From IMG/VR virus record IMGVR_UViG_3300013005_003552, positions 1 through 64,000 of that record: 64,000 nucleotides of DNA. One strand, 5' to 3'. This DNA is from a virus. The number at the start of each line of letters is the position of its first letter. Positions within the stretch are counted from its first letter, which is position 1. The position numbers and the translations under genes were made by a program. Of this stretch, positions 1 to 64,000 are shown one piece after another. The notes beneath the pieces were generated by a model that saw nothing but the letters and a program-made list of their open reading frames with translations, did not search any database and was not told where the DNA came from.

Positions 1-1
1 C

Positions 2-259
2 ACAGCCATGTCATATGACAGTGTTAATAGTACTCGCACAGTGAGTGAACTGGGCTTGCGCTATGACACTGTGATAAAAGAAGCTGTGAATTTCATGCTA
101 GAAGACAGTCACAAAGATACTAGCCTAAGCACTGTTAGAGCAGGAATCAACTTTGCTCCAAGACAAAACATTGTGGGAGGTATTACTGTGGGACAGCAGT
201 ATCAAAATGGTGTGTCACACTCCACAGCACAGGCAAGCATCAGATGGGTATTTAACTAA
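2..259 (+). CDS. C-terminal end of an outer-membrane beta-barrel-like protein (partial)
   Basis: The frame is open to the left edge, so this is probably the 3' end of a longer gene; an in-frame ATG at 8 has no convincing ribosome binding site. The visible 85 residues alternate polar and hydrophobic positions (GLRYDTVIKEAV, VRAGINFAPRQNIVGGITVG) and end in ASIRWVFN, as expected for the last strands of a porin-like barrel. Two complete barrel genes occur at 37116 and 39693, so a third envelope protein is plausible. The family is not identified. A strong terminator follows. Confidence 0.5.
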   Translation, partial: TAMSYDSVNSTRTVSELGLRYDTVIKEAVNFMLEDSHKDTSLSTVRAGINFAPRQNIVGGITVGQQYQNGVSHSTAQASIRWVFN

Positions 260-286
260 AACAACTATACTCAAGTGCTGTGTTTC

Positions 287-310
287 AAGCCCTCTTCGGA
301 GGGCTTTTTT
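287..310 (+). terminator. Intrinsic terminator
   Basis: Arms AAGCCCTC and GAGGGCTT around a TTCG tetraloop are followed by a T run. It ends the barrel gene. Confidence 0.9.
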
Positions 311-311
311 A

Positions 312-319
312 CATAAATA
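312..319 (+). promoter_or_regulatory. T4-type late promoter box
   Basis: CATAAATA lies 29 nt upstream of the next start. The predicted +1 is near 325, which leaves a short leader containing CCGGAGG before ATG 341. Confidence 0.55.
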
Positions 320-340
320 TTGCACCACCGGAGGCAACAA

Positions 341-643
341 ATGAAAAAATTAATTATGTCATGCGTAGCATTTGCGTCAATACTATCCAATGTCAATGCC
401 CAACCATTTGAAGCTCGTAAACCGGTACTGTGCGACAGCATTGAAAGTTTGCTTTTTTCCTTGTCTAACTATAACGAAAAACCAATTTGGTCAGCTAAAA
501 ATCCAGTGGACCACACCAGGTATACTTTGTTTGTAAATGAAAAACTGGGCACCTGGACCATGCTGCAAATGAACACAGAAGGCATTGCTTGCATTGTGGG
601 TGTTGGTGATGGTTCTACTTTGTTACTAGGTGAATCTGTGTAA
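341..643 (+). CDS. Small exported protein of unknown function
   Basis: 100 residues. ATG 341 is chosen because GGAGG sits about 9 nt upstream. The N-terminus MKKLIMSCVAFASILSNVNA is a typical signal peptide with an Ala-x-Ala-like cleavage region, so the product is probably periplasmic or surface-exposed. The mature part has two cysteines (VLCDS, IACIV) that could form a disulfide, and a glycine-rich stretch GVGDGS. No family is recognised. It may share the late promoter at 312. Confidence 0.7.
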   Translation: MKKLIMSCVAFASILSNVNAQPFEARKPVLCDSIESLLFSLSNYNEKPIWSAKNPVDHTRYTLFVNEKLGTWTMLQMNTEGIACIVGVGDGSTLLLGESV

Positions 644-684
644 TTGTAAATACAATGCTGGTCCATAGGCAAATACCTAGAACC

Positions 685-691
685 TTAAATA
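685..691 (+). promoter_or_regulatory. T4-type late promoter, leaderless spacing
   Basis: TTAAATA is followed by exactly five bases and then ATG 697. The T4 late geometry (box ending at -6) puts +1 on the A of the start codon. No Shine-Dalgarno is present. Confidence 0.5.
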
Positions 692-696
692 ATTAA

Positions 697-2760
697 ATGA
701 AAAACAAAATCAAAGCTGTGCTGTCAAATCCGTGGACCGCACTTTTAACATTGGCACTTATTATAAGTATAAGAATTGCTGATCCTGTCTTTGTAGAAAG
801 TATAAGACTACGCTACTTTGATACTCTAATAGCTGACAAAGCTCCTACACAAAACAACATTGTTACGGCCAACATTGACGAAACTGCTTTAGACAAGTAC
901 GGACAGTGGCCATTCAAGCGAGACACCTATGCTCGCATGATAGAAGATCTTTACAATCGTGGTGCAGGATTGGTGGTGCTGAATGTGCTCATGCCGGACA
1001 CAGACAGGCTAGGCGGGGATGCTGCTCTAGCTGCGGTAATGCAAAAATATCCTGTGGTCATTGCCAATGTACCAGGTGATCAAACAAAAAACAAACCTCG
1101 CAATCCTGGCAGTGCAGTGCTTGGGCCAGAGTGGATCGAAAACATTGTAAACTATCCAGGTATTATTGCTAACATTCCTGCTATAGAAAATGCTGCGGCA
1201 GGCATAGGTGGTACTCATACGCTGCCAGAAATAGATGGCGTCAATCGAAGACTGCCTTTGATATTTGGCGTCAATGACATTCTGTACCCAAGTTTGGGTA
1301 TGGAAGTGTTGCGAGTAGCAGCAGGTGACACCACCTTTCAAATAAAGTTAAATGAGTATGGCGTTGAAAAAATGCGCATACCCAAATTTGGTCCAATTGC
1401 CACGGACAATCTTGGTCGCATATGGATTGACTGGTCACAAAAGTCACACGCTTATAGTATTACACAACTGCCTGCAGACCTTAAAGGCGCACTAGTCCTT
1501 GTGGGTCCTACCGCAGCTGGTATTTCAAATCCTGTGCCCACCAGCATAGGAGCGGTGTATCCCAACGATGCGCAGGCTGCTGTGATTGGAACCATGTTTA
1601 ACAATGTTACCATTCAGCGTCCGGACTATGCAGATGGCGCTGAGATTCTGACATTGCTGTTATTGGGACTAATTATTATTTCTTTATCAAGGTGGACTTA
1701 TGTTGGTTTGGGTGCAACTGTTTTTGGGGTCGTTGCCGTGGCTCCTGTTACTCAGTATATTTTCAGTAACTGGCTCGTCTTGGCAGACGCGACAGCAATC
1801 ACGGCTGGTATTGTGCTCGTGGCTTTGCATACTTACGGCGTTAAGTTTGTGAGTGAGTTCTTACAGAAGCAACAGATCAAGAAACAATTTGGGTCATATG
1901 TGAGTCCCGTGATTGTTGAACGACTGCAAAAGAATCCCGAGCTGATCAAGTTGGGCGGTGAAGAAAAAGTGCTGTCAGTGATCATGACAGACATGCGCAA
2001 CTTTACTGGACTGGGAGAAAAGTATGGTGCAGATGTCGAAGGCTTCACTGCCATCATGAATGAATACATGACTGCGATCAGCCGACCTGTGTTTGCCAAT
2101 GATGGCTGTTTGATCAAGTTCATCGGCGACGCCAGTTTGCACATACACGGTGCACCAGTTAACGACGACCGTCATGCCTATCGTGCAGTCAAGACTACTA
2201 TGGAAATGATCCAAGCGGTAGAACAGTTTAACAACCACCTGGCCAGCATCGGCAAACCACCAGTGGGCATGGGCGCCGGTGTCAACACCGGTAAGATCTT
2301 GGTAGGCAATATTGGATCTGAAGGTAAGATGGGATACGATGTGCTGGGCGATCCGGTGTCTGTAGCTGCTCGACTGGAAGGACAAACCAAAGGCTATGGG
2401 GTGCTCATAATCATTGGCCCGGACACCTATCAAATGGTCAAGGATGATTTCTTGTGCCTGGAACTAGATTGCATTGCGGTGAAAGGCAAAGCAATTGGGT
2501 TAAATATATACACTCCGTTGACTACCAATGCAGGTGGCATGCCCGAGTACATCATGGCCAAAGAAACTCATGATGAAATGATTGTGCTGTATAGACAGCA
2601 AAAGTTTGATGCAGCTATCAAACTGTGCCAAGAACTCACAGGCGAGTTTGACGGACAAATGGATCACTACTATGAACTTTGGATCCTGCGCTGTGAAGAA
2701 ATGAAACGGGCCAAACTGCCCAAGGATTGGGATGGCGTATATCGTGCCACTTCTAAATAA
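697..2760 (+). CDS. CHASE2-domain class III nucleotide cyclase
   Basis: 687 residues: an N-terminal membrane segment, an extracytoplasmic CHASE2 sensor (about 25-300), a run of hydrophobic helices (about 315-380) and a C-terminal class III cyclase domain (about 425-605). Metal-binding aspartates are present in TDMRNF (about 431) and KFIGDAS (about 476). The family would make cAMP or cGMP at the inner membrane. The usual VNxAxR motif reads DPVSVAARLE near 550: the arginine is kept but the transition-state asparagine is serine, so activity may be reduced or altered. A bacterial-type signalling enzyme is unusual in a phage. The start is apparently leaderless. A PBP7-like peptidase follows after 21 nt. 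Confidence 0.9.
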   Translation: MKNKIKAVLSNPWTALLTLALIISIRIADPVFVESIRLRYFDTLIADKAPTQNNIVTANIDETALDKYGQWPFKRDTYARMIEDLYNRGAGLVVLNVLMPDTDRLGGDAALAAVMQKYPVVIANVPGDQTKNKPRNPGSAVLGPEWIENIVNYPGIIANIPAIENAAAGIGGTHTLPEIDGVNRRLPLIFGVNDILYPSLGMEVLRVAAGDTTFQIKLNEYGVEKMRIPKFGPIATDNLGRIWIDWSQKSHAYSITQLPADLKGALVLVGPTAAGISNPVPTSIGAVYPNDAQAAVIGTMFNNVTIQRPDYADGAEILTLLLLGLIIISLSRWTYVGLGATVFGVVAVAPVTQYIFSNWLVLADATAITAGIVLVALHTYGVKFVSEFLQKQQIKKQFGSYVSPVIVERLQKNPELIKLGGEEKVLSVIMTDMRNFTGLGEKYGADVEGFTAIMNEYMTAISRPVFANDGCLIKFIGDASLHIHGAPVNDDRHAYRAVKTTMEMIQAVEQFNNHLASIGKPPVGMGAGVNTGKILVGNIGSEGKMGYDVLGDPVSVAARLEGQTKGYGVLIIIGPDTYQMVKDDFLCLELDCIAVKGKAIGLNIYTPLTTNAGGMPEYIMAKETHDEMIVLYRQQKFDAAIKLCQELTGEFDGQMDHYYELWILRCEEMKRAKLPKDWDGVYRATSK

Positions 2761-2781
2761 TTACTTGGATTGGATTTTTGA

Positions 2782-3561
2782 TTGTTCAATAAAATTATTA
2801 TTGGATTGGTACTTTTCGCCATTTGTGGTCATGGGTCAACTGTCGCAAAAGGACACCTTACCGCACAAAGCTGGCTTGTGTCAGATCCACAAGGAAACAT
2901 AATCCGCAGCGATAACACGGATCAAGTTCGCAGCATAGCCAGTATCACAAAACTACTCACAGTAATGACTGTGTTAGACGCAGGTCAAAGCATGGAGGAA
3001 CAGCTTACCCTGGCTCGAGCCCCTAAAAGTCATATTCCCAGAAAGATAAAAACTCTGAGTCGTCGCACCTTGATTGAACTGGCCATGGTCAAGAGTGACA
3101 ACCGTGCTGCACAGACCTTGTGCGAACACTACCCCGGCGGGCTTAGAGCCTGTGTTGATGAAATGAACATCAAGATGAAAACACTGGGCATGGTCAACAG
3201 TGTGGTATATGAGCCCACAGGCCTAGATGCTAGAAATGTCAGTACTGCTAGAGAACTTGTCATGCTTGTTCGTGCGGCCAGAACTTATGGTGCAGTGATT
3301 GAAGCCAGTCAAAAGACCAAAGTACAAATCAAACTAAAGAAAAAGTATTTTTTATTTCCTCAAACCAATCCCTTGGTTGGTAGAACTCAGCGAGTGATAG
3401 TAAGCAAGACTGGTTGGATAACTACCAGTGGCGGATGCATTGTCATGCTCATGGACACTGATTTGGGCGATAGAATTGTGGTGGTGCTGGGCAGTAAAAA
3501 TACTCGCACACGCATTCCAGAAGCAGAGTTTATAAGTGAATTGAAAGAGCTAGAACAGTAA
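2782..3561 (+). CDS. D-alanyl-D-alanine endopeptidase, PBP7-like (peptidase S11)
   Basis: 259 residues with a signal peptide or anchor (KIIIGLVLFAICGHGSTVA). All three S11 motifs are visible: SITK (about 53, nucleophile Ser and Lys), SDN (about 104) and KTG (about 209). The family hydrolyses D-Ala peptide bonds in periplasmic peptidoglycan. An in-frame TGA immediately precedes TTG 2782, so TTG is the most upstream possible start. It lies 21 nt after the cyclase stop and probably shares its transcript. A role in lysis or wall remodelling is plausible. Closest in character to DacB/PbpG-type enzymes. Confidence 0.85.
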   Translation: MFNKIIIGLVLFAICGHGSTVAKGHLTAQSWLVSDPQGNIIRSDNTDQVRSIASITKLLTVMTVLDAGQSMEEQLTLARAPKSHIPRKIKTLSRRTLIELAMVKSDNRAAQTLCEHYPGGLRACVDEMNIKMKTLGMVNSVVYEPTGLDARNVSTARELVMLVRAARTYGAVIEASQKTKVQIKLKKKYFLFPQTNPLVGRTQRVIVSKTGWITTSGGCIVMLMDTDLGDRIVVVLGSKNTRTRIPEAEFISELKELEQ

Positions 3562-3647
3562 TGCTCACTTTACAGTCCACGGTAGCGAATCGTTTTCTGA
3601 GGCCAGCAGCCGGCCACCCTCGTAACTAAGTTACGGTCCTAAGGGTG
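3562..3647. other. Convergent-gene hairpin with rRNA-like sequence words
   Basis: Between two converging genes, CACCCT and AGGGTG (3615-3620, 3642-3647) bracket the smaller stem CGTAAC-TAA-GTTACG and an unpaired GTCCTA. The stretch 3621-3643 resembles the 23S rRNA helix 69/70 region: CGTAACTA, then ACGGTCCTAAGG, with a four-base instead of a two-base spacer. GGTAGCGAA (3575 on) and GCCAGCAGCCG (3603 on) also occur in rRNA. It could act as a two-way terminator or be captured rRNA sequence. The hairpin overlaps the last codons of the minus-strand gene. Confidence 0.4.
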
Positions 3648-4218
3648 TTCTTGCCAGGCGATCCTTGATAATGTTTATAGTTTTATCGCTGATCACCACT
3701 TCATAATGATTTAGAGGAACTTCTATCAGTTCCATGTCGGTAACTGCTCGCATGCTTTCAATGGTAACAACACCGTCATTGTCTTGTTTGATCCAAGGAC
3801 TTGCACCTTGAGTGGTAACCACATTGGTCCACTTATTCTTGGGATATCGTAGATCTTTTACAACACTCATTGGACGGCTCATAGTTCCTATGTCACGCAT
3901 CAGCTGTGAAAAAGGCAAAAAGTATCTAGCATAGTCTGCTTCTCTACTGCCTCCGTAGGGTGTGCTAAGAGTAACTGCGCCTAAAACTTTGTTGGGGAAT
4001 TTATCTGCAAGATGTATAGCATAGATGCCGCCCAAGCTGTGGGCAACAAAAAACACTTTTTCAACATTGTCCAACAATTCAATCATTTTTTTGAGATTGG
4101 TGTCAAACCCATCGCTGCTGTGATAATCTATGCACAGGTCTCTTTTGGGTAGATGTTCTCGTATGCGAGTAAAACTTTCACTGGTGGCAGATGCACCGTG
4201 TATGTACACGATTGTCAT
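3631..4218 (-). CDS. Alpha/beta-hydrolase (lipase/esterase-like)
   Basis: 195 residues. The start is placed at the ATG reading MTIVYIHGAS, 4 nt after the upstream stop and behind AGGAAA; an earlier in-frame ATG at 4254 would overlap that gene by 32 nt. Oxyanion region YIHGAS and nucleophile elbow AHSLGGIYA are clear, with candidate Asp (DNDGVV) and His (LNHYEV) near the C-terminus. It resembles PGAP1/triacylglycerol-lipase-type esterases. The substrate is unknown, and there is no signal peptide. It is last in a five-gene minus-strand operon otherwise made of small membrane proteins, which suggests a membrane-lipid or lysis role. Confidence 0.8.
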   Translation of the reverse strand: MTIVYIHGASATSESFTRIREHLPKRDLCIDYHSSDGFDTNLKKMIELLDNVEKVFFVAHSLGGIYAIHLADKFPNKVLGAVTLSTPYGGSREADYARYFLPFSQLMRDIGTMSRPMSVVKDLRYPKNKWTNVVTTQGASPWIKQDNDGVVTIESMRAVTDMELIEVPLNHYEVVISDKTINIIKDRLARTPLGP

Positions 4219-4222
4219 GCAA

Positions 4223-4624
4223 TCAAGGATTTCCTGTTCTGGCTTCTTTATCATCTGACGAGTCAGACGTTTCTGTTTTAGATTTACTCTTGGGTTTGCT
4301 GTGAATTCCGTCGTCTAATCTCACAGCTTGGTCAAACTGTTTGGCTGCCTCGCGCTCGACCTTTACAGTTTCCATCACGCGATCGCTTTCAATCATCTTG
4401 CCTCGCAGATGCAGTACTGTATTTACTTTTTGATTCAACCGTATCAAATCATTGTCCAACATGCGTATGCGATCAATCAAGGCTATGAGCACTGTGTTTG
4501 CTTCAGAAATCACTGGCTTGACTTCTTTGGTGCTCCACTCCCACACATATTTGATAATGTAACCCATGCCCACAGCCATGACAATGGGAAATCCATACTT
4601 GTTAATTAATTCAACAACATCCAT
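4223..4624 (-). CDS. Membrane-anchored coiled-coil protein (YvrJ/holin-like)
   Basis: 133 residues from ATG 4624, which overlaps the upstream TGA (TGATG). One N-terminal membrane helix (YGFPIVMAVGMGYIIKYVW) precedes a heptad-rich region (about 40-75) and a charged Lys/Ser/Asp tail. The N-terminus parallels the product at 4907-5188 (LGFPIAVALAGGYFVYLTI), so the two are probably paralogues. The layout fits small phage holin or antiholin-like proteins, but the function is not established. AAAGGA lies upstream. Confidence 0.75.
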   Translation of the reverse strand: MDVVELINKYGFPIVMAVGMGYIIKYVWEWSTKEVKPVISEANTVLIALIDRIRMLDNDLIRLNQKVNTVLHLRGKMIESDRVMETVKVEREAAKQFDQAVRLDDGIHSKPKSKSKTETSDSSDDKEARTGNP

Positions 4625-4746
4625 CAATTATATCCTTTCCAGAATCCCCAGGGATCATACATGCGCTTTTTAATTTCAGGTTTAGTTTTGCAGTACAATA
4701 GATACCACATGATCAATACCATGCATTCTAACAAATAAAATACCAT
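4624..4746 (-). CDS. Small membrane protein, 40 residues
   Basis: Starts MVFYLLECMVLIMWYLLY and ends GFWKGYN. One hydrophobic helix is followed by a basic, aromatic tail. It sits between two membrane-protein genes and overlaps the next start by one base (TGATG). No family is recognised. Tight coupling and placement support it being real. Confidence 0.6.
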   Translation of the reverse strand: MVFYLLECMVLIMWYLLYCKTKPEIKKRMYDPWGFWKGYN

Positions 4747-4760
4747 GAATGCCTCAAAGA

Positions 4761-4907
4761 TCAAAATAGCAATCCCAATAAAAATCCAATCACTGCACCG
4801 TAAAACACAGCTTTATATAAGTCGCGATCATGCCAAACTGGTTGTGCATTTAGATAGGCCTGCATTTGTGGATTCAGACTGTCCCACCATTTTTGATACT
4901 TACCCAT
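4761..4907 (-). CDS. Small membrane protein, 48 residues
   Basis: Starts MGKYQKWWDSLNPQMQAY and ends with the membrane helix AVFYGAVIGFLLGLLF. The start overlaps the upstream TGA by one base, and AAGGAGAGAC is upstream. It belongs to the same minus-strand operon. Function unknown; a holin or spanin-accessory role is possible but unsupported. Confidence 0.65.
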   Translation of the reverse strand: MGKYQKWWDSLNPQMQAYLNAQPVWHDRDLYKAVFYGAVIGFLLGLLF

Positions 4908-5188
4908 CAGTCTCTCCTTGCGTCATTCTTGCCATCTGCTCTGGCAATACGATCAGTGTCAGGTTTAAGCCCTAGTGCATTTGATACAATAGTGTCGATA
5001 CGGATAACATCGTGATTCATGGTTTTTACACGATTGTCCAAGGCTGTGATAATGCCTGCCATGCCTTTAATACTGCCTAGCACACCCTGCAATAAAAGTT
5101 TAATTGTAAGATACACAAAGTAACCGCCGGCTAGTGCTACTGCTATAGGAAATCCTAGATCGCCAATGATTTTGAAGATGTCGCCCAT
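4907..5188 (-). CDS. Membrane-anchored coiled-coil protein, paralogue of 4223-4624
   Basis: 93 residues and first gene of the minus-strand operon. An N-terminal helix (LGFPIAVALAGGYFVYLTIK) is followed by an amphipathic segment with regularly spaced hydrophobic residues (ALDNRVKTMNHDVIRIDTIV) and a charged tail. AAGGAG precedes the ATG by about 7 nt. It resembles YvrJ-type single-pass phage proteins. The operon order is two coiled-coil anchors, two tiny membrane proteins and a lipase-like enzyme. Confidence 0.75.
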   Translation of the reverse strand: MGDIFKIIGDLGFPIAVALAGGYFVYLTIKLLLQGVLGSIKGMAGIITALDNRVKTMNHDVIRIDTIVSNALGLKPDTDRIARADGKNDARRD

Positions 5189-5217
5189 TACAGCTCCTTA
5201 TTGATATTGTTATAAGG

Positions 5218-5225
5218 TATTTATG
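5218..5225 (-). promoter_or_regulatory. Minus-strand T4-type late promoter box
   Basis: CATAAATA on the minus strand puts +1 near 5212, giving a 24-nt leader with AAGGAG before ATG 5188. Confidence 0.6.
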
Positions 5226-5289
5226 GGCTAGCCCAAAAACTTTGGGTGGCACTAAATATACTGTAAAGTTGTCAGGGACAAAAAAAACA

Positions 5290-6054
5290 ATGCAATTTAT
5301 CAACTATTCAGCAATTGGCTTTGATGCCTTTTGCAACAGCAGTAAGCAAGATGAAACAATCAGACGCAAGAAAGAAATCATTGATCATGTGATTTCTCAC
5401 TATCGTGCTGCTCCAAAAAAACTGTTGTTTATTGGGTTTAATCCTGCAATTTTGGCCATGGACAGCAAACAGCAGATAACTGTGACACAAGTAACTCCTT
5501 CTATAATGACCTATTTGCAAGCTCATCGTAGCGACATCAAATACATGGAGTGGCATCATATGTCAGCTGATCACGACAGATTTGATGCAGTAATAGCCAT
5601 GGATGAGTTTTTAACTTTTGCAAAAACCGACGAAGAACAGTTGGCAAATCTAAACAAGATTTGCGCTCTCAGTTCCCAATTGGTGATAACTACTTTAAGA
5701 GACTACAAAAATCAAAGTTTCAAGGATCGTGAATTTAGTATACCCAGCGTGGTCAAGAGCGAACAAACAGACAGTTTGTATTTGGAATATCATGACTACG
5801 ATGTACAAGATAGAAACGCTTGGCAACGCAGCGTGTACGAAATCACTGGTACAAATTTACGAGCCTTTGCAGGATTTGATTGTAGACAAATGTTTTTCAA
5901 ACAATGCGCAAAATTCAGCATTGATGCAGGTGCAAGTGAATTCTTAATACACAAGAACATCATGTACAAGAGCCTGATCAAGAAAAATTATGAGCATGTG
6001 ATATCAATGAGATTTATAAATGGACATAACCAATCAAGTAGACAGTATAGTTGA
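5290..6054 (+). CDS. Conserved phage protein, Rossmann/methyltransferase-like
   Basis: 254 residues; ATG 5290 (MQFINYSAIG) is preferred. The pattern KKLLFIGFNPAI, then FDAVIAMDEFLTFA and LVITTLRDYKNQSF resembles an S-adenosylmethionine-type Rossmann fold, in a phage family I recall next to tail-fibre genes. The classic GxGxG motif is not clear, so activity is uncertain. A possible late box (TAAATA, 5254) is upstream. It overlaps the following fibre-like gene by 35 nt, which supports a role in fibre modification or assembly. Confidence 0.65.
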   Translation: MQFINYSAIGFDAFCNSSKQDETIRRKKEIIDHVISHYRAAPKKLLFIGFNPAILAMDSKQQITVTQVTPSIMTYLQAHRSDIKYMEWHHMSADHDRFDAVIAMDEFLTFAKTDEEQLANLNKICALSSQLVITTLRDYKNQSFKDREFSIPSVVKSEQTDSLYLEYHDYDVQDRNAWQRSVYEITGTNLRAFAGFDCRQMFFKQCAKFSIDAGASEFLIHKNIMYKSLIKKNYEHVISMRFINGHNQSSRQYS

Positions 6055-7282
6055 AAATCTAGTTAAACAAATTGAAACACGGCTGAATGCTCGTGTGGAC
6101 AATTTAGTAACCGCAGCATTAACGCAGCGGTTAGATAACATTGATTACGAAAAGAAATTGAACTGGCTGGCCAGTACCAAGCTGGACGGTTTAATTGCCG
6201 GCATGGAAGTGGATCACACCAGAGTTCAAGAAAGATTGGATGCTGTTGCAGATCAAGTGGTCAACAGCTTTGAAGCAGAAACCAAACGCCTGGCCACAGA
6301 GCATGTCAAACACAAACTGTACAATGAAATAGATGTTAATCATACTGTGCGTGAAATTGTGCTCACAGAAATTAGTAAAAAGTTAGCTACCTTTGCTTTT
6401 CCCAACGCCAGCATCCCTGGTGATGCAATCAACTCCAGAACCCTAATTGTAAGTGGTAACAACATACGCGGTGGCACAATACAAAACTTTAACAGTAACG
6501 GTATTGAGGACAAGAGCACACAGGTTCAGATGACCTTGTTGGATGCAGGAGTAGTGATTGAAAACAAGATTATCAGTCTGGGACTTGAAGTCAAAGGTCA
6601 AACAGTAATTGAAGGTGACCTGCATATCAAAGGCGATGTTCCGATGACTGGCACATTTGCTCAACGAATTATAGAAAACACCGTGGCTGCCACAAAACAG
6701 AGTCTAAACACAGAACTGTTCGACGGTTTCAGCAGCACCTTGTTTGAACGCATACAAGAACATGGTATTGATCTCAACAAATTAACACTCAATGGCAATC
6801 CTGTGATCGATGGATCAAAACTTAGTTATAGTGTGACAGACACCAATATCACACGATTAGGATTAGTACGCGATTTACAAACCACAGGCGAAGCATTGTT
6901 GAGCCAAACACTGTATGTTGGCGACAAACGAGTGGGCATAAACACGCTAGAACCTGGACATGCACTCAGTGTTTGGGATCAAGAAGTAGAAATTGGGTTT
7001 GGTAAGCGTGAACGCGATGTGGCATGGGTGGGAACGCCAAGGGACCAAACTGTGGTACTCAGTGCTAACCGTAAAGACAATTTGGTTCTAAACAAAGATG
7101 GTACCGTGAGCATCAATGAGTTGTACATAGGGCAACAACAAATTGGGTTCAGTGCAGGTACTCCTGCACATGGTGCAACCAAAGGATCTGTACTGTTCAA
7201 CAGTGCTCCGGGCCCCGGGCAACCAGCTGGCTGGATCAGTTTGGGCAATGGAGCGTGGAGCCGTTTTGGCACACTGAGTTGA
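6020..7282 (+). CDS. Tail-fibre-like structural protein
   Basis: 420 residues. The N-terminal 120 are helical and heptad-rich (IVENLVKQIETRLNARVDNL), consistent with a trimeric coiled coil. The middle is beta-rich with collar-like phrases (KGDVPMTGTFAQRIIENT). The C-terminal half reads LYVGDKRVGINTLEPGHALS, then SANRKDNLVLNKDGTVSI, and ends PGQPAGWISLGNGAWSRFG, features I associate with marine and freshwater phage tail or neck fibres. It overlaps the preceding gene. A role in virion adsorption is an inference. Confidence 0.7.
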   Translation: MDITNQVDSIVENLVKQIETRLNARVDNLVTAALTQRLDNIDYEKKLNWLASTKLDGLIAGMEVDHTRVQERLDAVADQVVNSFEAETKRLATEHVKHKLYNEIDVNHTVREIVLTEISKKLATFAFPNASIPGDAINSRTLIVSGNNIRGGTIQNFNSNGIEDKSTQVQMTLLDAGVVIENKIISLGLEVKGQTVIEGDLHIKGDVPMTGTFAQRIIENTVAATKQSLNTELFDGFSSTLFERIQEHGIDLNKLTLNGNPVIDGSKLSYSVTDTNITRLGLVRDLQTTGEALLSQTLYVGDKRVGINTLEPGHALSVWDQEVEIGFGKRERDVAWVGTPRDQTVVLSANRKDNLVLNKDGTVSINELYIGQQQIGFSAGTPAHGATKGSVLFNSAPGPGQPAGWISLGNGAWSRFGTLS

Positions 7283-7307
7283 CAAATAATCTTTTTTCGC
7301 GTATACT
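7279..7307 (+). promoter_or_regulatory. sigma70-type promoter, leaderless spacing
   Basis: TTGACA, a 17-bp spacer and TATACT. Six bases separate the -10 from ATG 7314, placing +1 on the A of that start. Confidence 0.8.
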
Positions 7308-7313
7308 CCACAT

Positions 7314-7433
7314 ATGGACAACTTTACTGACTTCATGTTGCTAGTGCTTTTTGCCGGTTGCATAGCCGGTATAGTTATGTTCCTGCTTACCAAAATCCTT
7401 GAAACTTTTGAAGATAAAGACCCATGGCAATAA
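7314..7433 (+). CDS. Small membrane protein, 39 residues, leaderless
   Basis: Starts MDNFTDFMLLVLFAGCIAG and ends TFEDKDPWQ: one transmembrane helix with a short acidic tail. No Shine-Dalgarno is present, and the promoter geometry puts the first transcribed base on the ATG. It overlaps the UV endonuclease start by 10 nt, so it may help translate that gene. Function unknown. Confidence 0.6.
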   Translation: MDNFTDFMLLVLFAGCIAGIVMFLLTKILETFEDKDPWQ

Positions 7434-8464
7434 CAAAACGAATTGGCTTTGCTTGTAAATGGTTGAACGACCCGTCAGAATGTGGCGGAATGAAAGTCAA
7501 TGCTGTGGACCGTGAACTCAACGGTCGTAGTACCACCATGCGCTGGTTGCGTGAGCATCCTGAAGAGGCCGAACAACGACAGTGGGACATCATGAACCAC
7601 AACGCTGCCGCGGCTGTGCGACTGATTGAGCGTGTGGCCACACTGCCTGCAGAACGCAGAATGGTGCGACTGGGGTCAGAAATGCTACAAGGCTACACTG
7701 AAAAAGACTGGATCACCTGGTGGCAACGAGCTGAGGTGCAGGCGCATTGTGAAAAGATCTTTGCACCCATTGGCGAAACTGCTAGACGACTAGATGTACG
7801 ACTCAGCTTCCATCCTGGACAGTTCTGTGTGTTGGCTAGTGAGTCGGCCGAAATTGTAGAACGCAGTATTTTAGAATTTGAATATCACGTTGACATGGCA
7901 CGGTGGATGGGCTACGGTGCGTCATGGCATGATCATGGCTTCAAGATCAATGTGCATTTGTCTGGTAAAGGTGGGCCAGCAAAGTTTCTGCAAACACTGG
8001 GTCGCTTGACTCCAGAAGCACGGAATCTTATAACCATTGAGAATGATGAGATGACAAATGGATTGGACTGTACTCTTGCTGTTGGTGAACATGTGGCTCT
8101 TGTTCTTGACCTTCACCATCATTGGATCAACTCGAATGGCGACTACATCCTGGCAACGGATGATCGTGTTTGCAGGGTTATTGACTCTTGGCGTGGTACT
8201 CGTCCTGCTTTGCATTACAGTATTAGTCGCGAAGATATTCTTGTGGATCATTGCTCCAGAACTTCTCCCGATCTTGCTGGACTCCTTGATGGAGGTTATA
8301 AAAAGCAAAAGCTCAGAGCACACAGCGACTTTTATTGGAATGAGCGTGTGAACGAATGGGCAGTATCGCATCTAGAGTGGGGCGATATCATGTGTGAAGC
8401 CAAAGGTAAAAATCTTGCCAGTGAGCAAGTTTATACCCATGCTAAAAAACTAGGTGTAATTTAG
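7424..8464 (+). CDS. uvsE: UV damage endonuclease (UVDE family)
   Basis: 346 residues, typical length for UVDE/UvsE. The TIM-barrel metal-site motifs are present in order: SFHPGQF, TIENDEM, DLHHHWIN and HYSISRED. The family nicks DNA 5' to UV photoproducts and other lesions, starting an alternative excision repair. It overlaps the tiny membrane-protein gene upstream and ends at a strong bidirectional terminator. In a phage of sunlit water it would repair phage DNA after infection (inference). GxGY-type N-terminal variation is within family range. Confidence 0.9.
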   Translation: MAITKRIGFACKWLNDPSECGGMKVNAVDRELNGRSTTMRWLREHPEEAEQRQWDIMNHNAAAAVRLIERVATLPAERRMVRLGSEMLQGYTEKDWITWWQRAEVQAHCEKIFAPIGETARRLDVRLSFHPGQFCVLASESAEIVERSILEFEYHVDMARWMGYGASWHDHGFKINVHLSGKGGPAKFLQTLGRLTPEARNLITIENDEMTNGLDCTLAVGEHVALVLDLHHHWINSNGDYILATDDRVCRVIDSWRGTRPALHYSISREDILVDHCSRTSPDLAGLLDGGYKKQKLRAHSDFYWNERVNEWAVSHLEWGDIMCEAKGKNLASEQVYTHAKKLGVI

Positions 8465-8473
8465 AAAGTCATT

Positions 8474-8499
8474 AAAAAAGCCCCTTTCGGGGCTTTTTT
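8474..8499. terminator. Bidirectional intrinsic terminator
   Basis: AAAAAAGCCCC and GGGGCTTTTTT around TTTC serve both converging genes. Confidence 0.9.
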
Positions 8500-8800
8500 A
8501 TTTCTTGGGTTTTGTTGGCTTTTTGGCCGGCACGGGCTTTTTGACCGCCTGCTTGGGCTTGACAGCTTTTTTGGCTGCAGGCTTCTTGGCAGGGGCCTTT
8601 TTGGCCTTGCCAGGTTTGGAAGCAGTCTCAGTAATCACCTCCTTTGCGGGCTCAGCCACTGGTGTGGACTCCTGAGCAGCAGGCGCTTCGACCTTGTAAG
8701 GTGCCGCTGGTTGGGCAGGCTTAGATTTAGTAGATTGGGTGCTAATGTACCAGATAGTACCCACTACCACAACCGCTACAAGTAGTAACAGAATTTCCAT
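8498..8800 (-). CDS. Membrane-anchored protein with histone H1-like tail
   Basis: 100 residues. An N-terminal helix (MEILLLLVAVVVVGTIWYIS) is followed by a Pro/Ala/Glu-rich linker and a Lys/Ala/Pro tail (KKAPAKKPAAKKAVKPK) like bacterial H1-like/AlgP proteins. Such tails bind nucleic acid or anionic polymers; here the tail would be tethered to a membrane. GAAGGAGATC precedes the ATG, with a minus-strand late box at 8846-8840. Function unknown; a role in placing DNA at the membrane or binding anionic envelope polymers is speculative. Confidence 0.75.
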   Translation of the reverse strand: MEILLLLVAVVVVGTIWYISTQSTKSKPAQPAAPYKVEAPAAQESTPVAEPAKEVITETASKPGKAKKAPAKKPAAKKAVKPKQAVKKPVPAKKPTKPKK

Positions 8801-8839
8801 TTTTGATCTCCTTCGAAGTAAGTTTTATGGATAGTTAAT

Positions 8840-8846
8840 TATTTAG
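8840..8846 (-). promoter_or_regulatory. Minus-strand late promoter box
   Basis: CTAAATA on the minus strand gives +1 near 8834 and a 33-nt leader with GAAGGAG for the H1-like gene. Confidence 0.45.
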
Positions 8847-8889
8847 TGATCACTCACTAGGCTTCGGAGAAAAAATCTGTGTTTATATG

Positions 8890-8945
8890 TTGCACTGCCG
8901 CATAAATAAATGTACAATAGAAACATGACGCCAATTCTGGGTCAT
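8890..8945 (+). promoter_or_regulatory. sigma70 promoter with 5'-terminal stem-loop
   Basis: TTGCAC, a 17-bp spacer and TACAAT (8913-8918) predict +1 at 8925. A hairpin starts exactly there: ATGAC-G-CCA, loop ATTC, TGG-GTCAT. The leader runs 58 nt to the phasin ATG with AAAGGAG. A CATAAATA within the spacer could be a late box instead. Confidence 0.6.
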
Positions 8946-8982
8946 CAAGTAAATTGGAACATTTCGTCTAAAGGAGAAAAAC

Positions 8983-9267
8983 ATGTTCAACACTACAGAC
9001 ACTGTTATCGACACAGTTACTACTGCACAAAAGCAAGCAATCAAGTTTATTCAAAACGAAGCAATTGCCAAGACCCTGTCAGACTTGGTCGAAGCACAGG
9101 CTCAATCTGCCAAGACCGCAGTAAAAGTTAGCACAGATGCATTCACAACTATGGGTAAAGAAATGGTAAAAGCGGCACAAGAAACTGCCAAATACGACTA
9201 CAGCAAGTACTTTTCAGAAACTGCTGAATCTTTTGCCAAGGTCTTTACACCAGCCAAGAGCAAGTGA
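8983..9267 (+). CDS. Phasin-like protein
   Basis: 94 residues, all-helical and rich in Ala, Lys, Thr and Gln. The pattern AQKQAIKFIQNEAIAKTLSD, then LVEAQAQSAKTAVKVSTDAF matches phasin-type proteins, amphipathic coats of polyhydroxyalkanoate granules. AAAGGAGAAAAAC gives a strong start, and the upstream promoter has a stem-loop at +1, so expression is probably high. In a phage it could alter granule mobilisation or act as a general chaperone-like coat (inference). It overlaps the next start by 4 nt (GTGA). Confidence 0.7.
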   Translation: MFNTTDTVIDTVTTAQKQAIKFIQNEAIAKTLSDLVEAQAQSAKTAVKVSTDAFTTMGKEMVKAAQETAKYDYSKYFSETAESFAKVFTPAKSK

Positions 9268-9422
9268 TCACTGTCAAGGGCCTTTGGGAAAGAGTTCAAG
9301 AGATGTTTCGCACCCCTAGTGAGTTTGAAAGTTGGATAGCTAGTCGTAATCCACAAAGCGAAGCAGATTTGGAAATTTTGTACAAACAATGGACTTATAG
9401 ACAGTTTCGTGATTGTTACTAA
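9264..9422 (+). CDS. Small protein, DUF3563-like (52 residues)
   Basis: GTG start inside the phasin stop codon (GTGA). Residues SEFESWIASRNPQSEADLE and ILYKQWTYRQF resemble the short betaproteobacterial DUF3563 family. Coupled to the phasin. Function unknown. Confidence 0.55.
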   Translation: MITVKGLWERVQEMFRTPSEFESWIASRNPQSEADLEILYKQWTYRQFRDCY

Positions 9423-9453
9423 TCTTGCAACAGTTGTTAATTTTGCAACACTA

Positions 9454-9480
9454 AAAGCTCCATATTATGGAGCTTTTTTT
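9454..9480 (+). terminator. Intrinsic terminator
   Basis: AAAGCTCCAT, loop ATT, ATGGAGCTTT, then a T run. Confidence 0.9.
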
Positions 9481-9484
9481 TAGG

Positions 9485-9513
9485 TTGACACTTAATGCTA
9501 GTTTTGCTACACT
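9485..9513 (+). promoter_or_regulatory. sigma70-type promoter
   Basis: TTGACA, 17 bp, TACACT; leader with AGAGGT before ATG 9543. Confidence 0.75.
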
Positions 9514-9542
9514 ATGAGCTAGATTATTTCAAAGAGGTAAAC

Positions 9543-9716
9543 ATGCTATTCAAAATTGGTATTGTGATTGGTATATTGCTGGTGTTGGCTGCAGGTCCTT
9601 TGCTGATTGTATGGAGTTTGAATACTCTGTTTCCGGCACTGTTAATTCCTTACACTCTTAATACCTGGGCCGCGGCTGTGCTCTTGGGCGGCTTGCTCAG
9701 TGCCAAATTCAAATAA
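9543..9716 (+). CDS. Small two-helix membrane protein
   Basis: 57 residues from ATG 9543, which has AAGAGGT upstream. Two hydrophobic segments (IGIVIGILLVLAAGPLLIVW and TWAAAVLLGGLLSA) are joined by a short loop (LFPALLIPYTLN). No family is recognised; the size fits a small inner-membrane or holin-like protein. It is driven by its own TTGACA/TACACT promoter, and another promoter follows immediately, so it is probably a single-gene unit. Confidence 0.65.
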   Translation: MLFKIGIVIGILLVLAAGPLLIVWSLNTLFPALLIPYTLNTWAAAVLLGGLLSAKFK

Positions 9717-9718
9717 GG

Positions 9719-9747
9719 TTGACAGTAAATACTCATTTCGTTAAACT
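9719..9747 (+). promoter_or_regulatory. sigma70-type promoter
   Basis: TTGACA, 17 bp, TAAACT. Predicted +1 near 9754, only 3 nt before ATG 9757, so the message is nearly leaderless. Confidence 0.7.
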
Positions 9748-9756
9748 ACAAACATC

Positions 9757-9930
9757 ATGAAAAAGACTACTCCAATTTGTTTTGAAATGCCTCGCCCGCG
9801 TACTCGTGCCCACATGGTACTGTTTGCTGTTGGCACGCCTTTCAAGCCAAAAAGAGTAGAAAACAAAAAGGCTTACTCTCGTCGGCCCAAGCACGAGAAA
9901 ACCTCTAACTTGTTAAATGGAGAATCATGA
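9757..9930 (+). CDS. Small basic protein, possibly ArfA-like
   Basis: 57 residues. The C-terminal half, TPFKPKRVENKKAYSRRPKH, resembles the basic tail of alternative ribosome-rescue factor ArfA (RVEKNKKGKGSY followed by RKGKH). ArfA binds stalled ribosomes and recruits RF2. The N-terminal half differs, so the match is weak; it could be another small RNA-binding protein. A leader of about 3 nt means translation would start near the 5' end. The ATGA overlap couples it to the next gene. Confidence 0.4.
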   Translation: MKKTTPICFEMPRPRTRAHMVLFAVGTPFKPKRVENKKAYSRRPKHEKTSNLLNGES

Positions 9931-10082
9931 GTCAAATTGAGCAGGCCGCTAACACGGCTATCTTTGGTCGTCAAATGTCTTTTGATCGGGCAGTGCGTTT
10001 TGTGGTCCAGGAAACTGGTGTGAAACGTGAGCAGGCCGAATCAGCTCTGCGCGGAGTGATGTTGTGGTACCGCGCTGGTTGA
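9927..10082 (+). CDS. Small helical protein of unknown function
   Basis: 51 residues, starting at the ATGA overlap with the previous stop. The sequence (NTAIFGRQMSFDRAVRFVVQ) is amphipathic helix with no membrane segment, and EQAESALRGVMLWYRAG may form a helix-turn-helix-sized unit. No family is recognised. A lipoprotein gene overlaps its 3' end by 19 nt. Confidence 0.55.
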   Translation: MSQIEQAANTAIFGRQMSFDRAVRFVVQETGVKREQAESALRGVMLWYRAG

Positions 10083-10336
10083 TACTGGGGTGTGTGGCAC
10101 TGAGTGGTTGTGCCACTGTACCACCTCCTTTGGTGGAGCGAGATGATTTAAGCACCATGCGTCCAGATTGTACCAATGCAGCCATCCAGGTGCGTTGGTT
10201 AGAACATCAACTGGCTGCAGGTGTATACAATCCAGAACGCTCTGATTACGAACGCAGATATGTTGCTAATGCAAAGAATCTAATATGGACTATAAAAAGC
10301 ACCTGTGTACAGCCAGTGTCATCGCGACGGCGCTGA
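10064..10336 (+). CDS. Small lipoprotein
   Basis: 90 residues from GTG 10064. The signal sequence WLILGCVALSGC ends in the lipobox LSGC, so the mature protein should be a diacylglyceryl-cysteine lipoprotein, probably outer-membrane. The mature part holds two more cysteines (RPDCTN, KSTCVQ) and an amphipathic region VRWLEHQLAAG. It is the first of three overlapping envelope-protein genes. An i-spanin/o-spanin arrangement was considered, but the partner does not fit well. Confidence 0.65.
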   Translation: MVPRWLILGCVALSGCATVPPPLVERDDLSTMRPDCTNAAIQVRWLEHQLAAGVYNPERSDYERRYVANAKNLIWTIKSTCVQPVSSRRR

Positions 10337-10638
10337 TACTAAGCGGTTGCGCCAGCGCACCAGGCACTAGAGTGGCGTTGATGCCTTTGCAGGACCTTGA
10401 GAATTTTGTTGTTGATTGCAACAACAAGGACGAGCAAATTGCATTGTTGAAACGGCAAATCCCCAATCCTGCATGGCGTATCACAAATTACCAAATAGTC
10501 AACAGTACCGGCGGTGCCATTTACAGCATGGCCGACGGAACCTACGCTGAGCGGCGCAGCCATGCACAGGGCTGGAACCAGGCTGTGGCGCGAAGAAAAA
10601 TCAATTACTTAGAGACATGGTGCCAAACAAAAAAATAA
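10285..10638 (+). CDS. Lipoprotein of unknown function
   Basis: 117 residues. The signal peptide ends ALILSGC (lipobox), and the mature start ASAPGTRVALMPLQDL is followed by cysteines in VVDCNN and ETWCQT. It overlaps the previous lipoprotein gene by 52 nt in another frame and shares its layout (lipobox, Cys-containing middle, Cys near the end), suggesting distant paralogy. Probably outer-membrane or periplasm-facing. Confidence 0.65.
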   Translation: MDYKKHLCTASVIATALILSGCASAPGTRVALMPLQDLENFVVDCNNKDEQIALLKRQIPNPAWRITNYQIVNSTGGAIYSMADGTYAERRSHAQGWNQAVARRKINYLETWCQTKK

Positions 10639-11210
10639 TCGCTGGTGTGTTGGCTTTGTGTAGTGCATCGGTATCTGCTGAATGTTACTACAAGAGTGTT
10701 ACACTGAACCAATTTCGCGAACGCATTGAGCGCACTGCTGATGTACAGCGAGAAGTGAAACGCCTCAATGGCCAAATTTCTTGCACAGTAACATTTCGTG
10801 TTATGATTGCTGGCCAGTGGCACACTGCCCAGGGCACCGCGCTCAACGCAGGGTCTGCAAATGTAGAACAACTGTGCGTCCAAGCTCAGGACTATGGCAA
10901 CAGCCAAATTCTACAAGAAGCAGCTGGCAGTACCGCCAGCATGCATCAAGAATTAATATGCACTGATCAAGAAATTCCCAAATGGCGTCCGGTTAAAAAA
11001 CACGAAACTGTGAAAGAAAGTCAGGTTGCACCACATTGGGACTTGGCCAAACGCCAAAGTTTTCAACACAAAGGCACAGAGTGCAGATGGTTCACTGAAA
11101 CGGTACCCATGGGCCAAGGTGGCTTGGTCCAAAGCGAAGGTGTGATCTGCAGGATCAATCGTGAACAATGGTATGTTGCAGAAAAATGGATACATTCGAT
11201 TGACAAATAA
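10617..11210 (+). CDS. Exported cysteine-rich protein of unknown function
   Basis: 197 residues. The signal peptide KKIIAGVLALCSASVSA precedes a mature start at Glu. Six cysteines in the mature part (ECYYK, ISCTV, QLCVQ, LICTD, TECRW, VICRI) are evenly spread, suggesting three disulfides. It overlaps the preceding lipoprotein by 22 nt and ends just before a separate promoter. No family is recognised; a periplasmic or surface role is inferred. Confidence 0.65.
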   Translation: MVPNKKIIAGVLALCSASVSAECYYKSVTLNQFRERIERTADVQREVKRLNGQISCTVTFRVMIAGQWHTAQGTALNAGSANVEQLCVQAQDYGNSQILQEAAGSTASMHQELICTDQEIPKWRPVKKHETVKESQVAPHWDLAKRQSFQHKGTECRWFTETVPMGQGGLVQSEGVICRINREQWYVAEKWIHSIDK

Positions 11211-11228
11211 TTTCATTTTTGTTAAACT
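11200..11228 (+). promoter_or_regulatory. sigma70-type promoter
   Basis: TTGACA overlaps the end of the previous gene; 17-bp spacer; TAAACT. The leader has AAGGGG before ATG 11262. Confidence 0.8.
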
Positions 11229-11261
11229 ATGATTGTGTAAACTATACCCAAGGGGTCGTAA

Positions 11262-11384
11262 ATGAAAAAACTTGTAATTTTGACAGTGGCTTTTATTCTA
11301 ACAGGCTGTGGCACAGTTGGTGGTGCAGTTGGTGGTGCAGGTGAAGATCTGCGCAAAGCAGGTGATTGGATTAAATCTAAATAA
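11262..11384 (+). CDS. Entericidin-like small lipoprotein
   Basis: 40 residues: MKKLVILTVAFILTGC signal and lipobox, then GTVGGAVGGAGEDLRKAGDW. This is the entericidin A/B plan (lipobox Cys, Gly-rich turn, short amphipathic helix). Entericidin A is an antidote and B a membrane-active bacteriolytic lipoprotein; which this mimics cannot be told. It has its own strong promoter. A toxic lipoprotein on a phage could aid lysis or exclude competitors (inference). Confidence 0.75.
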   Translation: MKKLVILTVAFILTGCGTVGGAVGGAGEDLRKAGDWIKSK

Positions 11385-11393
11385 GGAAACACT

Positions 11394-11957
11394 ATGAAAC
11401 TCAAACTAGCAATTGGCGCAATGGTGCTGACACTGGTTGGTTGCTCTAGTACCAGCAGCGACCCTTATCAACGCAGAGCCGATGCCGAGCGCGAACGGCA
11501 AGAAAAGTATGCCGAACGAGCCATTGACAAAGCTCCCAAGTGGATGGAAAAACTGCCTGAAAGCAAGAGTGCAGTTTACGCCGCAGGCACAGCCACTAGC
11601 CCAGACTTTGCCATGGCAGATGAAAAAGCCAAGGTAATTGCATTTGGTAAAATCTGTATAGCAGCAGGTGGCGAAGTAGACAAGCAGAGTCGTGTGTTCC
11701 GTCAGGATGTGGGCGAGACCTCTGCAGAAAACAGTGAAATGGCTATTCGTGCCATGTGTCGCAAGGTTGATGTAACTGGCTCAGAAGTAGTAGAGGTCAA
11801 GCGTGTGAGCGAAGGCACTCGTTTTCGTAGTTATGTGCTAGTAGCTCTGCCCATGGGTGAAGCCAATGTGTTACGCCGTGAAAAGGTGGATGAAAAAATC
11901 CGCCAGGGCACCGCAGGCCGCGCTACAGAAGCTTTCCGCGAGTTGGACAAGCAGTAA
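11394..11957 (+). CDS. LPP20-like lipoprotein
   Basis: 187 residues. The lipobox is LTLVGC. The mature part begins SSTSSDPYQRRADAERERQ, and the middle (AVYAAGTATSPDFAMADEKA, then AFGKIC) resembles LPP20/LpoB-like SIMPL-type lipoproteins with an N-terminal charged linker. It is cotranscribed with the entericidin-like gene (9 nt apart, AAGGAAAC). Probably an outer-membrane lipoprotein facing the periplasm; no defined phage role is known to me. Confidence 0.7.
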   Translation: MKLKLAIGAMVLTLVGCSSTSSDPYQRRADAERERQEKYAERAIDKAPKWMEKLPESKSAVYAAGTATSPDFAMADEKAKVIAFGKICIAAGGEVDKQSRVFRQDVGETSAENSEMAIRAMCRKVDVTGSEVVEVKRVSEGTRFRSYVLVALPMGEANVLRREKVDEKIRQGTAGRATEAFRELDKQ

Positions 11958-11971
11958 TTTAAGCAATATAG

Positions 11972-12018
11972 AAAGCCCTCCCAGTGCAGTAGTAAATACT
12001 GTCAGCGGAGGGCTTTTT
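11972..12018 (+). terminator. Intrinsic terminator with a long stem
   Basis: AAAGCCCTCC and GGAGGGCTTT enclose an inner stem CAGTA/TACTG, followed by Ts. Confidence 0.85.
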
Positions 12019-12020
12019 CT

Positions 12021-12536
12021 ATGGGGCGTCCACATTTAATAACCCAATATATGAACGCAGGATTGCCTGGCATCAGTGTTCAAAAAAAATTACCCTATCG
12101 CCCTGAGCCACAAGAAGTGGATTCATTATATAGGGCTATTAATCGTTACATTTTTGACAACGCCCTGACCCAACCTAACATTACACTTGGCACTTTGCAA
12201 AAGGCCTGGGGTCGTTGCAGTTGGCAAGACACACGACAACGCAAAGGCGGCTGGAACAAAAACGGAACTTGGTGTACCATAGAACTTTATGACAAGTGGT
12301 TTTGTCCCCAATGGTTTTGCAACACACTGGCGCATGAAATGGTACACCAATGGCAGTGGGACATATATCGTTGGGATCATAAAGAACGATTTGGACGAGA
12401 AATGCATCTCAACAGCGGTGCTCATGGCCCAAGTTTTTTTCTCTGGCGAGATGTGTTTGAAGACTGGCAACTGACTCTCAAACAGTCTCATGGACAAAAA
12501 CGCTGGTTCCGCCATCAAGACTTGCGCAAAACCTAG
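12021..12536 (+). CDS. SprT-like zinc metalloprotease
   Basis: 171 residues. The HExxH signature AHEMVHQWQ (about residue 110) and the SprT-like order (NITLGTLQKAWGRCSW, then CTIELYDKWF) are visible, and a later His (GAHGPSFF) may be the third zinc ligand. SprT/SPRTN proteins act near DNA, for example on DNA-protein crosslinks. The start is uncertain: ATG 12021 lies in the terminator tail, and ATG 12051 is an alternative; neither has a clear Shine-Dalgarno. Similar proteins occur in many phages. Confidence 0.75.
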   Translation: MGRPHLITQYMNAGLPGISVQKKLPYRPEPQEVDSLYRAINRYIFDNALTQPNITLGTLQKAWGRCSWQDTRQRKGGWNKNGTWCTIELYDKWFCPQWFCNTLAHEMVHQWQWDIYRWDHKERFGREMHLNSGAHGPSFFLWRDVFEDWQLTLKQSHGQKRWFRHQDLRKT

Positions 12537-12585
12537 ATCACTGCTATAATTAACTATAGTTCACTATAATTCACTATAATTCAAC
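12522..12585 (+). promoter_or_regulatory. clpP promoter region with decamer-phased -10 repeats
   Basis: TTGCGC and, 17 bp on, TATAAT make one promoter. Four 10-bp units follow in phase (CTGCTATAAT, TAACTATAGT, then TCACTATAAT twice), giving several -10-like hexamers one helical turn apart. Confidence 0.6.
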
Positions 12586-12597
12586 TAGGAGATTTCG

Positions 12598-13188
12598 ATG
12601 CCACATTTGGTACCCATGGTGCTTGAACGCACTTCAGCAGGCGAACGCAGTTATGATTTGTACAGTCGTTTGCTCAAAGATCGTATTGTGATGTTGGACA
12701 CTGATGTAAATGAACACAGTGCCAGTTTGATTGTGGCTCAGCTACTGTATCTTGAAAGCGAAGATCCAGACACAGACATCTTGTTCTATATCAATAGCCC
12801 AGGTGGTGTGGTCACAGCAGGTATGGCCATCTATGATACCATGCAATTTATCAAACCAAGTGTGAGTACTATTGTGATGGGGCAGGCCTGTTCTATGGGT
12901 AGTTTATTAGCACAAGCAGGCGCCGCGGGCAAACGACTCATACTTCCTCATGCAAGACACATGATTCATCAGCCTTCGGGCGGTGCTGGCGGGCAAGCCA
13001 CAGACATGGAAATTCAGGTTAGAGAAATACTCAAAATGAAGCATACTCTAACAGATGTGTATGTACAGCACAACAGTGCAGAGCGCACATTTGACGAAAT
13101 CGCTGCTGACATGGAACGAGATTTTTTCATGAACGCAACCGAAGCAGTTGCATATGGACTAGCAGATCGGGTGCTAGAAAACCGCTAA
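12598..13188 (+). CDS. clpP: ATP-dependent Clp protease proteolytic subunit
   Basis: 196 residues, full ClpP length. Catalytic Ser lies in GQACSMGS (near 98) and His in ARHMIHQP (near 123), with the Asp in the following conserved helix region. The handle and oxyanion loop (YINSPGGVV) are intact, so a working tetradecameric protease is expected. No ClpX/ClpA partner is visible, so host unfoldases may be used. TAGGAG precedes the ATG. It lies just upstream of the putative capsid-polyprotein operon; ClpP-fold enzymes are head-maturation proteases in some phages, so a morphogenetic role should be kept open. Confidence 0.92.
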
Positions 13189-13218
13189 TTTTCAAATTAA
13201 CAGCTATTGCATCCTGCA

Positions 13219-13225
13219 ATAAATA
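13219..13225 (+). promoter_or_regulatory. T4-type late promoter box
   Basis: ATAAATA precedes the ten-gene operon; predicted +1 near 13231 and a 13-nt leader with AGGGTG. Confidence 0.55.
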
Positions 13226-13243
13226 CACGATCAGGGTGCAACA

Positions 13244-13957
13244 ATGCGTTTACAAGAATTTGACAAGCTATCGCAGGCAGTGATATTTCATGAATCACTG
13301 AATCCTGCCCTATGGCGCGACGGGCAAATGCTGCCTGATGTGCGCAACAAACTGCTGAAGATTGCTAGAGATTTTCAGCAGTTTATTGGTGTTGAAAATT
13401 TTGATCTAGTGGACATTACAGTAAGTGGATCAAACGCAGCCTACACCTACACTCCCAACAGCGATATTGATCTACATTTGGTTGTGGTAATACCAGATGC
13501 ACATGACCCAGAACTTCGCGAACTGTTCGACGCAAAAAAATACCAGTACAACGACCAATTTGACTTTAAGATTCACGGGTATGATGTGGAACTTTATGTA
13601 CAGGATGTTGAACAGCCACATCATAGCATGGGCATATTCAGTTTGCTCAACGATCGCTGGATTCAAAAACCCAAGCAGACCAAGGCCACGGTGGATGATG
13701 CCAGCGTAGAACAAAAGTACAAAACCTACAAAGGTAGAATAGCACAAGCTCTCAAAGATGATGACGCTATGACCATAAACAGTCTATGGCAGAGCATACG
13801 CGACATGCGCAAGGCTGGTCTGGCCCGGGGCGGAGAATTCAGTCCTGAAAACTTGGTTTTCAAGATTTTGCGGGCCGAAGGAGATCTTGGTGATCTCAAA
13901 CAGCGTATAACTGATATCAAAACACGCGAAATGAGTCTGGAGCAACGGCATGGTTGA
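13244..13957 (+). CDS. Pol-beta-fold nucleotidyltransferase-like protein
   Basis: 237 residues. The signature VSGSNAAYTYTPNSDIDLHL is the GSx(n)DxD active-site motif of minimal nucleotidyltransferases, with a later conserved Asp/Glu (HGYDVELYVQ). A phage family with the same N-terminus (LNPALWRDGQMLPDVRNKLL) is known to me. Acceptor unknown. The start MRLQEFDKL resembles the capsid-targeting-like N-termini of the following genes. The C-terminal 100 residues are helical. First gene of the late operon; overlaps the next gene by 8 nt. Confidence 0.75.
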   Translation: MRLQEFDKLSQAVIFHESLNPALWRDGQMLPDVRNKLLKIARDFQQFIGVENFDLVDITVSGSNAAYTYTPNSDIDLHLVVVIPDAHDPELRELFDAKKYQYNDQFDFKIHGYDVELYVQDVEQPHHSMGIFSLLNDRWIQKPKQTKATVDDASVEQKYKTYKGRIAQALKDDDAMTINSLWQSIRDMRKAGLARGGEFSPENLVFKILRAEGDLGDLKQRITDIKTREMSLEQRHG

Positions 13958-14768
13958 CTTTGTTCGCACTCAAATTTTGAATCAGAATGGTATTGCAGTT
14001 CATGTGTTGAACGATAGCAGCACTGTTGGTACTTTTGAATCACAGGATATTCCGATTGAGAAGTGTTACAAGCATCAACAGTTTTTGTCAAAATTTGTTC
14101 AGAGCATGGCACCAATATATTCAGTAAGTGACCACCAACGCTATTTTGATATAAATGCAAAAATAGCTCTGTTGCATGGCAGTTGTATTAATAACAAAAA
14201 CAACAACCCAGTATCGCCTTTGCAGTTTAGACAACAACATCCAGATCTAGAATTTTGGCTCCAGATGCCTGAACTAAACGATGTGCGGAAAAATATTCCG
14301 ATACTGAGTTTGCATTTTGATCTAGACATTCTAGAGATCAAGCATGCCATGGTAGTACAAAAATTTGTAGAGTCTGCTAACAGTTGGATAGACAACGATA
14401 CTCTTTTTAGATTCATTCGCGAACATTATCATGCTAAATGTATGCTGTCTGGACTACAGTTAAAAAAAGGTAATCATGTTATTCTGTTGGATGCATTGTT
14501 AGACGAACTGCCCTTGCACTGGCACAAATTGGTATTAGACATAGTCAATAAATTATCACTAGAAGTGATGGAAAACTATGAAGCTAGAAATTTAGCATTA
14601 GCTGATGAAATAAAACAATGGGTAGACTCCAGCAGTTACAAGCGAATAGCTCAACGAAGAGCAGCCGCTCATGCAGAACTTTTTTGCAGCACTCTAAAAC
14701 ACAAATTGTTTACAGAACTAGAAAACCATCTTAACACCGTGATATTGAAAGTTATACATGCAGAGTAA
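13950..14768 (+). CDS. Phage protein of unknown function
   Basis: 272 residues, soluble, with no motif I can assign. Hydrophobic and charged residues alternate as in an alpha-helical protein; notable runs are NIPILSLHFDLDILEIKHAM and LPLHWHKLVLDIVNKLSLEV. Unlike its neighbours it lacks the MRYNEL-type start and the DDDxLFG motif. It overlaps both neighbours (8 and 11 nt), so it is firmly inside the operon. Confidence 0.6.
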   Translation: MVDFVRTQILNQNGIAVHVLNDSSTVGTFESQDIPIEKCYKHQQFLSKFVQSMAPIYSVSDHQRYFDINAKIALLHGSCINNKNNNPVSPLQFRQQHPDLEFWLQMPELNDVRKNIPILSLHFDLDILEIKHAMVVQKFVESANSWIDNDTLFRFIREHYHAKCMLSGLQLKKGNHVILLDALLDELPLHWHKLVLDIVNKLSLEVMENYEARNLALADEIKQWVDSSSYKRIAQRRAAAHAELFCSTLKHKLFTELENHLNTVILKVIHAE

Positions 14769-15741
14769 AGAATTTCTCAAAGGCAAAAGCGAAGTGTTCT
14801 TGGACATGGACGGAGTTCTCTGCGACTTTTTTGAAGAGTATGCCAAACTTGCTGGTAATCCCAAAGACGGCAGTGGTCGTTATAACTACAGAAACATTCC
14901 TGCAGCCAAAACTGATCCTACACTGAACAAAATGATTGGTACGGATTTCTTTGCTCGTTTGCCAAAGTTTCCCACAGCAGATGCCTTGGTAAACATGGTA
15001 ATTAAAATTTTTGGGCACTACAACATTTGCTCCAGCCCCTTGCGAGGCGATCATGCCAACAGCGCACACCATAAAAAAGTTTGGTTGAAAGAAAATCTAA
15101 GCACACAGCCTGCACAAGTGATCATAACGCCTAACAAGGCCAAACATGCCATTCAGCCCGATGGCACACCCAATGTTCTAATAGATGACCGGGGCAGCAA
15201 CATCACTGCCTGGGAAGCAGCCGGCGGTGTGGGTATAAAATATCAAGCAGATGAAGACAGTCTTGAAATTGTACTCAAGGGACTGCAAAGAGCAATGGCC
15301 ATCATCCGTAAAGAAATAGAACACCAACCCCAACAGTTGAAAAGTGTAGATAGAAGTTTACCAGTGGCCACACAGGATCAAGATCTCAAAGAATCTTTTG
15401 ATCCTGACAGAATGGGACATTTTATCAGCTGGGTCAAGAAAAAGTTACACATCACCGACTCGTTGCCAGGGATTGAATTTCAGCAGGAAAAAGAAGCGCC
15501 TGATCAGAATCGTACTGGTTATTATAGACCTGACACTGGCAAGCTGTGGGTGTACACAGGAAATAGAAACATGATTGATATCATGCGTACTGTGGCTCAC
15601 GAACTGGCACATCACAAGCAACGCGAAGATGGCAACACATACGCTACCCAAGACCTAGCTGATATTGAAAGTCAAGCAGACATGGCAGCTGGTATGTTGA
15701 TCAAATTGTATGTAAGACAACACACTGAGATTATACAATGA
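14758..15741 (+). CDS. HAD 5'-nucleotidase fused to an HExxH metallopeptidase domain
   Basis: 327 residues in two parts. Residues 1-185 are a HAD phosphatase like 5'(3')-deoxyribonucleotidases: nucleophile motif FLDMDGVLCDFF, motif II SSPLRG and motif IV region VLIDDRGSNI. Residues 220-325 hold TVAHELAHHKQ, a zinc-peptidase motif, with a downstream Asp/Glu-rich helix (DLADIESQADMA). The join reads DLKE/SFDPDRMG, which fits the (I/L)xE site proposed for this operon, so the halves may be separated by proteolysis. The start MQSKEFLKG resembles a capsid-targeting peptide. Overlaps the next start (ATGA). Confidence 0.8.
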   Translation: MQSKEFLKGKSEVFLDMDGVLCDFFEEYAKLAGNPKDGSGRYNYRNIPAAKTDPTLNKMIGTDFFARLPKFPTADALVNMVIKIFGHYNICSSPLRGDHANSAHHKKVWLKENLSTQPAQVIITPNKAKHAIQPDGTPNVLIDDRGSNITAWEAAGGVGIKYQADEDSLEIVLKGLQRAMAIIRKEIEHQPQQLKSVDRSLPVATQDQDLKESFDPDRMGHFISWVKKKLHITDSLPGIEFQQEKEAPDQNRTGYYRPDTGKLWVYTGNRNMIDIMRTVAHELAHHKQREDGNTYATQDLADIESQADMAAGMLIKLYVRQHTEIIQ

Positions 15742-17024
15742 AAAGTTTAGAATTTTTATTAGAATATGATCGCGGCAAGACCGCAGCAGCCTATGGCGAA
15801 AAACTCTTGGCAGTGGCCGTAAGAGATGCATGGTTTGTGCAACAGTATAACAATGCGTTACCAGGTGGTAATATCAAAGACACTGTGAAAAAAAATCCTG
15901 AACAGGTACTGGACTATCTGTTGACCTGGATTGAACGCGGTGATCCCACCCGCAATAAAGAATACAGTCAGAGCATTGCCAAACTGTATGCCATGGGGCA
16001 AAGCAAGTTAGAAGATGTTGCCAGTACCTTGGCAGACTATCTTGCCAAGTTTGACAAACTCAAACGTCGCAAAAAGATTCAACCTCCACGCAATGACTTC
16101 AATCGATATAAAGATCTAGAGTCTTTTTATGATGTGGTAGACGAGTATCCAGACGAAGAAGCAGAATCCAAACCAGAAGAAAAGAAAAATGCCACAGAGC
16201 TGTATCGTGACAATCAGCTGATTGTTACTGTACCCAATGATGTGGAAGCTGCCTGCTACTACGGTCAAGGCACACGCTGGTGTACCGCAGGCAAGAACAA
16301 CAACATGTATGATTACTACACTCGTGGCGATCGTCCACTGTATGTGATCATTCCACGCCAGCAGGCTTATCCGGGCGAAAAGTATCAGTTTCACTTTGAA
16401 ACCAAGCAGTTCATGAATGAACAGGATCGTCAGATTGGTGACAACGGTATGAAGAAATTGGTGGCACGTTTTCCTGTGTTGACCAAGATCCTGCAGAAGC
16501 CTGCAGAGCAGTTCATGATTCCTGCACTGTTGTCCGACGAATACAAAAACATTGTGATTGAAGCCACACCTGAAGTGCAGAAGGCCACCACCCAGTTGAT
16601 TGATCAGTATGCTGATCGTATTATTGCATTTGGTTTCAAAGGTCTTGACAGCTACGGCGTGCGACTGCCTGATTCCGTTAAACAAGAACTGTCCGGTGAC
16701 ATGCGTGACTATCTGGCACAGTGTGTGAAGGCCATGGGCAATTTCTGGAAACAGCTGAGTGGTACACCAGAACTGGCTCGTGATGAAGATCGTATTGAAA
16801 GTATGTTGAGCACCAACGATGCTCTGCGAGCTGTGGCAGAGCAAAGCACTGTGGTTACCAAACTAAAAGACGCTCTGGTACAATCAGGACAGAAGATTCA
16901 CAAGGATGCAATGGCACACATCATTGAACTCACTGTGCGTGATCCACTGTTTCGTTTCATGATGAAACAGGTGGCCAAACAGTACACAGCCAAACTACAG
17001 GAGCAGGGTCATGCGCTACAGTGA
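15738..17024 (+). CDS. Conserved phage protein with WCTA motif and capsid-targeting-like start
   Basis: 428 residues. The start MKSLEFLLE/YDRG resembles T4 internal-protein capsid-targeting peptides cleaved after (I/L)xE. A charged linker (YPDEEAESKPEEKKNA) precedes the distinctive core (ACYYGQGTRWCTAGKNNNMY, then YVIIPRQQ), a motif I have seen in phage proteins of unknown activity. The C-terminal 180 residues are helical. A packaged internal head protein is the favoured inference; function unknown. Confidence 0.7.
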   Translation: MKSLEFLLEYDRGKTAAAYGEKLLAVAVRDAWFVQQYNNALPGGNIKDTVKKNPEQVLDYLLTWIERGDPTRNKEYSQSIAKLYAMGQSKLEDVASTLADYLAKFDKLKRRKKIQPPRNDFNRYKDLESFYDVVDEYPDEEAESKPEEKKNATELYRDNQLIVTVPNDVEAACYYGQGTRWCTAGKNNNMYDYYTRGDRPLYVIIPRQQAYPGEKYQFHFETKQFMNEQDRQIGDNGMKKLVARFPVLTKILQKPAEQFMIPALLSDEYKNIVIEATPEVQKATTQLIDQYADRIIAFGFKGLDSYGVRLPDSVKQELSGDMRDYLAQCVKAMGNFWKQLSGTPELARDEDRIESMLSTNDALRAVAEQSTVVTKLKDALVQSGQKIHKDAMAHIIELTVRDPLFRFMMKQVAKQYTAKLQEQGHALQ

Positions 17025-18486
17025 ACTGATTGAAAACACAGACGATGACTTGTTTAGTAAGCCAGGTGAGCTGTCTACTAACATAAAACAATCAATCAAA
17101 CAGATACAAAATCCGTACCAGCGCACAGTGCATCGTGTACGGGACATAGCCAAGAATCAGTTTGGAGTTAAGGTTCGGGTGAGCGCACAGCCTACCAAAG
17201 CAGCACGAGGCACAGCCACATTCTGGTTTGGCAACTATGACAGAGGACCAGATGATGAGCTGCCACAGGCTCCACCTGTGGCACATGAGATCAAAGCAGA
17301 GCTAGAAAGTCAAGGCTTTGAATGCAAGTTTACCAGTTCCGAGTGGCTCAGTGTGCGTGTGCCGCCACCATTTTCAAACATACTAGACGAAAGTGACGAT
17401 GACGAACTGTTTGGTGATCCTGTACACCGTCGCATAGGACAGTGGCTCATGGGTTTTGCCAACACCATGCGCAACAATCCTGCAGAGATATCGGGCCTGG
17501 ATCCAAGTGACGGCGAAGAATACGACAGCGACCTAGAAGACATTCGCGAAGAAGCCAAGACACTGAAACAGGTAGCAGATGCTTTTATTAGACAGGGCAT
17601 GCAGGCCGGACTGATCATGTGGCAGGACAACAGTGAAGACTGGTGGTGGGAGCGTATTGCCGCAGAGCTAGAAGAAGAAACAGACATCAGTCTAGAGCAA
17701 CTGTTTGACGAACATGGCATGAATGAAAGCGCTGAGTCAGACGATGAACTGTTTGGTGATGGTGAACAAAAGGTATTTGTAGTCTCGGCACCCGACGACG
17801 AAATACTTGGCATGTTCAGTGACATACGCGAAGCAATAGCACATGCCAAAAAACAAGTTCCGATATATCTAGAAGATGGCTGGGGTGATGACGATTTCAT
17901 CACGGTGTACAAACAGCGTGGGAACAACGACAGTGGAGTGCCTGTAGCGCATTTTCCAATAACTGATAACCCGATTGACGAAAGCAATGATGACGATGAC
18001 TTGTTTGCAGCACCTAGGATAAGATTTGGTGATGTATTCAATGAGTATGACGAAGATCAGTTACAAGCACTTGGATTTTCTTATGGTGATGATCCCGAGC
18101 AAGATGTTGATATAATAAATCACTATATTGAAGACCACAAAAATTTTCGTGTGGTTGGTATCAGTGGTGGCGAACATGATCTGATACTACACTTGGATCG
18201 TAGCAGCCGATTAAGAGAAACAGATGACGACGAACTGTTTGGGCGTCGCTGGCATGAAAACATTAACCGCCGCAGCATTGAAATAGACGGCATTGATAGC
18301 AGAGACTATCCTGACTTTGTGGATGCACATATTGTGTATGCAGAAACTCAGGACGGCAAACCACTAACTGACGAACAGTTAGACCAACTCAATGACATGT
18401 ATCATGACAGCGGCGAACTAAATGAATTGGTTCATGATCAACTGTATGAAAGCGACGAATCCAACGAGGACCGCCATGCGCTATAA
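17011..18486 (+). CDS. Putative internal-head polyprotein with five DDDxLFG modules
   Basis: 491 residues, very acidic. The start MRYSELIE/NTDDDLFS repeats four more times in variant form: ILDE/SDDDELFG (about 127), MNE/SAESDDELFG (about 241), PIDE/SNDDDDLFA (about 324) and RLRE/TDDDELFG (about 405). Each copy joins an (I/L/M)xE tripeptide to an acidic LFG motif and starts a different domain. Module 2 shares a helical unit (LKQVADAFIRQGMQAGLIMW) with the two following polyproteins. This suggests a precursor cut by a prohead protease. No enzyme signature is seen. Confidence 0.75.
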   Translation: MRYSELIENTDDDLFSKPGELSTNIKQSIKQIQNPYQRTVHRVRDIAKNQFGVKVRVSAQPTKAARGTATFWFGNYDRGPDDELPQAPPVAHEIKAELESQGFECKFTSSEWLSVRVPPPFSNILDESDDDELFGDPVHRRIGQWLMGFANTMRNNPAEISGLDPSDGEEYDSDLEDIREEAKTLKQVADAFIRQGMQAGLIMWQDNSEDWWWERIAAELEEETDISLEQLFDEHGMNESAESDDELFGDGEQKVFVVSAPDDEILGMFSDIREAIAHAKKQVPIYLEDGWGDDDFITVYKQRGNNDSGVPVAHFPITDNPIDESNDDDDLFAAPRIRFGDVFNEYDEDQLQALGFSYGDDPEQDVDIINHYIEDHKNFRVVGISGGEHDLILHLDRSSRLRETDDDELFGRRWHENINRRSIEIDGIDSRDYPDFVDAHIVYAETQDGKPLTDEQLDQLNDMYHDSGELNELVHDQLYESDESNEDRHAL

Positions 18487-19501
18487 CGAGATCATTGAGA
18501 GCCAGGATGATGACGATGACCTGTTTGGTCGCGGTCTGCATCATCGCATTGCCAATGCTCTGTTGGCACAGAGTGAAGAAGACCAGCGTGTATCAGATGA
18601 AGAGCGTGGCCTTGGCGATTTAGAAAATGCTGCTGAGTTTGCCAAACAAGCCAGTAACTACCGGTACATAGCAGACGCTTTTAATCAAAGCATGGCCATG
18701 GGAGTGAAAGTTTATCGCAGCCTAGATAGAAGCTGGAAAGGTGCAGTGGATGATGTCATAGACATAGAATTTGACATGGACTTTCGCGACTATGTGAAAC
18801 AAATTCCAGAAAGCGCAGATGATGACGACCTGTTCTCCACCAGTCCTAAGCTAGACCGCCGGCATGAACTCCGAGGTAAAACCATTCGTCGCACAGCACA
18901 GCGTGATGCATTGAACATACAGCCTGGTACCCGACTCATGGTCAAGTGGGACAACGGCAAATACTACAAGGGGAAGGTGGTTAGACTCACACCCAGTGGT
19001 CGCTTGGTAGTACAAGTAAAGTTCAAGAATGTGGATTGGCCTTTGGAAAAGAACATCAGTCCACATCAGGTCAAACCAGAACATATTATCAATGAAGCTG
19101 TTGAAGACCATGACGACGAACTGTTTGGTGCACAGCCTGCAGGCGCGAAAGGCATGATCTATCAGGTTGGTAAACAGATATTGAACCAACTGGAACAGAG
19201 CTGGAGCGTGCCTGACATACGAACAGAATACAAACAATACCAAGAAGCAGGTGACACAGATGCTCAGTTTGATCAAGTGGTACGCATCACCAAAAAGCCA
19301 TTTAGACAGGCGTTTGTGGTTGACATCATTATTCGTGAATTTGCTGGCATGGAAGGCTTGAACGATTTTGGCTGGATGTTGGATAATGGGCAGTTCCATG
19401 AACTCACAGATGCATGGGAACGATTCAAGAACGACGATGATATAGAAAGCGAAGACTGGTTCCAAAACGCAGTACGAGATTTTACAGGTGGACTGAAATG
19501 A
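18476..19501 (+). CDS. Putative internal-head polyprotein with three DDDxLFG modules
   Basis: 341 residues from ATG 18476, which follows AACGAGGA and overlaps the previous gene by 11 nt. Sites: MRYNEIIE/SQDDDDDLFG at the start, QIPE/SADDDDLFS (about 114) and HIINE/AVEDHDDELFG (about 205). Module 1 has the shared helical unit (YRYIADAFNQSMAMGVKVY). Module 2 contains an SH3/KOW-like strand set (PGTRLMVKWDNGKYYKGKVV, then RLTPSGRLVVQVKFK). Module 3 is mixed alpha/beta. Probably processed and packaged like its neighbour. Confidence 0.75.
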   Translation: MRYNEIIESQDDDDDLFGRGLHHRIANALLAQSEEDQRVSDEERGLGDLENAAEFAKQASNYRYIADAFNQSMAMGVKVYRSLDRSWKGAVDDVIDIEFDMDFRDYVKQIPESADDDDLFSTSPKLDRRHELRGKTIRRTAQRDALNIQPGTRLMVKWDNGKYYKGKVVRLTPSGRLVVQVKFKNVDWPLEKNISPHQVKPEHIINEAVEDHDDELFGAQPAGAKGMIYQVGKQILNQLEQSWSVPDIRTEYKQYQEAGDTDAQFDQVVRITKKPFRQAFVVDIIIREFAGMEGLNDFGWMLDNGQFHELTDAWERFKNDDDIESEDWFQNAVRDFTGGLK

Positions 19502-21615
19502 AAAGCAAAGATTTCCTAAACGACGAGTGGAGCCAGAAATACAAGAAAAGTATCAACTGTGCCAGCCCCAAGGGCTTCAGCCAACGAGCGCATTGCGCAG
19601 GCCGTAACAAGAATGAAAGCACTGATACAGATGCTGACCTGTTTGGTGACAAAAGCATGCGTGACAAACTGCATCAGCGTCTACAAGCAGCATATAACAG
19701 CATAACCGAAGAAGCAGACGACCTTGGTATTGATGCTATTTTTTCCAATGCCAAGATGTTTGCAAAACTGTTTGACAAGTATGATGATCAGATGAGCGAT
19801 GATCCTATCAAAGATTTTGCCTACAAGGAGCCTGTGCAAAAGGTCAGTAGAGCACTGTCTGAGCTGGAAAAAATTGCCAGTGATGTGTATGCATACATTG
19901 GTGAACAAGGCATGGGCGAAGGTGCTATCATTACCAAAGACCAGTTAGTTGATATCTATATCAAAGGCAAAGGCAAAAACAACATGCCAATTCAAAAGAA
20001 AGTTGGCGCACAGATTCCAAATAGCAAAGTGGAATCATTTATTGCCGCTGTTGCAGACAAGTACGGACTTAATCCAAAAGCATTTGTATACGGGCCTTCC
20101 AGAAGCATGTCCGAAGATGCCGCAGGGGTTGGTGTAGTTGCCAGCAAAAAACAAAAGAATGATCCTCGCTACAGCATGAGCTTGACCAAGGATGTGCGCC
20201 CGGGCGAAGTTGCAAGAAACATGAAGAAATTACATTTAGAAGGCAACCGCGGGTACAGTCATGGTTTTGCAAGTCCAACTGCACCTAGTCTAGGCGGACG
20301 TCGTGAACGCGAAGACGATGAAGGTTATGGCCAAGAAGAACAAAATAACTATGCAGTGGTTATAGATGGCCGTACCTGGAAAGTATTTGCTGACAAACAA
20401 CAAGCAGAGAATATTGCAAGATCGTTGCGTAACAAGGGTAAAAAGGCGTCTGTGAGTATTACTGGAGCCAATCCTTCTGAAAGTGTAACAGAAGCAGATG
20501 CAGAGTCAGATGATGAGCTGTTTGGCACTGCTCAAACACCACCAAAAACAGCACAGGCACTATACCTGTGGAGCCGTGTGGATCCTAATAGATATAATTT
20601 TCGTGCCATAGCTGAATTTGCTTTGAGCCATAAGCTAACTTTGAAACAGGCACTGCAAGTTACTTCAAGGTTTGACGAGTATGATGACCAAATGCAAGCC
20701 GAATATGGTGTTGATGATGATGAAATGGGTGATCTATTTGGCGCATATGAAGAAGTATGTGATGCATGGAACACAGATCCATCGGGCGATACCAGCACAA
20801 ATGACTCGTGGGAAAAATTAGGAGAAGCAGAACTTGAAGAGCCTCCAGAGCGTCCACGCAAGACCACAACCAAGACCAAGCCTGATATCAAGTTTGATAT
20901 TCCTTTTCAACAGGATCAAGATCATCCACTGGCACGAACAGATCCATTGGACGATCTTAAAAAGAAAGCAGGCTTGGGGGATGAACCCAAGGTTAATATT
21001 AAAAAGGCCAAGCAAAAAGATACCTTGAGCCGGACCGCAGGCATTGGCAGTGACGACATGGCAGACATGCTGGGTAAACTGCGCAACATTGAAGTTGATC
21101 GTGATTTAGAAGCATATCCAGATGAGGAACCACCTGAGCAGTTGCCTAGCGTGGAAGTGAACACAGCCAACTTGCCAGCTGTGGCAGGACAAGCACTGCA
21201 AGCAGCAGGTGTACAGAATCCTGACTTCCATCAAGTGGCCAACCTGCCGGGCAATATGGCAGATCAAATTCGCCAGCTGGGCAAGAGCCTGTTTGGCAGT
21301 CTAACCATGACACCTACCAAGCGCATACATGTGGTGGCCAATCTAGGCGGGCAAGGACCCAACAGTTCAGCAGAAGTAAATGCAGTGGCTGGCTTCCTTA
21401 AAGACTACGGACGAGATCTAGGCCCAGGCGACATTGACTTTGAAAATGTCATGCCAGGATATAAAGCACAAACACACATGTTCACTGCCGCAGGCATTCG
21501 CTGGATGCTGGTAAAAGACTTTGCAGGACAGTATATCTACTGTTGGCCAGAAGAAGACAGCCACGATGCACAAGACGCTATTGGCCAGGACCAGTATGTG
21601 AAGAAGCTGAAATGA
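19498..21615 (+). CDS. Large acidic multi-module head-operon protein
   Basis: 705 residues, starting at the ATGA overlap. The N-terminus contains WSQKYKKSINCASPKGFSQR, then AHCAGRNK, a Cys/His-rich peptide I recall from many uncultured phages. Module borders read KNE/STDTDADLFG (about 40) and SVTE/ADAESDDELFG (about 332). The region after 270 has a beta-alpha-beta unit (NYAVVIDGRTWKVFADKQQA). A long Pro/Lys/Asp-rich stretch (about 440-520) is disordered. The end (RIHVVANLGG to YIYCWPEED) is a compact domain. Likely structural or cargo. Confidence 0.7.
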   Translation: MKSKDFLNDEWSQKYKKSINCASPKGFSQRAHCAGRNKNESTDTDADLFGDKSMRDKLHQRLQAAYNSITEEADDLGIDAIFSNAKMFAKLFDKYDDQMSDDPIKDFAYKEPVQKVSRALSELEKIASDVYAYIGEQGMGEGAIITKDQLVDIYIKGKGKNNMPIQKKVGAQIPNSKVESFIAAVADKYGLNPKAFVYGPSRSMSEDAAGVGVVASKKQKNDPRYSMSLTKDVRPGEVARNMKKLHLEGNRGYSHGFASPTAPSLGGRREREDDEGYGQEEQNNYAVVIDGRTWKVFADKQQAENIARSLRNKGKKASVSITGANPSESVTEADAESDDELFGTAQTPPKTAQALYLWSRVDPNRYNFRAIAEFALSHKLTLKQALQVTSRFDEYDDQMQAEYGVDDDEMGDLFGAYEEVCDAWNTDPSGDTSTNDSWEKLGEAELEEPPERPRKTTTKTKPDIKFDIPFQQDQDHPLARTDPLDDLKKKAGLGDEPKVNIKKAKQKDTLSRTAGIGSDDMADMLGKLRNIEVDRDLEAYPDEEPPEQLPSVEVNTANLPAVAGQALQAAGVQNPDFHQVANLPGNMADQIRQLGKSLFGSLTMTPTKRIHVVANLGGQGPNSSAEVNAVAGFLKDYGRDLGPGDIDFENVMPGYKAQTHMFTAAGIRWMLVKDFAGQYIYCWPEEDSHDAQDAIGQDQYVKKLK

Positions 21616-22439
21616 GATACAACGAACTATTAGAAAATGACGATAACGACATGTTTGGCAACAGCGAGCGTGTGGGCCGTGACATTCGCCGCGCTACCTT
21701 TAATGCCAACATACCAGAAATGATTCAAGACATCATTCAGGGTCTGGGCAGCAATGCTGGTATAACTATTCGTGCTATCTCCAGCGACCTTGCTGCTGCT
21801 AACAGAGTATTTCGTGGCAATGAAGAGGTGTACGAACTAGCTGACCAGATGATCACTCGTGAAGCTGTGCAGGTACTACCTGGTATCATGAACACTCTAG
21901 CTGCTGAGCCTGAGATAATCCAGGACGAAGATCGGTTGGGCGACATACTCATGGACTTTATTCCAGAAGTTCGTGCAGAAAGCGAACTATGGGCTTATGT
22001 AGAAGAAATGCTCATGGAAGTGTATGATGAGGATGATATCAGTAAAATTGAAGAAATACAGTACGACTGTGCTCAATCCATGGAATACAACCTGGGCAGT
22101 TTGTTAACCAAGCTCATACAGCAGGCCTATGCTGAGGTACGAGCACTGGGCGAAGACACAGACGATGACGACCTGTTTAGTGATCGTCCCAATGGCAAGG
22201 TGATTGCACAGGATCTAGAACTGTGGCTGCGTCGCAGACAATCAGGCAGTCGTCGTACATTAATGCCAACCTCAGAAAAATATGTACAAGAAGTAATTGC
22301 TGCATTCAATCGCAGTTTTTTAGAAGGTGTTCAGATCTGGAAAGAGTATCCGCTATACGGAAATACTGATATTAAATATGACATTCGCGAATACCTTGAA
22401 AACAGTCAGAATGTGAATCTCATGGACTATGTACAATAA
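21612..22439 (+). CDS. Putative internal-head protein with two DDDxLFG modules
   Basis: 275 residues from ATG 21612 (ATGA overlap). Starts MRYNELLE/NDDNDMFG, with a second site ALGE/DTDDDDLFSDRP near 189. Module 1 is helical and acidic; module 2 again carries the shared unit (EKYVQEVIAAFNRSFLEGVQ, then IWKEYP) found in the two upstream polyproteins. This makes it a paralogue by module duplication. Probable late structural or cargo protein; function unknown. Confidence 0.72.
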   Translation: MRYNELLENDDNDMFGNSERVGRDIRRATFNANIPEMIQDIIQGLGSNAGITIRAISSDLAAANRVFRGNEEVYELADQMITREAVQVLPGIMNTLAAEPEIIQDEDRLGDILMDFIPEVRAESELWAYVEEMLMEVYDEDDISKIEEIQYDCAQSMEYNLGSLLTKLIQQAYAEVRALGEDTDDDDLFSDRPNGKVIAQDLELWLRRRQSGSRRTLMPTSEKYVQEVIAAFNRSFLEGVQIWKEYPLYGNTDIKYDIREYLENSQNVNLMDYVQ

Positions 22440-22639
22440 TGAAAATAAATGAAATTATCACTGAAAACTTTGCCGACGGCAAGGTCAAAGGCAAGAGTCG
22501 TCCTGGTCGTGTAAAACGCTCAGGTGCCAGCTGTGATGGCAGTGTGACCAGTCTCAGAGCCAAGGCTAAAAAGCACGGTGGTGAAAAAGGCAAGATGTAC
22601 CATTGGTGTGCAAACATGAAGTCAGGAAGACAAAAATGA
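22439..22639 (+). CDS. Small basic Cys/His-rich phage protein
   Basis: 66 residues. The start MKINEIITE/NF has the capsid-targeting-like pattern. The remainder is strongly basic (GKVKGKSRPGRVKRSGASC) and ends KGKMYHWCANMKSGR, a motif I recall as conserved in many uncultured marine and freshwater phages. Two Cys and a His could bind zinc. High positive charge in a head operon suggests DNA packing inside the capsid, like T4 internal proteins (inference). The start overlaps the previous TAA (TAATG). Confidence 0.72.
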   Translation: MKINEIITENFADGKVKGKSRPGRVKRSGASCDGSVTSLRAKAKKHGGEKGKMYHWCANMKSGRQK

Positions 22640-23790
22640 GATACAATGAATTAGTAAACGAAACAAGAACGCTGGGCGGTTTCCAGGTGCAGGCTTTGAA
22701 CATCGAAGATCAAGATGTTGAAGAAACTCTTAAACTAGATGCTCCGCAGCGTCGTATGAGTCGTGACGAATTACAAGGCTATGCTGATCGTATCAAAACT
22801 GGCACCAAAACCAAACGCGACAGGTTTGCTCCAATTGTTCATGGTAGCAATATCAAAGCTATCACACAAAGCGATAATCCAGACGACAAATGGGATCTAG
22901 ACGACCTGGCTCAACAGATCATGAAACGCCCTTCCAAGATCCTGGGCACCAATGCCAAGATGGAAAAGAGTCGTACAGAAGGCGAAATTGTATACGACCT
23001 CACTTTGCCAGCACTGTCAGGTATTGTAGTAGATGAAAGCAATGGCGACTTTGTTGAGATAACAACCTGCCCGGGTGCAGGTGAATGCCAACTGTTTTGT
23101 TATGCTAGAAAAGGCGGTTATGTGATGTTTCCAGCCAGCTCAATGAGTGCTGCACAAGCTCTAAACTTTTTGGTAAACGACCCAGAAGGTTATATGGCCA
23201 TGGTGGATCGTGAAGTCAAAACACTCAAAGGCAAAACAGACAAGCACAGTATTAGACTGGTAGTGCGTTGGCATGATGCTGGTGATTTCTTTTCAAAAGA
23301 ATACCTAGACTTGGCCTACAGTGTGGCCAACAACAATCCTGATGTAAAGTTCTATGCCTATACCAAAATGGGCGATGTGGCAGTGGGCAACAAGCCTGCC
23401 AACTTTATTGTGAATTTCAGTTCGGGCTCTCAAAGTCGTGAAGTCAAGAAGGTGGCAGTACACAAGCAGGCTGGCAACGTGGTCAAGGATGCAATCACTG
23501 TGCCCAAGGACATGTTCCGTACTTTGTTTGTAACCGATGCCAAGGGCAAGTATGTGAAAGACGAAAAAGGTCGTACACAGGTTGCCAGCCCCGAAGCCTG
23601 GGAAGAATTCAAACAAAAACTTGCTTCCATGCACAAACTGGATGCAGACACTATCATTACCTATGATCAGATGTTGACTGTTCCAGAAGGGCCCAAACCC
23701 AAATGGAATGTGGTCATATTCCCAGCAGGGCACGGTGATCGAGCTGCCAATCGTTTGGATGTGATTAATAGTTTCCTGATGTTCCACTAA
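22636..23790 (+). CDS. GP88-like phage protein with capsid-targeting-like start
   Basis: 384 residues from ATG 22636 (ATGA overlap; MRYNELVNE). The core has the cysteine pattern TTCPGAGECQLFCYARKGG followed later by VRWHDAGDFFSKEYLDLAYS and KFYAYTKM, matching the GP88-type family of phage proteins as I know it. Catalytic role unknown; the three Cys may bind a metal or Fe-S centre. Last gene of the late operon; its N-terminus again fits export into the prohead. Confidence 0.72.
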   Translation: MRYNELVNETRTLGGFQVQALNIEDQDVEETLKLDAPQRRMSRDELQGYADRIKTGTKTKRDRFAPIVHGSNIKAITQSDNPDDKWDLDDLAQQIMKRPSKILGTNAKMEKSRTEGEIVYDLTLPALSGIVVDESNGDFVEITTCPGAGECQLFCYARKGGYVMFPASSMSAAQALNFLVNDPEGYMAMVDREVKTLKGKTDKHSIRLVVRWHDAGDFFSKEYLDLAYSVANNNPDVKFYAYTKMGDVAVGNKPANFIVNFSSGSQSREVKKVAVHKQAGNVVKDAITVPKDMFRTLFVTDAKGKYVKDEKGRTQVASPEAWEEFKQKLASMHKLDADTIITYDQMLTVPEGPKPKWNVVIFPAGHGDRAANRLDVINSFLMFH

Positions 23791-23797
23791 TTAAATA
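23791..23797 (+). promoter_or_regulatory. T4-type late promoter, leaderless spacing
   Basis: TTAAATA, then CAGGT, then ATG 23803: five bases, so the predicted +1 is the start codon. Confidence 0.55.
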
Positions 23798-23802
23798 CAG
23801 GT

Positions 23803-25176
23803 ATGCAAACCATACCTGATCAATTTAATTTTGTTGTTGAACTTTTCAAAACATCTAATCCTGCAGCCATAGCCATTGAAGATGCAGAACAAATCTGGAC
23901 CTATGCTGAACTAGAACAGCGTGTGGGTCAACTGGCTGCATGGCTACAGGCCCTGGGCATTCAGCCTGAACAACGAGTAGCCATTGTAATGAAAGATTCA
24001 GCCGAAACTGTTGCGCTGATGCTAGCTGTGATCTACGGCGGCATGGTAGCGGTGCCGTTGGATCCACGAGCCAACAAGGACTCCTTGTGTTACTGTATAC
24101 AGCACTCAGGTGCTGTTATGGTAGTAAAAGAAAATGACCTAGAACTAGGCCTAGATTATTCAATGAACAAGTCATTGATATCATACGAACATGCACCTGT
24201 GGCAGGTTACAAGTCACATAGAGATGCAGCCTGTATATTCATGTACACTTCAGGCACTACCGGGCATCCCAAAGCCGTGGTTCATAGACAGGCCACACCT
24301 TATATCATTGGCACAGTGACAGGTCCGCATCTGGGGTACACTAGTAAAGACAGAACTTTCAATGCTGCCAAGCTGTTTTACAGTTTTGGCATGTTCAATC
24401 TCTGGGCCACGCTGTTTGCTGGCGCCACTGTGATTTTGCACCCTGGTATTTTTGTGCCAACTACCATAGCCAATCTTGTGGTATCAAAGCAAGTGACATT
24501 TTTAATCATGATTCCGGTGTTGTATGGCAAGCTGAGCGAACAAAATCTGCAAGGACACTGTTTGCGCAAATGCATTTCTGGAGCAGATAAATTGTCAGCA
24601 ACCATTTATGATCGCTGGAAAACAATCACTGGCATTGACATTCATAATCTTTATGGCAGCACAGAAATTGCCGGAGCTTTGGCCTACAACAGTGGCGATG
24701 CACCAGTACATTCAATTGGTCGGGTGATCCCCGGGTATGAAATTGACATACGAGACGGACACCTGTACATTCAAGCGCCCACTGCCGGACTGTATTATTG
24801 GCATGACAAGCATTGGAGTGCAAAACAATTTGGCGAGTGGATGCCCACAGGCGACATTGTGGAACAAGATCAAGCTGGCAATTTATATTTCCTGGGTCGT
24901 GCTAGCGATGTAATCAAAGTTAATGGTAACTATGTTGACCTGTCAGCGATCGAGCAGGCCTTGTTGAATATACCAGGTGTGCAGGAAACCGTGGTGGTAG
25001 GGCAAGTGCAGGACAATGGACATGCTAGACTCAAGGCATATATTGTGCCAACGCCAGACCAAACAGTGAGTCATGAACTGGTGCACCAGCACGTGAAAGA
25101 AATGGCAATTATAGATCAGCTGCCGCGCACCCAAACAGGCAAAATACAACGCTACAAGCTCAGGGCCAAAATGTAA
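23803..25176 (+). CDS. Acyl-adenylate-forming enzyme (ANL superfamily)
   Basis: 457 residues. The ATP-binding P-loop is FMYTSGTTGHPKAVV (about 146-160); further motifs are NLYGSTE (about 283), the hinge region LYFLGRASDVIKVNG (about 363) and the C-terminal catalytic Lys in PRTQTGKIQRYKL. All core ANL motifs are therefore present, though the protein is shorter than usual acyl-CoA ligases (about 500-550). It would activate a carboxylate with ATP and pass it to CoA or a carrier; no carrier protein is nearby. Leaderless late promoter; strong terminator follows. Unusual phage cargo. Confidence 0.88.
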   Translation: MQTIPDQFNFVVELFKTSNPAAIAIEDAEQIWTYAELEQRVGQLAAWLQALGIQPEQRVAIVMKDSAETVALMLAVIYGGMVAVPLDPRANKDSLCYCIQHSGAVMVVKENDLELGLDYSMNKSLISYEHAPVAGYKSHRDAACIFMYTSGTTGHPKAVVHRQATPYIIGTVTGPHLGYTSKDRTFNAAKLFYSFGMFNLWATLFAGATVILHPGIFVPTTIANLVVSKQVTFLIMIPVLYGKLSEQNLQGHCLRKCISGADKLSATIYDRWKTITGIDIHNLYGSTEIAGALAYNSGDAPVHSIGRVIPGYEIDIRDGHLYIQAPTAGLYYWHDKHWSAKQFGEWMPTGDIVEQDQAGNLYFLGRASDVIKVNGNYVDLSAIEQALLNIPGVQETVVVGQVQDNGHARLKAYIVPTPDQTVSHELVHQHVKEMAIIDQLPRTQTGKIQRYKLRAKM

Positions 25177-25192
25177 TACTAAAATACTAACA

Positions 25193-25220
25193 AAAACCCT
25201 AGCATTTACTAGGGTTTTTT
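25193..25220 (+). terminator. Intrinsic terminator
   Basis: AAAACCCTAG, loop CATTTA, CTAGGGTTTT, T run. Confidence 0.92.
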
Positions 25221-25242
25221 GTTGCTTTTTTGCAACTATCCA

Positions 25243-25304
25243 AACGGTTGACCGTTTTGGCCCATTTTGCTATACTAGAGGCTAAGTTAAACAAAAGGAG
25301 CCAG
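25243..25304 (+). promoter_or_regulatory. Early promoter cassette, copy 1
   Basis: AACGGTTGACC, 17-bp spacer ending CCCATTTTGC, TATACT (25271-25276), then leader CTAAGTTAAACAAAAGGAG. The TGC before the -10 makes it an extended -10 promoter. AACGGT/ACCGTT form an inverted repeat across the -35. Confidence 0.9.
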
Positions 25305-25306
25305 TA

Positions 25307-25579
25307 ATGAAAGCACTCAACGCACTGATCGCCCAGGAAAATCAATGGGCCAGCATGTTCAACGGTAAGTTTGTAGCATACGAAGTTGCCACAGCCGCGG
25401 GCCGCAAGCGTGTGGCAGAAATGATTGACTGCAAGCTCAGCCCTGAAAATTTGAGCTGTGATGGTGAACTACCCCGCAGTCAAGTACAGGCTCGCTATCG
25501 CGCTCTCACTGGCGCCGCACAAGATCTGGTTAAAATGGACCCCAGCATGGCCCAGTTCATGTACGAGTTTTCTGAATAA
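25307..25579 (+). CDS. Small early protein of unknown function
   Basis: 90 residues, soluble and helical (ALNALIAQENQWASMFNGKF at the N-terminus). It is a single-gene unit between two copies of the early promoter cassette, and AAAAGGAG gives a strong start. No family is recognised. Genes in this position in T4-like phages often encode host-takeover proteins, but nothing here says what it does. Confidence 0.7.
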   Translation: MKALNALIAQENQWASMFNGKFVAYEVATAAGRKRVAEMIDCKLSPENLSCDGELPRSQVQARYRALTGAAQDLVKMDPSMAQFMYEFSE

Positions 25580-25580
25580 A

Positions 25581-25640
25581 AACAGTTGACCATAATTTCC
25601 CATTTTGCTATACTATAGGCTAAGTTAAACAAAAGGAGCA
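25581..25640 (+). promoter_or_regulatory. Early promoter cassette, copy 2
   Basis: TTGACC (25586-25591), 17 bp, TATACT (25609-25614), same leader as copy 1. Confidence 0.9.
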
Positions 25641-25643
25641 CAC

Positions 25644-25934
25644 ATGGACATCAAGCAAATCAACTCTGCTATTATGTTTGGTAACTTTACCAATGAACAA
25701 CTGGATTCAATCCAGAGCGCCGTGCAGTATGCTCGCGCACAACTTCGTTCTGTAAAGATTCGCGAGTTCCGTAAAGGTGACACTGTTAAGTTTACCAGCA
25801 CCAAACGCGGTGTGACCATTGTGGGCACTGTGGAAAAGGTTGCTATCAAGTATGTCACCGTTCGCGAATCCAACACTGGTCGCATCACCAGTGGCTTGTG
25901 GAAAGTGCCTGCTAACATGTTGGAAGCCGCATAA
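25644..25934 (+). CDS. Small early protein with SH3/KOW-like region
   Basis: 96 residues. The N-terminal half is helical (FTNEQLDSIQSAVQYARAQL); the C-terminal half has alternating strands (KGDTVKFTSTKRGVTIVG, then TVEKVAIKYVTVRE) typical of a small beta-barrel. It resembles short phage proteins that I know only as hypothetical. First gene of a run reaching 27203; the stop overlaps the next start (TAATG). Confidence 0.7.
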   Translation: MDIKQINSAIMFGNFTNEQLDSIQSAVQYARAQLRSVKIREFRKGDTVKFTSTKRGVTIVGTVEKVAIKYVTVRESNTGRITSGLWKVPANMLEAA

Positions 25935-26071
25935 TGAAAGTCGTGTATAATGCAGTACTAGGTGGTTGGTACATTGTGCGTGGCGCACACCAGACACCTA
26001 TCAGCGGTCGCTTTGACAGCCGAGAAGCCGCTAATGCACACCTGCGCCGTCGTAACCCACTGCATGTTTGA
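25934..26071 (+). CDS. Small basic protein, 45 residues
   Basis: Starts MKVVYNAVLGGWYIVRGAHQ and ends HLRRRNPLHV. The layout (two strands, then FDSREAANAHL helix) fits a tiny beta-beta-alpha fold, possibly nucleic-acid binding. TAATG overlap with the previous gene. No family recognised. Confidence 0.6.
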   Translation: MKVVYNAVLGGWYIVRGAHQTPISGRFDSREAANAHLRRRNPLHV

Positions 26072-26080
26072 GGAAGCACT

Positions 26081-26299
26081 ATGAAAGAATGGGTACTGAT
26101 AATTGAACTATTAAGCCCTGGTGGTGATTTCATGGACAAGATTTCGGTAACCATGCCCACCAAGGCGGCCTGTAAACAAGCTCTCAAAGAATTGCCTAAA
26201 AGATCTGATGATCCATTGGGTGTGCAGTTTAGAGGCGTTTGTGTTACAATGGATCATTGGACAGGTAAAAAGAAAATGAAGGATGTGCCTTTTGATTAA
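26081..26299 (+). CDS. Small protein of unknown function
   Basis: 72 residues: MKEWVLIIELLSPGGDFMDK followed by a helix (TKAACKQALKELPK) and a strand-rich end with VCVTMDHWTGKKKM. The pattern is similar to the 38464 product (strand, Cys-containing helix, strand), a small alpha/beta fold common among phage hypothetical proteins. GAGGAAG lies upstream. Confidence 0.62.
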   Translation: MKEWVLIIELLSPGGDFMDKISVTMPTKAACKQALKELPKRSDDPLGVQFRGVCVTMDHWTGKKKMKDVPFD

Positions 26300-26522
26300 G
26301 ACCAACGAAATACTACAGTGGATAGGTGCAGTGTTTATCATTGCTGGCCACAGTCTCAATGCTGTGGGCCCTACGGTGTATCCCTACAATATTGTGGCTT
26401 TCTTTATTGGTACCATATTGTTTTTGATTTGGAGTCTGCGAGTGAGTAACCGCCCGCAACTGTTGGTAAATGTGGTAGCACTGTCAATTGGTGCTACTGG
26501 TTTGTTTAGAGCATTTGTTTAA
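26283..26522 (+). CDS. Small multi-pass membrane protein
   Basis: 79 residues with three hydrophobic segments (WIGAVFIIAGHSL, IVAFFIGTILFLIWSL, LLVNVVALSIGATGLF). It overlaps the previous gene by 17 nt. Size and topology fit a small inner-membrane protein such as a holin-like or superinfection factor; no motif supports a choice. Confidence 0.65.
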   Translation: MCLLIKTNEILQWIGAVFIIAGHSLNAVGPTVYPYNIVAFFIGTILFLIWSLRVSNRPQLLVNVVALSIGATGLFRAFV

Positions 26523-26531
26523 GGAGTTGAT

Positions 26532-26957
26532 ATGGGATTAGATCAATATGCGTATGTGGCCGCCCGGGCCAATCAACAAGCTGAATTTTGGGAATCAGCG
26601 GAAATAGATCCTGTGACCAAGGACTACAACAGTCGTAGCGTGGAGAAACCACGAGAGCTTGCCTACTGGCGCAAGCATCCCAACCTCCAAGGCTGGATGC
26701 GCCAGCTTTGGGTACGCAAAGGCAAAGTAGGCCCATCTGATGATCCTACATTCAACGGCGTAGAGCTAGAGCTGACCTGGGAAGATCTAGATGAGCTCGA
26801 ATATGTTGTGAAGAATAGCCAACTTCCGTCTACCACAGGGTTCTTTTTTGGCGATCAATCTGATGATTACTATAAGAATCAAGACCTGGAATTTATCCGT
26901 AATGCAAGAGCAGAATTGTTCTGCGGGCTCAAAGTATTCTATAATTCGAGTTGGTAA
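26532..26957 (+). CDS. Conserved phage protein
   Basis: 141 residues. The sequence order MGLDQYAYV, ELAYWRKHPNLQGWM, LTWEDLDELE, LPSTTGFFFG and NQDLEFIRNARAEL matches a widespread phage family that databases sometimes mislabel as phosphoglycerate kinase. It is not a kinase by any motif I can see. AAGGAG precedes the start. Part of the early run that begins at 25644. Confidence 0.78.
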   Translation: MGLDQYAYVAARANQQAEFWESAEIDPVTKDYNSRSVEKPRELAYWRKHPNLQGWMRQLWVRKGKVGPSDDPTFNGVELELTWEDLDELEYVVKNSQLPSTTGFFFGDQSDDYYKNQDLEFIRNARAELFCGLKVFYNSSW

Positions 26958-27203
26958 ATGCGATTTGTAGTTTATAAAAAAGAGTCAGGTCAGTTGATTG
27001 GCATGTATGCTAAGGAAAGTTCGGCCAAGGCACAGGTTACCAAGCACAACAAAAAATTGTTCTGGGCCCTGCTGAGTAACACCCTCAAGCCCTGGCAAGT
27101 CGAACGCGAAGAAGAGTGGGCGGTATGCAGTTGGACAGAGTACGAGCCCATCTTTTTCCGGTGGTATGCTGTACACGGAAATTTTGATCGCGGATATCTG
27201 TAG
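26958..27203 (+). CDS. Small early protein of unknown function
   Basis: 81 residues directly after the previous stop, with no gap. Rich in Trp (six), with LLSNTLKPWQVEREEEWAV and a C-terminal aromatic run FFRWYAVHGNF. No family recognised. Last gene before the rIIA promoter. Confidence 0.65.
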   Translation: MRFVVYKKESGQLIGMYAKESSAKAQVTKHNKKLFWALLSNTLKPWQVEREEEWAVCSWTEYEPIFFRWYAVHGNFDRGYL

Positions 27204-27222
27204 CATTTTTACCACACAAAAA

Positions 27223-27280
27223 AACGGTTGACCGTTTTGGCCCATTTTGCTACAATAATAGCATATTAAGTAAAAAGGAG
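27223..27280 (+). promoter_or_regulatory. Early promoter cassette, copy 3 (rIIA)
   Basis: TTGACC (27228-27233), 17 bp, TACAAT (27251-27256), with the AACGGT/ACCGTT inverted repeat; leader carries AAAAAGGAG. Confidence 0.88.
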
Positions 27281-27286
27281 TTTGAG

Positions 27287-29473
27287 TTGATTATCAATAC
27301 TGCACCAGCCCACGAAGCTGTTCTGTCTAATGTAGGCGAAATTGGCGAGTTCCGTATTCGCAACAGTGCCAAGGCCTTCAACATCCTTTCCTCAGGTTTG
27401 TATGCCAACAAGATTCGCGCCATCGTCCGTGAGCTGAGTTGTAATGCTGTGGACAGCCACACAGCCGCAGGCCAACAAGATACACCGTTTGATGTGCATC
27501 TGCCCAACACCATTGATCCAACTTTCTCAATCCGTGACTATGGTACTGGTCTCACCCACGAGCAAGTGCAAAGCATCTACACCACCTACTTTGAGTCTAC
27601 CAAGACAGAGTCCAATGCGTTCATTGGTGCCCTGGGCTTGGGCTCCAAGTCGCCCTTCTCCTACACAGACAATTTCACTGTGACTGCTATCAAAGACGGC
27701 ACTCGCAATGTGTACTCTGCTTTTATCAACGGCGAAGGCGTGCCCAGCATTGTGCTCATGCACAGTGAAGACAGCACAGACCCCAATGGGGTTGAGGTCA
27801 AGTTTGCAGTTGACAGCCGTAGCGACTTTTACAAGTTTGAAGAAGAAGCTCGTTATGTGTACACCCATTTCCAACTTCGTCCTGTGGTATCTGGTGGCGA
27901 CGGTGAGTTCCGCTTCCGTGATGTTGAGTACAAAGACCGGAACATCATTCCAGGTGTACACTACACTTCAGGTCGTGGCAGCCGTGCTGTGATGGGCAAT
28001 ATTGCCTACCCAATTGACTTGCCCAATCCAGAAACTGCACTAGGCGAATTGCACAAGCTCTTGGGCTGTGGGTTGGAAATGCACTTTGACATTGGCGAAC
28101 TGGATTTCCAGGCCAGTCGTGAAGGCCTGAGCTATATTCCACAAACCATCAACGCTATCCGCACCAAGCTAGAAGCACTCAATGCCCAATTGGCTGTTCA
28201 CCTGGCACTGGAAGCAGATGCTATCACCAACGATTGGGAAAAAGTGCAGTTCCTGCAAAAGCGATCAGGTGCAGGTGAGACCCTGTGGAATCAAGCCGCG
28301 GTCAAGTATGTGCAAGACACTGGTTTTGATTTGATTGACCCGCAAAGTGGTTACAACTACATGCACTCAGTGCCTTTCAAGATCAATGTCAAGGACCTGG
28401 CTGCTCGTTACAATATTGAAATCTTGGCTTTTAACAAGGGTCGCAGTGCTGCCACCTGTTCAGAAGTCAAGCCTGGTCGTGTGTACGACCAGCTTCACAC
28501 CAACTATGAGCAAGTGTGGGAATTCAACATCAATCCTCAGTCAGTGTTTATTACCAACAACACACGGGTAGGTGCCATGAGCCGTGCCAAGTATCACTGG
28601 CGTGCCGCAGAGAGCAAAGGTGTCAAGCTGCCTGGCACTGGCTACAGTACCACAGTGTATGTGATGAGCCCTGCTACCAAAGGCCATGTGATGGACACGC
28701 TGGGTTTCTTCGCAGAACTGCGTGAACCTCCTGTGGAACAGCGCATGTTGGCCAGTGACTTGATTGAAAAAGATCGCAAGACCACCGGTGCTGGCATGGG
28801 TGCCAATGTTTCGATCATGAGCCTGCAACGACGAGGCTACGGTGGTTATCACAAAGAGCGTGAGCTGGTATGGAAGAATGCAGGCACAACCGCTGACTTT
28901 GAAGATACAGAAACCTACTACTATCTGCCACTCAAAGGTTTCACAGTGGAAACTGAAGGTCCTGCTATCCATAATCTGCGCAACTTCAGCGACATGGTTA
29001 CTGAATCAGGCATCTCGGGCCTGCATGGCATCACCATTTACGGCGTTCGTAAAACAGACATTGAGCACATCAAGACCCAATCTAATTGGATCAATGTACA
29101 GGATCATATCCGTGCAGTTTTGGCAAAATTGGATGCAACCATTGTGCAGAAATGTGCAATGAAACAGATTGACCTCAACAAGGTTTTCCGTTACAATAAC
29201 GACATTGCAAAACTGGTAGACAGCAACAGCCCATACTCAAAGTTTTTGGCTCAGTTCAAAGGCATTGATGATGTGAAAGTTGAGCGTCACAGTTTGGAAC
29301 GTTTGTGCCGTGACTACGCAACACCAGTTGATGTAGATTCGGTTGTCCAAAGCATTACAGGTGAATTGACTGCTATCCGTAATCGCTATCCACTCTTGAG
29401 CAGTTTGCGTGACTACGACATCAATGCGGTGGCGGTGGCACAGTACATTAACTTGATTGACAAAGAGGCATAA
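27287..29473 (+). CDS. rIIA: RIIA-like GHKL ATPase
   Basis: 728 residues, the size of T4 RIIA. The GHKL N-box is IRAIVRELSCNAVDSH (about 45-60) and the G1 box SIRDYGTGLT, with a lid region LGLGSKSPFSYTDNF. T4 RIIA is a membrane-associated protein that, with RIIB, controls lysis timing and overcomes prophage exclusion. The start is TTG 27287, eight bases after AAAAAGGAG; no nearby ATG fits. It overlaps nothing, and the rIIB-like gene begins two bases after its stop. Confidence 0.92.
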   Translation: MIINTAPAHEAVLSNVGEIGEFRIRNSAKAFNILSSGLYANKIRAIVRELSCNAVDSHTAAGQQDTPFDVHLPNTIDPTFSIRDYGTGLTHEQVQSIYTTYFESTKTESNAFIGALGLGSKSPFSYTDNFTVTAIKDGTRNVYSAFINGEGVPSIVLMHSEDSTDPNGVEVKFAVDSRSDFYKFEEEARYVYTHFQLRPVVSGGDGEFRFRDVEYKDRNIIPGVHYTSGRGSRAVMGNIAYPIDLPNPETALGELHKLLGCGLEMHFDIGELDFQASREGLSYIPQTINAIRTKLEALNAQLAVHLALEADAITNDWEKVQFLQKRSGAGETLWNQAAVKYVQDTGFDLIDPQSGYNYMHSVPFKINVKDLAARYNIEILAFNKGRSAATCSEVKPGRVYDQLHTNYEQVWEFNINPQSVFITNNTRVGAMSRAKYHWRAAESKGVKLPGTGYSTTVYVMSPATKGHVMDTLGFFAELREPPVEQRMLASDLIEKDRKTTGAGMGANVSIMSLQRRGYGGYHKERELVWKNAGTTADFEDTETYYYLPLKGFTVETEGPAIHNLRNFSDMVTESGISGLHGITIYGVRKTDIEHIKTQSNWINVQDHIRAVLAKLDATIVQKCAMKQIDLNKVFRYNNDIAKLVDSNSPYSKFLAQFKGIDDVKVERHSLERLCRDYATPVDVDSVVQSITGELTAIRNRYPLLSSLRDYDINAVAVAQYINLIDKEA

Positions 29474-29474
29474 A

Positions 29475-30302
29475 ATGGCATTTCCATATCTGATCCAGGG
29501 CAAGAACATTGTTGTTATCATTGACAACCAGCCCCATACCGTTACATCCACTCACATTGGCTACGAAAAGCTGAAACAAGCTATCAAGGACAATGACTGG
29601 GATGCTGTGAAGCAGGTTGTGGATCCTGCCCGAGAGATTCTCAGCTATGGTGCAGGCCATGTGGCTGTGCAAGGCAGCAAGGTGTTCTACAAGGAACGCG
29701 AAATGTCAGGTGTACTTACCAACCGCTTGATCGAAATGTATCAAGATGGTTTCCCAGTTGAACCGCTAATCATGTTCATGGAGAACCTGATGCAGAACCC
29801 CAGCAAGCGAGCAGTTGAAGAACTGTATGGCTTCTTGGAAAAAGGCAATCTGCCACTCACTCCAGACGGTCACTTCTTGGCTTACAAGAAAGTGCGAGCC
29901 GACTTTTTGGACATCTACTCAGGCACCATGAGCAATGCTCCTGGCACTGTGGTAGAAATGGAACGCAATGAGGTAGATGACGATCAGAATCGCACCTGTT
30001 CCGCAGGCCTGCACTTTTGCTCCAAGGAGTACTTGGACCACTTTGGTAGGCATGACAGCCGCACTGTGATCTTGAAGATCAACCCACGCGATGTTGTTAG
30101 CATCCCAGCTGACTACAATGCAACCAAGGGCCGTGCATGCCGTTATGAAGTAATTGGTGAATTGGGTGTACACCCAGACGAAGCGTTCATTGCACCTGTG
30201 CAAGTGGAAGCCGCTACTGACACTGCAACAGCTGACTTGATCCGTGTTGCAGTAGAAGCCGCAGTCAAGGCCGCATTGGCCGCACAGACTGACAACAAGT
30301 AA
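29475..30302 (+). CDS. rIIB: RIIB-like protein
   Basis: 275 residues from ATG 29475 (AAAGAGG upstream). An N-terminal RIIB-type region (THIGYEKLKQAIKDNDWDAV) leads to the typical core LTPDGHFLAYKKVRADFLD and TCSAGLHFCSKEYLDHFG, as in T4 RIIB. The C-terminus is an Ala-rich helix (AAVKAALAAQ). The pair RIIA/RIIB, translated from one early transcript, is a hallmark of T4-like phages. The start is two bases after the rIIA stop, so translation is probably coupled. Confidence 0.9.
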   Translation: MAFPYLIQGKNIVVIIDNQPHTVTSTHIGYEKLKQAIKDNDWDAVKQVVDPAREILSYGAGHVAVQGSKVFYKEREMSGVLTNRLIEMYQDGFPVEPLIMFMENLMQNPSKRAVEELYGFLEKGNLPLTPDGHFLAYKKVRADFLDIYSGTMSNAPGTVVEMERNEVDDDQNRTCSAGLHFCSKEYLDHFGRHDSRTVILKINPRDVVSIPADYNATKGRACRYEVIGELGVHPDEAFIAPVQVEAATDTATADLIRVAVEAAVKAALAAQTDNK

Positions 30303-30310
30303 TCAAACCT

Positions 30311-30329
30311 GGGGCTGAGCCCCACTTTT
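30311..30329 (+). terminator. Possible intrinsic terminator or attenuator
   Basis: GGGGC, TGA, GCCCC, then ACTTTTT; lies between rIIB and the ATPase gene and may tune downstream expression. Confidence 0.6.
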
Positions 30330-30341
30330 TGGAAGTACAAA

Positions 30342-31418
30342 ATGAGCTATTTTATTAAAAGCGGCAACACCTTCAAGGTAGCCGATAAAGATTCTTTGGA
30401 CATTCAAGAACGCCTGCCTGTTGGCAACTACATTGTGAAACAGGACCAATTTGGCAACTTCTTTCTTGAAACTGTGGATTCGTTTGAAATCAAAGGTAAA
30501 AAGTATGGCGACAATGATCGTAATCGTGATCGTATTTTTAATACTTTTATTGATCGCACCGCCTCCACTGGAGTAATGCTCACAGGCGAAAAGGGCAGTG
30601 GCAAAACTCTGTTGGCCAAGAGTCTTGCGCTCAAGTGTGCAGATGAGGGCATTCCTACCATTCTTATCAATCAACCCTGGCGTGGCGAAGCTTTCAACAG
30701 CCTGTTGCAAGATATCAGCCAGCCTTGCATGGTGTTGTTTGATGAGTTTGAAAAGGTGTATGATTCCGACGAACAGGAAGAAATGCTTACCTTGCTGGAC
30801 GGTGTGTTCCCCAGCAAGAAGTTGTTCTTGATCACTTGCAACGACAAATGGCGTATCAACCAGCACATGCGTAATCGTCCGGGTCGTATCTTTTACATGC
30901 TAGACTTCAAAGGTCTATCTGGTGAGTTCATTCGCGAGTACTGCTATGACAATCTCAAAGATGCCAGCCTGAAGAACATTGACAGCGTGGTAACCGTGGG
31001 TAGCCTGTTCAGTGAGTTCAACTTTGACATGCTCAAAGCCTTGGTTGAAGAAATGAATCGTTATGGCGAGACTGCGCAGGAAGCCATGCAGATGCTGAAC
31101 GCCAAACCTGAGTTCGACGATGGTAGCCTGTACAAAGTCACTGTGATGCCTGTAGGCCATGCTCAACCATTGACTGAGCGTCAGTTGGATGGTAGTGATC
31201 GCTGGAAAGGCAATCCACTTACTGAGCGTCATTGGAACTATGGATTTGATCCTGAACCAGACAATGACGACGGCGAGTGGTACGCCATGCGATTCTTGCA
31301 ACAGGATCTGAAAAAGGTCGAACCTAACGAAGGCAAATTTGTATTCGTCAATGGCGCCGGGGATCAACTGGTGTTGACACGCGAGCGAGAAACCAAGTAC
31401 AATTACTATGCTTTCTAA
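30342..31418 (+). CDS. AAA+ family ATPase
   Basis: 358 residues. Walker A TGEKGSGKTLLAKS (about 85), Walker B MVLFDEFEKV (about 132), sensor ITCND and an arginine-finger candidate NRPGRIFYML are all present. It resembles BCS1/CbbQ-like or clamp-loader-like phage ATPases that follow rII genes in large phages. The N-terminal 70 residues are a separate beta-rich domain (VGNYIVKQDQFGNFFLETV). The partner is unknown; DNA or protein remodelling is possible. Confidence 0.85.
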   Translation: MSYFIKSGNTFKVADKDSLDIQERLPVGNYIVKQDQFGNFFLETVDSFEIKGKKYGDNDRNRDRIFNTFIDRTASTGVMLTGEKGSGKTLLAKSLALKCADEGIPTILINQPWRGEAFNSLLQDISQPCMVLFDEFEKVYDSDEQEEMLTLLDGVFPSKKLFLITCNDKWRINQHMRNRPGRIFYMLDFKGLSGEFIREYCYDNLKDASLKNIDSVVTVGSLFSEFNFDMLKALVEEMNRYGETAQEAMQMLNAKPEFDDGSLYKVTVMPVGHAQPLTERQLDGSDRWKGNPLTERHWNYGFDPEPDNDDGEWYAMRFLQQDLKKVEPNEGKFVFVNGAGDQLVLTRERETKYNYYAF

Positions 31419-31430
31419 TTAGGAGAAAAC

Positions 31431-32003
31431 ATGGCGCTGTATTTAGATAAAGAAGCTTTGGTAGATTTAGACGAATATCGGCGCCAGATCTTTGCCTTGC
31501 GTGAAGAAGCTTACAAGAAGCACAATATTGATATTTTAGACAATGACACACTGAGCGCACTCAGTGTGTACGAGGTTGTTCAACAATACGATGCAGACTA
31601 CAATATCAATTTTTCACGCAATGGCGAAGATGCTAAATCGCAAGGTGTATTGATTGAGCAGAAATGCAGCCGCATTCAAAAAAAGAAGCGCAGTAAAGAG
31701 TATCCTATGGCAGATTTTCAATTTCATGCCATGGGCGATCTTGAATATAGCAGGTACATTCTTGCCAGCAGAGACAAAGCCAATCTTGACCTGGTTCGCA
31801 TCTATGATGTTAGTAATCCTGCTAATACCAAACTGATTCAAGATCATCTAAACAATGAAAAGAATAAATGGTTAGAGCGCGGTAAAAAAGATCAGAGCAA
31901 AATGAAACGCGATGTAATCACCATGCCTGAAAAGGTTATGCATGGTAATCTTGTTGGCATCACAACAACTATCATAAATGGGTGCGAAGTGATCAAGGAC
32001 TAA
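31431..32003 (+). CDS. Probable PD-(D/E)XK restriction endonuclease
   Basis: 190 residues. A candidate active site is NGEDAKSQGVLIEQKCSR (about 65-80): Asp, about nine residues, then Glu-x-Lys, as in type II restriction enzymes. The remainder is mixed alpha/beta with no other motif. A DNA methyltransferase gene follows 23 nt downstream, so the two look like a restriction-modification pair. Specificity unknown. The motif match is by eye only; a non-nuclease early protein cannot be excluded. AGGAGAAAAC precedes the ATG. Confidence 0.55.
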   Translation: MALYLDKEALVDLDEYRRQIFALREEAYKKHNIDILDNDTLSALSVYEVVQQYDADYNINFSRNGEDAKSQGVLIEQKCSRIQKKKRSKEYPMADFQFHAMGDLEYSRYILASRDKANLDLVRIYDVSNPANTKLIQDHLNNEKNKWLERGKKDQSKMKRDVITMPEKVMHGNLVGITTTIINGCEVIKD

Positions 32004-32011
32004 TGGTCCTG

Positions 32012-32019
32012 TATAAATA
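32012..32019 (+). promoter_or_regulatory. T4-type late promoter box
   Basis: TATAAATA, a full match to the T4 late consensus; +1 would fall about 2 nt before ATG 32027. Confidence 0.6.
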
Positions 32020-32026
32020 CGTGACC

Positions 32027-33283
32027 ATGACAAATCTAGTGTATACCAAAGAACAATTTCTACAACAATTCAATCTCAACAAAACAATCAGTTTTGAGGA
32101 TTTTTCAAAACAGCTGGCTGTGCTAAATGGTAGCGACACATCCGGCAACTTTGTCATTCGTGATTATCTAGATGGTTTTTTGGCCAAGTGGGCCAAGAAA
32201 GATAATCGGCTGCAAAGACTGGATACCTACAAGCGCAAATTATATCAAATGTTGGTACTGGAGCCAGAAGTGGCATTGGGTCAATGGTTTGACAAAACAG
32301 CCTCGCTCACTGAAGATCTTGACTTCTATTTCAACATACCCACGGAATCTGTGCTGGTAGGCGACACCTTTGCAGGCCGGACCAATGCCAAATATGGCCG
32401 TGTGTGCAAGAACATAAACTTTGACAAGTTTTACAATACTCGAAAGTTATATGCCAATGACTTTGAGTATACTTTGGGACTGATGAAGTCCATGTTTGAA
32501 GACTTCAAGATTCGCAACAGTCTCGCCGCGCCTGCGTTTTTTGATCATATTTGTCGCATAGAAAACAGCAACTATTCACAGTTCTGGGTTGACTTCATGG
32601 TAGGTTGTAACCGTGCCAGTATATTCAATCCTGTGACCTATCGTAGCATCATTGATGACCTTTTTGAAGGCGACACCTTGTTTGCACCTTGCATGGGGTG
32701 GAATGCGTATCAGTTGGGCTTTTATGGCAGCAAGTTCACGCACCTGGTGGCCACAGATGTTATTCCAGAAGTGGTATCCAATGGCAAAAAACTGCATGAG
32801 GAATGGACACGGTATAGAAACAACAGTGTGTTTGAAACGCCAGAGCGCAAGGTCAAGCTCTACTGCTGCCCCAGCGAAGACCTTGGTCGTGCCACAGACA
32901 TGGTGGCATTGTATCAAAACAAAGTGGATGCTGTGTTGTTCAGTCCGCCTTACTTTGATCTTGAAATCTATCCCAGTACAGATCAAAGTTTTGCCAACTA
33001 TCCAGACTATGACACTTGGTTAACAAACTATTGGGAAGCCACAGTGAAGATCTGCAAACAGGTGCTGCGCCCAGGCGGCAGATTTGCGTTTGTGATCAGT
33101 AACTATCGCAACAAGGCCAAACAAGAAGTAAACATCAGCGGAGACATGCGAGCCGTTGCTGAGAAACATCTTGGGTTTGTAAAACACTACAAGGTGCAGT
33201 GGAGTGCAATCAGTACTGGTCGTCAGGCCAACAAAATGCGCGATGGTAACTTTGAGGACCTGTGGTTGTTTGAAAAATCTTAA
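32027..33283 (+). CDS. DNA methyltransferase (SPPY type)
   Basis: 418 residues from ATG 32027. Catalytic motif IV is DAVLFSPPYFDLE (about 303); the SPPY form is typical of N4-cytosine enzymes, though adenine enzymes also use it. A cofactor motif is suggested at LFAPCMGWNAYQLGF (about 221), and a later strand is LRPGGRFAFVISNY. The N-terminal 200 residues are a helical domain probably used for target recognition. It could protect phage DNA or pair with the preceding nuclease-like protein. Confidence 0.82.
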   Translation: MTNLVYTKEQFLQQFNLNKTISFEDFSKQLAVLNGSDTSGNFVIRDYLDGFLAKWAKKDNRLQRLDTYKRKLYQMLVLEPEVALGQWFDKTASLTEDLDFYFNIPTESVLVGDTFAGRTNAKYGRVCKNINFDKFYNTRKLYANDFEYTLGLMKSMFEDFKIRNSLAAPAFFDHICRIENSNYSQFWVDFMVGCNRASIFNPVTYRSIIDDLFEGDTLFAPCMGWNAYQLGFYGSKFTHLVATDVIPEVVSNGKKLHEEWTRYRNNSVFETPERKVKLYCCPSEDLGRATDMVALYQNKVDAVLFSPPYFDLEIYPSTDQSFANYPDYDTWLTNYWEATVKICKQVLRPGGRFAFVISNYRNKAKQEVNISGDMRAVAEKHLGFVKHYKVQWSAISTGRQANKMRDGNFEDLWLFEKS

Positions 33284-33286
33284 ATA
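33281..33286 (+). promoter_or_regulatory. T4-type late promoter, leaderless spacing
   Basis: TAAATA overlaps the methyltransferase stop; five bases later is ATG 33292, which would be +1. Confidence 0.5.
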
Positions 33287-33291
33287 CATGC

Positions 33292-33408
33292 ATGAACATG
33301 CTGTACAAGATTGTAGAAAATGATCTATACTATGTGCTGAGCCTTGCAGGAATTTGTGTGGCCGCGTTTGACCTTGGACTGCTAATAGGCTGGCTCATGC
33401 TGTTATAA
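33292..33408 (+). CDS. Small membrane protein, 38 residues, leaderless
   Basis: MNMLYKIVENDLYYVLSLAG then ICVAAFDLGLLIGWLMLL: two short hydrophobic stretches. No Shine-Dalgarno; the TAAATA-N5-ATG spacing supports the start. It is followed by a terminator. Function unknown. Confidence 0.55.
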   Translation: MNMLYKIVENDLYYVLSLAGICVAAFDLGLLIGWLMLL

Positions 33409-33455
33409 ATCCGCTTAAAGTTGCAAAAATTGCAATGTTGCAAAAAAACAACATA

Positions 33456-33483
33456 AAAACCCTAGCATTTGCTGGGGTTTTTT
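33456..33483 (+). terminator. Intrinsic terminator
   Basis: AAAACCCTAGC, loop ATTT, GCTGGGGTTTT, T run; nearly the same as the one at 25193. Confidence 0.9.
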
Positions 33484-33490
33484 GTGGCCT

Positions 33491-33549
33491 AAAAACGGTT
33501 GACCGTAATTTTCCATTTTGCTATAATAATGGCATAGAGTAAAAGAAAG
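33491..33549 (+). promoter_or_regulatory. Early promoter cassette, copy 4
   Basis: TTGACC (33499-33504), 17 bp, TATAAT (33522-33527); leader contains AGAAAGG. Confidence 0.88.
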
Positions 33550-33555
33550 GCAACA

Positions 33556-33840
33556 ATGAGCAACAACACTTGTCCAGTTTGCAACGGATCCACCCGTGTG
33601 CCAGCTGGCGACAACAAATACAAAAGCGTGATTGCTGGCTACGACAAGACCACAGACACTTTTGGTTGCAACAACTGCGGCGGCCAGTACATGTTTGGTC
33701 GTGCCACAGGACAGGTGCGTCTGAACAACGCAGGCGAACCTTGCACTCATTCTTACTCTGGTGAGACTGCGGGCCGTTGCCTGACCGAATACACTTGCAA
33801 ACACTGCGGCGACCGCTATCAAATTGATTCAGGAGACTAA
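33556..33840 (+). CDS. Zinc-ribbon phage protein
   Basis: 94 residues with three Cys pairs: TCPVCNGS, GCNNCGGQ and TCKHCGDR, plus PCTHSY. The end GRCLTEYTCKHCGDRYQIDS matches a conserved small phage family I recall near rII genes. Probably binds two zinc ions and nucleic acid or protein. Early promoter upstream; AGAAAGGCAAC before ATG. Coupled by a 2-nt gap to the next gene. Confidence 0.75.
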   Translation: MSNNTCPVCNGSTRVPAGDNKYKSVIAGYDKTTDTFGCNNCGGQYMFGRATGQVRLNNAGEPCTHSYSGETAGRCLTEYTCKHCGDRYQIDSGD

Positions 33841-33841
33841 C

Positions 33842-34087
33842 ATGATCACAGCAGAAGAGCTCGCTACACTCACTACGTTGGGGCCTGACCACTTGTCCAC
33901 TATTCTCAAAGACAGTGGTTACTTAAATCGCAACTTTGAGTCTGCTCGTTTTTTGGGCATCACCAACGGTGGACAGTTCTGCTACCGTGTGAGCTACTAT
34001 GACGATGGCACCAACGACACTGGTGTTCCACCGGGCAAGGTTTTTGTGACCTACAACCATGCCAAAGACATGACAGCAGATTTCTAA
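33842..34087 (+). CDS. Small early protein of unknown function
   Basis: 81 residues from ATG 33842, with CAGGAGAC just upstream inside the previous gene. N-terminal helix (TAEELATLTTLGPDHLSTIL) then strands (FLGITNGGQFCYRVSYYDDG). No family recognised. Ends immediately before the next early promoter copy. Confidence 0.68.
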   Translation: MITAEELATLTTLGPDHLSTILKDSGYLNRNFESARFLGITNGGQFCYRVSYYDDGTNDTGVPPGKVFVTYNHAKDMTADF

Positions 34088-34088
34088 A

Positions 34089-34148
34089 AACGGTTGACCA
34101 TAATTTCCCATTTTGCTATACTATAGGCTAAGTTAAACAAAAGGAGCT
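34089..34148 (+). promoter_or_regulatory. Early promoter cassette, copy 5
   Basis: TTGACC (34094-34099), 17 bp, TATACT (34117-34122), leader identical to copies 1 and 2. Confidence 0.9.
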
Positions 34149-34152
34149 TGCA

Positions 34153-34524
34153 ATGGTTAATTGGACCGATCCTATCATACACTGGAACCAGCTGGGTTCT
34201 TCTCAACTCAAACGCCTGATTGACACTTGGGGCAAGGACGAGGCTACCATTGCCAAGTACGACAAGAAGCATGGCATTGCACACACTCCACTTCGGGTGC
34301 CTGCGCCGGTTGCTAAAACTGTAACCAAGACAGTGCCTGCCAAAAAGGCAGTGCCTACCAAAGCACCAGTTCGTCAGCGTCACACAGGTGCCGACGGCGA
34401 GGTAAAATTCGTAGAGCATCGCAATCTGTTTGTGGGCTTTATGGATGGCAAGGTTGTGGTCACCAAGCGTACCCGAGAACAGTGCTTGGAAGTGCTCCGT
34501 AACGAATACAAGCAGGAGGTGTAA
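34153..34524 (+). CDS. Small early protein with Lys/Pro/Ala linker
   Basis: 123 residues: an N-terminal helical domain (LGSSQLKRLIDTWGKDEATI), a flexible linker (TKTVPAKKAVPTKAPVRQRH) and a C-terminal alpha/beta part (NLFVGFMDGKVVVTKRTREQ). Reminiscent of small DNA-associated phage proteins, but no family is recognised. Strong Shine-Dalgarno from the early cassette. Confidence 0.68.
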   Translation: MVNWTDPIIHWNQLGSSQLKRLIDTWGKDEATIAKYDKKHGIAHTPLRVPAPVAKTVTKTVPAKKAVPTKAPVRQRHTGADGEVKFVEHRNLFVGFMDGKVVVTKRTREQCLEVLRNEYKQEV

Positions 34525-34525
34525 T

Positions 34526-34648
34526 ATGAATTTCCTAATTGGTGTGATCTTTGGTATTGTACTGGCCACAGTGGGTGCCAGCGGTGTGGCCAAATGGATC
34601 GATAAGGGTGTGGGCGTGGTCAAGCAGGAAGCCGCGCAACTCAAATGA
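34526..34648 (+). CDS. Small membrane-anchored protein, 40 residues
   Basis: MNFLIGVIFGIVLATVGASG forms one helix; the tail WIDKGVGVVKQEAAQLK is amphipathic. AGGAGGTG lies just upstream. The fold plan resembles small stress membrane peptides. Function unknown. Confidence 0.62.
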   Translation: MNFLIGVIFGIVLATVGASGVAKWIDKGVGVVKQEAAQLK

Positions 34649-34671
34649 TTTTGGACAAAAAAGTCCAAAAT
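34648..34671 (+). terminator. Hairpin, possible terminator
   Basis: ATTTTGGAC, loop AAAAAA, GTCCAAAAT follows the small membrane gene; there is no long U tract, so it may instead protect the 3' end. Confidence 0.5.
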
Positions 34672-34675
34672 GTGG

Positions 34676-34729
34676 TTGACAGCGATTTCGTTTTCAACTA
34701 CAATAACGGTATGGTACACGGTGTACCAT
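34676..34729 (+). promoter_or_regulatory. sigma70 promoter with 5'-terminal stem-loop
   Basis: TTGACA, 17 bp, TACAAT (34699-34704) predict +1 at 34711. A perfect inverted repeat starts there: ATGGTACAC, G, GTGTACCAT. The leader is 47 nt with AACAGGAG. It could also be an operator. Confidence 0.75.
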
Positions 34730-34757
34730 ATAACTAAACTAAACAGGAGTTATCCTA

Positions 34758-35087
34758 ATGTCTGACAAAACTTTTACTATCGCAGGTGTTTCCAAGCTCA
34801 AAGGTTCTTACAAGGTTCGCTTTGCCAACGACATGACTCGTGTCAAAGTGCTGGCCAAAACTGGTCACACTGACATTGAGCTTCTGGAGCTTCCTAAAGC
34901 CATGGACAAGCCTGAGCTGGTCACCTTCCTCAAGTCTACTGCGCTGTACCAGCGTCCAGACTTCAAGGCTGCTATTGATGCAGCCGACGAGAAGTACAAC
35001 GGTGCCACAACTGTCAAAGTTGCTGGTGTCAAGATCAAGGCTCCTGCCAAGGCCCCTGCTACTGCCAAGGCCAAAGCTACTGCCTAA
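34758..35087 (+). CDS. Conserved small phage protein with Ala/Pro/Lys tail
   Basis: 109 residues. The N-terminal part (FTIAGVSKLKGSYKVRFAND, then GHTDIELLELPKAMDKPELV) matches small proteins of T4-like cyanophages and relatives as I recall them; their role is unknown. The tail KAPAKAPATAKAKATA is disordered and basic. The strong promoter, stem-loop at +1 and good Shine-Dalgarno indicate high expression, perhaps as a nucleic-acid-binding protein. Confidence 0.75.
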   Translation: MSDKTFTIAGVSKLKGSYKVRFANDMTRVKVLAKTGHTDIELLELPKAMDKPELVTFLKSTALYQRPDFKAAIDAADEKYNGATTVKVAGVKIKAPAKAPATAKAKATA

Positions 35088-35105
35088 GCGTTTACATACG
35101 CAACT

Positions 35106-35136
35106 GAAAGCCCGCTTACATGCGGGCTTTCTTTTG
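35106..35136 (+). terminator. Intrinsic terminator
   Basis: GAAAGCCCGC, loop TTACAT, GCGGGCTTTC, TTTT. Confidence 0.92.
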
Positions 35137-35155
35137 ACCAAAATCAACAAGTGTG

Positions 35156-35161
35156 TAAATA
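35156..35161 (+). promoter_or_regulatory. T4-type late promoter, leaderless spacing
   Basis: TAAATA, CTTGC, ATG 35167. Confidence 0.5.
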
Positions 35162-35166
35162 CTTGC

Positions 35167-35367
35167 ATGAAACATATTGACTACACAATAGACATTGAGT
35201 ATGGGCAATACATCATCTTAGATGATGAACTTCCGCTGGAAAAGATTCGATTCAAAGAAGGTGATATGTTACAAGTGTGCAAAACTGCATCAGGTGCGGT
35301 GATGTTAAAAAAGGTAGATCCAGTGGTTGCATTTGCACAAGGGTATGCTGTAAACTGCAATAAATAA
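35167..35367 (+). CDS. Small AbrB/SpoVT-like protein
   Basis: 66 residues: DYTIDIEYGQYIILDDELPL, then IRFKEGDMLQVCKTASGAVM and LKKVDP. The strand-loop-strand spacing with EGDMLQV resembles swapped-hairpin AbrB-type DNA-binding proteins; another candidate is at 50406. No partner toxin is visible. The apparent leaderless start (TAAATA-N5-ATG) sets the beginning. Confidence 0.6.
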   Translation: MKHIDYTIDIEYGQYIILDDELPLEKIRFKEGDMLQVCKTASGAVMLKKVDPVVAFAQGYAVNCNK

Positions 35368-35387
35368 TTGTCAAGGAGGGGCACACC

Positions 35388-35546
35388 ATGAAACAGAACA
35401 AATTAGTAATGGAACTGTACAAGGCTTGCTTCGACCACGATGCCAAAAAGATTGCAGAACTTCAAAAAAAAGAGTTCCGCAAGATTGCGAAACACAAGGC
35501 CGAAGGTAAGTCATTTACAGCCAAGTGGGTGTTAGTTAGAATTTAA
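35388..35546 (+). CDS. Small basic helical protein
   Basis: 52 residues: KQNKLVMELYKACFDHDAKK, then IAELQKKEFRKIAKHKAEGK. Helical with dense Lys/Arg. CAAGGAGGGG precedes the ATG. No family recognised. The tmRNA gene starts right after it. Confidence 0.65.
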   Translation: MKQNKLVMELYKACFDHDAKKIAELQKKEFRKIAKHKAEGKSFTAKWVLVRI

Positions 35547-35962
35547 GTTATTGCTGTATGAAGCAGAAGGAAAAGTGTTCTGGACGCGGGTTCGACTCCC
35601 GCCAGGTCCACCATAAACACATTGCTCACCTATTGTAGGGCAGTCAGCGAAGGGTCCGATAAGTTCTAGACGAAGCGGAACAAGTAGGCGACAAGTAGTG
35701 TGTTTTTGATGGGCCTGACATTGGTTTCGACAGGGCAAAGAGTAGATAAGTGGACAGCACGGTAAGGCAGAAACCGTAGGGTTGGGGAAACTCGGCCGAA
35801 GACGCAAAAAAGTAAATGCAAAAGCAAATACACAATCTGGTGTTAAAGTAACAGTAGGCAAAGGTTTCCGTTTCGGCGGTTCCAAGTCTGCTCGCACTGA
35901 GGCAGCTTTCGCCTAAACAGCGAAACCAGCGGGGTAGGACTTACCTTGTTAAGCAAACAACC
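35547..35962 (+). ncRNA. ssrA: Circularly permuted (two-piece) tmRNA
   Basis: The acceptor piece comes first: T-arm GCGGG-TTCGACT-CCCGC (35586-35602), then CAGGTCC, A, CCA (ends 35613). An intervening segment of about 97 nt follows, with flanking complements AAACACA/TGTGTTT. The coding piece begins at 35711 with GGGCCTG, which pairs with CAGGTCC and keeps the G3-U70 wobble needed by alanyl-tRNA synthetase, then ACATTGGTTTCGACAGGG. A likely resume codon is GCA 35818; the tag would be 32 residues (AKANTQSGVK to TEAAFA) ending at TAA 35914 inside a helix-5-like hairpin. The tag end is not the usual LAA. Outer RNA ends are approximate. Confidence 0.88.
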
Positions 35963-35988
35963 AATGGGGCTTCGGCCCCATTCTTTTC
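35963..35988 (+). terminator. Intrinsic terminator of ssrA
   Basis: AATGGGGC, TTCG, GCCCCATT, then CTTTTC. Confidence 0.88.
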
Positions 35989-35998
35989 TAAGACTTCT

Positions 35999-36247
35999 GT
36001 GGATTACATTTTTACATTTTTTGCTGTGTTCATGCTAGACCTGGTCTACACATACTATCTAAGATGTGTGGCTGACAATCGCGTGTTCATGGCCAGCGTT
36101 TGGAGCGTGGCCTGTTATTTTGGTGCCAGTGTTGCTGTGATCAATTACACTTCAAATCACTGGCTTTTGGCTCCTGCACTGGTGGGCGCATTCTGCGGAA
36201 CCTGGGTTGGAATGATAGTTAAGGCCAGGAAACGCACGGCTTTATAA
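35999..36247 (+). CDS. Small membrane protein
   Basis: 82 residues from GTG 35999. Three hydrophobic segments: IFTFFAVFMLDLVYTYYL, VWSVACYFGASVAVI and APALVGAFCGTWVGMIV, ending in a basic tail (KARKRTAL). No Shine-Dalgarno is seen after the ssrA terminator, so its expression signal is unclear. Not assigned to a family. Confidence 0.6.
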   Translation: MDYIFTFFAVFMLDLVYTYYLRCVADNRVFMASVWSVACYFGASVAVINYTSNHWLLAPALVGAFCGTWVGMIVKARKRTAL

Positions 36248-36250
36248 ATA
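36243..36250 (+). promoter_or_regulatory. T4-type late promoter, leaderless spacing
   Basis: TATAAATA (full consensus) overlaps the previous stop; CCAGC then ATG 36256. Confidence 0.65.
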
Positions 36251-36255
36251 CCAGC

Positions 36256-36900
36256 ATGAAGCCCACAATCGCCTTGTTCCTACATCAGCCTAGAGCTTCC
36301 GTACAGTGCGGAAATTCCATGCTGAACATCTTTGCCGATTACTACAGGTTCAAAATTTTTACCAAGCACGAAATTGAACGCAATTTCTTTGACGATGTGG
36401 ACATTGTGGCTTTTCCAGGCGGTATAGGTGATGCCGAAGATTATCGTCATCTACTGAGATTTCATGGTCGTAGGATACGCCGTTTTGTGGACAATGGAGG
36501 CAGGTACTTGGGTATCTGCATGGGCGCATACTGGGCTGGCAAAGATTACTTCAACATATTGCAAGGTGTAGATGCTGTGCAATATATCAAGCGGCCACGC
36601 ACAGACACTCGCCGACCACACACCAAGGCCTGCCCTGTTAAGTGGCAAGGTCAACCTACCAAGATGTTTTTCTATGACGGATGTGCCCTGGTAGGCGACC
36701 GTAGAAGATTTCAAACCGTGGCAACCTATGCCAATGGTGATGCCATGGCCATATATCAGAATCGTATAGGGTTGATTGGATGCCACCCCGAAAGCGAGGA
36801 CAGCTGGTACCAACATCACAGCTGGATGCGGTCACAGTATCACGATGGCGAGCACCACAAGCTGTTACTTGACTTTACCAACGACTTGCTCAAGCGATGA
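36256..36900 (+). CDS. Class I glutamine-amidotransferase-like protein (BPL_N type)
   Basis: 214 residues. The nucleophile elbow is GRYLGICMGAYWAG (Cys near 95) and the catalytic His-x-Glu is GCHPESE near 175, with VDIVAFPGGIGDAEDYRHLL earlier. This is the flavodoxin-like fold of biotin-ligase N-terminal/ThiJ-type proteins. Substrate unknown; no synthetase partner is adjacent. The start is fixed by TATAAATA-N5-ATG. Overlaps the next gene (ATGA). Confidence 0.78.
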   Translation: MKPTIALFLHQPRASVQCGNSMLNIFADYYRFKIFTKHEIERNFFDDVDIVAFPGGIGDAEDYRHLLRFHGRRIRRFVDNGGRYLGICMGAYWAGKDYFNILQGVDAVQYIKRPRTDTRRPHTKACPVKWQGQPTKMFFYDGCALVGDRRRFQTVATYANGDAMAIYQNRIGLIGCHPESEDSWYQHHSWMRSQYHDGEHHKLLLDFTNDLLKR

Positions 36901-37088
36901 AGCAATACTGTGTGTACACTCGCGACACAGACTTTGGAGCAGTGCTGGATTGGTTAGGTGCTAACAGTTTGAATTATGAAGTACATCTCAACCGCACGAG
37001 ATTTTGGGTTCCAGAAAATCACATGCTGACAGATTTTCTTTTGAGATTTTGTCATTGCTGTAAAGAAGTAGACGAATTGTCGTTGTAG
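36897..37088 (+). CDS. Small protein of unknown function
   Basis: 63 residues, coupled by ATGA to the amidotransferase-like gene. The sequence (QYCVYTRDTDFGAVLDWLGA, then FLLRFCHCC) suggests a small alpha/beta fold with a Cys cluster near the end. No family recognised. Confidence 0.6.
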   Translation: MKQYCVYTRDTDFGAVLDWLGANSLNYEVHLNRTRFWVPENHMLTDFLLRFCHCCKEVDELSL

Positions 37089-37115
37089 TTCAATCATTTT
37101 TATCAAGGAGAAAAC

Positions 37116-37664
37116 ATGAAAAAATACATTTTGGTATTACTAGCCGCCTTGGCACCAGTGTGTCAGGCACAGACTTTTGCCAGTGCCAACGCAGAATTTG
37201 CCACAGGAGTCAACGGTGCACCTAACATGCATGGCTATCTTTTTACCATTGGCCACAGAGTACAAAACTTAACCATTGATGCCAACGCAGAGACCTTGGT
37301 GGCCAATTCCAGCAAGGCCACCATCAGTCGGCTGGAAGCAGGGGCAACTTTTGCATTACCCATTGATCCAGCATTTGTTCCTTATTTGCGCACAGCCTTG
37401 GGCAGCAAAACAGCGTCAGGCAACCAATTCAACTACTACAGTGTGGAGCCAGGGGTGCGTGTACGTGTAGGCCCAGGCACAGCAAGACTGGGCTGGCGTT
37501 ATCGTGACGCAGTGGAGTCTGGCTACACAGATCTCAGCAGAACCTGGCGAGTGGGTTATGTGTTGCCGTTGACCAAGTCCACAGATCTTAATGTAGCCTA
37601 CGAGCAGTCCAGAGGCAACATGAGCTACAATGGTGTCATGTCAGGGCTGACTTTTAAGTTTTGA
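37116..37664 (+). CDS. Outer-membrane beta-barrel protein
   Basis: 182 residues. The signal peptide is KKYILVLLAALAPVCQA. The mature chain alternates strand residues and ends MSGLTFKF, with the C-terminal Phe required for outer-membrane insertion. It shares FNYYSVEPGVRVRV and LGWRYRDAVESGYT with the 39693 product (YSYYSVEPGVKYAV, AGYRYRAAMDSANA), so the two are paralogues, probably 8-stranded. AAGGAGAAAAC precedes the ATG. Possible roles are receptor masking or permeability change in the infected cell. Confidence 0.8.
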   Translation: MKKYILVLLAALAPVCQAQTFASANAEFATGVNGAPNMHGYLFTIGHRVQNLTIDANAETLVANSSKATISRLEAGATFALPIDPAFVPYLRTALGSKTASGNQFNYYSVEPGVRVRVGPGTARLGWRYRDAVESGYTDLSRTWRVGYVLPLTKSTDLNVAYEQSRGNMSYNGVMSGLTFKF

Positions 37665-37694
37665 TTTTGTAACAGAATTGTAATCTGCATAGTG

Positions 37695-37701
37695 TTAAAT
37701 A
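37695..37701 (+). promoter_or_regulatory. T4-type late promoter box
   Basis: TTAAATA, 11 nt before ATG 37713; no Shine-Dalgarno, so initiation is at or very near the 5' end. Confidence 0.45.
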
Positions 37702-37712
37702 AAAATAAAACT

Positions 37713-38534
37713 ATGCAGAAAACCTATCGCAGTATTTTTATTTCAGATGTTCATCTTGGCACCAAGGACTGCAAGGCCGAGGCACTAAACAATTTTCTCA
37801 AACACAATACCTGTGAAACACTGTATCTCGTGGGCGACATCATTGACGCCTGGAAGATACAACAAAACAAATGGCGGTGGAAACAGAGTCATACCAATGT
37901 GATTCGCCGCATATTGGGTCATGCCAAGCGTGGTACGCGAGTGGTATATGTGGCCGGCAATCACGATGAATTTCTCAGACCACTCATACCTTATGGTATT
38001 GGTTTTGGCATGGTAGAAGTGGTCAATCAATGCGAACACATCGGAGCAGATACCAAACACTATCTAGTGGTTCATGGTGATTTGTTTGATGGTATCACAA
38101 GGCTGGCACCCTGGCTGTCATTTTTAGGAGACAAAGCGTATGATTTCATCTTATCAGTTAATAATAAGTTCAATTGGTTCTTACATAGAATTGGTTATGG
38201 GTATTTTAGTCTTAGCGGTTTTCTTAAGCACCGCGTAAAAAAAGCCGTTGACTTTATTTTTCAATTTGAGGTCAATCTTGCTGCCTATTGCAAAAAGCGC
38301 GGTTTTGATGGTGTGATCTGTGGACACATACATCATGCTGAGATCAAACAGATAGATGGAATTGTTTACATGAACGACGGTGACTGGGTGGAATCAATGA
38401 CAGCTCTTGTGGAGCATCACAATGGCAATTGGGAGATTGTCACATGGACTCGGGAGAACGACAATGTGGTTGTTGATAATACTAGCGATACACAGCAAAG
38501 ACCCAAACGACATCCCAGGCAGAGTACAAATTGA
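37713..38534 (+). CDS. Calcineurin-like phosphoesterase, LpxH-like
   Basis: 273 residues. All metallophosphoesterase motifs are present: ISDVHLGTKD, VGDIIDAW, AGNHDEFL, VVHGDLFDG and CGHIHHAEI. The pattern and length resemble UDP-2,3-diacylglucosamine hydrolases and related lipid-head-group phosphatases. Followed by a glycosyltransferase, so a surface-lipid function is plausible (inference). A small gene overlaps its 3' end by 71 nt in another frame. Confidence 0.82.
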   Translation: MQKTYRSIFISDVHLGTKDCKAEALNNFLKHNTCETLYLVGDIIDAWKIQQNKWRWKQSHTNVIRRILGHAKRGTRVVYVAGNHDEFLRPLIPYGIGFGMVEVVNQCEHIGADTKHYLVVHGDLFDGITRLAPWLSFLGDKAYDFILSVNNKFNWFLHRIGYGYFSLSGFLKHRVKKAVDFIFQFEVNLAAYCKKRGFDGVICGHIHHAEIKQIDGIVYMNDGDWVESMTALVEHHNGNWEIVTWTRENDNVVVDNTSDTQQRPKRHPRQSTN

Positions 38535-38640
38535 ATTTGAAACTCAACAGGCATGCGAGCGTGCTCGAAACAGTTTGACCTATTGGTTAAAATTTGAATC
38601 ATTCAAGGTAGTGGCAGAATGCAAAAGACAATACTCATAG
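38464..38640 (+). CDS. Small protein overlapping the phosphoesterase 3' end
   Basis: 58 residues: MWLLIILAIHSKD, then VQIEFETQQACERARNSLTY and FKVVAECKRQYS. The strand-helix-strand layout with two Cys after a short hydrophobic N-terminus resembles small exported phage proteins. It bridges the phosphoesterase and glycosyltransferase genes, overlapping both. A small gene, but the tail lies outside the upstream frame, which supports it. Confidence 0.55.
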   Translation: MWLLIILAIHSKDPNDIPGRVQIEFETQQACERARNSLTYWLKFESFKVVAECKRQYS

Positions 38641-39623
38641 TAACCGACAATTTACAGGACCAGATCAATGGTGTGGTTACAACCTACAAAAATATTGAGG
38701 CGTGTGCGATTCGGGACAACTATCGTGTTGTATATCTTGATCCCGGGCGGTTCCGCTATGTTGATTGCCCTGGCTACAACGAAGTCAAGATTGCCTTTCC
38801 CAGGAAGGTGGGTCAGATACTTGAGGAGATCAATCCGGATTATATCCATATCGCCACCGAAGGTCCTGTGGGTTTGCGTGTTAGACAATATCTTGACAAA
38901 CACGGTTATCGCTACAATACTGCTTATCATACTAAGTTTCCAGAAGGACTTAGAAAACTATTTGGTATCCCTGAGGCCCTTACTTGGCCTCTAGTGCGTT
39001 GGTTTCACAAACACTCGGGCAAGGTATTGACCACAACAGACACAATGGTGCAGGAACTGCGAGATCATGGTTTTGACGGCGAGATTGTGTCTTGGACTCG
39101 AGGTGTTGATCGTGAGATATTTCATCCTGTGCATCGTGTGGAAACTGTGAGTCGCTATCTCTTGTGCGTGAGTCGTGTTAGCAAAGAAAAGAATCTTGAA
39201 GCATTTTTTGAAATGGACTATCCAGGCTATTTGAAAGTCATGGTAGGCGATGGCCCTATGCTGGAAACATACAAGAAGCAATATCCGGATGTGCATTTCA
39301 CTGGCTACAAGACCGGTGTGGACCTGGCTCGATACTATGCCAATGCAGAAGTGTTTGTGTTTCCTAGCCAGTGGGAAACATTTGGTATTGTCATGATCGA
39401 GGCCATGGCCTGCGGCACACCTGTAGCAGCCTATCCTTGTCAAGGGCCAGAGGATGTTGTGGACGAAGGTATAACCGGTTGTCTAAACAATGATTTGAAA
39501 CAGGCTGTAAAAGATGCACTCATGCTAGATCGCAAACAAGTTTGGGAAGGCAGTGGGCGTTGGAGTTGGGAACGAGCATGGGAAATCTTCCAAAACAATT
39601 TGGTAACTAAAACATTGACCTAG
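38619..39623 (+). CDS. GT4-family glycosyltransferase
   Basis: 334 residues, two Rossmann domains. N-terminal DNLQDQINGVVTTYKN and YHTKFPEG resemble SQD2/MgtA-type GT4 enzymes; the C-terminal nucleotide-sugar site has LCVSRVSKEKN, MVGDGPM and the E-x7-E motif in ETFGIVMIEAMACGTP. It would transfer a sugar to a lipid or other acceptor at the cytoplasmic face. The pairing with an LpxH-like enzyme points to envelope modification. Confidence 0.86.
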   Translation: MQKTILIVTDNLQDQINGVVTTYKNIEACAIRDNYRVVYLDPGRFRYVDCPGYNEVKIAFPRKVGQILEEINPDYIHIATEGPVGLRVRQYLDKHGYRYNTAYHTKFPEGLRKLFGIPEALTWPLVRWFHKHSGKVLTTTDTMVQELRDHGFDGEIVSWTRGVDREIFHPVHRVETVSRYLLCVSRVSKEKNLEAFFEMDYPGYLKVMVGDGPMLETYKKQYPDVHFTGYKTGVDLARYYANAEVFVFPSQWETFGIVMIEAMACGTPVAAYPCQGPEDVVDEGITGCLNNDLKQAVKDALMLDRKQVWEGSGRWSWERAWEIFQNNLVTKTLT

Positions 39624-39667
39624 TGTATGTCATTCATATATAATGCTGCATGACAACAATTTGTCAT
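39615..39667 (+). promoter_or_regulatory. sigma70 promoter with 5'-terminal stem-loop
   Basis: TTGACC, 18 bp, TATAAT (39639-39644) predict +1 near 39651. A stem-loop ATGACAA, CAAT, TTGTCAT spans 39650-39667. Leader of about 43 nt with AAGAGGAAAC. Confidence 0.72.
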
Positions 39668-39692
39668 TTCAACTTTCAAGAGGAAACATAGA

Positions 39693-40250
39693 ATGAAGAA
39701 ACTTTTAGCATTGGCCGCTCTATTGGCCGCAGGTACCGCTTTTGCTGGCGGATTTGGTTCTGTTGAGTACAGCGGCCGTGATGGCGTAAATGGTGCAGCG
39801 GATGCTCGTGCTACCAAAGTTACCATGGGCACAGATATCAATCAACTGTTGAAGGCTGATGTCAGCCTTCGTCAAAAGACCAACACTGATAACGATCTCA
39901 GCGACACACGACTGGAAGCCGGCTTAACAGCCACCCAGGCAGTTGGCGGTACAGGTCTCAGCTTGTATGGCCGTGGTGCAGTTGGTGAGAAGTTCAAGAC
40001 TAGCACCAACTACAGCTACTACTCAGTTGAACCAGGCGTCAAGTATGCAGTTACTCCTGTAATCAGTGTCAAGGCCGGCTATCGTTATAGAGCTGCCATG
40101 GACAGCGCAAATGCTGACACCACCCGTACATATCGGTTGGGTGCTGAGTATGCCATTACCAAGAACTACTTTGTTGGTCTAGGCTACGATCGTGTGCGCG
40201 GCGACAGCGAATACAATGCAACCAATGTCAGCGTTGGTTTCAAGTTCTAA
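39693..40250 (+). CDS. Outer-membrane beta-barrel protein, paralogue of 37116
   Basis: 185 residues. The signal peptide is KKLLALAALLAAGTAFA. The barrel strands end in NVSVGFKF with terminal Phe. Shares YYSVEPGVKYAV and RTYRLGAEYAIT with the 37116 product. A good sigma70 promoter with a stem-loop at +1 suggests high output. Two complete barrels in one phage segment, plus the fragment at the left edge, point to deliberate alteration of the host surface. Confidence 0.82.
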   Translation: MKKLLALAALLAAGTAFAGGFGSVEYSGRDGVNGAADARATKVTMGTDINQLLKADVSLRQKTNTDNDLSDTRLEAGLTATQAVGGTGLSLYGRGAVGEKFKTSTNYSYYSVEPGVKYAVTPVISVKAGYRYRAAMDSANADTTRTYRLGAEYAITKNYFVGLGYDRVRGDSEYNATNVSVGFKF

Positions 40251-40268
40251 TCTAACAGAGCATGAAAT

Positions 40269-40291
40269 AAAGGCCCAATAGGGCCTTTTCT
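40269..40291. terminator. Intrinsic terminator between convergent genes
   Basis: AAAGGCCC, loop AATA, GGGCCTTT, then TCTTT. Confidence 0.88.
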
Positions 40292-40765
40292 TTATTGAGG
40301 ATGCAATAGAACATCGCTTGATGTTCCAATCACAGGATCAACAATAAGTTTACCAAACCCCAACATAGTTTCGTTGGAGTTAATGGCAATGTCTTTGCTG
40401 TTGTTGCTGTTGACTATGGCAAGATCAGTATTTTTACTAATACTGTAAAATTGAGTAAGACTAGGCACCAGCAAGCTAGCCCAACGAAGAGCTATGTCAC
40501 CTGTACTAGTCGGTTGCTGTAGACCAGGACTGTGATTGCTTTGTGGTGCACCTTGTTGTAAAGCAATCACTGCGGCCACTCGAGTGGTAGAATCGCCTTG
40601 GTTGGCAATTTTTCCTAAAGCCTCATATCTTGCAATTTCAGCTTTGGCGCGAGCTTCGGCGATTTGTCGTTGTGTGTCTGCGTATTTTTGATAGTTGCTA
40701 GGACCACTGGCACACCCAGTTAGTACTAACATGCCAATGGCACTTGCGAGAATAGTTTTTCTCAT
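40292..40765 (-). CDS. Lipoprotein with coiled-coil region
   Basis: 157 residues. The signal ends MLVLTGCASGP (lipobox). Residues 25-55 (YADTQRQIAEARAKAEIARY) form a heptad-like helix, and the C-terminal half is polar with Asn/Ser runs (IVNSNNSKDIAINSN). Outer-membrane anchored. AAGGAAAC precedes the ATG and a minus-strand late box lies at 40806-40800. A spanin role is possible, but no partner gene is visible. Confidence 0.72.
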   Translation of the reverse strand: MRKTILASAIGMLVLTGCASGPSNYQKYADTQRQIAEARAKAEIARYEALGKIANQGDSTTRVAAVIALQQGAPQSNHSPGLQQPTSTGDIALRWASLLVPSLTQFYSISKNTDLAIVNSNNSKDIAINSNETMLGFGKLIVDPVIGTSSDVLLHPQ

Positions 40766-40799
40766 GATAGTTTCCTTATAAATGATTTTATTCGGAAAC

Positions 40800-40806
40800 T
40801 ATTTAG
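40800..40806 (-). promoter_or_regulatory. Minus-strand late promoter box
   Basis: CTAAATA on the minus strand; +1 near 40794, leader of about 29 nt. Confidence 0.45.
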
Positions 40807-41038
40807 ATCAATTGGCTCCTACATTACATAGCGTGATGGCCTAACGGCGAACAAGTTGCTTTAACTAGTCTCAAACATATTTATCCAGTCAACTGTGACT
40901 CATAACAAAGGCGCCTAAGGGCTTTTTTATTTTACCAAAAGCATTTACTTTCCTGTTCTAAGCGTATATAATTGCACACAATAGAGCAGTAAATATTTAC
41001 ATAGTGCTTTTACAATAGCTCTACCAAGTGAGGGGTGA
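40807..41038 (+). promoter_or_regulatory. Gene-free stretch with promoter signals
   Basis: TTTACT (40944-40949), 17 bp, TATAAT (40967-40972) makes a plausible sigma70 promoter, and TAAATA (40990-40995) a possible late box; a GC-rich inverted element with T run (about 40914-40936) may end readthrough. The first 100 bases show nothing I can name. Confidence 0.5.
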
Positions 41039-41398
41039 ATGTCAAGTTTTGGTTGTTTTACATGTTTGAACTGCGGCAAGAACAATGCCATCAAAGGACA
41101 CAGCTATACCAACAAGTTTTGCAACAACAGTTGCCAAGCTCAGTATCGTAGCCGTAGTCTAGTGCGTGAATGGAAAGAAGGCAAAGAGCCCATGGCTTGG
41201 CGCCAAGTTCCGGACTGGGTCAAGAAGTACCTGATTCAAGAACGCGGTCACAAATGTGAAGTATGTGGTATCACTGAATGGCCAGAGTGGCTCGGCCATC
41301 CGGCACCATTGGTAGTTGACTACCTAGACGGTGACAGTTACAACAGCCGTGAAGACAATCTTCAACTGATCTGCCCAAATTGTAAATCACAGAAATAA
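41039..41398 (+). CDS. HNH-endonuclease-like protein, probably degenerate
   Basis: 119 residues. Two Cys pairs (CLNCGKNN, CEVCGITE) and CPNCKSQK frame an HNH-type core, LVVDYLDGDSYNSREDNLQL. In active phage HNH enzymes the first position is usually DH and the last CPNCH; here they are DY and CPNCK, so both key histidines appear lost. It may now only bind DNA. GAGGGGTGA precedes the ATG. Confidence 0.7.
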   Translation: MSSFGCFTCLNCGKNNAIKGHSYTNKFCNNSCQAQYRSRSLVREWKEGKEPMAWRQVPDWVKKYLIQERGHKCEVCGITEWPEWLGHPAPLVVDYLDGDSYNSREDNLQLICPNCKSQK

Positions 41399-41424
41399 TT
41401 CATTTTAACCTTAGGAGAAATCAA

Positions 41425-41970
41425 ATGAAAACCATTGGAGATAAAATCCAACCTTTTGCCGTTACCGGCGTAAAACCTGGTGCTCTCACGCCAGACAATG
41501 CTTTCGAGACCATTACTGAAAAAAGTTTTGAAGGCAAATGGAAAATTATTGTGTACTACCCAAAAGATTTTACTTTTGTGTGCCCAACTGAAATCGTGGC
41601 TTACGACAAACTGCGCCAGGATTTTGAAGACCGCGATGCTGTGCTCTTGATTGGCTCAACTGACAATGAATTCTGCAAGCTGGCCTGGCGCAATGCGCAT
41701 GACGATTTGAAGAAGACCAGCAGCTGGAGTTTTGCAGATGTGGCTCGCGGTGAGCTGAGTTTGGCCGACCAGCTAGGCATTTTTTATGAGCCAGCAGGCG
41801 CGGCACTTCGTGCTACTTTTGTTGTTGACCCAGACAATGTTATTCAGCATGTGACTGTGAACAATCTGGATGTGGGCCGTAACCCAGACGAAACTCTGCG
41901 CATCTTGGATGCTCTGCAGACTGGCGAACTGTGCCCATGCAGCCGTCCCATTGGTGGAGAAACACTATAA
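41425..41970 (+). CDS. ahpC: Peroxiredoxin, AhpC type
   Basis: 181 residues. The peroxidatic Cys is in FTFVCPTEIV (about 52) with Thr and a later Arg (AALRATFVV); the C-terminal resolving region is TGELCPCSRP. The family reduces hydrogen peroxide and organic peroxides. It is coupled by TAATG to an AhpD-like gene, as in bacteria that use AhpD to recharge AhpC. TTAGGAG precedes the start. Bacterial-type operon carried by the phage. Confidence 0.92.
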   Translation: MKTIGDKIQPFAVTGVKPGALTPDNAFETITEKSFEGKWKIIVYYPKDFTFVCPTEIVAYDKLRQDFEDRDAVLLIGSTDNEFCKLAWRNAHDDLKKTSSWSFADVARGELSLADQLGIFYEPAGAALRATFVVDPDNVIQHVTVNNLDVGRNPDETLRILDALQTGELCPCSRPIGGETL

Positions 41971-42488
41971 TGACTGCCTGGGTTGATGCATTAAAAGAAG
42001 CCAGCATACCTGAGTATGCCAAGGACACCAAGCTCAACTTAGATGCTGTGATCAAACGCAGCACTTTGCCCGTGGAAGAAGCAGAAGCTGTGGCCTTGGC
42101 TGCGGCTTTTGCAACCGGCAACAGCAAGCTATGGACCTGGATTGACAGTCAGATTGCCAACCGCACAGAAGCACAGGCAGCACTCACAGCAGGTGCGCTG
42201 ATGGCACAAAACAATGTGTGGTATCCCTATGTGGAAATGACCGACGACCCCCAACTAGAAGGCTTGCCTGCCCAACTGCGCATGAATGCCATTTCCACTC
42301 ACGGAGGCACTACCAAAGAGCGTTTTGAAGCTTATAGTCTAGCTGCCAGCATTGTGGGCAAGTGTCACTTCTGTGTGAAATCTCATTACAGTGGGCTTAA
42401 GAAGATGGGTTACAGTGTGGAGCAATTGAGAGACATTGGCCGCATTGCTGCGGTAATGACCAGTGTCTCACGAGTGGTAGCCAATTAA
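41970..42488 (+). CDS. ahpD: Alkylhydroperoxidase AhpD-like
   Basis: 172 residues from ATG 41970. The redox motif VGKCHFCVKSHYSG gives Cys-x2-Cys-x3-His, the AhpD proton-relay arrangement, within an all-helical protein. The partner AhpC is immediately upstream. It would accept electrons from a lipoamide or thiol donor and reduce AhpC; no lipoyl protein is visible here, so host donors are expected. Confidence 0.9.
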   Translation: MTAWVDALKEASIPEYAKDTKLNLDAVIKRSTLPVEEAEAVALAAAFATGNSKLWTWIDSQIANRTEAQAALTAGALMAQNNVWYPYVEMTDDPQLEGLPAQLRMNAISTHGGTTKERFEAYSLAASIVGKCHFCVKSHYSGLKKMGYSVEQLRDIGRIAAVMTSVSRVVAN

Positions 42489-42499
42489 CAGGAGGAGTT

Positions 42500-42916
42500 A
42501 TGTTAGAATGTTTGATTGTTGGAGACAGTATTGCAGTAGGAGTAAGCCAGGTACGACCAGAATGTCAGGCCATTGCCAAAAGCGGTATCAATTCCAGCAA
42601 CTGGAACAAGCAACATCTTGATAAGTTGAAGCCAACCAAAACACTCATTATTAGTCTGGGTGCTAACGATCTTGGAGTAAACACAGAACAAAACCTTCGC
42701 ACCCTAAGATCTCGGGTTCAGGCCGATCGAGTGTTATGGCTGCTGCCCAGTCAACGACTCAAGCCCGAACAGGTACGAGCTGTAAAATGGGTTGCACAGG
42801 ATTTTGGAGACACAGTTATTCCTCGTCCAGAAAAGAACATCAGTGCAGATGGTGTTCACCCAACCTACAAAGGCTACAAAGAGTTGGGTGATCTGACCAA
42901 ATACATTGCTCAGTAG
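42500..42916 (+). CDS. SGNH/GDSL hydrolase
   Basis: 138 residues, short for the family. Block I LIVGDSIAVG, block III LGANDLG and block V SADGVHPTYKG (Asp-x2-His) are clear. No signal peptide, so cytoplasmic or released at lysis. SGNH enzymes de-esterify lipids or acetylated glycans. AGGAGGAG lies upstream. Another GDS-start protein is at 48339. Confidence 0.82.
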   Translation: MLECLIVGDSIAVGVSQVRPECQAIAKSGINSSNWNKQHLDKLKPTKTLIISLGANDLGVNTEQNLRTLRSRVQADRVLWLLPSQRLKPEQVRAVKWVAQDFGDTVIPRPEKNISADGVHPTYKGYKELGDLTKYIAQ

Positions 42917-42936
42917 CCTACAGAAATTCTGTAGGC
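42916..42936 (+). terminator. Hairpin at gene end
   Basis: GCCTACAGAA and TTCTGTAGGC almost touch; no U tract, so a weak terminator or 3' protector. Confidence 0.5.
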
Positions 42937-42979
42937 GAAAATCATGACTTTATGGATATGATTGCACTGCAACATGTTG

Positions 42980-43012
42980 TATAATTTTCATACATACATT
43001 AGACATGTATGT
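42980..43012 (+). promoter_or_regulatory. pqqA promoter -10 and 5'-terminal stem-loop
   Basis: TATAAT (42980-42985) predicts +1 at 42992, where ACATACAT, loop TAGAC, ATGTATGT begins. The -35 is weak. Leader 45 nt with ACAAGGAG. Confidence 0.6.
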
Positions 43013-43036
43013 GTCAACTTAACAAGGAGAATCACC

Positions 43037-43111
43037 ATGGCATGGACTACACCAGCTGCTCAAGATATGCGTTTCGGTTTTGAGATCACTATGTATATCG
43101 CAAATCGTTAA
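43037..43111 (+). CDS. pqqA: PqqA, precursor peptide for pyrroloquinoline quinone
   Basis: 24 residues, MAWTTPAAQDMRFGFEITMY then IANR. It shows the PqqA plan: N-terminal Trp, RFGFE, and the conserved Glu16 and Tyr20 spaced E-x3-Y that PqqE cross-links to form PQQ. Strong Shine-Dalgarno, upstream promoter with stem-loop and its own terminator make this a complete single-gene unit. No pqqB-F genes are near, so host enzymes would process it. Confidence 0.88.
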   Translation: MAWTTPAAQDMRFGFEITMYIANR

Positions 43112-43127
43112 TTTTTAATTAACACCC

Positions 43128-43155
43128 AAAAATCCTCCGCAAGGGGGATTTTTTT
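43128..43155 (+). terminator. Intrinsic terminator of pqqA
   Basis: AAAAATCCTCC, GCAA, GGGGGATTTTT, T run. Confidence 0.92.
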
Positions 43156-43158
43156 TGG

Positions 43159-43187
43159 TTGACACAAATTTTATCTTTATCTACAAT
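43159..43187 (+). promoter_or_regulatory. sigma70 promoter, leaderless spacing
   Basis: TTGACA, 17 bp, TACAAT; six bases then ATG 43194. Confidence 0.75.
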
Positions 43188-43193
43188 ACAAGC

Positions 43194-43220
43194 ATGTTCA
43201 ATTCAAATGTCCAAACATGA
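43194..43220 (+). CDS. Leaderless eight-codon leader peptide
   Basis: ATG at the predicted +1 encodes MFNSNVQT and stops at TGA, which overlaps ATG 43217 of the next gene (ATGA). The next gene lacks a Shine-Dalgarno, so reinitiation after this short frame is a plausible way to translate it. Confidence 0.4.
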   Translation: MFNSNVQT

Positions 43221-43666
43221 CTCTATTCATCATTTTGGTAGCACTTGCAATTTTTGCAACACGGCATAGTTCTACCTTTTGGTTCGTGGCACTGCCGGGC
43301 ACGATTGTGCATGAATCCTTGCACTGGATCATTGGCAAGCTGTTGGGTGCCCGCCCATACAATTTTAATGTGGTGCCTTCATATGGATCAGATCATGTGA
43401 CCTACGGCAGTGTGAGCTTTGAAAACTTCAATACCTTCAATGCCGCACCCACTGCTCTGGCACCTTTGCTGGCTATTCCACTGGCTCTGCTGGCCTGGCC
43501 TTTTGTACAAGGCATAGAAGATTTTTGGGGCAAACTTTTTGCTATTTGGTGCTTGGCTGCTGTGCTGGCGCAGAGCTTGCCCAGCCAAGCAGATTGGGCT
43601 GTGGCACTGCGCCATCCTGTTGGGCTGGTTTGTTGGGCTGGCGCAGGAGCATACTTTTTGTTGTAA
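43217..43666 (+). CDS. Membrane HExxH protein, possible site-2-type protease
   Basis: 149 residues with about four hydrophobic helices. HESLHWIIGKLLGARP (about 35) puts an HExxH zinc motif at a membrane helix, as in M50-like proteases. A second M50 motif (NxxPxxxxD) is not obvious, although PTALAPLLAIPLALLAWP has suitable prolines. The start depends on an upstream eight-codon frame. No substrate indicated. Confidence 0.65.
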   Translation: MTLFIILVALAIFATRHSSTFWFVALPGTIVHESLHWIIGKLLGARPYNFNVVPSYGSDHVTYGSVSFENFNTFNAAPTALAPLLAIPLALLAWPFVQGIEDFWGKLFAIWCLAAVLAQSLPSQADWAVALRHPVGLVCWAGAGAYFLL

Positions 43667-43676
43667 AAAAGCAACA

Positions 43677-43703
43677 AAAAACTCTAGCATTTATGCGGGT
43701 TTT
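43677..43703 (+). terminator. Probable intrinsic terminator
   Basis: AAAACTC and GGGTTTT enclose GCAT-TT-ATGC with a two-base bulge. Confidence 0.65.
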
Positions 43704-43712
43704 AGCCCCCTT

Positions 43713-43776
43713 AAAAACGGTTGACCTAAAAGCCCATTTTGTCTATAATACGAAGTATATTAAGTGATAAGGAGCC
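43713..43776 (+). promoter_or_regulatory. Early promoter cassette, copy 6
   Basis: TTGACC (43721-43726), 17 bp, TATAAT (43744-43749); leader diverges but keeps AAGGAG. Confidence 0.85.
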
Positions 43777-43779
43777 AAG

Positions 43780-44151
43780 ATGGAACAGTTCAAAAGTTGG
43801 GAAGAGTTGTCTGCTCTTGAGCAAGCCCAATGCATGTATTGGGACATGTACAAGGATGCCTATGGCGTTCGCCCCCGCGGTGTGGACACTTCCACTTGGA
43901 CCCTCGAGGACTTCGACCAGGAGTTTGCAAGCCTGGGTCGTGTGATTGAGCAAGAAAACATTGCTCGCCGTGAAGCCGAGGCTCGCGCCATTGTTGAGTT
44001 CGAAAATCGCGTTGCCAATCTCATGCACCCTGGTACCACCCGCGAGCGTGTGATTGCTTGGTTGATGGATGCCGAAGGCGCTACAGGCGACGACGACTAT
44101 TTTTGTTTTTGCGTGGGCTTGCCCTACGGTTATTTTAGAAAGGCTGCATGA
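43780..44151 (+). CDS. Early phage protein of unknown function
   Basis: 123 residues. Starts with a helical domain (FKSWEELSALEQAQCMYWDM, then YKDAYGVRPRGVD), followed by a long helix rich in Arg/Glu (RREAEARAIVEFENRVANLM). I recall similar phage early proteins with the YGxRPR motif but no known activity. Single-gene early unit. Confidence 0.72.
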   Translation: MEQFKSWEELSALEQAQCMYWDMYKDAYGVRPRGVDTSTWTLEDFDQEFASLGRVIEQENIARREAEARAIVEFENRVANLMHPGTTRERVIAWLMDAEGATGDDDYFCFCVGLPYGYFRKAA

Positions 44152-44165
44152 TACTAGCAGACTAT

Positions 44166-44226
44166 TAAAACGGTTGACCCAAATGGTCCATTTTGCTATA
44201 CTATAGGCTAAGTTAAACAAAAGGAG
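44166..44226 (+). promoter_or_regulatory. Early promoter cassette, copy 7
   Basis: TTGACC (44174-44179), 17 bp, TATACT (44197-44202), leader identical to copies 1, 2 and 5. Confidence 0.9.
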
Positions 44227-44234
44227 CGTTCCAA

Positions 44235-44618
44235 ATGGCTTACATTTCCGCAGACGATGTCAAAGCAATTCGTACCGAACTCAAGCAGGCTTTTCCCAAC
44301 TGGAAGTTCGGCGTCCGCAAAGGCTCCGGTAGCCTCAGCGTGGATGTGAGCATCCTGCAGGGCACTGTGGACTTCAGCGAGAACCTGCACAACGGTTACA
44401 CCCAGGTTAACCAGTACTGGATCAACGACCACTGGACCAGTCTTGAGGCTCGTGTTGCACTAAACAAAATCAACGAGATCATGCACAATGCACCGGGTCG
44501 TGCAGGTGGTCGTGTTTACTTTGATGAGTCGGATGCAATGACCGACTACTTTCACACCGCGTTCTACACTCACCTGAGTATTGGTCAGTGGAACAAAAAC
44601 TACGCCTTGGTCAAGTAA
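44235..44618 (+). CDS. LPD29-like phage protein
   Basis: 127 residues. The order IRTELKQAFPNWKFGVRKGS, LSVDVSILQGTVDFS, YFDESDAMTDYFHTAFY resembles the LPD29 domain found in large polyvalent and phage early proteins. Function unknown. First gene of a long early run (to about 50 kb) that includes the DNA ligase; TAATG overlap with the next gene. Confidence 0.68.
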   Translation: MAYISADDVKAIRTELKQAFPNWKFGVRKGSGSLSVDVSILQGTVDFSENLHNGYTQVNQYWINDHWTSLEARVALNKINEIMHNAPGRAGGRVYFDESDAMTDYFHTAFYTHLSIGQWNKNYALVK

Positions 44619-44995
44619 TGAAAGCATTTTTGGAAATTACCAACTGGGCAGACACAGAGTTCAACTGCAACCATGTGTATTGGATGGATGACAGCAAGAA
44701 CAAGATGTATGCGTATGCTCGATTTGGTAATCCCAGCGACACACAGACATTCTGCAAGCCAATTCAAATTGACACCAGGGGTCGCAAATTTGTAGAAGTG
44801 CGCAACGACATCTACAAATGGACGGATCTGGAGGATGTGATTCCTGTCACAGTCAATCCAACCTGGCGTGTGGCAGGTAGCAAAGGCGCCGAATATGTTG
44901 TAGAAAAAGATGGTTCAGTGTATACTTGCACTTGTCCCGGTTTCAAATTCCGCGGTGCATGCCGCCATGTTCAAGAGGTAGAGTCTAATGCGTAA
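44618..44995 (+). CDS. SWIM-type zinc-finger-like protein
   Basis: 125 residues from ATG 44618. The C-terminal YTCTCPGFKFRGACRHVQEV gives C-x-C-x7-C-x-H, the SWIM zinc pattern for DNA or protein binding. The N-terminal 70 residues are beta-rich. The stop overlaps the ligase start by 8 nt, so it may work with the ligase on DNA. Confidence 0.75.
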   Translation: MKAFLEITNWADTEFNCNHVYWMDDSKNKMYAYARFGNPSDTQTFCKPIQIDTRGRKFVEVRNDIYKWTDLEDVIPVTVNPTWRVAGSKGAEYVVEKDGSVYTCTCPGFKFRGACRHVQEVESNA

Positions 44996-46304
44996 GCCCT
45001 GGGAAATCATTCAAGAACTAGAAGCAGACAACAGCCGCTTGGCCAAAGAGGCCATTGTGCAAGGCACTGTGACTGAAGGCAACGACGAATTTTTTCGTGG
45101 TGCTCGTGCGGCACTGGATGCCATGATCACCTTTGGTGTAAAGAAGGTGCCTACTGCAAACGCAGACGGCGAAGGTCTTCATGCAGATGCTTTCTGGGCA
45201 GTGGCACAGGAATTGGCCGAGCGTAAACTAACCGGCAATGCCGCACAGAACACCATCTCTGCACTGGCCAATCGTGCCACGCAAGCAGAGTGGAACTCGT
45301 GGTACCGACGCATTCTGATCAAGGATCTGCGCTGTGGTGTCAGTGAAAAGACCATAAACAGTGTAGTAGGCAAACAAAATGAAAAGTATACCATTCCTGT
45401 TTTTAGCTGCCAGCTGGCTCATGATGGCGCTAACCACGAATCCAAGATCACCGGTAAGAAAATCATTCAGGTCAAACTGGACGGAGTCCGGGTTGTGGCT
45501 ATCGTGTATCCTAATGGTGCTTGCAATCTTTTCAGCCGCAATGGTAAAGAACTTGTAAACTTTCCGCATATTGAATCGCAGTTTGAGCAAACTGCCTCAG
45601 GCATTGCCGAGCCCATGGTATTTGATGGCGAAGTAATGAGCTCCAGTTTCCAGGACCTTATGAAGCAGGTGCATCGCAAGAGCAATGTAAATGCCAATGA
45701 TGCGGTACTGCACTTGTTTGATCTTGTGCCGCTGGCAGCATTTCAACAGGGCAAGTACAAGGTGGCACAAACAGCTCGATTGCAAAAACTGCAAGACTGG
45801 AAAGACACCCGGGCTGACGCAACACCCAATATACAAGTGCTGGGTTCCGAAACTGTGGATCTGGATACTGCCGCAGGTGAACAAAGATTCAAAGACATCA
45901 ATGCTGAAGCCATTCGCGGTGGTTACGAAGGTATAATGATCAAGGACCTGGATGCATCATATGAAACCAAACGCACCACTGCTTGGCTCAAGCGCAAGCC
46001 ATTTCTGGAAGTCAGTCTCACTGTGGTTGGACTGGAAGAAGGTACAGGCAAGAATGCAGGACGCCTGGGTGCTCTTATCTGCGAAGGCACAGACGACGGC
46101 AAGAAAATCCGCACTAATGTTGGATCTGGTCTCACTGACGATCTACGCCTGGACATTTGGTCAGATCAAACGGCTGTACTCGGACAGGTGGTCGAAATCC
46201 GCGCGGATGCAACGACTAGGAATCAAGATAGTGAGGAAGTATACTCGTTACGGTTTCCCCGCTTCCTTCGATTCCGCGGTTTTGCAAAAGGTGAAAAAAT
46301 CTAA
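44988..46304 (+). CDS. ATP-dependent DNA ligase
   Basis: 438 residues. Adenylation motif I is KIIQVKLDGVRVVA (Lys near 163); RNGKELVNF is motif III-like, DGEVMS motif IIIa/IV, GYEGIMIKDLD motif IV and AWLKRKP motif V. An N-terminal helical DNA-binding region (about 1-150) and a C-terminal OB fold (LEVSLTVVGLEEGTGKNAGR) complete the layout of a phage or cellular ligase. It would seal nicks in replication and repair. Confidence 0.9.
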   Translation: MRKPWEIIQELEADNSRLAKEAIVQGTVTEGNDEFFRGARAALDAMITFGVKKVPTANADGEGLHADAFWAVAQELAERKLTGNAAQNTISALANRATQAEWNSWYRRILIKDLRCGVSEKTINSVVGKQNEKYTIPVFSCQLAHDGANHESKITGKKIIQVKLDGVRVVAIVYPNGACNLFSRNGKELVNFPHIESQFEQTASGIAEPMVFDGEVMSSSFQDLMKQVHRKSNVNANDAVLHLFDLVPLAAFQQGKYKVAQTARLQKLQDWKDTRADATPNIQVLGSETVDLDTAAGEQRFKDINAEAIRGGYEGIMIKDLDASYETKRTTAWLKRKPFLEVSLTVVGLEEGTGKNAGRLGALICEGTDDGKKIRTNVGSGLTDDLRLDIWSDQTAVLGQVVEIRADATTRNQDSEEVYSLRFPRFLRFRGFAKGEKI

Positions 46305-46305
46305 C

Positions 46306-46539
46306 ATGCACAAGAACGCAGTCAAAGACATAGTGTTCGGTGGACTCCAGGAACTCAGCCGTAACACGAGATTCTATTATTACACTAGTTCAGGCGCAGG
46401 CTACTGCCGTTGGACTGACGAGGGCAAAGAGGCTGTGTTGGATTTCATAAAAGAAATGACACCGCTCATGCGAGCCGCTGAAGAACAGGATCTAGATAAT
46501 CGTGCGAAAGAAATGATACTAAAGGAATTGAAATCATGA
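46306..46539 (+). CDS. Small protein of unknown function
   Basis: 77 residues starting one base after the ligase stop. MHKNAVKDIVFGGLQELSRN then YYTSSGAGYCRWTDEGKEAV; helical with an aromatic patch. No family recognised. Translationally coupled at both ends (ATGA into the next gene). Confidence 0.62.
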   Translation: MHKNAVKDIVFGGLQELSRNTRFYYYTSSGAGYCRWTDEGKEAVLDFIKEMTPLMRAAEEQDLDNRAKEMILKELKS

Positions 46540-46835
46540 GCATGGAAATTGTTTACAACGACCAACCAGAAGAACTTGATGTGGATAGTCGCAATCGAGA
46601 ATTGCGACGCATGCTAGGCCACGGTGTGTGTGAAGTTACCTTTACCAAAGTAAATGGAGAAGTTCGTACCATGCCCTGCACTCTTGACAGTAGCCTGCTG
46701 CCACCAGCGCCCTTGAAGGAACATCACAGTACCAAACCCTACAAGCCAGAAACCTTGAGTGTGTGGTGCTTGGACAAGATGGAATGGCGTAGTTTCCGTG
46801 TGGCTAATGTAACACGGATCTTGCGTACACAATGA
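46536..46835 (+). CDS. DUF2693-like phage protein
   Basis: 99 residues. The core RELRRMLGHGVCEVTFTKVN, GEVRTMPCTL and SVWCLDKMEWRSFRVANVT matches the short SH3-like DUF2693 family known from phages (WYL-like). Probably binds nucleic acid or a regulator; unproven. ATGA overlaps at both ends. Confidence 0.75.
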   Translation: MSMEIVYNDQPEELDVDSRNRELRRMLGHGVCEVTFTKVNGEVRTMPCTLDSSLLPPAPLKEHHSTKPYKPETLSVWCLDKMEWRSFRVANVTRILRTQ

Positions 46836-47200
46836 GCAACGAAATCACTGTGAAAATGCTGGACCGCAAGATTGCATGGTGTGAGCAAAACGCATTTTGG
46901 GGTAACCCTTCTGCTGTGCCACAAGTGCTGGATTTCTACTTTGAAAAGACTCGTGCTAGTGTAACTGAGGATTGGCCTGAAACATTCACATTGCAGGAAC
47001 TGGCTGAGTCTTTGGGTATAGAGCAAGTGCGGTATAGAATCTACTACAGCCAAGATAACCTTACTTTACGGCTGTTTGTGTTCCGTCCTCGGTGTACCTG
47101 GGACGAACAAAAAATCATGTTGGACTTGGGATTTGTTGTTGCACAGGACGGAGACTCTAACAACATCCCCAACCAACCAGTAGAGGAAATTGAAGAATGA
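46832..47200 (+). CDS. Phage protein of unknown function
   Basis: 122 residues: helical N-terminus (KMLDRKIAWCEQNAFWGN), then strands (VRYRIYYSQDNLTLRLFVFR). Acidic tail (VEEIEE). No family recognised; operon member with ATGA overlaps on both sides. Confidence 0.6.
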   Translation: MSNEITVKMLDRKIAWCEQNAFWGNPSAVPQVLDFYFEKTRASVTEDWPETFTLQELAESLGIEQVRYRIYYSQDNLTLRLFVFRPRCTWDEQKIMLDLGFVVAQDGDSNNIPNQPVEEIEE

Positions 47201-47397
47201 CTCTAGAAGATTTGCAACATATCTTTGATCGCCAGATAGAAGAAGGCACAGAGAAACTGTACTTTATGCTGATTGATGGTGCGGCTATGCCTGAGATTTT
47301 ACGCCACCCTGCAGAGGATCTGGAGAAATTGTTGCCCATGCTATCAAGTTTTCAGTACGCTGGTTCACCTGCTGGCATACCAAGGTTTACTAAATGA
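47197..47397 (+). CDS. Small protein of unknown function
   Basis: 66 residues: TLEDLQHIFDRQIEEGTEKL, YFMLIDGAAMPEILR, then a helix. Coupled by ATGA at both ends. No family recognised. Confidence 0.58.
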   Translation: MTLEDLQHIFDRQIEEGTEKLYFMLIDGAAMPEILRHPAEDLEKLLPMLSSFQYAGSPAGIPRFTK

Positions 47398-47630
47398 ACG
47401 AACGAATTAAAGAACTTGCCGAACAGGCTGGTATGGTCAAAATACTTGAAGAACACGCCAGTGAATATGGAGCCGGTACATTTGAGAATACTCCGTATCC
47501 AGAATTAGAAAAGTTCGCCGGGTTGATTGTGAGTGAATGTATGGATGTTTTAGATCCAGGTGAGAATCAAGTAATAGCACGGTTTCAAGCAAGGCAATGG
47601 CTGGCAGAACATTTTGGAGTTGAACAATGA
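47394..47630 (+). CDS. Member of the MNERIKEL small-protein family
   Basis: 78 residues: MNERIKELAEQAGMVKIL at the start and LEKFAGLIVSECMDVL in the middle, ending WLAEHFGVEQ. The same plan recurs at 47713, 49063 and 49283, and similar short proteins are common in phage genomes. Function unknown; probably helical and soluble. Confidence 0.7.
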   Translation: MNERIKELAEQAGMVKILEEHASEYGAGTFENTPYPELEKFAGLIVSECMDVLDPGENQVIARFQARQWLAEHFGVEQ

Positions 47631-47713
47631 AACTATTTCTGTTAGGTGGCCTAGTATTGTTTATTATACTGATCTGTTTAGTTGTATTGAGTGTTGATGA
47701 CGGAGTTGAATAA
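47627..47713 (+). CDS. Tiny membrane protein, 28 residues
   Basis: MKLFLLGGLVLFIILICLVV then LSVDDGVE: a single membrane helix. The ATGA start and TAATG end overlap its neighbours, which supports translation. Function unknown. Confidence 0.55.
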   Translation: MKLFLLGGLVLFIILICLVVLSVDDGVE

Positions 47714-47916
47714 TGAACAAAACAATCAAAGAATTTGAAAAGCAATGTTGGAGCCATTATGTCAACGGAGTATTGATTGATGGTCATTTGCATTTTGATG
47801 TGGAAAAGTTTGCCGAGTTGATTGTGCTCAAGTGTGCAGAAATTGCAGAAACAGCCGAACCTTACCAATCTGCGGATCTTATCAAACAATACTTTAGGAA
47901 TGCCAATGACATATGA
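47713..47916 (+). CDS. Member of the MNERIKEL small-protein family
   Basis: 67 residues: MNKTIKEFEKQCWSHYVNG, then VEKFAELIVLKCAEIAE and a C-terminal KQYF. The FAELIV-x2-CxEI core matches 47394, 49063 and 49283. TAATG overlap upstream; overlaps the next gene by 11 nt. Confidence 0.68.
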   Translation: MNKTIKEFEKQCWSHYVNGVLIDGHLHFDVEKFAELIVLKCAEIAETAEPYQSADLIKQYFRNANDI

Positions 47917-48328
47917 TTATCAAGAGCAACAACGCACTAATCAAGCGGCACTGGACAATCCTCAGCCAGGTGATTACTGGCAAGAAATGTTCCATCCTTA
48001 CTTCCTGGTGGTACAGGTCAAGAGTCATGATCATATCACAGTGTTGAACTGTTTGTCCAGTTACGGCCCCAATGCTGTAAAGACCGCGGATGCAGGTCAT
48101 TGGACCTTTGATGTAAGCCAGAGCATGGTGGTGGATCAGGCCTGGATTCGTGATCGAGTGTGCTATGGCACCATTGACGGTTTTGTGGCAGATGCTGTGC
48201 GAGGTCGAGAAAAGTTCCAGGCCTTTGTGGACGAATGGATACAATACCAAGGCAAAAAACTAGTGCAAGAACTGCAAGCACTTGGTCCTGAAGTAAGTAG
48301 GCAACTGCTCATGGAAGAGTGGAAGTGA
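47906..48328 (+). CDS. Phage protein of unknown function
   Basis: 140 residues from ATG 47906. Begins MTYDYQEQQRTNQAALDNPQ; the centre (PGDYWQEMFHPYFLVVQVKS) has a small beta-barrel look and the C-terminus is helical (KFQAFVDEWIQYQGKKLVQE). No family recognised. Confidence 0.6.
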   Translation: MTYDYQEQQRTNQAALDNPQPGDYWQEMFHPYFLVVQVKSHDHITVLNCLSSYGPNAVKTADAGHWTFDVSQSMVVDQAWIRDRVCYGTIDGFVADAVRGREKFQAFVDEWIQYQGKKLVQELQALGPEVSRQLLMEEWK

Positions 48329-48338
48329 TCGATCATCT

Positions 48339-49094
48339 ATGAGAATTGTAATTTGTGGGGATAGTTTTAATACTGTTGATGACCGGTACCCAGGTCTACA
48401 CTGGGCCGATCGACTGGCTCCTCATGAAGTCTACCGACTAGCCCGGGGAGGTTGCAGTAATTTCAGTATCTACCACCAGGTCATGCAAAGCAGTCGATTT
48501 GATCCAGATGTTGTGTTGATCAGTTTTACTAACTGTCCTAGGATAGAATTTCTGGCCAGTGAACCAACTTTTTATTCGTCTTTGGTAGAGCCCTGGCGAA
48601 AAATGTCTGGGTATATAAAAGGCATGATCAAGCACGAACACAAAGACATTGCTTGTTTTGGAGACCTAGAACAACAGATACAAAAGGATGTGAGCCCAGT
48701 TGAACACTGTATGCCCAATGGCAATTATCATATATTTGAACAATGGTTTGACAAATTTTATATTGAGTCATTTGACACACTAAAAAATTATTTGTACATA
48801 ACACAAACTTTACAATTCTTAGCTGATACTGGATGTAGACATTATGCATCATTGGGTGGGTTTGAATCTTTTGTGGGTCAAACCATACAAAATGTTCAAA
48901 TTGATTTTACAAAATATCAATCTGTGTTAGTATTACCAAATGCATGGAAGTATCCTAATAGGGAGTACTCGGAACCTATCTTTCATATAAAAGACGCCGA
49001 CTATCACATGAACTATGCTACAAAACTTCATGCATTGTTGGCAGACACCACAAAGGACAATAATGAATCAACGCCTGCAACAACTGGCCAGTGA
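48339..49094 (+). CDS. SGNH/GDSL-like hydrolase
   Basis: 251 residues. Block I is MRIVICGDSFNTV, with a trailing WADRL as in phage SGNH-like proteins; SFTNCPR stands where GxND is usual, and HIKDADYHMN near the end may give Asp and His. Catalytic power is less certain than for the 42500 product because block III lacks the Gly. Lower GC than its neighbours. Overlaps the next gene by 32 nt. Confidence 0.68.
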   Translation: MRIVICGDSFNTVDDRYPGLHWADRLAPHEVYRLARGGCSNFSIYHQVMQSSRFDPDVVLISFTNCPRIEFLASEPTFYSSLVEPWRKMSGYIKGMIKHEHKDIACFGDLEQQIQKDVSPVEHCMPNGNYHIFEQWFDKFYIESFDTLKNYLYITQTLQFLADTGCRHYASLGGFESFVGQTIQNVQIDFTKYQSVLVLPNAWKYPNREYSEPIFHIKDADYHMNYATKLHALLADTTKDNNESTPATTGQ

Positions 49095-49278
49095 AGCCAA
49101 ACAAGCAGTGCCCAAAAGCATACTTGATGTAGATGCCTGGGTAGAGCAGTACAACAAAATTTATGGAGAGCTAGTGGTTCGAGAATGTGCTGAACTTTTT
49201 AGACTGGTACACACAGACGAACAGTATCAGCGCAGAATAGACAAGACCATTCTTAAACATTTTAACATGTACGAGTAA
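49063..49278 (+). CDS. Member of the MNERIKEL small-protein family
   Basis: 71 residues from ATG 49063: MNQRLQQLASEAKQAV, then YGELVVRECAELFRLV and a C-terminal ILKHFNMYE. Same plan as 47394, 47713 and 49283. AAGGAC lies upstream. Confidence 0.66.
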   Translation: MNQRLQQLASEAKQAVPKSILDVDAWVEQYNKIYGELVVRECAELFRLVHTDEQYQRRIDKTILKHFNMYE

Positions 49279-49282
49279 ACAC

Positions 49283-49549
49283 ATGAATCAACGACTGAAA
49301 AATCTCATGCAGGAATCTGGTGTTCACAAATACATTAGTAAAGAGTGCCAACAGCGTATAGAATTTGTGGTAGCACTAGTAGCAGAAGAGTGTGCGCAAA
49401 TCTGCGGCAGTCAAGTAGACAAAAAAAATATTCGCGCAGCGTTTGGACTTCCGGTAGAGAGCAATATCAAATACACTTGCCCTGATCCTGCAAATAGTAT
49501 AGAATCCCAGTACAACAGAGAAATCAATATTCCTAACATTCAAGGATAA
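49283..49549 (+). CDS. Member of the MNERIKEL small-protein family, extended
   Basis: 88 residues: MNQRLKNLMQESGVHKYI, then VVALVAEECAQICGS and AAFGLPVE, plus an extra polar tail (YTCPDPANSIESQYNREI). Fourth local copy of the family. Function unknown. Confidence 0.65.
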   Translation: MNQRLKNLMQESGVHKYISKECQQRIEFVVALVAEECAQICGSQVDKKNIRAAFGLPVESNIKYTCPDPANSIESQYNREINIPNIQG

Positions 49550-49551
49550 TC

Positions 49552-49620
49552 ATGACACCCAACATACCTAGATTCCCTGCAGACCCAGCAGACTACGATC
49601 TACCGCCACATACGGACTGA
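49552..49620 (+). CDS. Possible Pro-rich micropeptide, 22 residues
   Basis: MTPNIPRFPADPADYDLPPH then TD, filling the gap between two genes with 2-3 nt spacing. The only support is packing; there is no clear Shine-Dalgarno. Confidence 0.3.
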   Translation: MTPNIPRFPADPADYDLPPHTD

Positions 49621-49623
49621 ACA

Positions 49624-49809
49624 ATGGAAATCAAACTTGACGGCGAAACAGCAGATCGTATAACTGCGTTGACACTAGACGAACACCGATCCATGTTCCG
49701 GCAGTTTATCGAAGAAGGCAAACTGCACGACGAGGACCGCGGTAGATATCATCGTTACATCGATGCCATTGACATGCTGTTGACCGAATACTTTCGGGTG
49801 CCACAATGA
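49624..49809 (+). CDS. Small protein of unknown function
   Basis: 61 residues, helical: ETADRITALTLDEHRSMFRQ, then FIEEGKLHDEDRGRYHRYID. Similar short proteins occur in phages. ATGA overlap with the next gene. Confidence 0.6.
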   Translation: MEIKLDGETADRITALTLDEHRSMFRQFIEEGKLHDEDRGRYHRYIDAIDMLLTEYFRVPQ

Positions 49810-50069
49810 AAAAGAAGCGAGCTCTAACAGCCAGCCGCGATCCCAGTTTTCCTGGCACGGTGTTGGCCTTGCGTGGCAATGAACCCGAAGCTGGCAACAT
49901 TGTGTTTCATGCTGGTACTGATATCGAAAGCAGTGAAATGCTCAAGATTACCAAGACGGGCTTTTATGTTCGTGGGAAACTGGTCGAACAGGATGAAAAG
50001 GAAGCTGCCCTGGTTTACAATGCTTTTAGAGAATGGATGACCTGGACAGCTTTACGAAGGCAGTACTGA
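49806..50069 (+). CDS. Conserved small phage protein
   Basis: 87 residues. The C-terminal half, EMLKITKTGFYVRGKLVEQD then EKEAALVYNAFREWM, is a pattern I recall from many phages, often near structural genes. The N-terminal half is beta-rich. Function unknown. Coupled by ATGA to the preceding gene. Confidence 0.68.
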   Translation: MKKKRALTASRDPSFPGTVLALRGNEPEAGNIVFHAGTDIESSEMLKITKTGFYVRGKLVEQDEKEAALVYNAFREWMTWTALRRQY

Positions 50070-50087
50070 TTATGGACTGGAACTGTT

Positions 50088-50228
50088 ATGATACTAGAAA
50101 TAATGATGTGGGGATTTTTTTCAGCCTGGGGCTGGTTTGGTGCTAACTATATCAAGGAACAAATTTGGCCGCCAGAACAAACAGTTGAAGTAAAACAAGA
50201 GCAGCAAGTTAAGAAAGAATCCCGGTGA
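50088..50228 (+). CDS. Small membrane protein, 46 residues
   Basis: MILEIMMWGFFSAWGWFGAN forms one membrane segment; the tail (PPEQTVEVKQEQQVKKESR) is charged. A competing frame starts at 50072 but is shorter. The stop overlaps the next GTG (GTGA). Confidence 0.55.
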   Translation: MILEIMMWGFFSAWGWFGANYIKEQIWPPEQTVEVKQEQQVKKESR

Positions 50229-50413
50229 CAACTAGAGGTGTAATCTGCGAAGAAATTCCGCGCATGTGTGAAATGTGCGGTAACATCGACGAGTGCAGAC
50301 CGTACGGACCAAACCATGAACAAATATGTTTTATTTGTGCTATGGAAAAGTGCGACCCAAACATGGTAGAAAAACGCATGAAGGCGCTGATATTTGGAGA
50401 CACAGATGACTAA
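50225..50413 (+). CDS. Small zinc-finger-like protein
   Basis: 62 residues from GTG 50225. Cys pairs MCEMCGNIDEC and ICFICAMEKC could bind one or two zinc ions. Helical C-terminus. Overlaps the AbrB-like gene by 8 nt. Confidence 0.65.
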   Translation: MTTRGVICEEIPRMCEMCGNIDECRPYGPNHEQICFICAMEKCDPNMVEKRMKALIFGDTDD

Positions 50414-50582
50414 ACTTACACATTGGATAGTTGAGCTTGAGGAAGACCCAGAAACAGGCGATCTCATGATGCCGTTGCCACCTGAACTGCTGGCAGATCT
50501 TGGCTGGATACCAGGCGACACACTGACCTGGAACATAGACGAAACAGGCGAAGTTTCGTTGACCAAAAAGCTAAATACTTGA
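50406..50582 (+). CDS. AbrB/MazE-like DNA-binding protein
   Basis: 58 residues from ATG 50406. The sequence TGDLMMPLPPELLADLGWIP then GDTLTWNIDETGEVSLTK is the swapped-hairpin AbrB pattern (strand, LPxELLxxLGWxxGDxL, strand). Probably a dimeric DNA binder; no adjacent toxin is visible, so not clearly an antitoxin. The late promoter box for the next gene lies in its last codons. Confidence 0.75.
   Translation: MTKLTHWIVELEEDPETGDLMMPLPPELLADLGWIPGDTLTWNIDETGEVSLTKKLNT
50572..50577 (+). promoter_or_regulatory. T4-type late promoter box
   Basis: TAAATA at the end of the AbrB-like gene; +1 near 50583 and a 19-nt leader with CAGGAG. Confidence 0.5.
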
Positions 50583-50601
50583 ACTAACCAGGAGCTCAAT
50601 C

Positions 50602-50880
50602 ATGAAGCATATCATTCTAGCAGTAGGAATCGCACTTTCACTTGCTTATCCACCAGCTTTTGCAGAAGCACAAATCAAAGAAGTGTGCAAAGATGTAGTA
50701 GGCAAAGATGGTAAGCCGGTGGTCGGTAAAGACGGCAAACCCAAGCAACAGTGCAAGAAGATCAAGGTTCACAAAAAAGCAGAAACTGTTACTACCGGTA
50801 ACCCAAATGATCCAGTAAAAAAAGAAGACAAGAAAAAGCCAGCTGATCCGGTGAAAAAAGAAGAACAGAAAAAGAAATAA
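50602..50880 (+). CDS. Exported Lys-rich repeat protein
   Basis: 92 residues. The signal peptide is KHIILAVGIALSLAYPPAFA. The mature part repeats VGKDGKP twice and DPVKKE twice and ends EEQKKK, giving a very basic, disordered periplasmic or secreted chain with two Cys. It may bind anionic envelope polymers. Late promoter; terminator follows. Confidence 0.7.
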   Translation: MKHIILAVGIALSLAYPPAFAEAQIKEVCKDVVGKDGKPVVGKDGKPKQQCKKIKVHKKAETVTTGNPNDPVKKEDKKKPADPVKKEEQKKK

Positions 50881-50884
50881 AAAT

Positions 50885-50906
50885 TTAGCCCCGCAAGGGG
50901 CTTTCT
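50885..50906 (+). terminator. Intrinsic terminator
   Basis: AGCCCC, GCAA, GGGGCT, TTCTT. Confidence 0.85.
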
Positions 50907-50934
50907 TATAAGTATTATTGTGACAACAGTCACA
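50907..50934 (+). promoter_or_regulatory. -10 element and 5'-terminal stem-loop, or CRP-like site
   Basis: TATAAG (50907-50912) predicts +1 at 50919, where TGTGAC, AACA, GTCACA begins. The same bases fit the CRP consensus TGTGA-N6-TCACA exactly. The -35 is weak. Confidence 0.45.
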
Positions 50935-50973
50935 GCTCGTGTTAGACACACATCACACACAAAGGAGAAAAAT

Positions 50974-51201
50974 ATGAGCAAAACACCCTACGAGATCCGT
51001 CTCGAACTCTTGACCTTGGCCAAGGAAATCCTTGAAACACCTATTCACCAAAAACGAGTATGTCTCAATGATGAATATCATTCCAAGCTGAATGATGCCA
51101 ACCGAGGAATCCTTCCGTACCCAACCATGCCTGATTTTCCGTCAACTACGGATATCATTGCTAAGGCCGAGGAACTGAAGAAGTTTGTTGACCAAGCATA
51201 A
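50974..51201 (+). CDS. Small protein of unknown function
   Basis: 75 residues from ATG 50974, with AAAGGAGAAAAAT upstream. YEIRLELLTLAKEILETP then KLNDANRGILPYPTMPDFPS and a C-terminal helix. I recall similar short phage proteins beginning with the YEIRLELL helix. Function unknown. Confidence 0.68.
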   Translation: MSKTPYEIRLELLTLAKEILETPIHQKRVCLNDEYHSKLNDANRGILPYPTMPDFPSTTDIIAKAEELKKFVDQA

Positions 51202-51215
51202 CGGTTAACAAACTG

Positions 51216-51243
51216 CAAGCAAGATCACCAAAGGTCTTGCTTG
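51216..51243 (+). terminator. Hairpin, probable terminator
   Basis: CAAGCAAGA and TCTTGCTTG around TCACCAAAGG; overlaps the -35 of the next promoter. Confidence 0.6.
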
Positions 51244-51286
51244 TTCTGCAGGATTTTGCTATACTCTAGTCATGCTGTTAAACAGC
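51237..51286 (+). promoter_or_regulatory. sigma70 extended -10 promoter, possible 5' stem-loop
   Basis: TTGCTT, 17 bp, TGC-TATACT (51260-51265); +1 near 51272. GCTGT, TAA, ACAGC lies at 51274-51286. Leader 38 nt with AGAGGAAA. Confidence 0.65.
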
Positions 51287-51309
51287 TACTTTATATAGAG
51301 GAAATTAAA

Positions 51310-51603
51310 ATGCACAAAACCGAAACTATTCGTAACTTTGATCTAGATACCAAAACTGGCAAGGTGTTTAACGCACTGGTCCGCAAGGGCGAGGTGCTCA
51401 GCGCCGCCGACATCAGCAAGCGTTTTGGAGTTAAAAACCCAACTGCTACTATCAGCAACATCCGCCAGCGTGGTTATGCTATCTATGCAAACACCCGCAA
51501 AGCTGGCAATGGTGTTATGGTAACTGAGTACAAGCATGGTAACGCTAGCCGCAAGCTGGTTGCACTGGCCTACCGCGCACAGAGCCTGGGTATCACAGTC
51601 TAA
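51310..51603 (+). CDS. Small winged-helix-like protein
   Basis: 97 residues from ATG 51310. KVFNALVRKGEVLSAADISK then RFGVKNPTATISNIRQRGYA reads as helix-turn-helix with a wing (ANTRKAGNGVMVTEY). Probably DNA-binding, maybe a phage regulator. Own promoter and terminator, so a single-gene unit. Confidence 0.75.
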   Translation: MHKTETIRNFDLDTKTGKVFNALVRKGEVLSAADISKRFGVKNPTATISNIRQRGYAIYANTRKAGNGVMVTEYKHGNASRKLVALAYRAQSLGITV

Positions 51604-51623
51604 TCTCGAGAGAGACCAGACAC

Positions 51624-51648
51624 AAGGCGCTGATTCAGCGCCTTTTAT
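51624..51648 (+). terminator. Intrinsic terminator
   Basis: AAGGCGCTGA, T, TCAGCGCCTT, TTAT. Confidence 0.85.
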
Positions 51649-51658
51649 TTTGGCATAG

Positions 51659-51664
51659 TAAATA
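51659..51664 (+). promoter_or_regulatory. T4-type late promoter, leaderless spacing
   Basis: TAAATA, CTGTT, ATG 51670. Confidence 0.5.
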
Positions 51665-51669
51665 CTGTT

Positions 51670-52041
51670 ATGTCATATGAAGTTTTTAACCCTGTGTTCA
51701 ATCTAGAACGCGATGTTAAAGGAACATGGTGGATGATAGATCGTATCCGCCATGATCAGGTGTATGCTCAAAATCTCTATGCTGCCATGTGCAACAACGA
51801 ATTTGGGCCATATGATGTATGGGCCATACTCAAGAACATCAAGTGGAACTGTTCCTGGCGCTATGCTGCCAACATGGTTGCTGAAATACGCCATGATGTC
51901 ATGGACACCTGGTACTGCTCGGGTGTGCAATTGATCAATCCGAACTATGTTCCCGAAAGTGTTATTGTTCCCACAATAGAACGCGATTTGGAGAAATTAG
52001 GTTGGCTAGTGGTTGATCGTAACACCAAAAATCTGCTATAA
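51670..52041 (+). CDS. Conserved phage protein of unknown function
   Basis: 123 residues. DVKGTWWMIDRIRHDQVYAQ, then LYAAMCNNEF and NCSWRYAANMVAEIRHDVMD. Such sequences occur in T4-like cyanophage-type genomes in my recollection, with no assigned function. Apparent leaderless late start. Helical and Trp-rich. Confidence 0.7.
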   Translation: MSYEVFNPVFNLERDVKGTWWMIDRIRHDQVYAQNLYAAMCNNEFGPYDVWAILKNIKWNCSWRYAANMVAEIRHDVMDTWYCSGVQLINPNYVPESVIVPTIERDLEKLGWLVVDRNTKNLL

Positions 52042-52042
52042 T
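52013..52042 (+). promoter_or_regulatory. sigma70 extended -10 promoter
   Basis: TTGATC, 18 bp, TGC-TATAAT inside the end of the previous gene; +1 near 52049. Confidence 0.6.
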
Positions 52043-52068
52043 ACAAGTTAAACTAAATTGGAATCAAC

Positions 52069-52890
52069 ATGCGAGTTAATGTAATTTCTGACCTTCACCT
52101 TGAGTTTAGCGACCTTGTATTGCCGGGCGGCGATGTGCTAATCTTGTCGGGTGATGTGGTTGAAAGCCGTACATTGCTCAAGTACAAGTATGATCCACTG
52201 AACATCATGGATGGGCACGACAATCCCAAACGGACAGATCGTGCCCAGCGTTTCTTTATTGAAGAATGTGCCAAGTATCGCGAAGTTATCTATGTGATGG
52301 GCAACCACGAGCACTATCACGGACGCTATGACAAGACTGTGCATGAGCTCAAGTCCATGGTTCCTGACAATGTAAACGTGCTAGAGAATGAACATATTGA
52401 AATTGACGGTGTGTTGTTCTTGGGTGCCACACTGTGGACTGACTGCAACAAGGGTAACCCCATGTGCATTCAGGTGTTGAAGCATGGCATGAATGACTAT
52501 CGTGCTATCACCAACAAGGCTGGCGCTATCTATCGCAAGCTGATTCCGCAGGATACCATGGAAACTCACATGCGTACCAAAGAATACTTCCGGCTCATGC
52601 TGGAACAAAACCGCGACAAGAAGATTGTGGTGTGTACACATCATGCTCCTAGTTACAAGAGTGTGCATGAGCACTACAAGCATGATGTAGACATGAACGG
52701 TGGATATGCCAGTGACCTAAGCGATTTCATACTGGATCATGAGAACATTCAGTTCTGGACACACGGTCACATGCACGATCCATCAGACTACATGATCGGA
52801 CAATGTCGTGTGATATGCAACCCACGCGGTTACATGGGCTACGAACAACAGGCAAAATTATTTGACCCCACAGTGGGTTTTGATATCTAA
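52069..52890 (+). CDS. Calcineurin-like metallophosphoesterase
   Basis: 273 residues. Motifs in order: ISDLHLEF, LSGDVVES, MGNHEHYHG, CTHHAPSY and THGHMHDP, so all metal ligands are present. The DLHLEF and GNHEHY forms match phosphoesterases common in phages. Substrate unknown (nucleotide or nucleic-acid phosphates possible). No clear Shine-Dalgarno; the leader is about 20 nt. Confidence 0.86.
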   Translation: MRVNVISDLHLEFSDLVLPGGDVLILSGDVVESRTLLKYKYDPLNIMDGHDNPKRTDRAQRFFIEECAKYREVIYVMGNHEHYHGRYDKTVHELKSMVPDNVNVLENEHIEIDGVLFLGATLWTDCNKGNPMCIQVLKHGMNDYRAITNKAGAIYRKLIPQDTMETHMRTKEYFRLMLEQNRDKKIVVCTHHAPSYKSVHEHYKHDVDMNGGYASDLSDFILDHENIQFWTHGHMHDPSDYMIGQCRVICNPRGYMGYEQQAKLFDPTVGFDI

Positions 52891-52904
52891 ACAAGGAGAA
52901 ACAC

Positions 52905-53480
52905 ATGGCAATCAAAGTCAGTCTACGCAAAGCAAATGCAATTCAAACCAACATCAACGATCTGTTGAAAAACATCGCTGTGAAAACCACTGTGGACATC
53001 AGTGAGTTTCAAGAACCCACAGCAGTGTTGCAGGCAGCCAATGATTCACTAATGGCAGCTGATGTGCGCCGTAGTGACCTACTCATGGCCTTGTACAGCA
53101 TTCGTGCAACCATGGGTATTGCCAATTTCCAGTGCGGTATTGGCAACAAGCTGAGTCACTTGGCCTACATTGACAAACGCCTGGCACAGTTGGATCCATT
53201 GGTGCAGGAATCTGCGGCTCTTAAGGATCTGCAGGTGGTGGCTGGTCAGCTGGAAAAGATTCGCAATCGTCGCGAAGAACATCGCATGTATGGTTACGAC
53301 AACACTGTGAGCAGTGGCGTTTTGCAAACATCACAAGTTGAAAGCATTCGTGGCATCATGCGCGAATTGAAAAAGCAAAAACAAAGCCTCAATGATGAGG
53401 TTCTGCATCTCAATGTAACCACTGAGATTGAACTCACAGACGAGGTAGAAAATATTCTCAAGAAAGAGGGTATTTTGTAA
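52905..53480 (+). CDS. Coiled-coil phage protein
   Basis: 191 residues, helical throughout: VSLRKANAIQTNINDLLKNI at the N-terminus and LKKQKQSLNDEVLHLNVTTE near the C-terminus. AAGGAGAAACAC precedes the ATG. No enzymatic motif. Resembles phage proteins annotated only as coiled-coil. Followed by an unusual gene-free region. Confidence 0.68.
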   Translation: MAIKVSLRKANAIQTNINDLLKNIAVKTTVDISEFQEPTAVLQAANDSLMAADVRRSDLLMALYSIRATMGIANFQCGIGNKLSHLAYIDKRLAQLDPLVQESAALKDLQVVAGQLEKIRNRREEHRMYGYDNTVSSGVLQTSQVESIRGIMRELKKQKQSLNDEVLHLNVTTEIELTDEVENILKKEGIL

Positions 53481-53835
53481 AGAGTTGTGGAACCTGTTGA
53501 GAAAGTAAAATACCCGGCCTAAAACCGTGGTCAATGAAATCAAGACAGGGAAAGCAATAGGGCATCAGCATTGGTTGGTGTCCTTGGAAAGCAAGAGGGA
53601 GATGAGAGTAGCACCGTAGATTGCATCTCTTCCAAAAGAAGATTATGCATACTATAACGCTTAATGGCCTGATAAGCCTCCGTGTCCTAGTGTCAGCCGG
53701 CCAAGTCATAGAGAGCTTGTCCTTTGAATCCGGCAAATATTAGGTCCTCTGTTGGTTGTTGGTTGACTTTTGTCCCATTGGTTATTAGCCCAACTTGGTG
53801 TCATTTGTTCAGCTACTACTTAACCGCTTGCTTTG
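53481..53835. other. 355-base region without a recognisable gene
   Basis: No frame here has a convincing start and composition; the longest minus-strand frame (53458-53736) looks random. Local pairings exist (GAGATG 53601 on with CATCTC 53625 on; GGCC-TGATAA-GCC near 53667). It could be a structured RNA, a gene remnant or a control region. No tRNA, RNase P or 6S signature is seen. Confidence 0.4.
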
Positions 53836-54135
53836 CTAAATTTCTTTGGTAGTAATCTGCTCGTCTTTGTTTTCATATTCCACAAATAAATCGCGTACAG
53901 CTTCGTAGTCTGGAAAATCAGTGTCAACCTGTTTTATAATAAACTTGTTAGCTTCGATCATGTCGGCAAAGGTCTTGACCAAGATAGCTTCTTGATTGCT
54001 GGGCATGTTCCAGTCACTGCATAACCAAGCCTTGGCTTGCTCCATGCTATGTAGTATTGCAGCAGGCTCGCTGCGAGCAAATACCCAATCCTTATTGTCA
54101 GTTTTGGTAACCTTAATGATTACTTGTATAGCCAT
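53836..54135 (-). CDS. Small protein of unknown function
   Basis: 99 residues on the minus strand. AIQVIIKVTKTDNKDWVFAR, then EAILVKTFADMIEANKFIIK; mixed alpha/beta, acidic end. AAGGAG precedes the ATG and a late box lies at 54163-54156. Isolated minus-strand unit, divergent from the array at 54178. Confidence 0.68.
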   Translation of the reverse strand: MAIQVIIKVTKTDNKDWVFARSEPAAILHSMEQAKAWLCSDWNMPSNQEAILVKTFADMIEANKFIIKQVDTDFPDYEAVRDLFVEYENKDEQITTKEI

Positions 54136-54155
54136 AGCTGTTGACTCCTTTGTTG

Positions 54156-54163
54156 TATTTATG
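54156..54163 (-). promoter_or_regulatory. Minus-strand late promoter box
   Basis: CATAAATA; +1 near 54150, leader of 15 nt that begins at the Shine-Dalgarno. Confidence 0.6.
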
Positions 54164-54177
54164 CTAAAGTCACGGGT

Positions 54178-54507
54178 ATGACAACTTCAATCAAACCCAG
54201 TAGCAATGTAATTATAGGATCAGGACTATTATCTGGTAGTGCGTATACATGGAGTGGATCAAGTTCCAATCATGTAAATATAACCAACCAGGGATCCTTG
54301 CAAGTGCGTGGTGATGCTGAATTTGGCGGCAAGGTAACGATTAACGGACAAGATCTAGCACAAAGTTTAGAAAAAATACAACAGCGGCTGAGTATATTGG
54401 TTCCTGACCCAAAACTGTTAGAAAAATATGATGCACTGCGTCAAGCCTATGAACATTACAAAACACTAGAGGCACTGTGCCTAGATGAAACTAACACACC
54501 TAAATGA
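54178..54507 (+). CDS. Conserved phage protein, probably structural
   Basis: 109 residues. A glycine/serine-rich beta part (SSNVIIGSGLLSGSAYTWSG, then GSLQVRGDAEFGGKVTING) leads to a helix (SLEKIQQRLSILVPDPKLLE, then KYDALRQAYEHYKTLEA). I recall this plan in T4-like marine phages, where the end usually reads WDxLKELR. Possibly a fibre-associated component. Overlaps the first array gene by 23 nt. Confidence 0.72.
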   Translation: MTTSIKPSSNVIIGSGLLSGSAYTWSGSSSNHVNITNQGSLQVRGDAEFGGKVTINGQDLAQSLEKIQQRLSILVPDPKLLEKYDALRQAYEHYKTLEALCLDETNTPK

Positions 54508-54682
54508 CCAATGGTATATCAACGCAGGGCGTATCACACGCGAACAACGAGATATAATGATAAAATGGTGCCATGACTGCTGGGACGGCGGCTGGGGCGA
54601 ATGTGACACCAGTTTGGGCAATACTATTTTTATTTTCAAGCAGGCCGGCCAAGCTGATTGGTTCATGCTGCGTTGGAGTTGA
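54485..54682 (+). CDS. FKNExDA-LKW array protein 1
   Basis: 65 residues: helix (ITREQRDIMIKWCHDCWDGG) and the family ending IFIFKQAGQADWFMLRWS. Three Cys. First of about ten tandem small genes that share this C-terminal signature. Function unknown; probably a small alpha/beta fold whose last helix and strand are conserved. Confidence 0.7.
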   Translation: MKLTHLNDQWYINAGRITREQRDIMIKWCHDCWDGGWGECDTSLGNTIFIFKQAGQADWFMLRWS

Positions 54683-54707
54683 CATAATCCATGAGAATGC
54701 GTATAAT
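54679..54707 (+). promoter_or_regulatory. Consensus sigma70 promoter, leaderless spacing
   Basis: TTGACA, 17 bp, TATAAT (perfect match); six bases then ATG 54714. Confidence 0.82.
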
Positions 54708-54713
54708 TATAGC

Positions 54714-54899
54714 ATGACTACAATTACACTTATTGATCCCGAAATTGCCAGCCTAGCAGGCGAATGGGCTGTGAATAACATTGGTTACAAGTATTGGACG
54801 CTGAATGCAGACAATATTTTTTCTAAAAAACCATTGTATCATTTCAAATTCAAACACAAAAAAGACGCTGTTCTATTTTCACTAAAATGGGCATCTTGA
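54714..54899 (+). CDS. FKNExDA-LKW array protein 2, leaderless
   Basis: 61 residues: MTTITLIDPEIASLAGEWAV, then LYHFKFKHKKDAVLFSLKW. A perfect promoter places +1 on this ATG, and no Shine-Dalgarno exists. The stop overlaps the deformylase gene by 13 nt, so this frame may drive translation of that gene. Confidence 0.72.
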   Translation: MTTITLIDPEIASLAGEWAVNNIGYKYWTLNADNIFSKKPLYHFKFKHKKDAVLFSLKWAS

Positions 54900-55345
54900 T
54901 TCCAAACAAGCTTCGTCTCACACATCGTGTGCTAAAAAATGTTGCCAAGCCTGTCACCTTTGAGGATGCACGGCCACTCATGCGCCTGGCCACCATGATG
55001 CACCAGTTCATGACTAACAGTGATGCAATTGGCTTGGCTGCACCACAGGTGGGCATCAGCCGCAGAGTGTTTGTGATGAGTGTTAACGGATTGACCAGGA
55101 CCTGTTTCAATCCTGAATTTTTTGATGCCACAACAGATCAACTGTTTGAATGCCAGGAAGGTTGTTTGAGCTTTCCTGATGAATATGTACTTACACATCG
55201 TCCAAGAAAGATCTGGGCTAGATACCAAGACATACACGGTGACTGGCATGAAGAAGAACTAGAAGAACTTGCCGCTGTGTGCTATCAGCATGAGCTGGAT
55301 CACTTGAATGGGGTAACCATGCATGATCGTCATGATCAAGGATGA
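54887..55345 (+). CDS. def: Peptide deformylase
   Basis: 152 residues. All three motifs are intact: IGLAAPQVGIS (motif 1), ECQEGCLSFPDE (motif 2, Cys metal ligand) and CYQHELDHLNG (motif 3, HExxH). The enzyme removes the formyl group from new proteins. Phage-encoded deformylases are known in cyanophages. It lies inside the small-gene array and overlaps both neighbours. Confidence 0.93.
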   Translation: MGILIPNKLRLTHRVLKNVAKPVTFEDARPLMRLATMMHQFMTNSDAIGLAAPQVGISRRVFVMSVNGLTRTCFNPEFFDATTDQLFECQEGCLSFPDEYVLTHRPRKIWARYQDIHGDWHEEELEELAAVCYQHELDHLNGVTMHDRHDQG

Positions 55346-55565
55346 CAGCTTGCCGTTTCCTGCACACTGGACACAGGTGTTCATGCCCTGGGAACGCATG
55401 TTGGAACAACACCCTAACTGTCATGACTTGACCAATTGGGTGAATGAGTATGCAGGATTTGGTAGATATCAGTTGCGTGGACCAGAGTGGAATCCTACCG
55501 CAGGTTTTTTGTTTTACTTTGAAGATGCAAGAGACGCAGAGGTTTTTATATTAAAATGGATGTAA
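55323..55565 (+). CDS. FKNExDA-LKW array protein 3
   Basis: 80 residues; ATG 55332 is an alternative start. KDDSLPFPAHWTQVFMPWER and the ending AGFLFYFEDARDAEVFILKW. Overlaps the deformylase gene by 23 nt and the next gene by 10 nt. Confidence 0.68.
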   Translation: MIVMIKDDSLPFPAHWTQVFMPWERMLEQHPNCHDLTNWVNEYAGFGRYQLRGPEWNPTAGFLFYFEDARDAEVFILKWM

Positions 55566-55795
55566 GAATACCACAAAGATATCAACACCAGACCGACAAA
55601 GGACGATACTACATTCGTCTTTTGGGCATCGAGCCTGATAGCCCTCCTTTTCCCGACAGTACCTTGACAGAAAAGGAAGCCGATGCTATAATGTTATGGA
55701 GCATGGAACATCAATGCGGAGTGCGCATGAGTTTTGACATGTGGAATTTCAAAAACGAAAAAGACCTAATGGCCTTTATTCTCAAATGGTGCTAG
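55556..55795 (+). CDS. FKNExDA-LKW array protein 4
   Basis: 79 residues: DVRIPQRYQHQTDKGRYYIR, TEKEADAIMLWSMEHQCGVR, and the ending MWNFKNEKDLMAFILKWC, the clearest form of the signature. Its start overlaps the previous LKW codons. Confidence 0.7.
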   Translation: MDVRIPQRYQHQTDKGRYYIRLLGIEPDSPPFPDSTLTEKEADAIMLWSMEHQCGVRMSFDMWNFKNEKDLMAFILKWC

Positions 55796-55796
55796 T

Positions 55797-56003
55797 ATGG
55801 AACAGGTTAGATTGGCCTGGAAAGGCGAACAACACAATGAAAGCGAACGAGGAATTAGAATCAGTAGATTCCTCAAAGAGCATGAGCTTGTGATTGGCCG
55901 CGATTATACCTGGCGTCTGGACACTACACAGAAAGAAATTGTGTTCATGTTTGCCAATGATGCACAGAGTTGGGCCAGTATGATCACCATGAAAGAACTG
56001 TAA
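55797..56003 (+). CDS. FKNExDA-LKW array protein 5 (divergent)
   Basis: 68 residues: EQVRLAWKGEQHNESERGIR, then IVFMFANDAQSWASMITMKE. The ending keeps the F-x-F and helix but loses the final Lys-Trp. TAATG overlap with the next gene. Confidence 0.62.
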   Translation: MEQVRLAWKGEQHNESERGIRISRFLKEHELVIGRDYTWRLDTTQKEIVFMFANDAQSWASMITMKEL

Positions 56004-56254
56004 TGCATGTACAATCAAATTTCAGTATTGAGGTAAACGAAGGCACAGTGTACGACCAGAGGTATTACACAGCCGCGCCATTGGAAGCTGGTAAAGAGTG
56101 GCCGCACATGATGGCTTGGATGATTGAGACTTTTGGACCTAGTGCTGATAACGGGGTGTGGACTCCTAATATGCGTTGGTATGCTAACAATGCTAAGTTT
56201 TGGTTCCGCAACCAAACAGATTTAACATTGTTTTTACTGCGATGGAATAGATAG
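56003..56254 (+). CDS. FKNExDA-LKW array protein 6
   Basis: 83 residues from ATG 56003: YYTAAPLEAGKEWPHMMAWM, then AKFWFRNQTDLTLFLLRWNR. Helix and signature intact. Confidence 0.68.
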   Translation: MHVQSNFSIEVNEGTVYDQRYYTAAPLEAGKEWPHMMAWMIETFGPSADNGVWTPNMRWYANNAKFWFRNQTDLTLFLLRWNR

Positions 56255-56256
56255 CT

Positions 56257-56484
56257 GTGAAAAAACGCATGCGCTATTATGTCAAGCAAGGTTGGACTGT
56301 GGTTGTGTTGGAGGCGTCGTTGTTTGATGTAAAAAATTATCATAGCGCAAGAGCCTGGTGCGCTAAAGTATTTCAAGACAACACCTGGATTGGCAGACTT
56401 ACAGGTGAGTCTGCCGATAGCAAGTTTGCATTCAAAAATGAAGGAGACGCTACTCTGTTCAGTTTGAGATGGCTAAAGCAATGA
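56257..56484 (+). CDS. FKNExDA-LKW array protein 7
   Basis: 75 residues from GTG 56257: MRYYVKQGWTVVVLEASLFD, then SKFAFKNEGDATLFSLRW. Basic N-terminus. The last codons overlap the next start (ATGA). Confidence 0.68.
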   Translation: MKKRMRYYVKQGWTVVVLEASLFDVKNYHSARAWCAKVFQDNTWIGRLTGESADSKFAFKNEGDATLFSLRWLKQ

Positions 56485-56699
56485 TTACTGTGCCCATTGA
56501 ACCCTATTGGGAAAAATTACAGGAGCATCACCGGCAGCAGCAGTGTGACGAAGATTTTTGGGATTGGCTCAAACGCGAATATGGAGCATATCAAGTGTAC
56601 ATTGTGAGCAATCCTAGCGCAGTTGGTGAAGAAAAAGGCTGCGGATTGATGTTTGGGGAAGAAAGTGAAGCCACTCTGTTTACACTAAAATGGTCATGA
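56481..56699 (+). CDS. FKNExDA-LKW array protein 8
   Basis: 72 residues; ATG 56481 is chosen for its ATGA overlap (56469 is possible). ITVPIEPYWEKLQEHHRQQQ, then GLMFGEESEATLFTLKW. Confidence 0.66.
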   Translation: MITVPIEPYWEKLQEHHRQQQCDEDFWDWLKREYGAYQVYIVSNPSAVGEEKGCGLMFGEESEATLFTLKWS

Positions 56700-57043
56700 A
56701 ATATCGTGGGCGAGGTCTAGTACAAATCACAGGTCGAGAAAATCTGCAGGACGGGTTAGAAAATCAATTTGCCAAAATCCTAAAAGACGAAATTGATCGT
56801 GAGGTTCTGAACAACGCACTCTGGGAGGCTACATTGAAAGAATGCAAAGATTGGCATCCTGTTGAACTAAAATGGGAAAAGGGCAAAGACACAACTTATT
56901 TTTGGAATCAAGCCTGTGCCTGGGCTGTGGAAAATTTTGGACTTCCGGGCGAAAAATATGTCACTCACCCCAGCACAGACCACATGTTGTTCTTGTTCAA
57001 AAATGAAAAAGATGCTATACTAATGACACTTAAATGGTTGTAA
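56696..57043 (+). CDS. FKNExDA-LKW array protein 9 with GH19-like start
   Basis: 115 residues from ATG 56696 (ATGA). The first residues MKYRGRGLVQITGRENLQDG match the active-site segment of GH19 chitinase/endolysin proteins (YRGRGxIQxTGRxNY), but the rest of that domain is absent. The ending LFLFKNEKDAILMTLKWL is the array signature. It may be a remnant of a lysin fused to an array member, or chance similarity. Confidence 0.66.
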   Translation: MKYRGRGLVQITGRENLQDGLENQFAKILKDEIDREVLNNALWEATLKECKDWHPVELKWEKGKDTTYFWNQACAWAVENFGLPGEKYVTHPSTDHMLFLFKNEKDAILMTLKWL

Positions 57044-57044
57044 T

Positions 57045-57284
57045 ATGGACAAACCAATCAAACATCTGGAACTGTCATGTGAAGAGTGGGAAAAGGTCAA
57101 GCAACGCCTGCTTGAAGACTTTGGCCAAAAGATCTTGATCAGCTGGGTTATGAAACGCGAGTGCGGATTCACTGTGCGTACTCATACTCAATGGAGCCAA
57201 GACGGACGACATCATAAAGTGATAGTTTGTTTGGATTTCTACGATGAACGCATGAAAACTTGGTATATACTAAAATACACATGA
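57045..57284 (+). CDS. FKNExDA-LKW array protein 10 (divergent)
   Basis: 79 residues: KPIKHLELSCEEWEKVKQRL, then VIVCLDFYDERMKTWYILKYT. The ending keeps the helix and LKY instead of LKW. Last array member; ATGA overlap with the next gene. Confidence 0.62.
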   Translation: MDKPIKHLELSCEEWEKVKQRLLEDFGQKILISWVMKRECGFTVRTHTQWSQDGRHHKVIVCLDFYDERMKTWYILKYT

Positions 57285-57697
57285 AACTTAGCGAACAACA
57301 AATTGCCGAACTGGCAGCCATCTTTGATGATGTGATAACCAGTGACAGCGTTGCTGTGCAAAGTGCCTTTCAAAGACTGGCACTGCTCAGCAGCCTGGCC
57401 AGGCAAGAAAAAGAAGAACCCGGGCCATTTGCCATGTTGTTAAAAAGACTGGATTGGGCCGAATCGGAACTCAAAGACCTTCGACGAGATGTACAAATCA
57501 TGCAAAGCAGAGGCGACTATTCTTTTGCTGGGGAAAATTCTGTGTTTGATCTTGGACAAAACATGAACAGCAGTAACATGCCATATGTGTACAGTACAGG
57601 CACAGACACCATAAACATCACTCCGCTGACAGCCAGCGATTTGACCTGGGTTGGTAATATCACAATAGAAGGCTTACAATCTGTAACAATTAAGTAA
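57281..57697 (+). CDS. Phage protein of unknown function
   Basis: 138 residues from ATG 57281. N-terminal helices (EQQIAELAAIFDDVITSDSV, LDWAESELKDLRRDVQ) and a C-terminal beta part (DTINITPLTASDLTW). No family recognised. Confidence 0.62.
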   Translation: MKLSEQQIAELAAIFDDVITSDSVAVQSAFQRLALLSSLARQEKEEPGPFAMLLKRLDWAESELKDLRRDVQIMQSRGDYSFAGENSVFDLGQNMNSSNMPYVYSTGTDTINITPLTASDLTWVGNITIEGLQSVTIK

Positions 57698-57706
57698 GGA
57701 AAACAA

Positions 57707-58549
57707 ATGAGAAGTAATTATTGGACATGTTCAAAATTTGCAGATTGGCTGCGTGGCACAACCAAGCTCAAATGCGGTACCAGCGAAGAATGGGGCGAGT
57801 GGGAAGATCGCGCCAAAGCTGCTTATCCCATACGCTGGTGGCTAGCCGAAGAAGGCCTGGACAAATTACAAACTTTTATCATGTGGCCGGTGGATAGACT
57901 CTATGACATCAAGTACTATGTTAATAATCGCTGGGTCACTCGCACCCATGCGCTCACTGCTCACCCTAGGGATATTAAGCCTGGCGAGTGGCGCGATGTT
58001 GGCAACCGTTTTCTTCCATGTCTTTTTAACGAACTAGTTGACTTTGTTGAAGTTGAATTAGCTTGGTGGCAGATAGTATGGGACGGAGAGGCTCGCAAGA
58101 AGTACGAATCTCCTTGGTATGCAACTGGCTGGTTCCGTTGGCGCACCTGGCGCTGTCGTCAAGCAGGCCTAGACAATCTTGTCTGGCAAATGAGCATTAC
58201 TGCCAAGGAAGACTATGGCCTTAACCCTGACGACAAAGGCTACGGCAAACCAACGCTTCAGGCCAAAAATGCTGCAGAAATTATGGCCTTGTATAAATGG
58301 TGGACCGAAGTGTACCTTAATCGCCCAGATCCACACGACGCCAGTGGTTGGACCGAATACTGCGATCGCATGCGCCAAGAAAAAGGCGAAGGTGTGCGCT
58401 GGATTGGTGTTGAAAGTCAGAATCCTGAAACCAAAAAATTGGGCAAGCGGGCACTGGATCTGACTCATAAAATTGAAATGCAGTATGAAAAAGAAGACGA
58501 AGCCATGATGATTCGTTTGATCAAAATTCGCAACAGTTTGTGGACTTGA
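57707..58549 (+). CDS. Conserved phage protein
   Basis: 280 residues, Trp-rich. WTCSKFADWLRGTTKLKCGT, YPIRWWLAEEGLDKLQTFIM and RDIKPGEWRDVGNRFLPCLF are a pattern I know from large phages but without a function. C-terminal helices. TAAGGAAAAC precedes the ATG. No enzymatic motif. Confidence 0.76.
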   Translation: MRSNYWTCSKFADWLRGTTKLKCGTSEEWGEWEDRAKAAYPIRWWLAEEGLDKLQTFIMWPVDRLYDIKYYVNNRWVTRTHALTAHPRDIKPGEWRDVGNRFLPCLFNELVDFVEVELAWWQIVWDGEARKKYESPWYATGWFRWRTWRCRQAGLDNLVWQMSITAKEDYGLNPDDKGYGKPTLQAKNAAEIMALYKWWTEVYLNRPDPHDASGWTEYCDRMRQEKGEGVRWIGVESQNPETKKLGKRALDLTHKIEMQYEKEDEAMMIRLIKIRNSLWT

Positions 58550-58598
58550 TGAATCTGTATCAAATTTGAATAACTAACAAATATAGTTTGGAGAAATC

Positions 58599-58943
58599 AT
58601 GACAGAATTAATTGGTTGGTTTGTGGCCATTTACTTGTTGGTATTGGTTGTTCGCATAATGATATTGCGTATGGAAGCTCAGGAAAATTTTGACAAACTC
58701 AAAGCCGAAGCAGACAGGCGCATTAGAATCGTAGACCTGCAGCCTCTTCCTGAGCAGAATGCGTTATTGGCCTATGACAAAGAAAACAGTCAGTTTCTTG
58801 GTCAGGGTATCACAGAGGAAGATGTAAAACTCAGTATCATAACAAGATTTCCTGACAAGATTTTTATTTTACATGACAAAGTTTTTAGTGCTCTACACAG
58901 AGCTAATGCGGAGATTAAATTTGAAACATCAAGCACCCGCTGA
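58599..58943 (+). CDS. Membrane-anchored protein of unknown function
   Basis: 114 residues: one N-terminal helix (LIGWFVAIYLLVLVVRIMIL), a short coiled-coil (AQENFDKLKAEADRRIRI) and a soluble alpha/beta part. TTTGGAGAAATC precedes the ATG. Overlaps the next gene. Confidence 0.66.
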   Translation: MTELIGWFVAIYLLVLVVRIMILRMEAQENFDKLKAEADRRIRIVDLQPLPEQNALLAYDKENSQFLGQGITEEDVKLSIITRFPDKIFILHDKVFSALHRANAEIKFETSSTR

Positions 58944-59265
58944 AGGGATTCTACTACACAAGGATTTTGGAGATGCCAAATTCTATACGGTTCCGTGTGA
59001 CTGCTGTAACTCCGAATGCACCCACGATGTCTGCATCGAAGCAGACGAAACAGGAGTCACAGTCACCACATACACCACCCAGAAAACCAATTGGTGGAGC
59101 CAAAACAGGTGGCAAGTCATTTGGGGACTACTTACACGAGGCTATGTCAAATATGAAGCCTCGATCATAATGACTCCTCAAGCTGCGCTCAACTACTCTG
59201 CTGTGCTACAAAGTGCCAGTAAAGATGTGGCAGCGTTTCGCAAGCAACGACAAGCAAAGAAATGA
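58873..59265 (+). CDS. Phage protein with Cys cluster
   Basis: 130 residues (ATG 58909 is an alternative start that reduces the 71-nt overlap). VPCDCCNSECTHDVCIEADE is a Cys-rich loop suited to metal binding. Strands and a terminal helix follow. No family recognised. Confidence 0.6.
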   Translation: MTKFLVLYTELMRRLNLKHQAPAEGILLHKDFGDAKFYTVPCDCCNSECTHDVCIEADETGVTVTTYTTQKTNWWSQNRWQVIWGLLTRGYVKYEASIIMTPQAALNYSAVLQSASKDVAAFRKQRQAKK

Positions 59266-59552
59266 TTTATTTGCATTTTGACATTGTAAATCCCTGGCAC
59301 AACGAACATCGCTGGCCCTGGCGCACACTGTATCAGGGTGGCTGGCGTGTTAGTAAAAATAAAACACTGGAAATATGTGTAGACTACTATCCAATTGCAC
59401 TGGCACATGCCAACTTGGACACTCGTTTGCAGGGGCGGGATCATGCAGGTTTTGAAATCAGCTTTGGTATACTAGGGCTAGGTGTGCAACTATCTCTGCC
59501 AGACCGCCGACATTGGGATTACAAAACCAACACATGGGCCAAGCATGACTAA
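59262..59552 (+). CDS. Phage protein of unknown function
   Basis: 96 residues: YLHFDIVNPWHNEHRWPWRT, then HAGFEISFGILGLGVQLSLP and an ending with RHWDYKTNTW. Beta-rich. I recall similar phage proteins with the FDIxNPW start. ATGA overlap upstream. Confidence 0.65.
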   Translation: MIYLHFDIVNPWHNEHRWPWRTLYQGGWRVSKNKTLEICVDYYPIALAHANLDTRLQGRDHAGFEISFGILGLGVQLSLPDRRHWDYKTNTWAKHD

Positions 59553-59691
59553 CTTTATCTTTGGGTTAGAATGGTTTGTGTACGGATTTGTTTGTGGTTT
59601 TTTAGCCACACCTGTTTGGCGCTTCTTGACAAAATGTGTAGAAGAGTATAAACTAGCAAGACAACAATGGCACCGAGGACCTGATCTATGA
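59545..59691 (+). CDS. Small membrane-anchored protein, 48 residues
   Basis: MTNFIFGLEWFVYGFVCGFL then ATPVWRFLTKCVEEYKLARQ: one membrane segment and an amphipathic tail. Overlaps both neighbours (8 and 4 nt). Confidence 0.62.
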   Translation: MTNFIFGLEWFVYGFVCGFLATPVWRFLTKCVEEYKLARQQWHRGPDL

Positions 59692-60080
59692 CCATGCATC
59701 TTGCACACCCTGCGCTGAGCCTAACCGGTAAGAAAAAAGGCAAGATAAAATTTCGTAATGCCGATGAAGCCAAAAAGTCTCGCGAACTTGACGCCAGCTG
59801 GAAAGAACTGCAAGCCAAGTGGGGGCTAGAACTTGAAACCAAACGCAAAAATCGTGCCATGGCAGCACCCGCCTATGTACCGCCTCGTACAATGCATCGC
59901 GGTGCCGAGCAACCTCGCCTGCCCAGCCGCGACACAGGCTTAGGTAACGCTGTGCTAGCACCTGCAAAGGTCTATACAGGTACCAAGGTCAAAGGTATTG
60001 CTACCATGCACAAGTCAAATGCTGTGCCGGTGTTTAGCGATGAAGAAGCTGTTGAGATAAGTAAGATGCGCCGTGGTTAA
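59688..60080 (+). CDS. Conserved phage protein
   Basis: 130 residues. LTGKKKGKIKFRNADEAKKS then RELDASWKELQAKWG is a signature I recall from many tailed phages. Lys-rich and partly disordered (PPRTMHRGAEQPRLPSRDTG). Function unknown. ATGA overlap upstream. Confidence 0.72.
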   Translation: MTMHLAHPALSLTGKKKGKIKFRNADEAKKSRELDASWKELQAKWGLELETKRKNRAMAAPAYVPPRTMHRGAEQPRLPSRDTGLGNAVLAPAKVYTGTKVKGIATMHKSNAVPVFSDEEAVEISKMRRG

Positions 60081-60105
60081 CGGCAGATAAGGAGAAAATT
60101 TTTCA

Positions 60106-60330
60106 GTGGCCAAGAAAGACGAATTCGTAACGGCACAAGGCACCGTGGACGAAGTATTACCCAACGCAACATTCAGAGTTATTCTGAAAGACAGTCAACA
60201 CAAAATAACAGCATATTTAGGCGGCAGACTGCGCCAAAACAATATCAAGGTATTGATGGGCGACGAAGTAGAAATTGAAATGAGCCCATATGATCTTACC
60301 AAAGGACGCATTACCTATCGTAATAAATAG
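60106..60330 (+). CDS. infA: Translation initiation factor IF-1
   Basis: 74 residues, the length of bacterial IF-1. The S1/OB-fold pattern FVTAQGTVDEVLPNATFRVI, LKDSQHKITAYLGGRLRQNN and IKVLMGDEVEIEMSPYDLTK then GRITYRNK is nearly complete. IF-1 binds the ribosomal A site and helps select initiation complexes. GTG start with AAGGAGAAAAT upstream. A phage IF-1 could bias initiation towards phage messages, several of which look leaderless (inference). Confidence 0.93.
   Translation: MAKKDEFVTAQGTVDEVLPNATFRVILKDSQHKITAYLGGRLRQNNIKVLMGDEVEIEMSPYDLTKGRITYRNK
60324..60329 (+). promoter_or_regulatory. T4-type late promoter, leaderless spacing
   Basis: TAAATA overlaps the infA stop; GTTGT then ATG 60335. 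Confidence 0.5.
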
Positions 60331-60334
60331 TTGT

Positions 60335-60898
60335 ATGAGCAATATACGACAGTTGATAGCCTTGGTAGAAAGCAAGGAGAAAAAGGATCTAGTGCAGGCA
60401 GACTTGCCTTACAAACGCACAGATCTTGATCCCGTAAAATCCAAAGAAACACTGGACTATCACTACGGTACTCTGTATCGAGGTTATGTGGATCGTTACA
60501 ATGCCGGCGAGGGTGATGCTGACTTCAATGAAGCAGGCGCCTTCTTGCACAACATCTATTTCACACAACTGCAACCACCCTCGCCCGGTAACAAACCACA
60601 TGGTGCAAGCCTGGAACTGATCAATCGTAAGTTTAATAACTACAACAAGTTCCAAAAAGCCATAGAAAAAGAAGCCATGAGCATACAAGGGTCTGGTTGG
60701 GTGTACATGAGTCGGTCGGGTGAAATCAAGACTATCAAGAATCATCAAATTAAAAAAGACATAGCTCTGCTCATTGACTGGTGGGAACATGCCTGGGTTC
60801 TAGATTATCGAGCTGACAAAGCCAAGTATCTAAAAAATACCTGGCGGATGATCAACTGGGAAATGATCAACCGCAGAATCTACGGCGGATTAAGATAA
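60335..60898 (+). CDS. Fe/Mn superoxide dismutase
   Basis: 187 residues from ATG 60335. Metal ligands are visible in [13 protein letters not shown] (first His), GAFLHNIYF (second His), [12 protein letters not shown] (Asp and third His). The family converts superoxide to peroxide and oxygen. The second position of the usual HHxxHH helix is changed (YHYGTLY), as in other phage forms I recall. N-terminal extension ([15 protein letters not shown]) is unusual. Leaderless late start. Confidence 0.88.
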
Positions 60899-60899
60899 C

Positions 60900-61232
60900 A
60901 TGACTTATATTGTAGATGGTGCTTGCATACGCTGCAAGTATCAAGACTGCGTTTCTGTATGTCCGGTGGATTGTTTTTTTGAAGGACCGGAATTTCTAGT
61001 AATTGATCCTGACCAGTGCATAGACTGCGGAGTATGTGAGCCTGAATGCCCGGCTGGTGCCATACACCCCGATACCCACATGACTCCAGAACTGGAATAT
61101 TGGGCTGCAAAAAATCAAGAACTAGTCACAGTTTATAAACCCATAAGTGTAAAGGGCTCAGTTCCTGAATATGCAGACTCATGGAACCCTAGATTAAATA
61201 CCAGTGTTGGTGACAAAAAGGACCTACTATGA
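60900..61232 (+). CDS. fdxA: 7Fe ferredoxin, FdxA-like
   Basis: 110 residues. Cluster motifs [18 protein letters not shown] and [16 protein letters not shown] give the 3Fe-4S plus 4Fe-4S pattern of bacterial FdxA, and the length matches. Carries electrons to unknown acceptors. Starts right after the SOD stop; ATGA overlap with ErpA. Confidence 0.93.
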
Positions 61233-61552
61233 TTGAAATTAAACCTAGCGCAATTGCCAAAATTAAAGATCTAATAGCAGAAGAAAACAATCCAGATCTT
61301 AAACTACGCATATTTGTACAAGGTGGTGGTTGCTCCGGCTTCAGCTATGGGTTTACATTTGATGAAATTGTAAACGAAGATGACTTTGACCTTGAATTTG
61401 ACGGCATGCATCTGCTGGTAGACAGCATGAGCAGCCAGTATTTACAAGGTGCAGAAGTGGATTATACCGAAAATCTCATGGGCAGTGAGTTCAAAATCAA
61501 GAACCCAAACGCACAAACAACCTGCGGTTGCGGCAGCAGTTTTAGTATCTAA
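61229..61552 (+). CDS. erpA: A-type Fe-S carrier, ErpA/IscA
   Basis: 107 residues. The three conserved cysteines are in [11 protein letters not shown] and TTCGCGSSF. The family delivers Fe-S clusters to apo-enzymes. It sits with FdxA, a Fe-S protein, and SOD, so one role may be to keep Fe-S and redox enzymes working during infection. ATGA start overlap. Confidence 0.93.
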
Positions 61553-61580
61553 CGCCAAATTCCTTTATACCTACACCTTC

Positions 61581-61587
61581 ATAAATA
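61581..61587 (+). promoter_or_regulatory. T4-type late promoter box
   Basis: ATAAATA; +1 near 61593 and a leader with GAGGGTGG before ATG 61607. Confidence 0.6.
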
Positions 61588-61606
61588 TCAAATATGAGGG
61601 TGGATG

Positions 61607-64000
61607 ATGTCTGATCGCTTAATAATAGATATTGGTTCAAGCGCGGGTGCAGGTGATGGCGACGATCTGCGTGTTGCGTTTGACAAAACAAACAAAAACT
61701 TTGCAAACATCTGGGCTGGCAATGTAACCACTGCTGCCAATAATCTGGTGTATTCCGTGGCAGGCCGACAAGGCAATGTCACGCTCACCTGGCTAGATGT
61801 AGCAGGCGTGGCCACGCTGGGCAATGTCACAGAATTAAAACAATACATAACTAGCAACACTGCTGCCGCAAATGCATACACAGACAGTGCAATTGGAAAC
61901 CTTACCAGCATTGCCAACATTGCCATTACTGGCGGCACACTGGGCAATGTTCGATTAACTGGCAACAGCTGGGGCAATGTGGCCAACCTTACAGTTGGCG
62001 GTAATCAAACCATTTTAGGCAGCTTGATCATTGACGGCGGACTAAGTGTCAATGGCAACTTTGTTCTAGGCGGCAATGTCACCGTAGATACCATTACCTT
62101 TGGTGATGGTAGTAGCATGAACACAGTGGTAAATTTGACACCACTGAACTCTGCTGTGAACGCACTACGAGCCAACCTCACTGCTGCCAATGCAGCGATA
62201 CTGATTAATACCAATCGGGTAGCTGCTGCCAATGCTGCAATCACTTTGGCCAATGCTGACATAGTAACTCTATATGCCAATGCAGCTTCACAAAATCTAG
62301 CTATCATTTCTCTGCAAGGCGCCAACAGTATTCAATCTGCCAAGTTGGACAGTTTGTTGACTACCAACAATGCACAGACTATTCAGATCAATGAATTACG
62401 AGCCAACATCACTGCTGCCAATGCAACCATTGACAGTCATTATGCTATTCATACCAGCAATGCTGCCTCGCAGGCTGTTGCAATTAATTCTCTAAATGCA
62501 AATGTGTCAGCTGCCAATGTTGCTATTGCATCCTTAAATGCCAGCAGTGGACTAACGGCTGCCAATGCTGCCATTGCTGCACTTCAAGCCAACATTGCCG
62601 CGGCCAATGTTGCTATTATAACTCTTGACTCAGTTACCACAGCCAATGCAATTACGCAGGCCACGCTGTTAAACACCCTCACTGCCAACAGCGTAACTCA
62701 GGCACAACAAATTGCCTCTCTCAATGCCAATTTGAGTGCTGCCAATGCACAAATAGCCGCAGCCAATCTTACTATTGCCAATGTGCAGATTGCTGCACTG
62801 CGAGCAAATGTAGAGGCGGCAAATGCTGCTATTGCTGCGGTAACAGTGGCCTGGACTGCCAATGCTGCTGCTCAGGCCACTACCCTATCTACCTTGACCA
62901 GCAATGCGTCTAGTCAGGCCGTGGCAATCACCAATTTGATTGCCAATGATGTTGTACAACACAATAGTATACAATCATTACAAGCCAATGTTGCTGCGGC
63001 CAATGCGGCAATAGCCAATATAACATTGCCAGACCTGTCAGGTAATGTGATCATGGGCAATGTTCGAGCATACCATGGCAATTTCTCTGTGGTCAGTGGA
63101 ACAATCTTAACCGCAGCACAACCAAACATAACCACAGTCGGCACTCTTGACGACCTAGATGTTGACGGCAACATCACCGCGGATCGCTTGACCTCTAGTC
63201 AAATTTTTGGCCCATTGAGAACTGCATCGCAGCCAAACATCACTGCTGTTGGTAATCTTACCAGCCTCACAGTGGTAGGTAATATTTCATCTGGCAATGT
63301 TTCTGGTGCAACTGGTGCCTTTACTAGTTTGACAGGCACCTTGCTTACACCTGCTCAAACAAACATTACCAGTGTAGGTACTCTTGGAACAATTGCTGTG
63401 AGCGGTAATGCCACAGTGGGCAATTTGAATACTAGTGGTAATGTAAGCGCATTTAGAATGACCGCCAGCGACGGATTTGTTGGTAACATCTTAACCACTG
63501 CGCAAACAGCAATCACTCGTGTTGGTACTTTGGTTAATCTCAGTGTCACTGGCAACACCACAGCAGGTAACTTGACCACCGCTGGCACATTACGAGCAGG
63601 CAATGTTGAAGGCACTGTTCTAACTGCTGCACAACCAAATATTACTACACTGGGCAATTTGACCAATTTGGAAATTGCTGGCAACTTGATAGTGTTTGGT
63701 AATGTCAGCACCATTCAGGCAGCCAATGTAGCATTTGGTAAAGTTTTTACTTCTAACCTAACTGCTCTTACCTTGGTTAGCGACGACATACGCGGACCAA
63801 TAAACACAGGCACTCAGCCCAACATTGTCAGTGTGGGCACACTCAATGGTCTGAATGTAAATGGTCAGGCCAGAGCAGATACTGTAGTCAGCAACAGTAG
63901 TGTCACTGCGGTAACACTGTTGGGTAATCTAGTTGCTACCAATGCTTTTGTAAGCAGCACTTTGTTGGTTGGAAATATAAATGCTAATACTAATATCACA
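61607..64000 (+). CDS. Large repetitive tail-fibre protein (3' truncated by window)
   Basis: At least 798 residues, open to the right edge. After an N-terminal head (SDRLIIDIGSSAGAGDGDDL) come about 300 residues of short repeats based on AANAAI and TAANAxI with SLNAN spacers, probably a long coiled-coil or beta-helical shaft. From about residue 500 longer repeats follow (TAAQPNITTVGTLDDLDVDG and variants, about 40 residues each, with SGNxTxGN) typical of phage fibre beta-prisms. ATG 61607 is preferred over 61604. Late promoter upstream. Very poor in Cys and aromatic residues. Confidence 0.85.
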   Translation, partial: MSDRLIIDIGSSAGAGDGDDLRVAFDKTNKNFANIWAGNVTTAANNLVYSVAGRQGNVTLTWLDVAGVATLGNVTELKQYITSNTAAANAYTDSAIGNLTSIANIAITGGTLGNVRLTGNSWGNVANLTVGGNQTILGSLIIDGGLSVNGNFVLGGNVTVDTITFGDGSSMNTVVNLTPLNSAVNALRANLTAANAAILINTNRVAAANAAITLANADIVTLYANAASQNLAIISLQGANSIQSAKLDSLLTTNNAQTIQINELRANITAANATIDSHYAIHTSNAASQAVAINSLNANVSAANVAIASLNASSGLTAANAAIAALQANIAAANVAIITLDSVTTANAITQATLLNTLTANSVTQAQQIASLNANLSAANAQIAAANLTIANVQIAALRANVEAANAAIAAVTVAWTANAAAQATTLSTLTSNASSQAVAITNLIANDVVQHNSIQSLQANVAAANAAIANITLPDLSGNVIMGNVRAYHGNFSVVSGTILTAAQPNITTVGTLDDLDVDGNITADRLTSSQIFGPLRTASQPNITAVGNLTSLTVVGNISSGNVSGATGAFTSLTGTLLTPAQTNITSVGTLGTIAVSGNATVGNLNTSGNVSAFRMTASDGFVGNILTTAQTAITRVGTLVNLSVTGNTTAGNLTTAGTLRAGNVEGTVLTAAQPNITTLGNLTNLEIAGNLIVFGNVSTIQAANVAFGKVFTSNLTALTLVSDDIRGPINTGTQPNIVSVGTLNGLNVNGQARADTVVSNSSVTAVTLLGNLVATNAFVSSTLLVGNINANTNIT

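Follow-up and report, generated by a model that had tools for sequence, protein, structure and literature searches.

The question raised by this locus is whether a tightly overlapping operon (13244-23790 of the window, that is, of the 64,000 nucleotides analysed from IMG/VR record IMGVR_UViG_3300013005_003552) encodes cargo polyproteins that are imported into the prohead and cut there by a protease of the gp21 type, as the initial annotation had proposed. The operon products start with T4-like capsid-targeting leaders, which were identified from the pattern alone. All six leaders named earlier were found in the window sequence, and three further genes of the operon have similar starts (Table 1). 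The T4-type pattern used was an N-terminal leader of ~10-20 residues ending in L/I-x-E; those of the window comprise 8-9 residues and end in LIE, IIE, LLE, ITE or VNE, in keeping with this type of ending. Leader-like starts were weakly enriched in module-bearing ORFs versus their neighbours (p=0.05). In T4, L/I-X-E is the motif after which gp21 cleaves, and IPIII needs no more than its first 10 residues for targeting (PMC9026906).

In addition to the matches listed in Table 1, g1 matched PF01909 just under the cut-off (E=5e-4), and g1b matched phrog_2643 (E=3e-20) and, at the cut-off, PF06941; for g1b, which carries a HELAH motif, the match to DUF6782 was sub-threshold only. No Pfam family above the cut-off was found in g3-g6, and neither were effector or peptidase domains of the polyvalent type.

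Table 1. Genes of the operon and predicted cleavage sites in the window (arrow, predicted cut; positions of sites are those of the P1 codon)
Feature	Positions	Strand	Description
g1	13244..13957	+	nucleotidyltransferase-like, leader-like MRLQEFDK; phrog_36119 E=3.3e-48
g1b	14758..15741	+	5'-nucleotidase (NT5C/HAD) module and zincin-like module (HELAHHKQ), start MQSKEFLK
candidate site LKE↓S	15391-15393	+	g1b, between nucleotidase and zincin-like modules
g2	15738..17024	+	leader MKSLEFLLE↓, then WCTAG-containing protein
g3	17011..18486	+	putative five-module polyprotein, leader MRYSELIE↓
predicted cut LIE↓NTDDDLFS	17032..17034	+	g3, leader site
predicted cut LDE↓SDDDELFG	17389..17391	+	g3; downstream module in different protein in L002
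predicted cut MNE↓SAESDDELFG	17725..17727	+	g3
predicted cut IDE↓SNDDDDLFA	17980..17982	+	g3
predicted cut LRE↓TDDDELFG	18217..18219	+	g3
g4	18476..19501	+	putative three-module polyprotein, leader MRYNEIIE↓; middle module predicted SH3/Tudor-like barrel
predicted cut IIE↓SQDDDDDLFG	18497..18499	+	g4
predicted cut IPE↓SADDDDLFS	18809..18811	+	g4
predicted cut INE↓AVEDHDDELFG	19094..19096	+	g4
g5	19498..21615	+	putative polyprotein, start MKSKDFLN; conserved C-terminal half after VTE↓ADAESDDELFG
predicted cut MGE↓GAIITKDQ	19918..19920	+	g5; start of G004 homology block
predicted cut VTE↓ADAESDDELFG	20491..20493	+	g5
g6	21612..22439	+	putative two-module polyprotein, leader MRYNELLE↓
predicted cut LLE↓NDDNDMFG	21633..21635	+	g6
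predicted cut LGE↓DTDDDDLFS	22152..22154	+	g6
g7	22439..22639	+	leader MKINEIITE↓ and free NFADG module; basic, 66 aa
g8	22636..23790	+	leader MRYNELVNE↓, then GP88-domain protein; PF17338 E=2.2e-31

Twelve acidic (D/E)x(L/M)F(G/S/A) motifs were found in four ORFs of the window (five, three, two and two in g3, g4, g5 and g6, respectively), three of them directly behind a leader and nine internal, and 11/12 are preceded by (I/L/V/M)xE. The sole exception is KNE↓STDTDADLFG at 19615, and at GMNE↓SAES, IINE↓AVED and SVTE↓ADAES the tripeptide stands 2-4 residues ahead of the acidic run instead of adjoining it. The joins reported earlier (at least twelve) are confirmed as twelve motifs in four proteins, of which one is off the rule and three are gapped. 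Two loose regex hits aside, no similar sites occur elsewhere in the window, and in the 355-kb relative G004 the combination of hydrophobic-x-E and acidic-LF motif is also limited to the same operon. Across four lineages, (I/L/V/M)xE was found 5-11 residues ahead of LF in 45/48 true motifs, compared with 10.7/51 random positions (maximum 22 in 2000 trials) and 30% of acidic non-motif positions (Fisher p=4e-16). P3 among these 45 sites is L (20), I (15), V (8) or M (2), and they do not follow the S/A/G-x-E rule with long propeptides of the phiKZ type. (I/L/V)xE was not significantly depleted within modules (82 sites against 91 expected, p=0.13); as this short tripeptide is also present inside modules, specificity must depend on linker accessibility. 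A cut after LFG was rejected, as the first motif lies directly behind the leader and the last modules have no C-terminal copy.

DDDxLFG is one linker style among several, and elsewhere xAE↓N or xxE↓G junctions serve the same purpose in its absence; the phenomenon is therefore broader than the initial annotation described. That the tag is dispensable at other junctions was counted against our best explanation. E-x-DDD-(D/E)-LFG alone was discarded as a family marker, since its IMG/VR DNA-pattern matches outside the clade are mostly chance; these chance matches are capsid proteins and SSB-like C-termini. DDD(D/E)LFG could instead be a short interaction motif for the sliding clamp, SSB partners or RNA polymerase, with the xE ahead of it incidental. 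SSB-like phage proteins found with the same DNA pattern (L060, L067) have C-terminal DDDDLFG tails, and the conservation of the tag exceeds what cutting requires. However, the motif lies at module starts, with the first copy directly behind the leader, and not at the C-terminus, and xE is kept at junctions without the motif. Clamp binding by LFG was dismissed: the phage gp43 C-terminus (TTFEALFTFE) bears only a loose resemblance, and the initial hydrophobic residue expected of a clamp motif is absent. We consider this reading quite unlikely; cutting and such binding could also go together, the latter as an additional function of the newly formed N-terminus.

The junction rule was also observed with mobile modules. 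The NFADG module is present, fused or free, in at least 558 IMG/VR relatives; in the window it stands alone behind a leader (MKINEIITE↓NFADG), but most of the 80 IMG/VR relatives read carry it fused to the C-terminal side of unrelated proteins. Glu immediately precedes the module in 80/80 loci read and in 58/58 of the loci that did not match the Glu-containing search pattern, and this junction Glu of the fused module is the last leader residue when the module is free. P3 was I/V/L/M/F in 61/67 distinct contexts, with P2 not conserved; this is the published T4 gp21 rule. For QRLDP, the second mobile module, (I/L/V/M/F)xE was found at most 7 residues upstream in 39/54 contexts, in a search with no Glu in the query or the patterns. 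A tblastn search of INPHARED with g3 and g7 as queries returned nothing, and the DDDxLFG polyprotein was found in none of the INPHARED records.

Relatives hold the same modules in different order, and homology breaks at the sites in 44/73 boundaries, compared with a mean of 11.1 and a maximum of 30 in 5000 shuffles. The module of g5 after MGE↓GAII is common to an NMNAT-like polyprotein of G004 (ORF residues 233-320), the second module of g6 is found in the g3-equivalent of L002, and in the same relative additional modules are inserted behind the leader of g8. The domain of g2 is internal in L051, behind LVE↓Y. In L005/L002, g1 is fused to the next-but-one gene via IHE↓A or LRE↓A, the junctions through which nucleotidyltransferase and nucleotidase, separate genes in the window, are joined in relatives. 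A new domain behind every site, as claimed earlier, is borne out by these homology boundaries and by the two modelled proteins, g3 and g4. The helical unit said to be reused in three proteins was recovered in two copies (17389-17745 versus 18494-18829; 27.6% identity, E=2e-6), and the third was absent from the BLAST result, which leaves that claim weakly supported.

Since free and fused copies coexist, the chains may plausibly have arisen when adjacent leader genes fused. The coexistence of leader-bearing free copies with fused ones would also fit an evolutionary scar, in which leader remnants persist by descent at functionless junctions. However, the fused forms have lost the rest of the leader and their P2 varies, whereas P1 never changes and P3 is still aliphatic, and the nucleotidase-zincin junction of g1b (LKE↓S), which aligns with LQE↓T and ITE↓D in relatives, varies in sequence and obeys the rule. 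A scar is therefore highly improbable.

In the model of g3, all five sites lie in low-confidence stretches. The AlphaFold2 model of g4 (mean pLDDT 78.9, pTM 0.39) has pLDDT<50 at 1-18, 121-128 and 209-221, and overall 8/8 tested sites of the two proteins are located in or against pLDDT<50 stretches between modules; the sites are predicted to be disordered linkers. Foldseek matched the predicted middle module of g4 to Tudor domains (TMt ~0.7, E ~0.1), a likeness that we regard as a lead only.

Both gp21 and gp23 are encoded in 13/13 of the large contigs that bear modules and do not belong to the partial genome of the window's phage (G004 and 12 others), and gp21 of G004 matched PF03420 (3.8e-28), PDB 5jbl (3e-16) and phrog_207 (4.9e-60). 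A scan of the window's own record, a fragment of 144 kb (~201 kb with an overlapping sibling), for PF03420 and PF07068 found none, and we assume that gp21 and gp23 of this phage lie in the missing part of the genome. The gp23 proteins matched to phrog_138/PF07068 are those of relatives; at the place of T4 gp23 maturation, eight of their N-termini show LxE↓S/N/T/A/Q or LAE↓S, and the cleavage rule that these sequences predict is identical to the junction rule.

These results bear on the possibility that the proteins are brought into the virion by their leaders and lose nothing but the leader, the xE-DDDxLFG stretches being flexible linkers of an intact multidomain protein. The predicted disorder of the linkers agrees with this, and polyvalent proteins can be delivered unprocessed, e.g., N4 vRNAP (PMC5512222). 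However, a plain linker would not hold a P1 Glu and an aliphatic P3 across 67 NFADG contexts in which P2 and the rest vary, nor would it match the gp23 maturation site, and the leader of the free module ends in the same Glu. Intact chains thus appear unlikely, and processing is favoured.

A homologue of g2, EST35_0205 of phage PA5oct (tblastn E=2e-26), starts with MKLFEVFTLYED and is a virion protein according to the GenBank ESI-MS/MS note, suggesting a virion location for the window's protein by homology only. Proteins with MKINDIITE and MKIKDILVE leaders are also among the PA5oct proteins detected by ESI-MS/MS, and leader-like starts are weakly enriched in its virion proteins (11/93 versus 17/300, p=0.04). 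PA5oct gp23 shares 66% identity with its G004 counterpart, and across the PA5oct/Rak2-like giant phages (group 2.2 jumbo) gp23 identity to G004 is 66-70%; unlike the window's phage, these phages have no DDDxLFG polyprotein in their INPHARED records.

Among the known systems close to the operon are the internal proteins IPI/IPII/IPIII and Alt of T4, which have a short leader M(K/R)xxxE(F/L/I)(I/L/V)xE and are cut by gp21 after L/I-x-E (PMC9026906, PMC3012670); an operon of diverse, fast-changing proteins is likewise shared, as is, judging from the relatives, a T4-type gp20/gp21/gp23 head module. However, each T4 internal protein consists of one domain and is trimmed of its leader only, Alt additionally losing a C-terminal piece, whereas the chains described here contain shuffled modules, at most five in the window and seven in G004, each preceded by a predicted site. 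Several gp21 cuts per chain, as predicted here, are known from the T4 core proteins gp22 and gp67 (PMC9026906), but those cuts destroy the scaffold for head exit, whereas ours are predicted between folded conserved modules. The inner-body and ejection proteins of the jumbo phages phiKZ and SPN3US are head cargo cut after Glu by a T4-gp21-related protease (PMC10052503, PMC5694885, PMC13282480); in contrast to their A-x-E or S/A/G-x-E motif and long discarded propeptides, the chains here have P3 L/I/V, a short leader and modules on both sides of each predicted cut. Polyvalent proteins of phages and conjugative elements are multidomain and thought to be delivered with DNA, and their authors already drew the polyprotein analogy (PMC5512222); they have embedded peptidases and known effector domains, unlike the small modules without Pfam match and the presumed separate head protease here. 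The literature searches returned no account of a prohead protease that cuts cargo polyproteins.

Taken together, our results suggest, with a probability of roughly 80%, that the operon of this giant T4-type phage encodes cargo polyproteins that are targeted to the capsid and that the prohead protease gp21 processes. Cleavage itself is inferred; the earlier proposal to this effect is supported by the shuffling at the sites, the free and fused modules, gp21 and gp23 of relatives, the gp23 rule, the predicted disordered linkers and the PA5oct homologue. An N-terminal leader of ~8-10 residues would take the chain into the prohead core, and several chains would consist of folded modules of ~60-130 residues joined by disordered linkers, each with an (I/L/V)xE↓(S/N/T/A) site. 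gp21 would strip the leader and simultaneously cut the linkers, freeing modules inside the head that are presumably ejected with the DNA. We lean slightly towards a more general view for large T4-type phages of natural waters, in which small effector modules may move between phages and genes as cargo cassettes, either free behind a leader or as polyprotein units. Their junctions would all be kept as prohead-protease sites, so that many proteins could be loaded under one import signal, and in the window's clade freed modules would start with D-D-D-x-L-F-G, an acidic tag acting as a second address label once they are cut free.

If this holds, a head protease so far known to trim leaders and clear scaffold doubles as a polyprotein processor, which would explain how a giant phage can carry a varying set of injected proteins while each chain needs a single import signal. 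Hundreds of related uncultured viruses contain the same modules, and with the junction rule hundreds of phage ORFs that lack annotation become predicted virion cargo whose mature N-termini are predicted as well, offering a route to finding counter-defence and takeover proteins.

The 144,265-base IMG/VR virus record, of which the window forms bases 1-64000, has 111.7 kb in common with its sibling record G001 (168,427 bases) at 99.985% identity, which gives a combined coverage of about 201 kb for a single phage. In the window, nine mostly overlapping genes lie in a row, and their products have leader-like starts. The starts implied by the initial annotation were borne out, with the longest-ORF start codons of g4 and g6 needing to be shifted. 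It described at least twelve acidic sites; twelve acidic-LF(G/S/A) sites were found, spread over four operon products. A ClpP-like peptidase ORF, with homologues at the corresponding position of L002 and L005, is located immediately upstream of the operon, and an AMP-dependent ligase-like ORF (phrog_28622, E=1.5e-38) immediately downstream. Elsewhere in the window, ARAGORN called a tmRNA of the permuted type whose tag (AKANTQSGVKVTVGKGFRFGGSKSARTEAAFA) is unusually long; this may be a false call.

Coordinates of the operon genes (starts, window, + strand) and of neighboring or related features
Feature	Position	Leader-like start
Operon (+ strand)	13244-23790	
g1, nucleotidyltransferase	13244	MRLQEFDK
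g1b, nucleotidase	14758	MQSKEFLK
g2	15738	MKSLEFLLE
g3	17011	MRYSELIE
g4	18476	MRYNEIIE
g5	19498	MKSKDFLN
g6	21612	MRYNELLE
g7, NFADG module	22439	MKINEIITE
g8	22636	MRYNELVNE
ClpP-like peptidase ORF	12598-13188	
AMP-dependent ligase-like ORF	23803-25176	
tmRNA call	35521-36007	
Second leader-gene cluster (L008; same record, beyond the window)	106059-108763	
Two long repeat-bearing ORFs (L051)	4664-9122	

To compare the sites with chance, the operon proteins of four lineages were used: the window, the 355-kb relative G004 (locus L005), L002/G003 and L051. They hold 51 acidic-LF motifs, three of them interior look-alikes. With these excluded, (I/L/V/M)xE was present 5-11 residues before LF in 45 of 48; as the Glu was picked by applying the rule itself, the weight rests on the nulls. 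Random positions gave a mean of 10.7 of 51 and a maximum of 22 (2000 trials), while 30% of acidic non-motif positions carried the tripeptide (Fisher p=4e-16). P3 was L20 I15 V8 M2 and P1' N15 S15 A5 T4 D3 E3. In G004, hydrophobic-x-E sites with acidic LF were found only in the matching operon.

Module sharing was mapped by all-against-all BLAST of the same proteins. The second module of g3 was found in the g5-equivalent of L002, that of g6 in the g3-equivalent of L002, where one module is present twice, and a g5 module in an NMNAT-like protein at a separate locus of G004. A site coincided with 44 of the 73 internal homology boundaries, as compared to a mean of 11.1 and a maximum of 30 for circularly shifted sites (5000 trials). 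Several of the remaining boundaries are xxE sites lacking the acidic tag, such as LAE/NMDH, MAE/NFADG and MGE/GAII (slashes mark predicted cuts).

The free and fused copies of the NFADG module provide the strongest test of the predicted junction rule. The 66-residue product of g7 consists of a leader and a single basic module (MKINEIITE/NFADGK). Among the best 80 of at least 558 relatives in IMG/VR, about one quarter have the module alone behind a leader (MRAAEFVTE/NFADGK, MRAREFVIE/, MRASEFITE/), and in the others it follows, within one chain, a wide variety of unrelated proteins (nucleotidase-, NMNAT- and ParB-like among them). The preceding residue is Glu in 80/80. Since one of the two search patterns included this Glu, loci not matching that pattern were counted separately, giving Glu in 58/58 (46/46 distinct contexts). 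Over 67 distinct contexts, P3 was V22 I20 L10 M5 F4 A3 (others 3) and P2 was not conserved.

For QRLDPKCW, another mobile module, neither the query nor the patterns included Glu; of its 54 contexts, 39 have (I/L/V/M/F)xE no more than 7 residues ahead of it. In L206, L187, L204 and others, it lies within ORFs of about 1000-1300 residues; some polyproteins are thus far longer than those of the window. The g1 and g1b genes are fused in two relatives via IHE/A and LRE/A, a nucleotidase-zincin junction reads LKE/S, LQE/T and ITE/D in three lineages, and the g2 domain, placed after a leader in three lineages, comes after an internal LVE/Y in L051. The long ORFs of L051 show a second junction style without acidic tag, many QGVAE/G, QGMAE/G and PGVAE/G repeats separating the modules. 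The second leader-gene cluster encodes an NMNAT-like protein (MFIAQLFE) followed by MRKLLESI and MFIYELFE proteins, and the G004 NMNAT-like chain has extra modules, one common to g5; both suggest an NAD-related enzyme among the cargo.

The proposed modular build was upheld by AlphaFold2 for g4, with three confident blocks and pLDDT <50 at residues 1-18, 121-128 and 209-221, in or immediately beside its three sites. Its pTM of 0.39 matches the expectation for unconnected modules. The g3 model was poor (mean 55), its sites still falling in low-confidence stretches (5/5). At TMt about 0.7 and E about 0.1, the similarity of g4's middle module to Tudor/SH3 barrels is no more than a lead.

T4 gp21, the prohead protease, cleaves after L/I-X-E, and import requires no more of IPIII than its first ten residues (PMC9026906). 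G004 encodes a gp21 (PF03420, E=3.8e-28; PDB 5jbl, E=3e-16; phrog_207, E=4.9e-60) within head genes in T4 order (gp20, gp21, a gp22-like gene, gp23). Both gp21 and gp23 are present in 13/13 large module-bearing contigs (G004 and twelve others) and were not found in the window's record or G001, both genome fragments. In four contigs (G012, G006, G010, G005) the phrog_207 alignment reads through a stop codon and takes in a further segment, a possible sign that in some relatives gp21 lies next to, or is joined with, a downstream core protein. By alignment to T4, the gp23 maturation position corresponds to about residues 31-42 of G004 gp23, where eight relatives have LSE/S, LAE/S, LKE/N, LSE/Q, LQE/T, LAE/S, LAE/S and LAE/A. 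These putative sites share the rule and P1' preference of the polyprotein junctions and are an independent readout of protease specificity.

The Pseudomonas giant phage PA5oct, which shares 66% identity with G004 in gp23, has a g2 homologue, EST35_0205 (start MKLFEVFTLYED), whose annotation describes a structural protein detected by ESI-MS/MS. Among its further virion proteins, EST35_0150, located next to the portal, has the leader-like start MKINDIITE, and EST35_0238 has MKIKDILVE. Enrichment of a loose leader pattern in the virion is no more than mild (11/93 vs 17/300, p=0.04), which adds support and is not the mainstay of the case.

Leaders, junction rule, exchangeable modules, the gp21 gene in relatives and the matching gp23 site are established at the sequence level; the linkers are predicted to be disordered. 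We infer that the leader would import the chain, that gp21 would cut leader and junctions within one maturation step, and that the modules, whose roles are likewise putative, would be ejected together with the DNA. The DDDxLFG at this clade's junctions is hard to account for, since other junctions manage without it; our best guess is a tag on the newly made N-terminus. In L060 and L067, SSB-like phage proteins carry the string of the junction tag, as (E)DDDDLFG, at their C-terminus.

Leader, gp21, internal proteins, a scaffold cleaved into pieces and polyvalent proteins are known. No account of cargo polyproteins processed by a prohead protease was found in the literature searched, largely papers available without subscription, and they are absent from two jumbo-phage reviews (PMC7824862, PMC13282480) and the polyvalent-protein paper (PMC5512222). 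The arrangement is widespread and open to direct testing.
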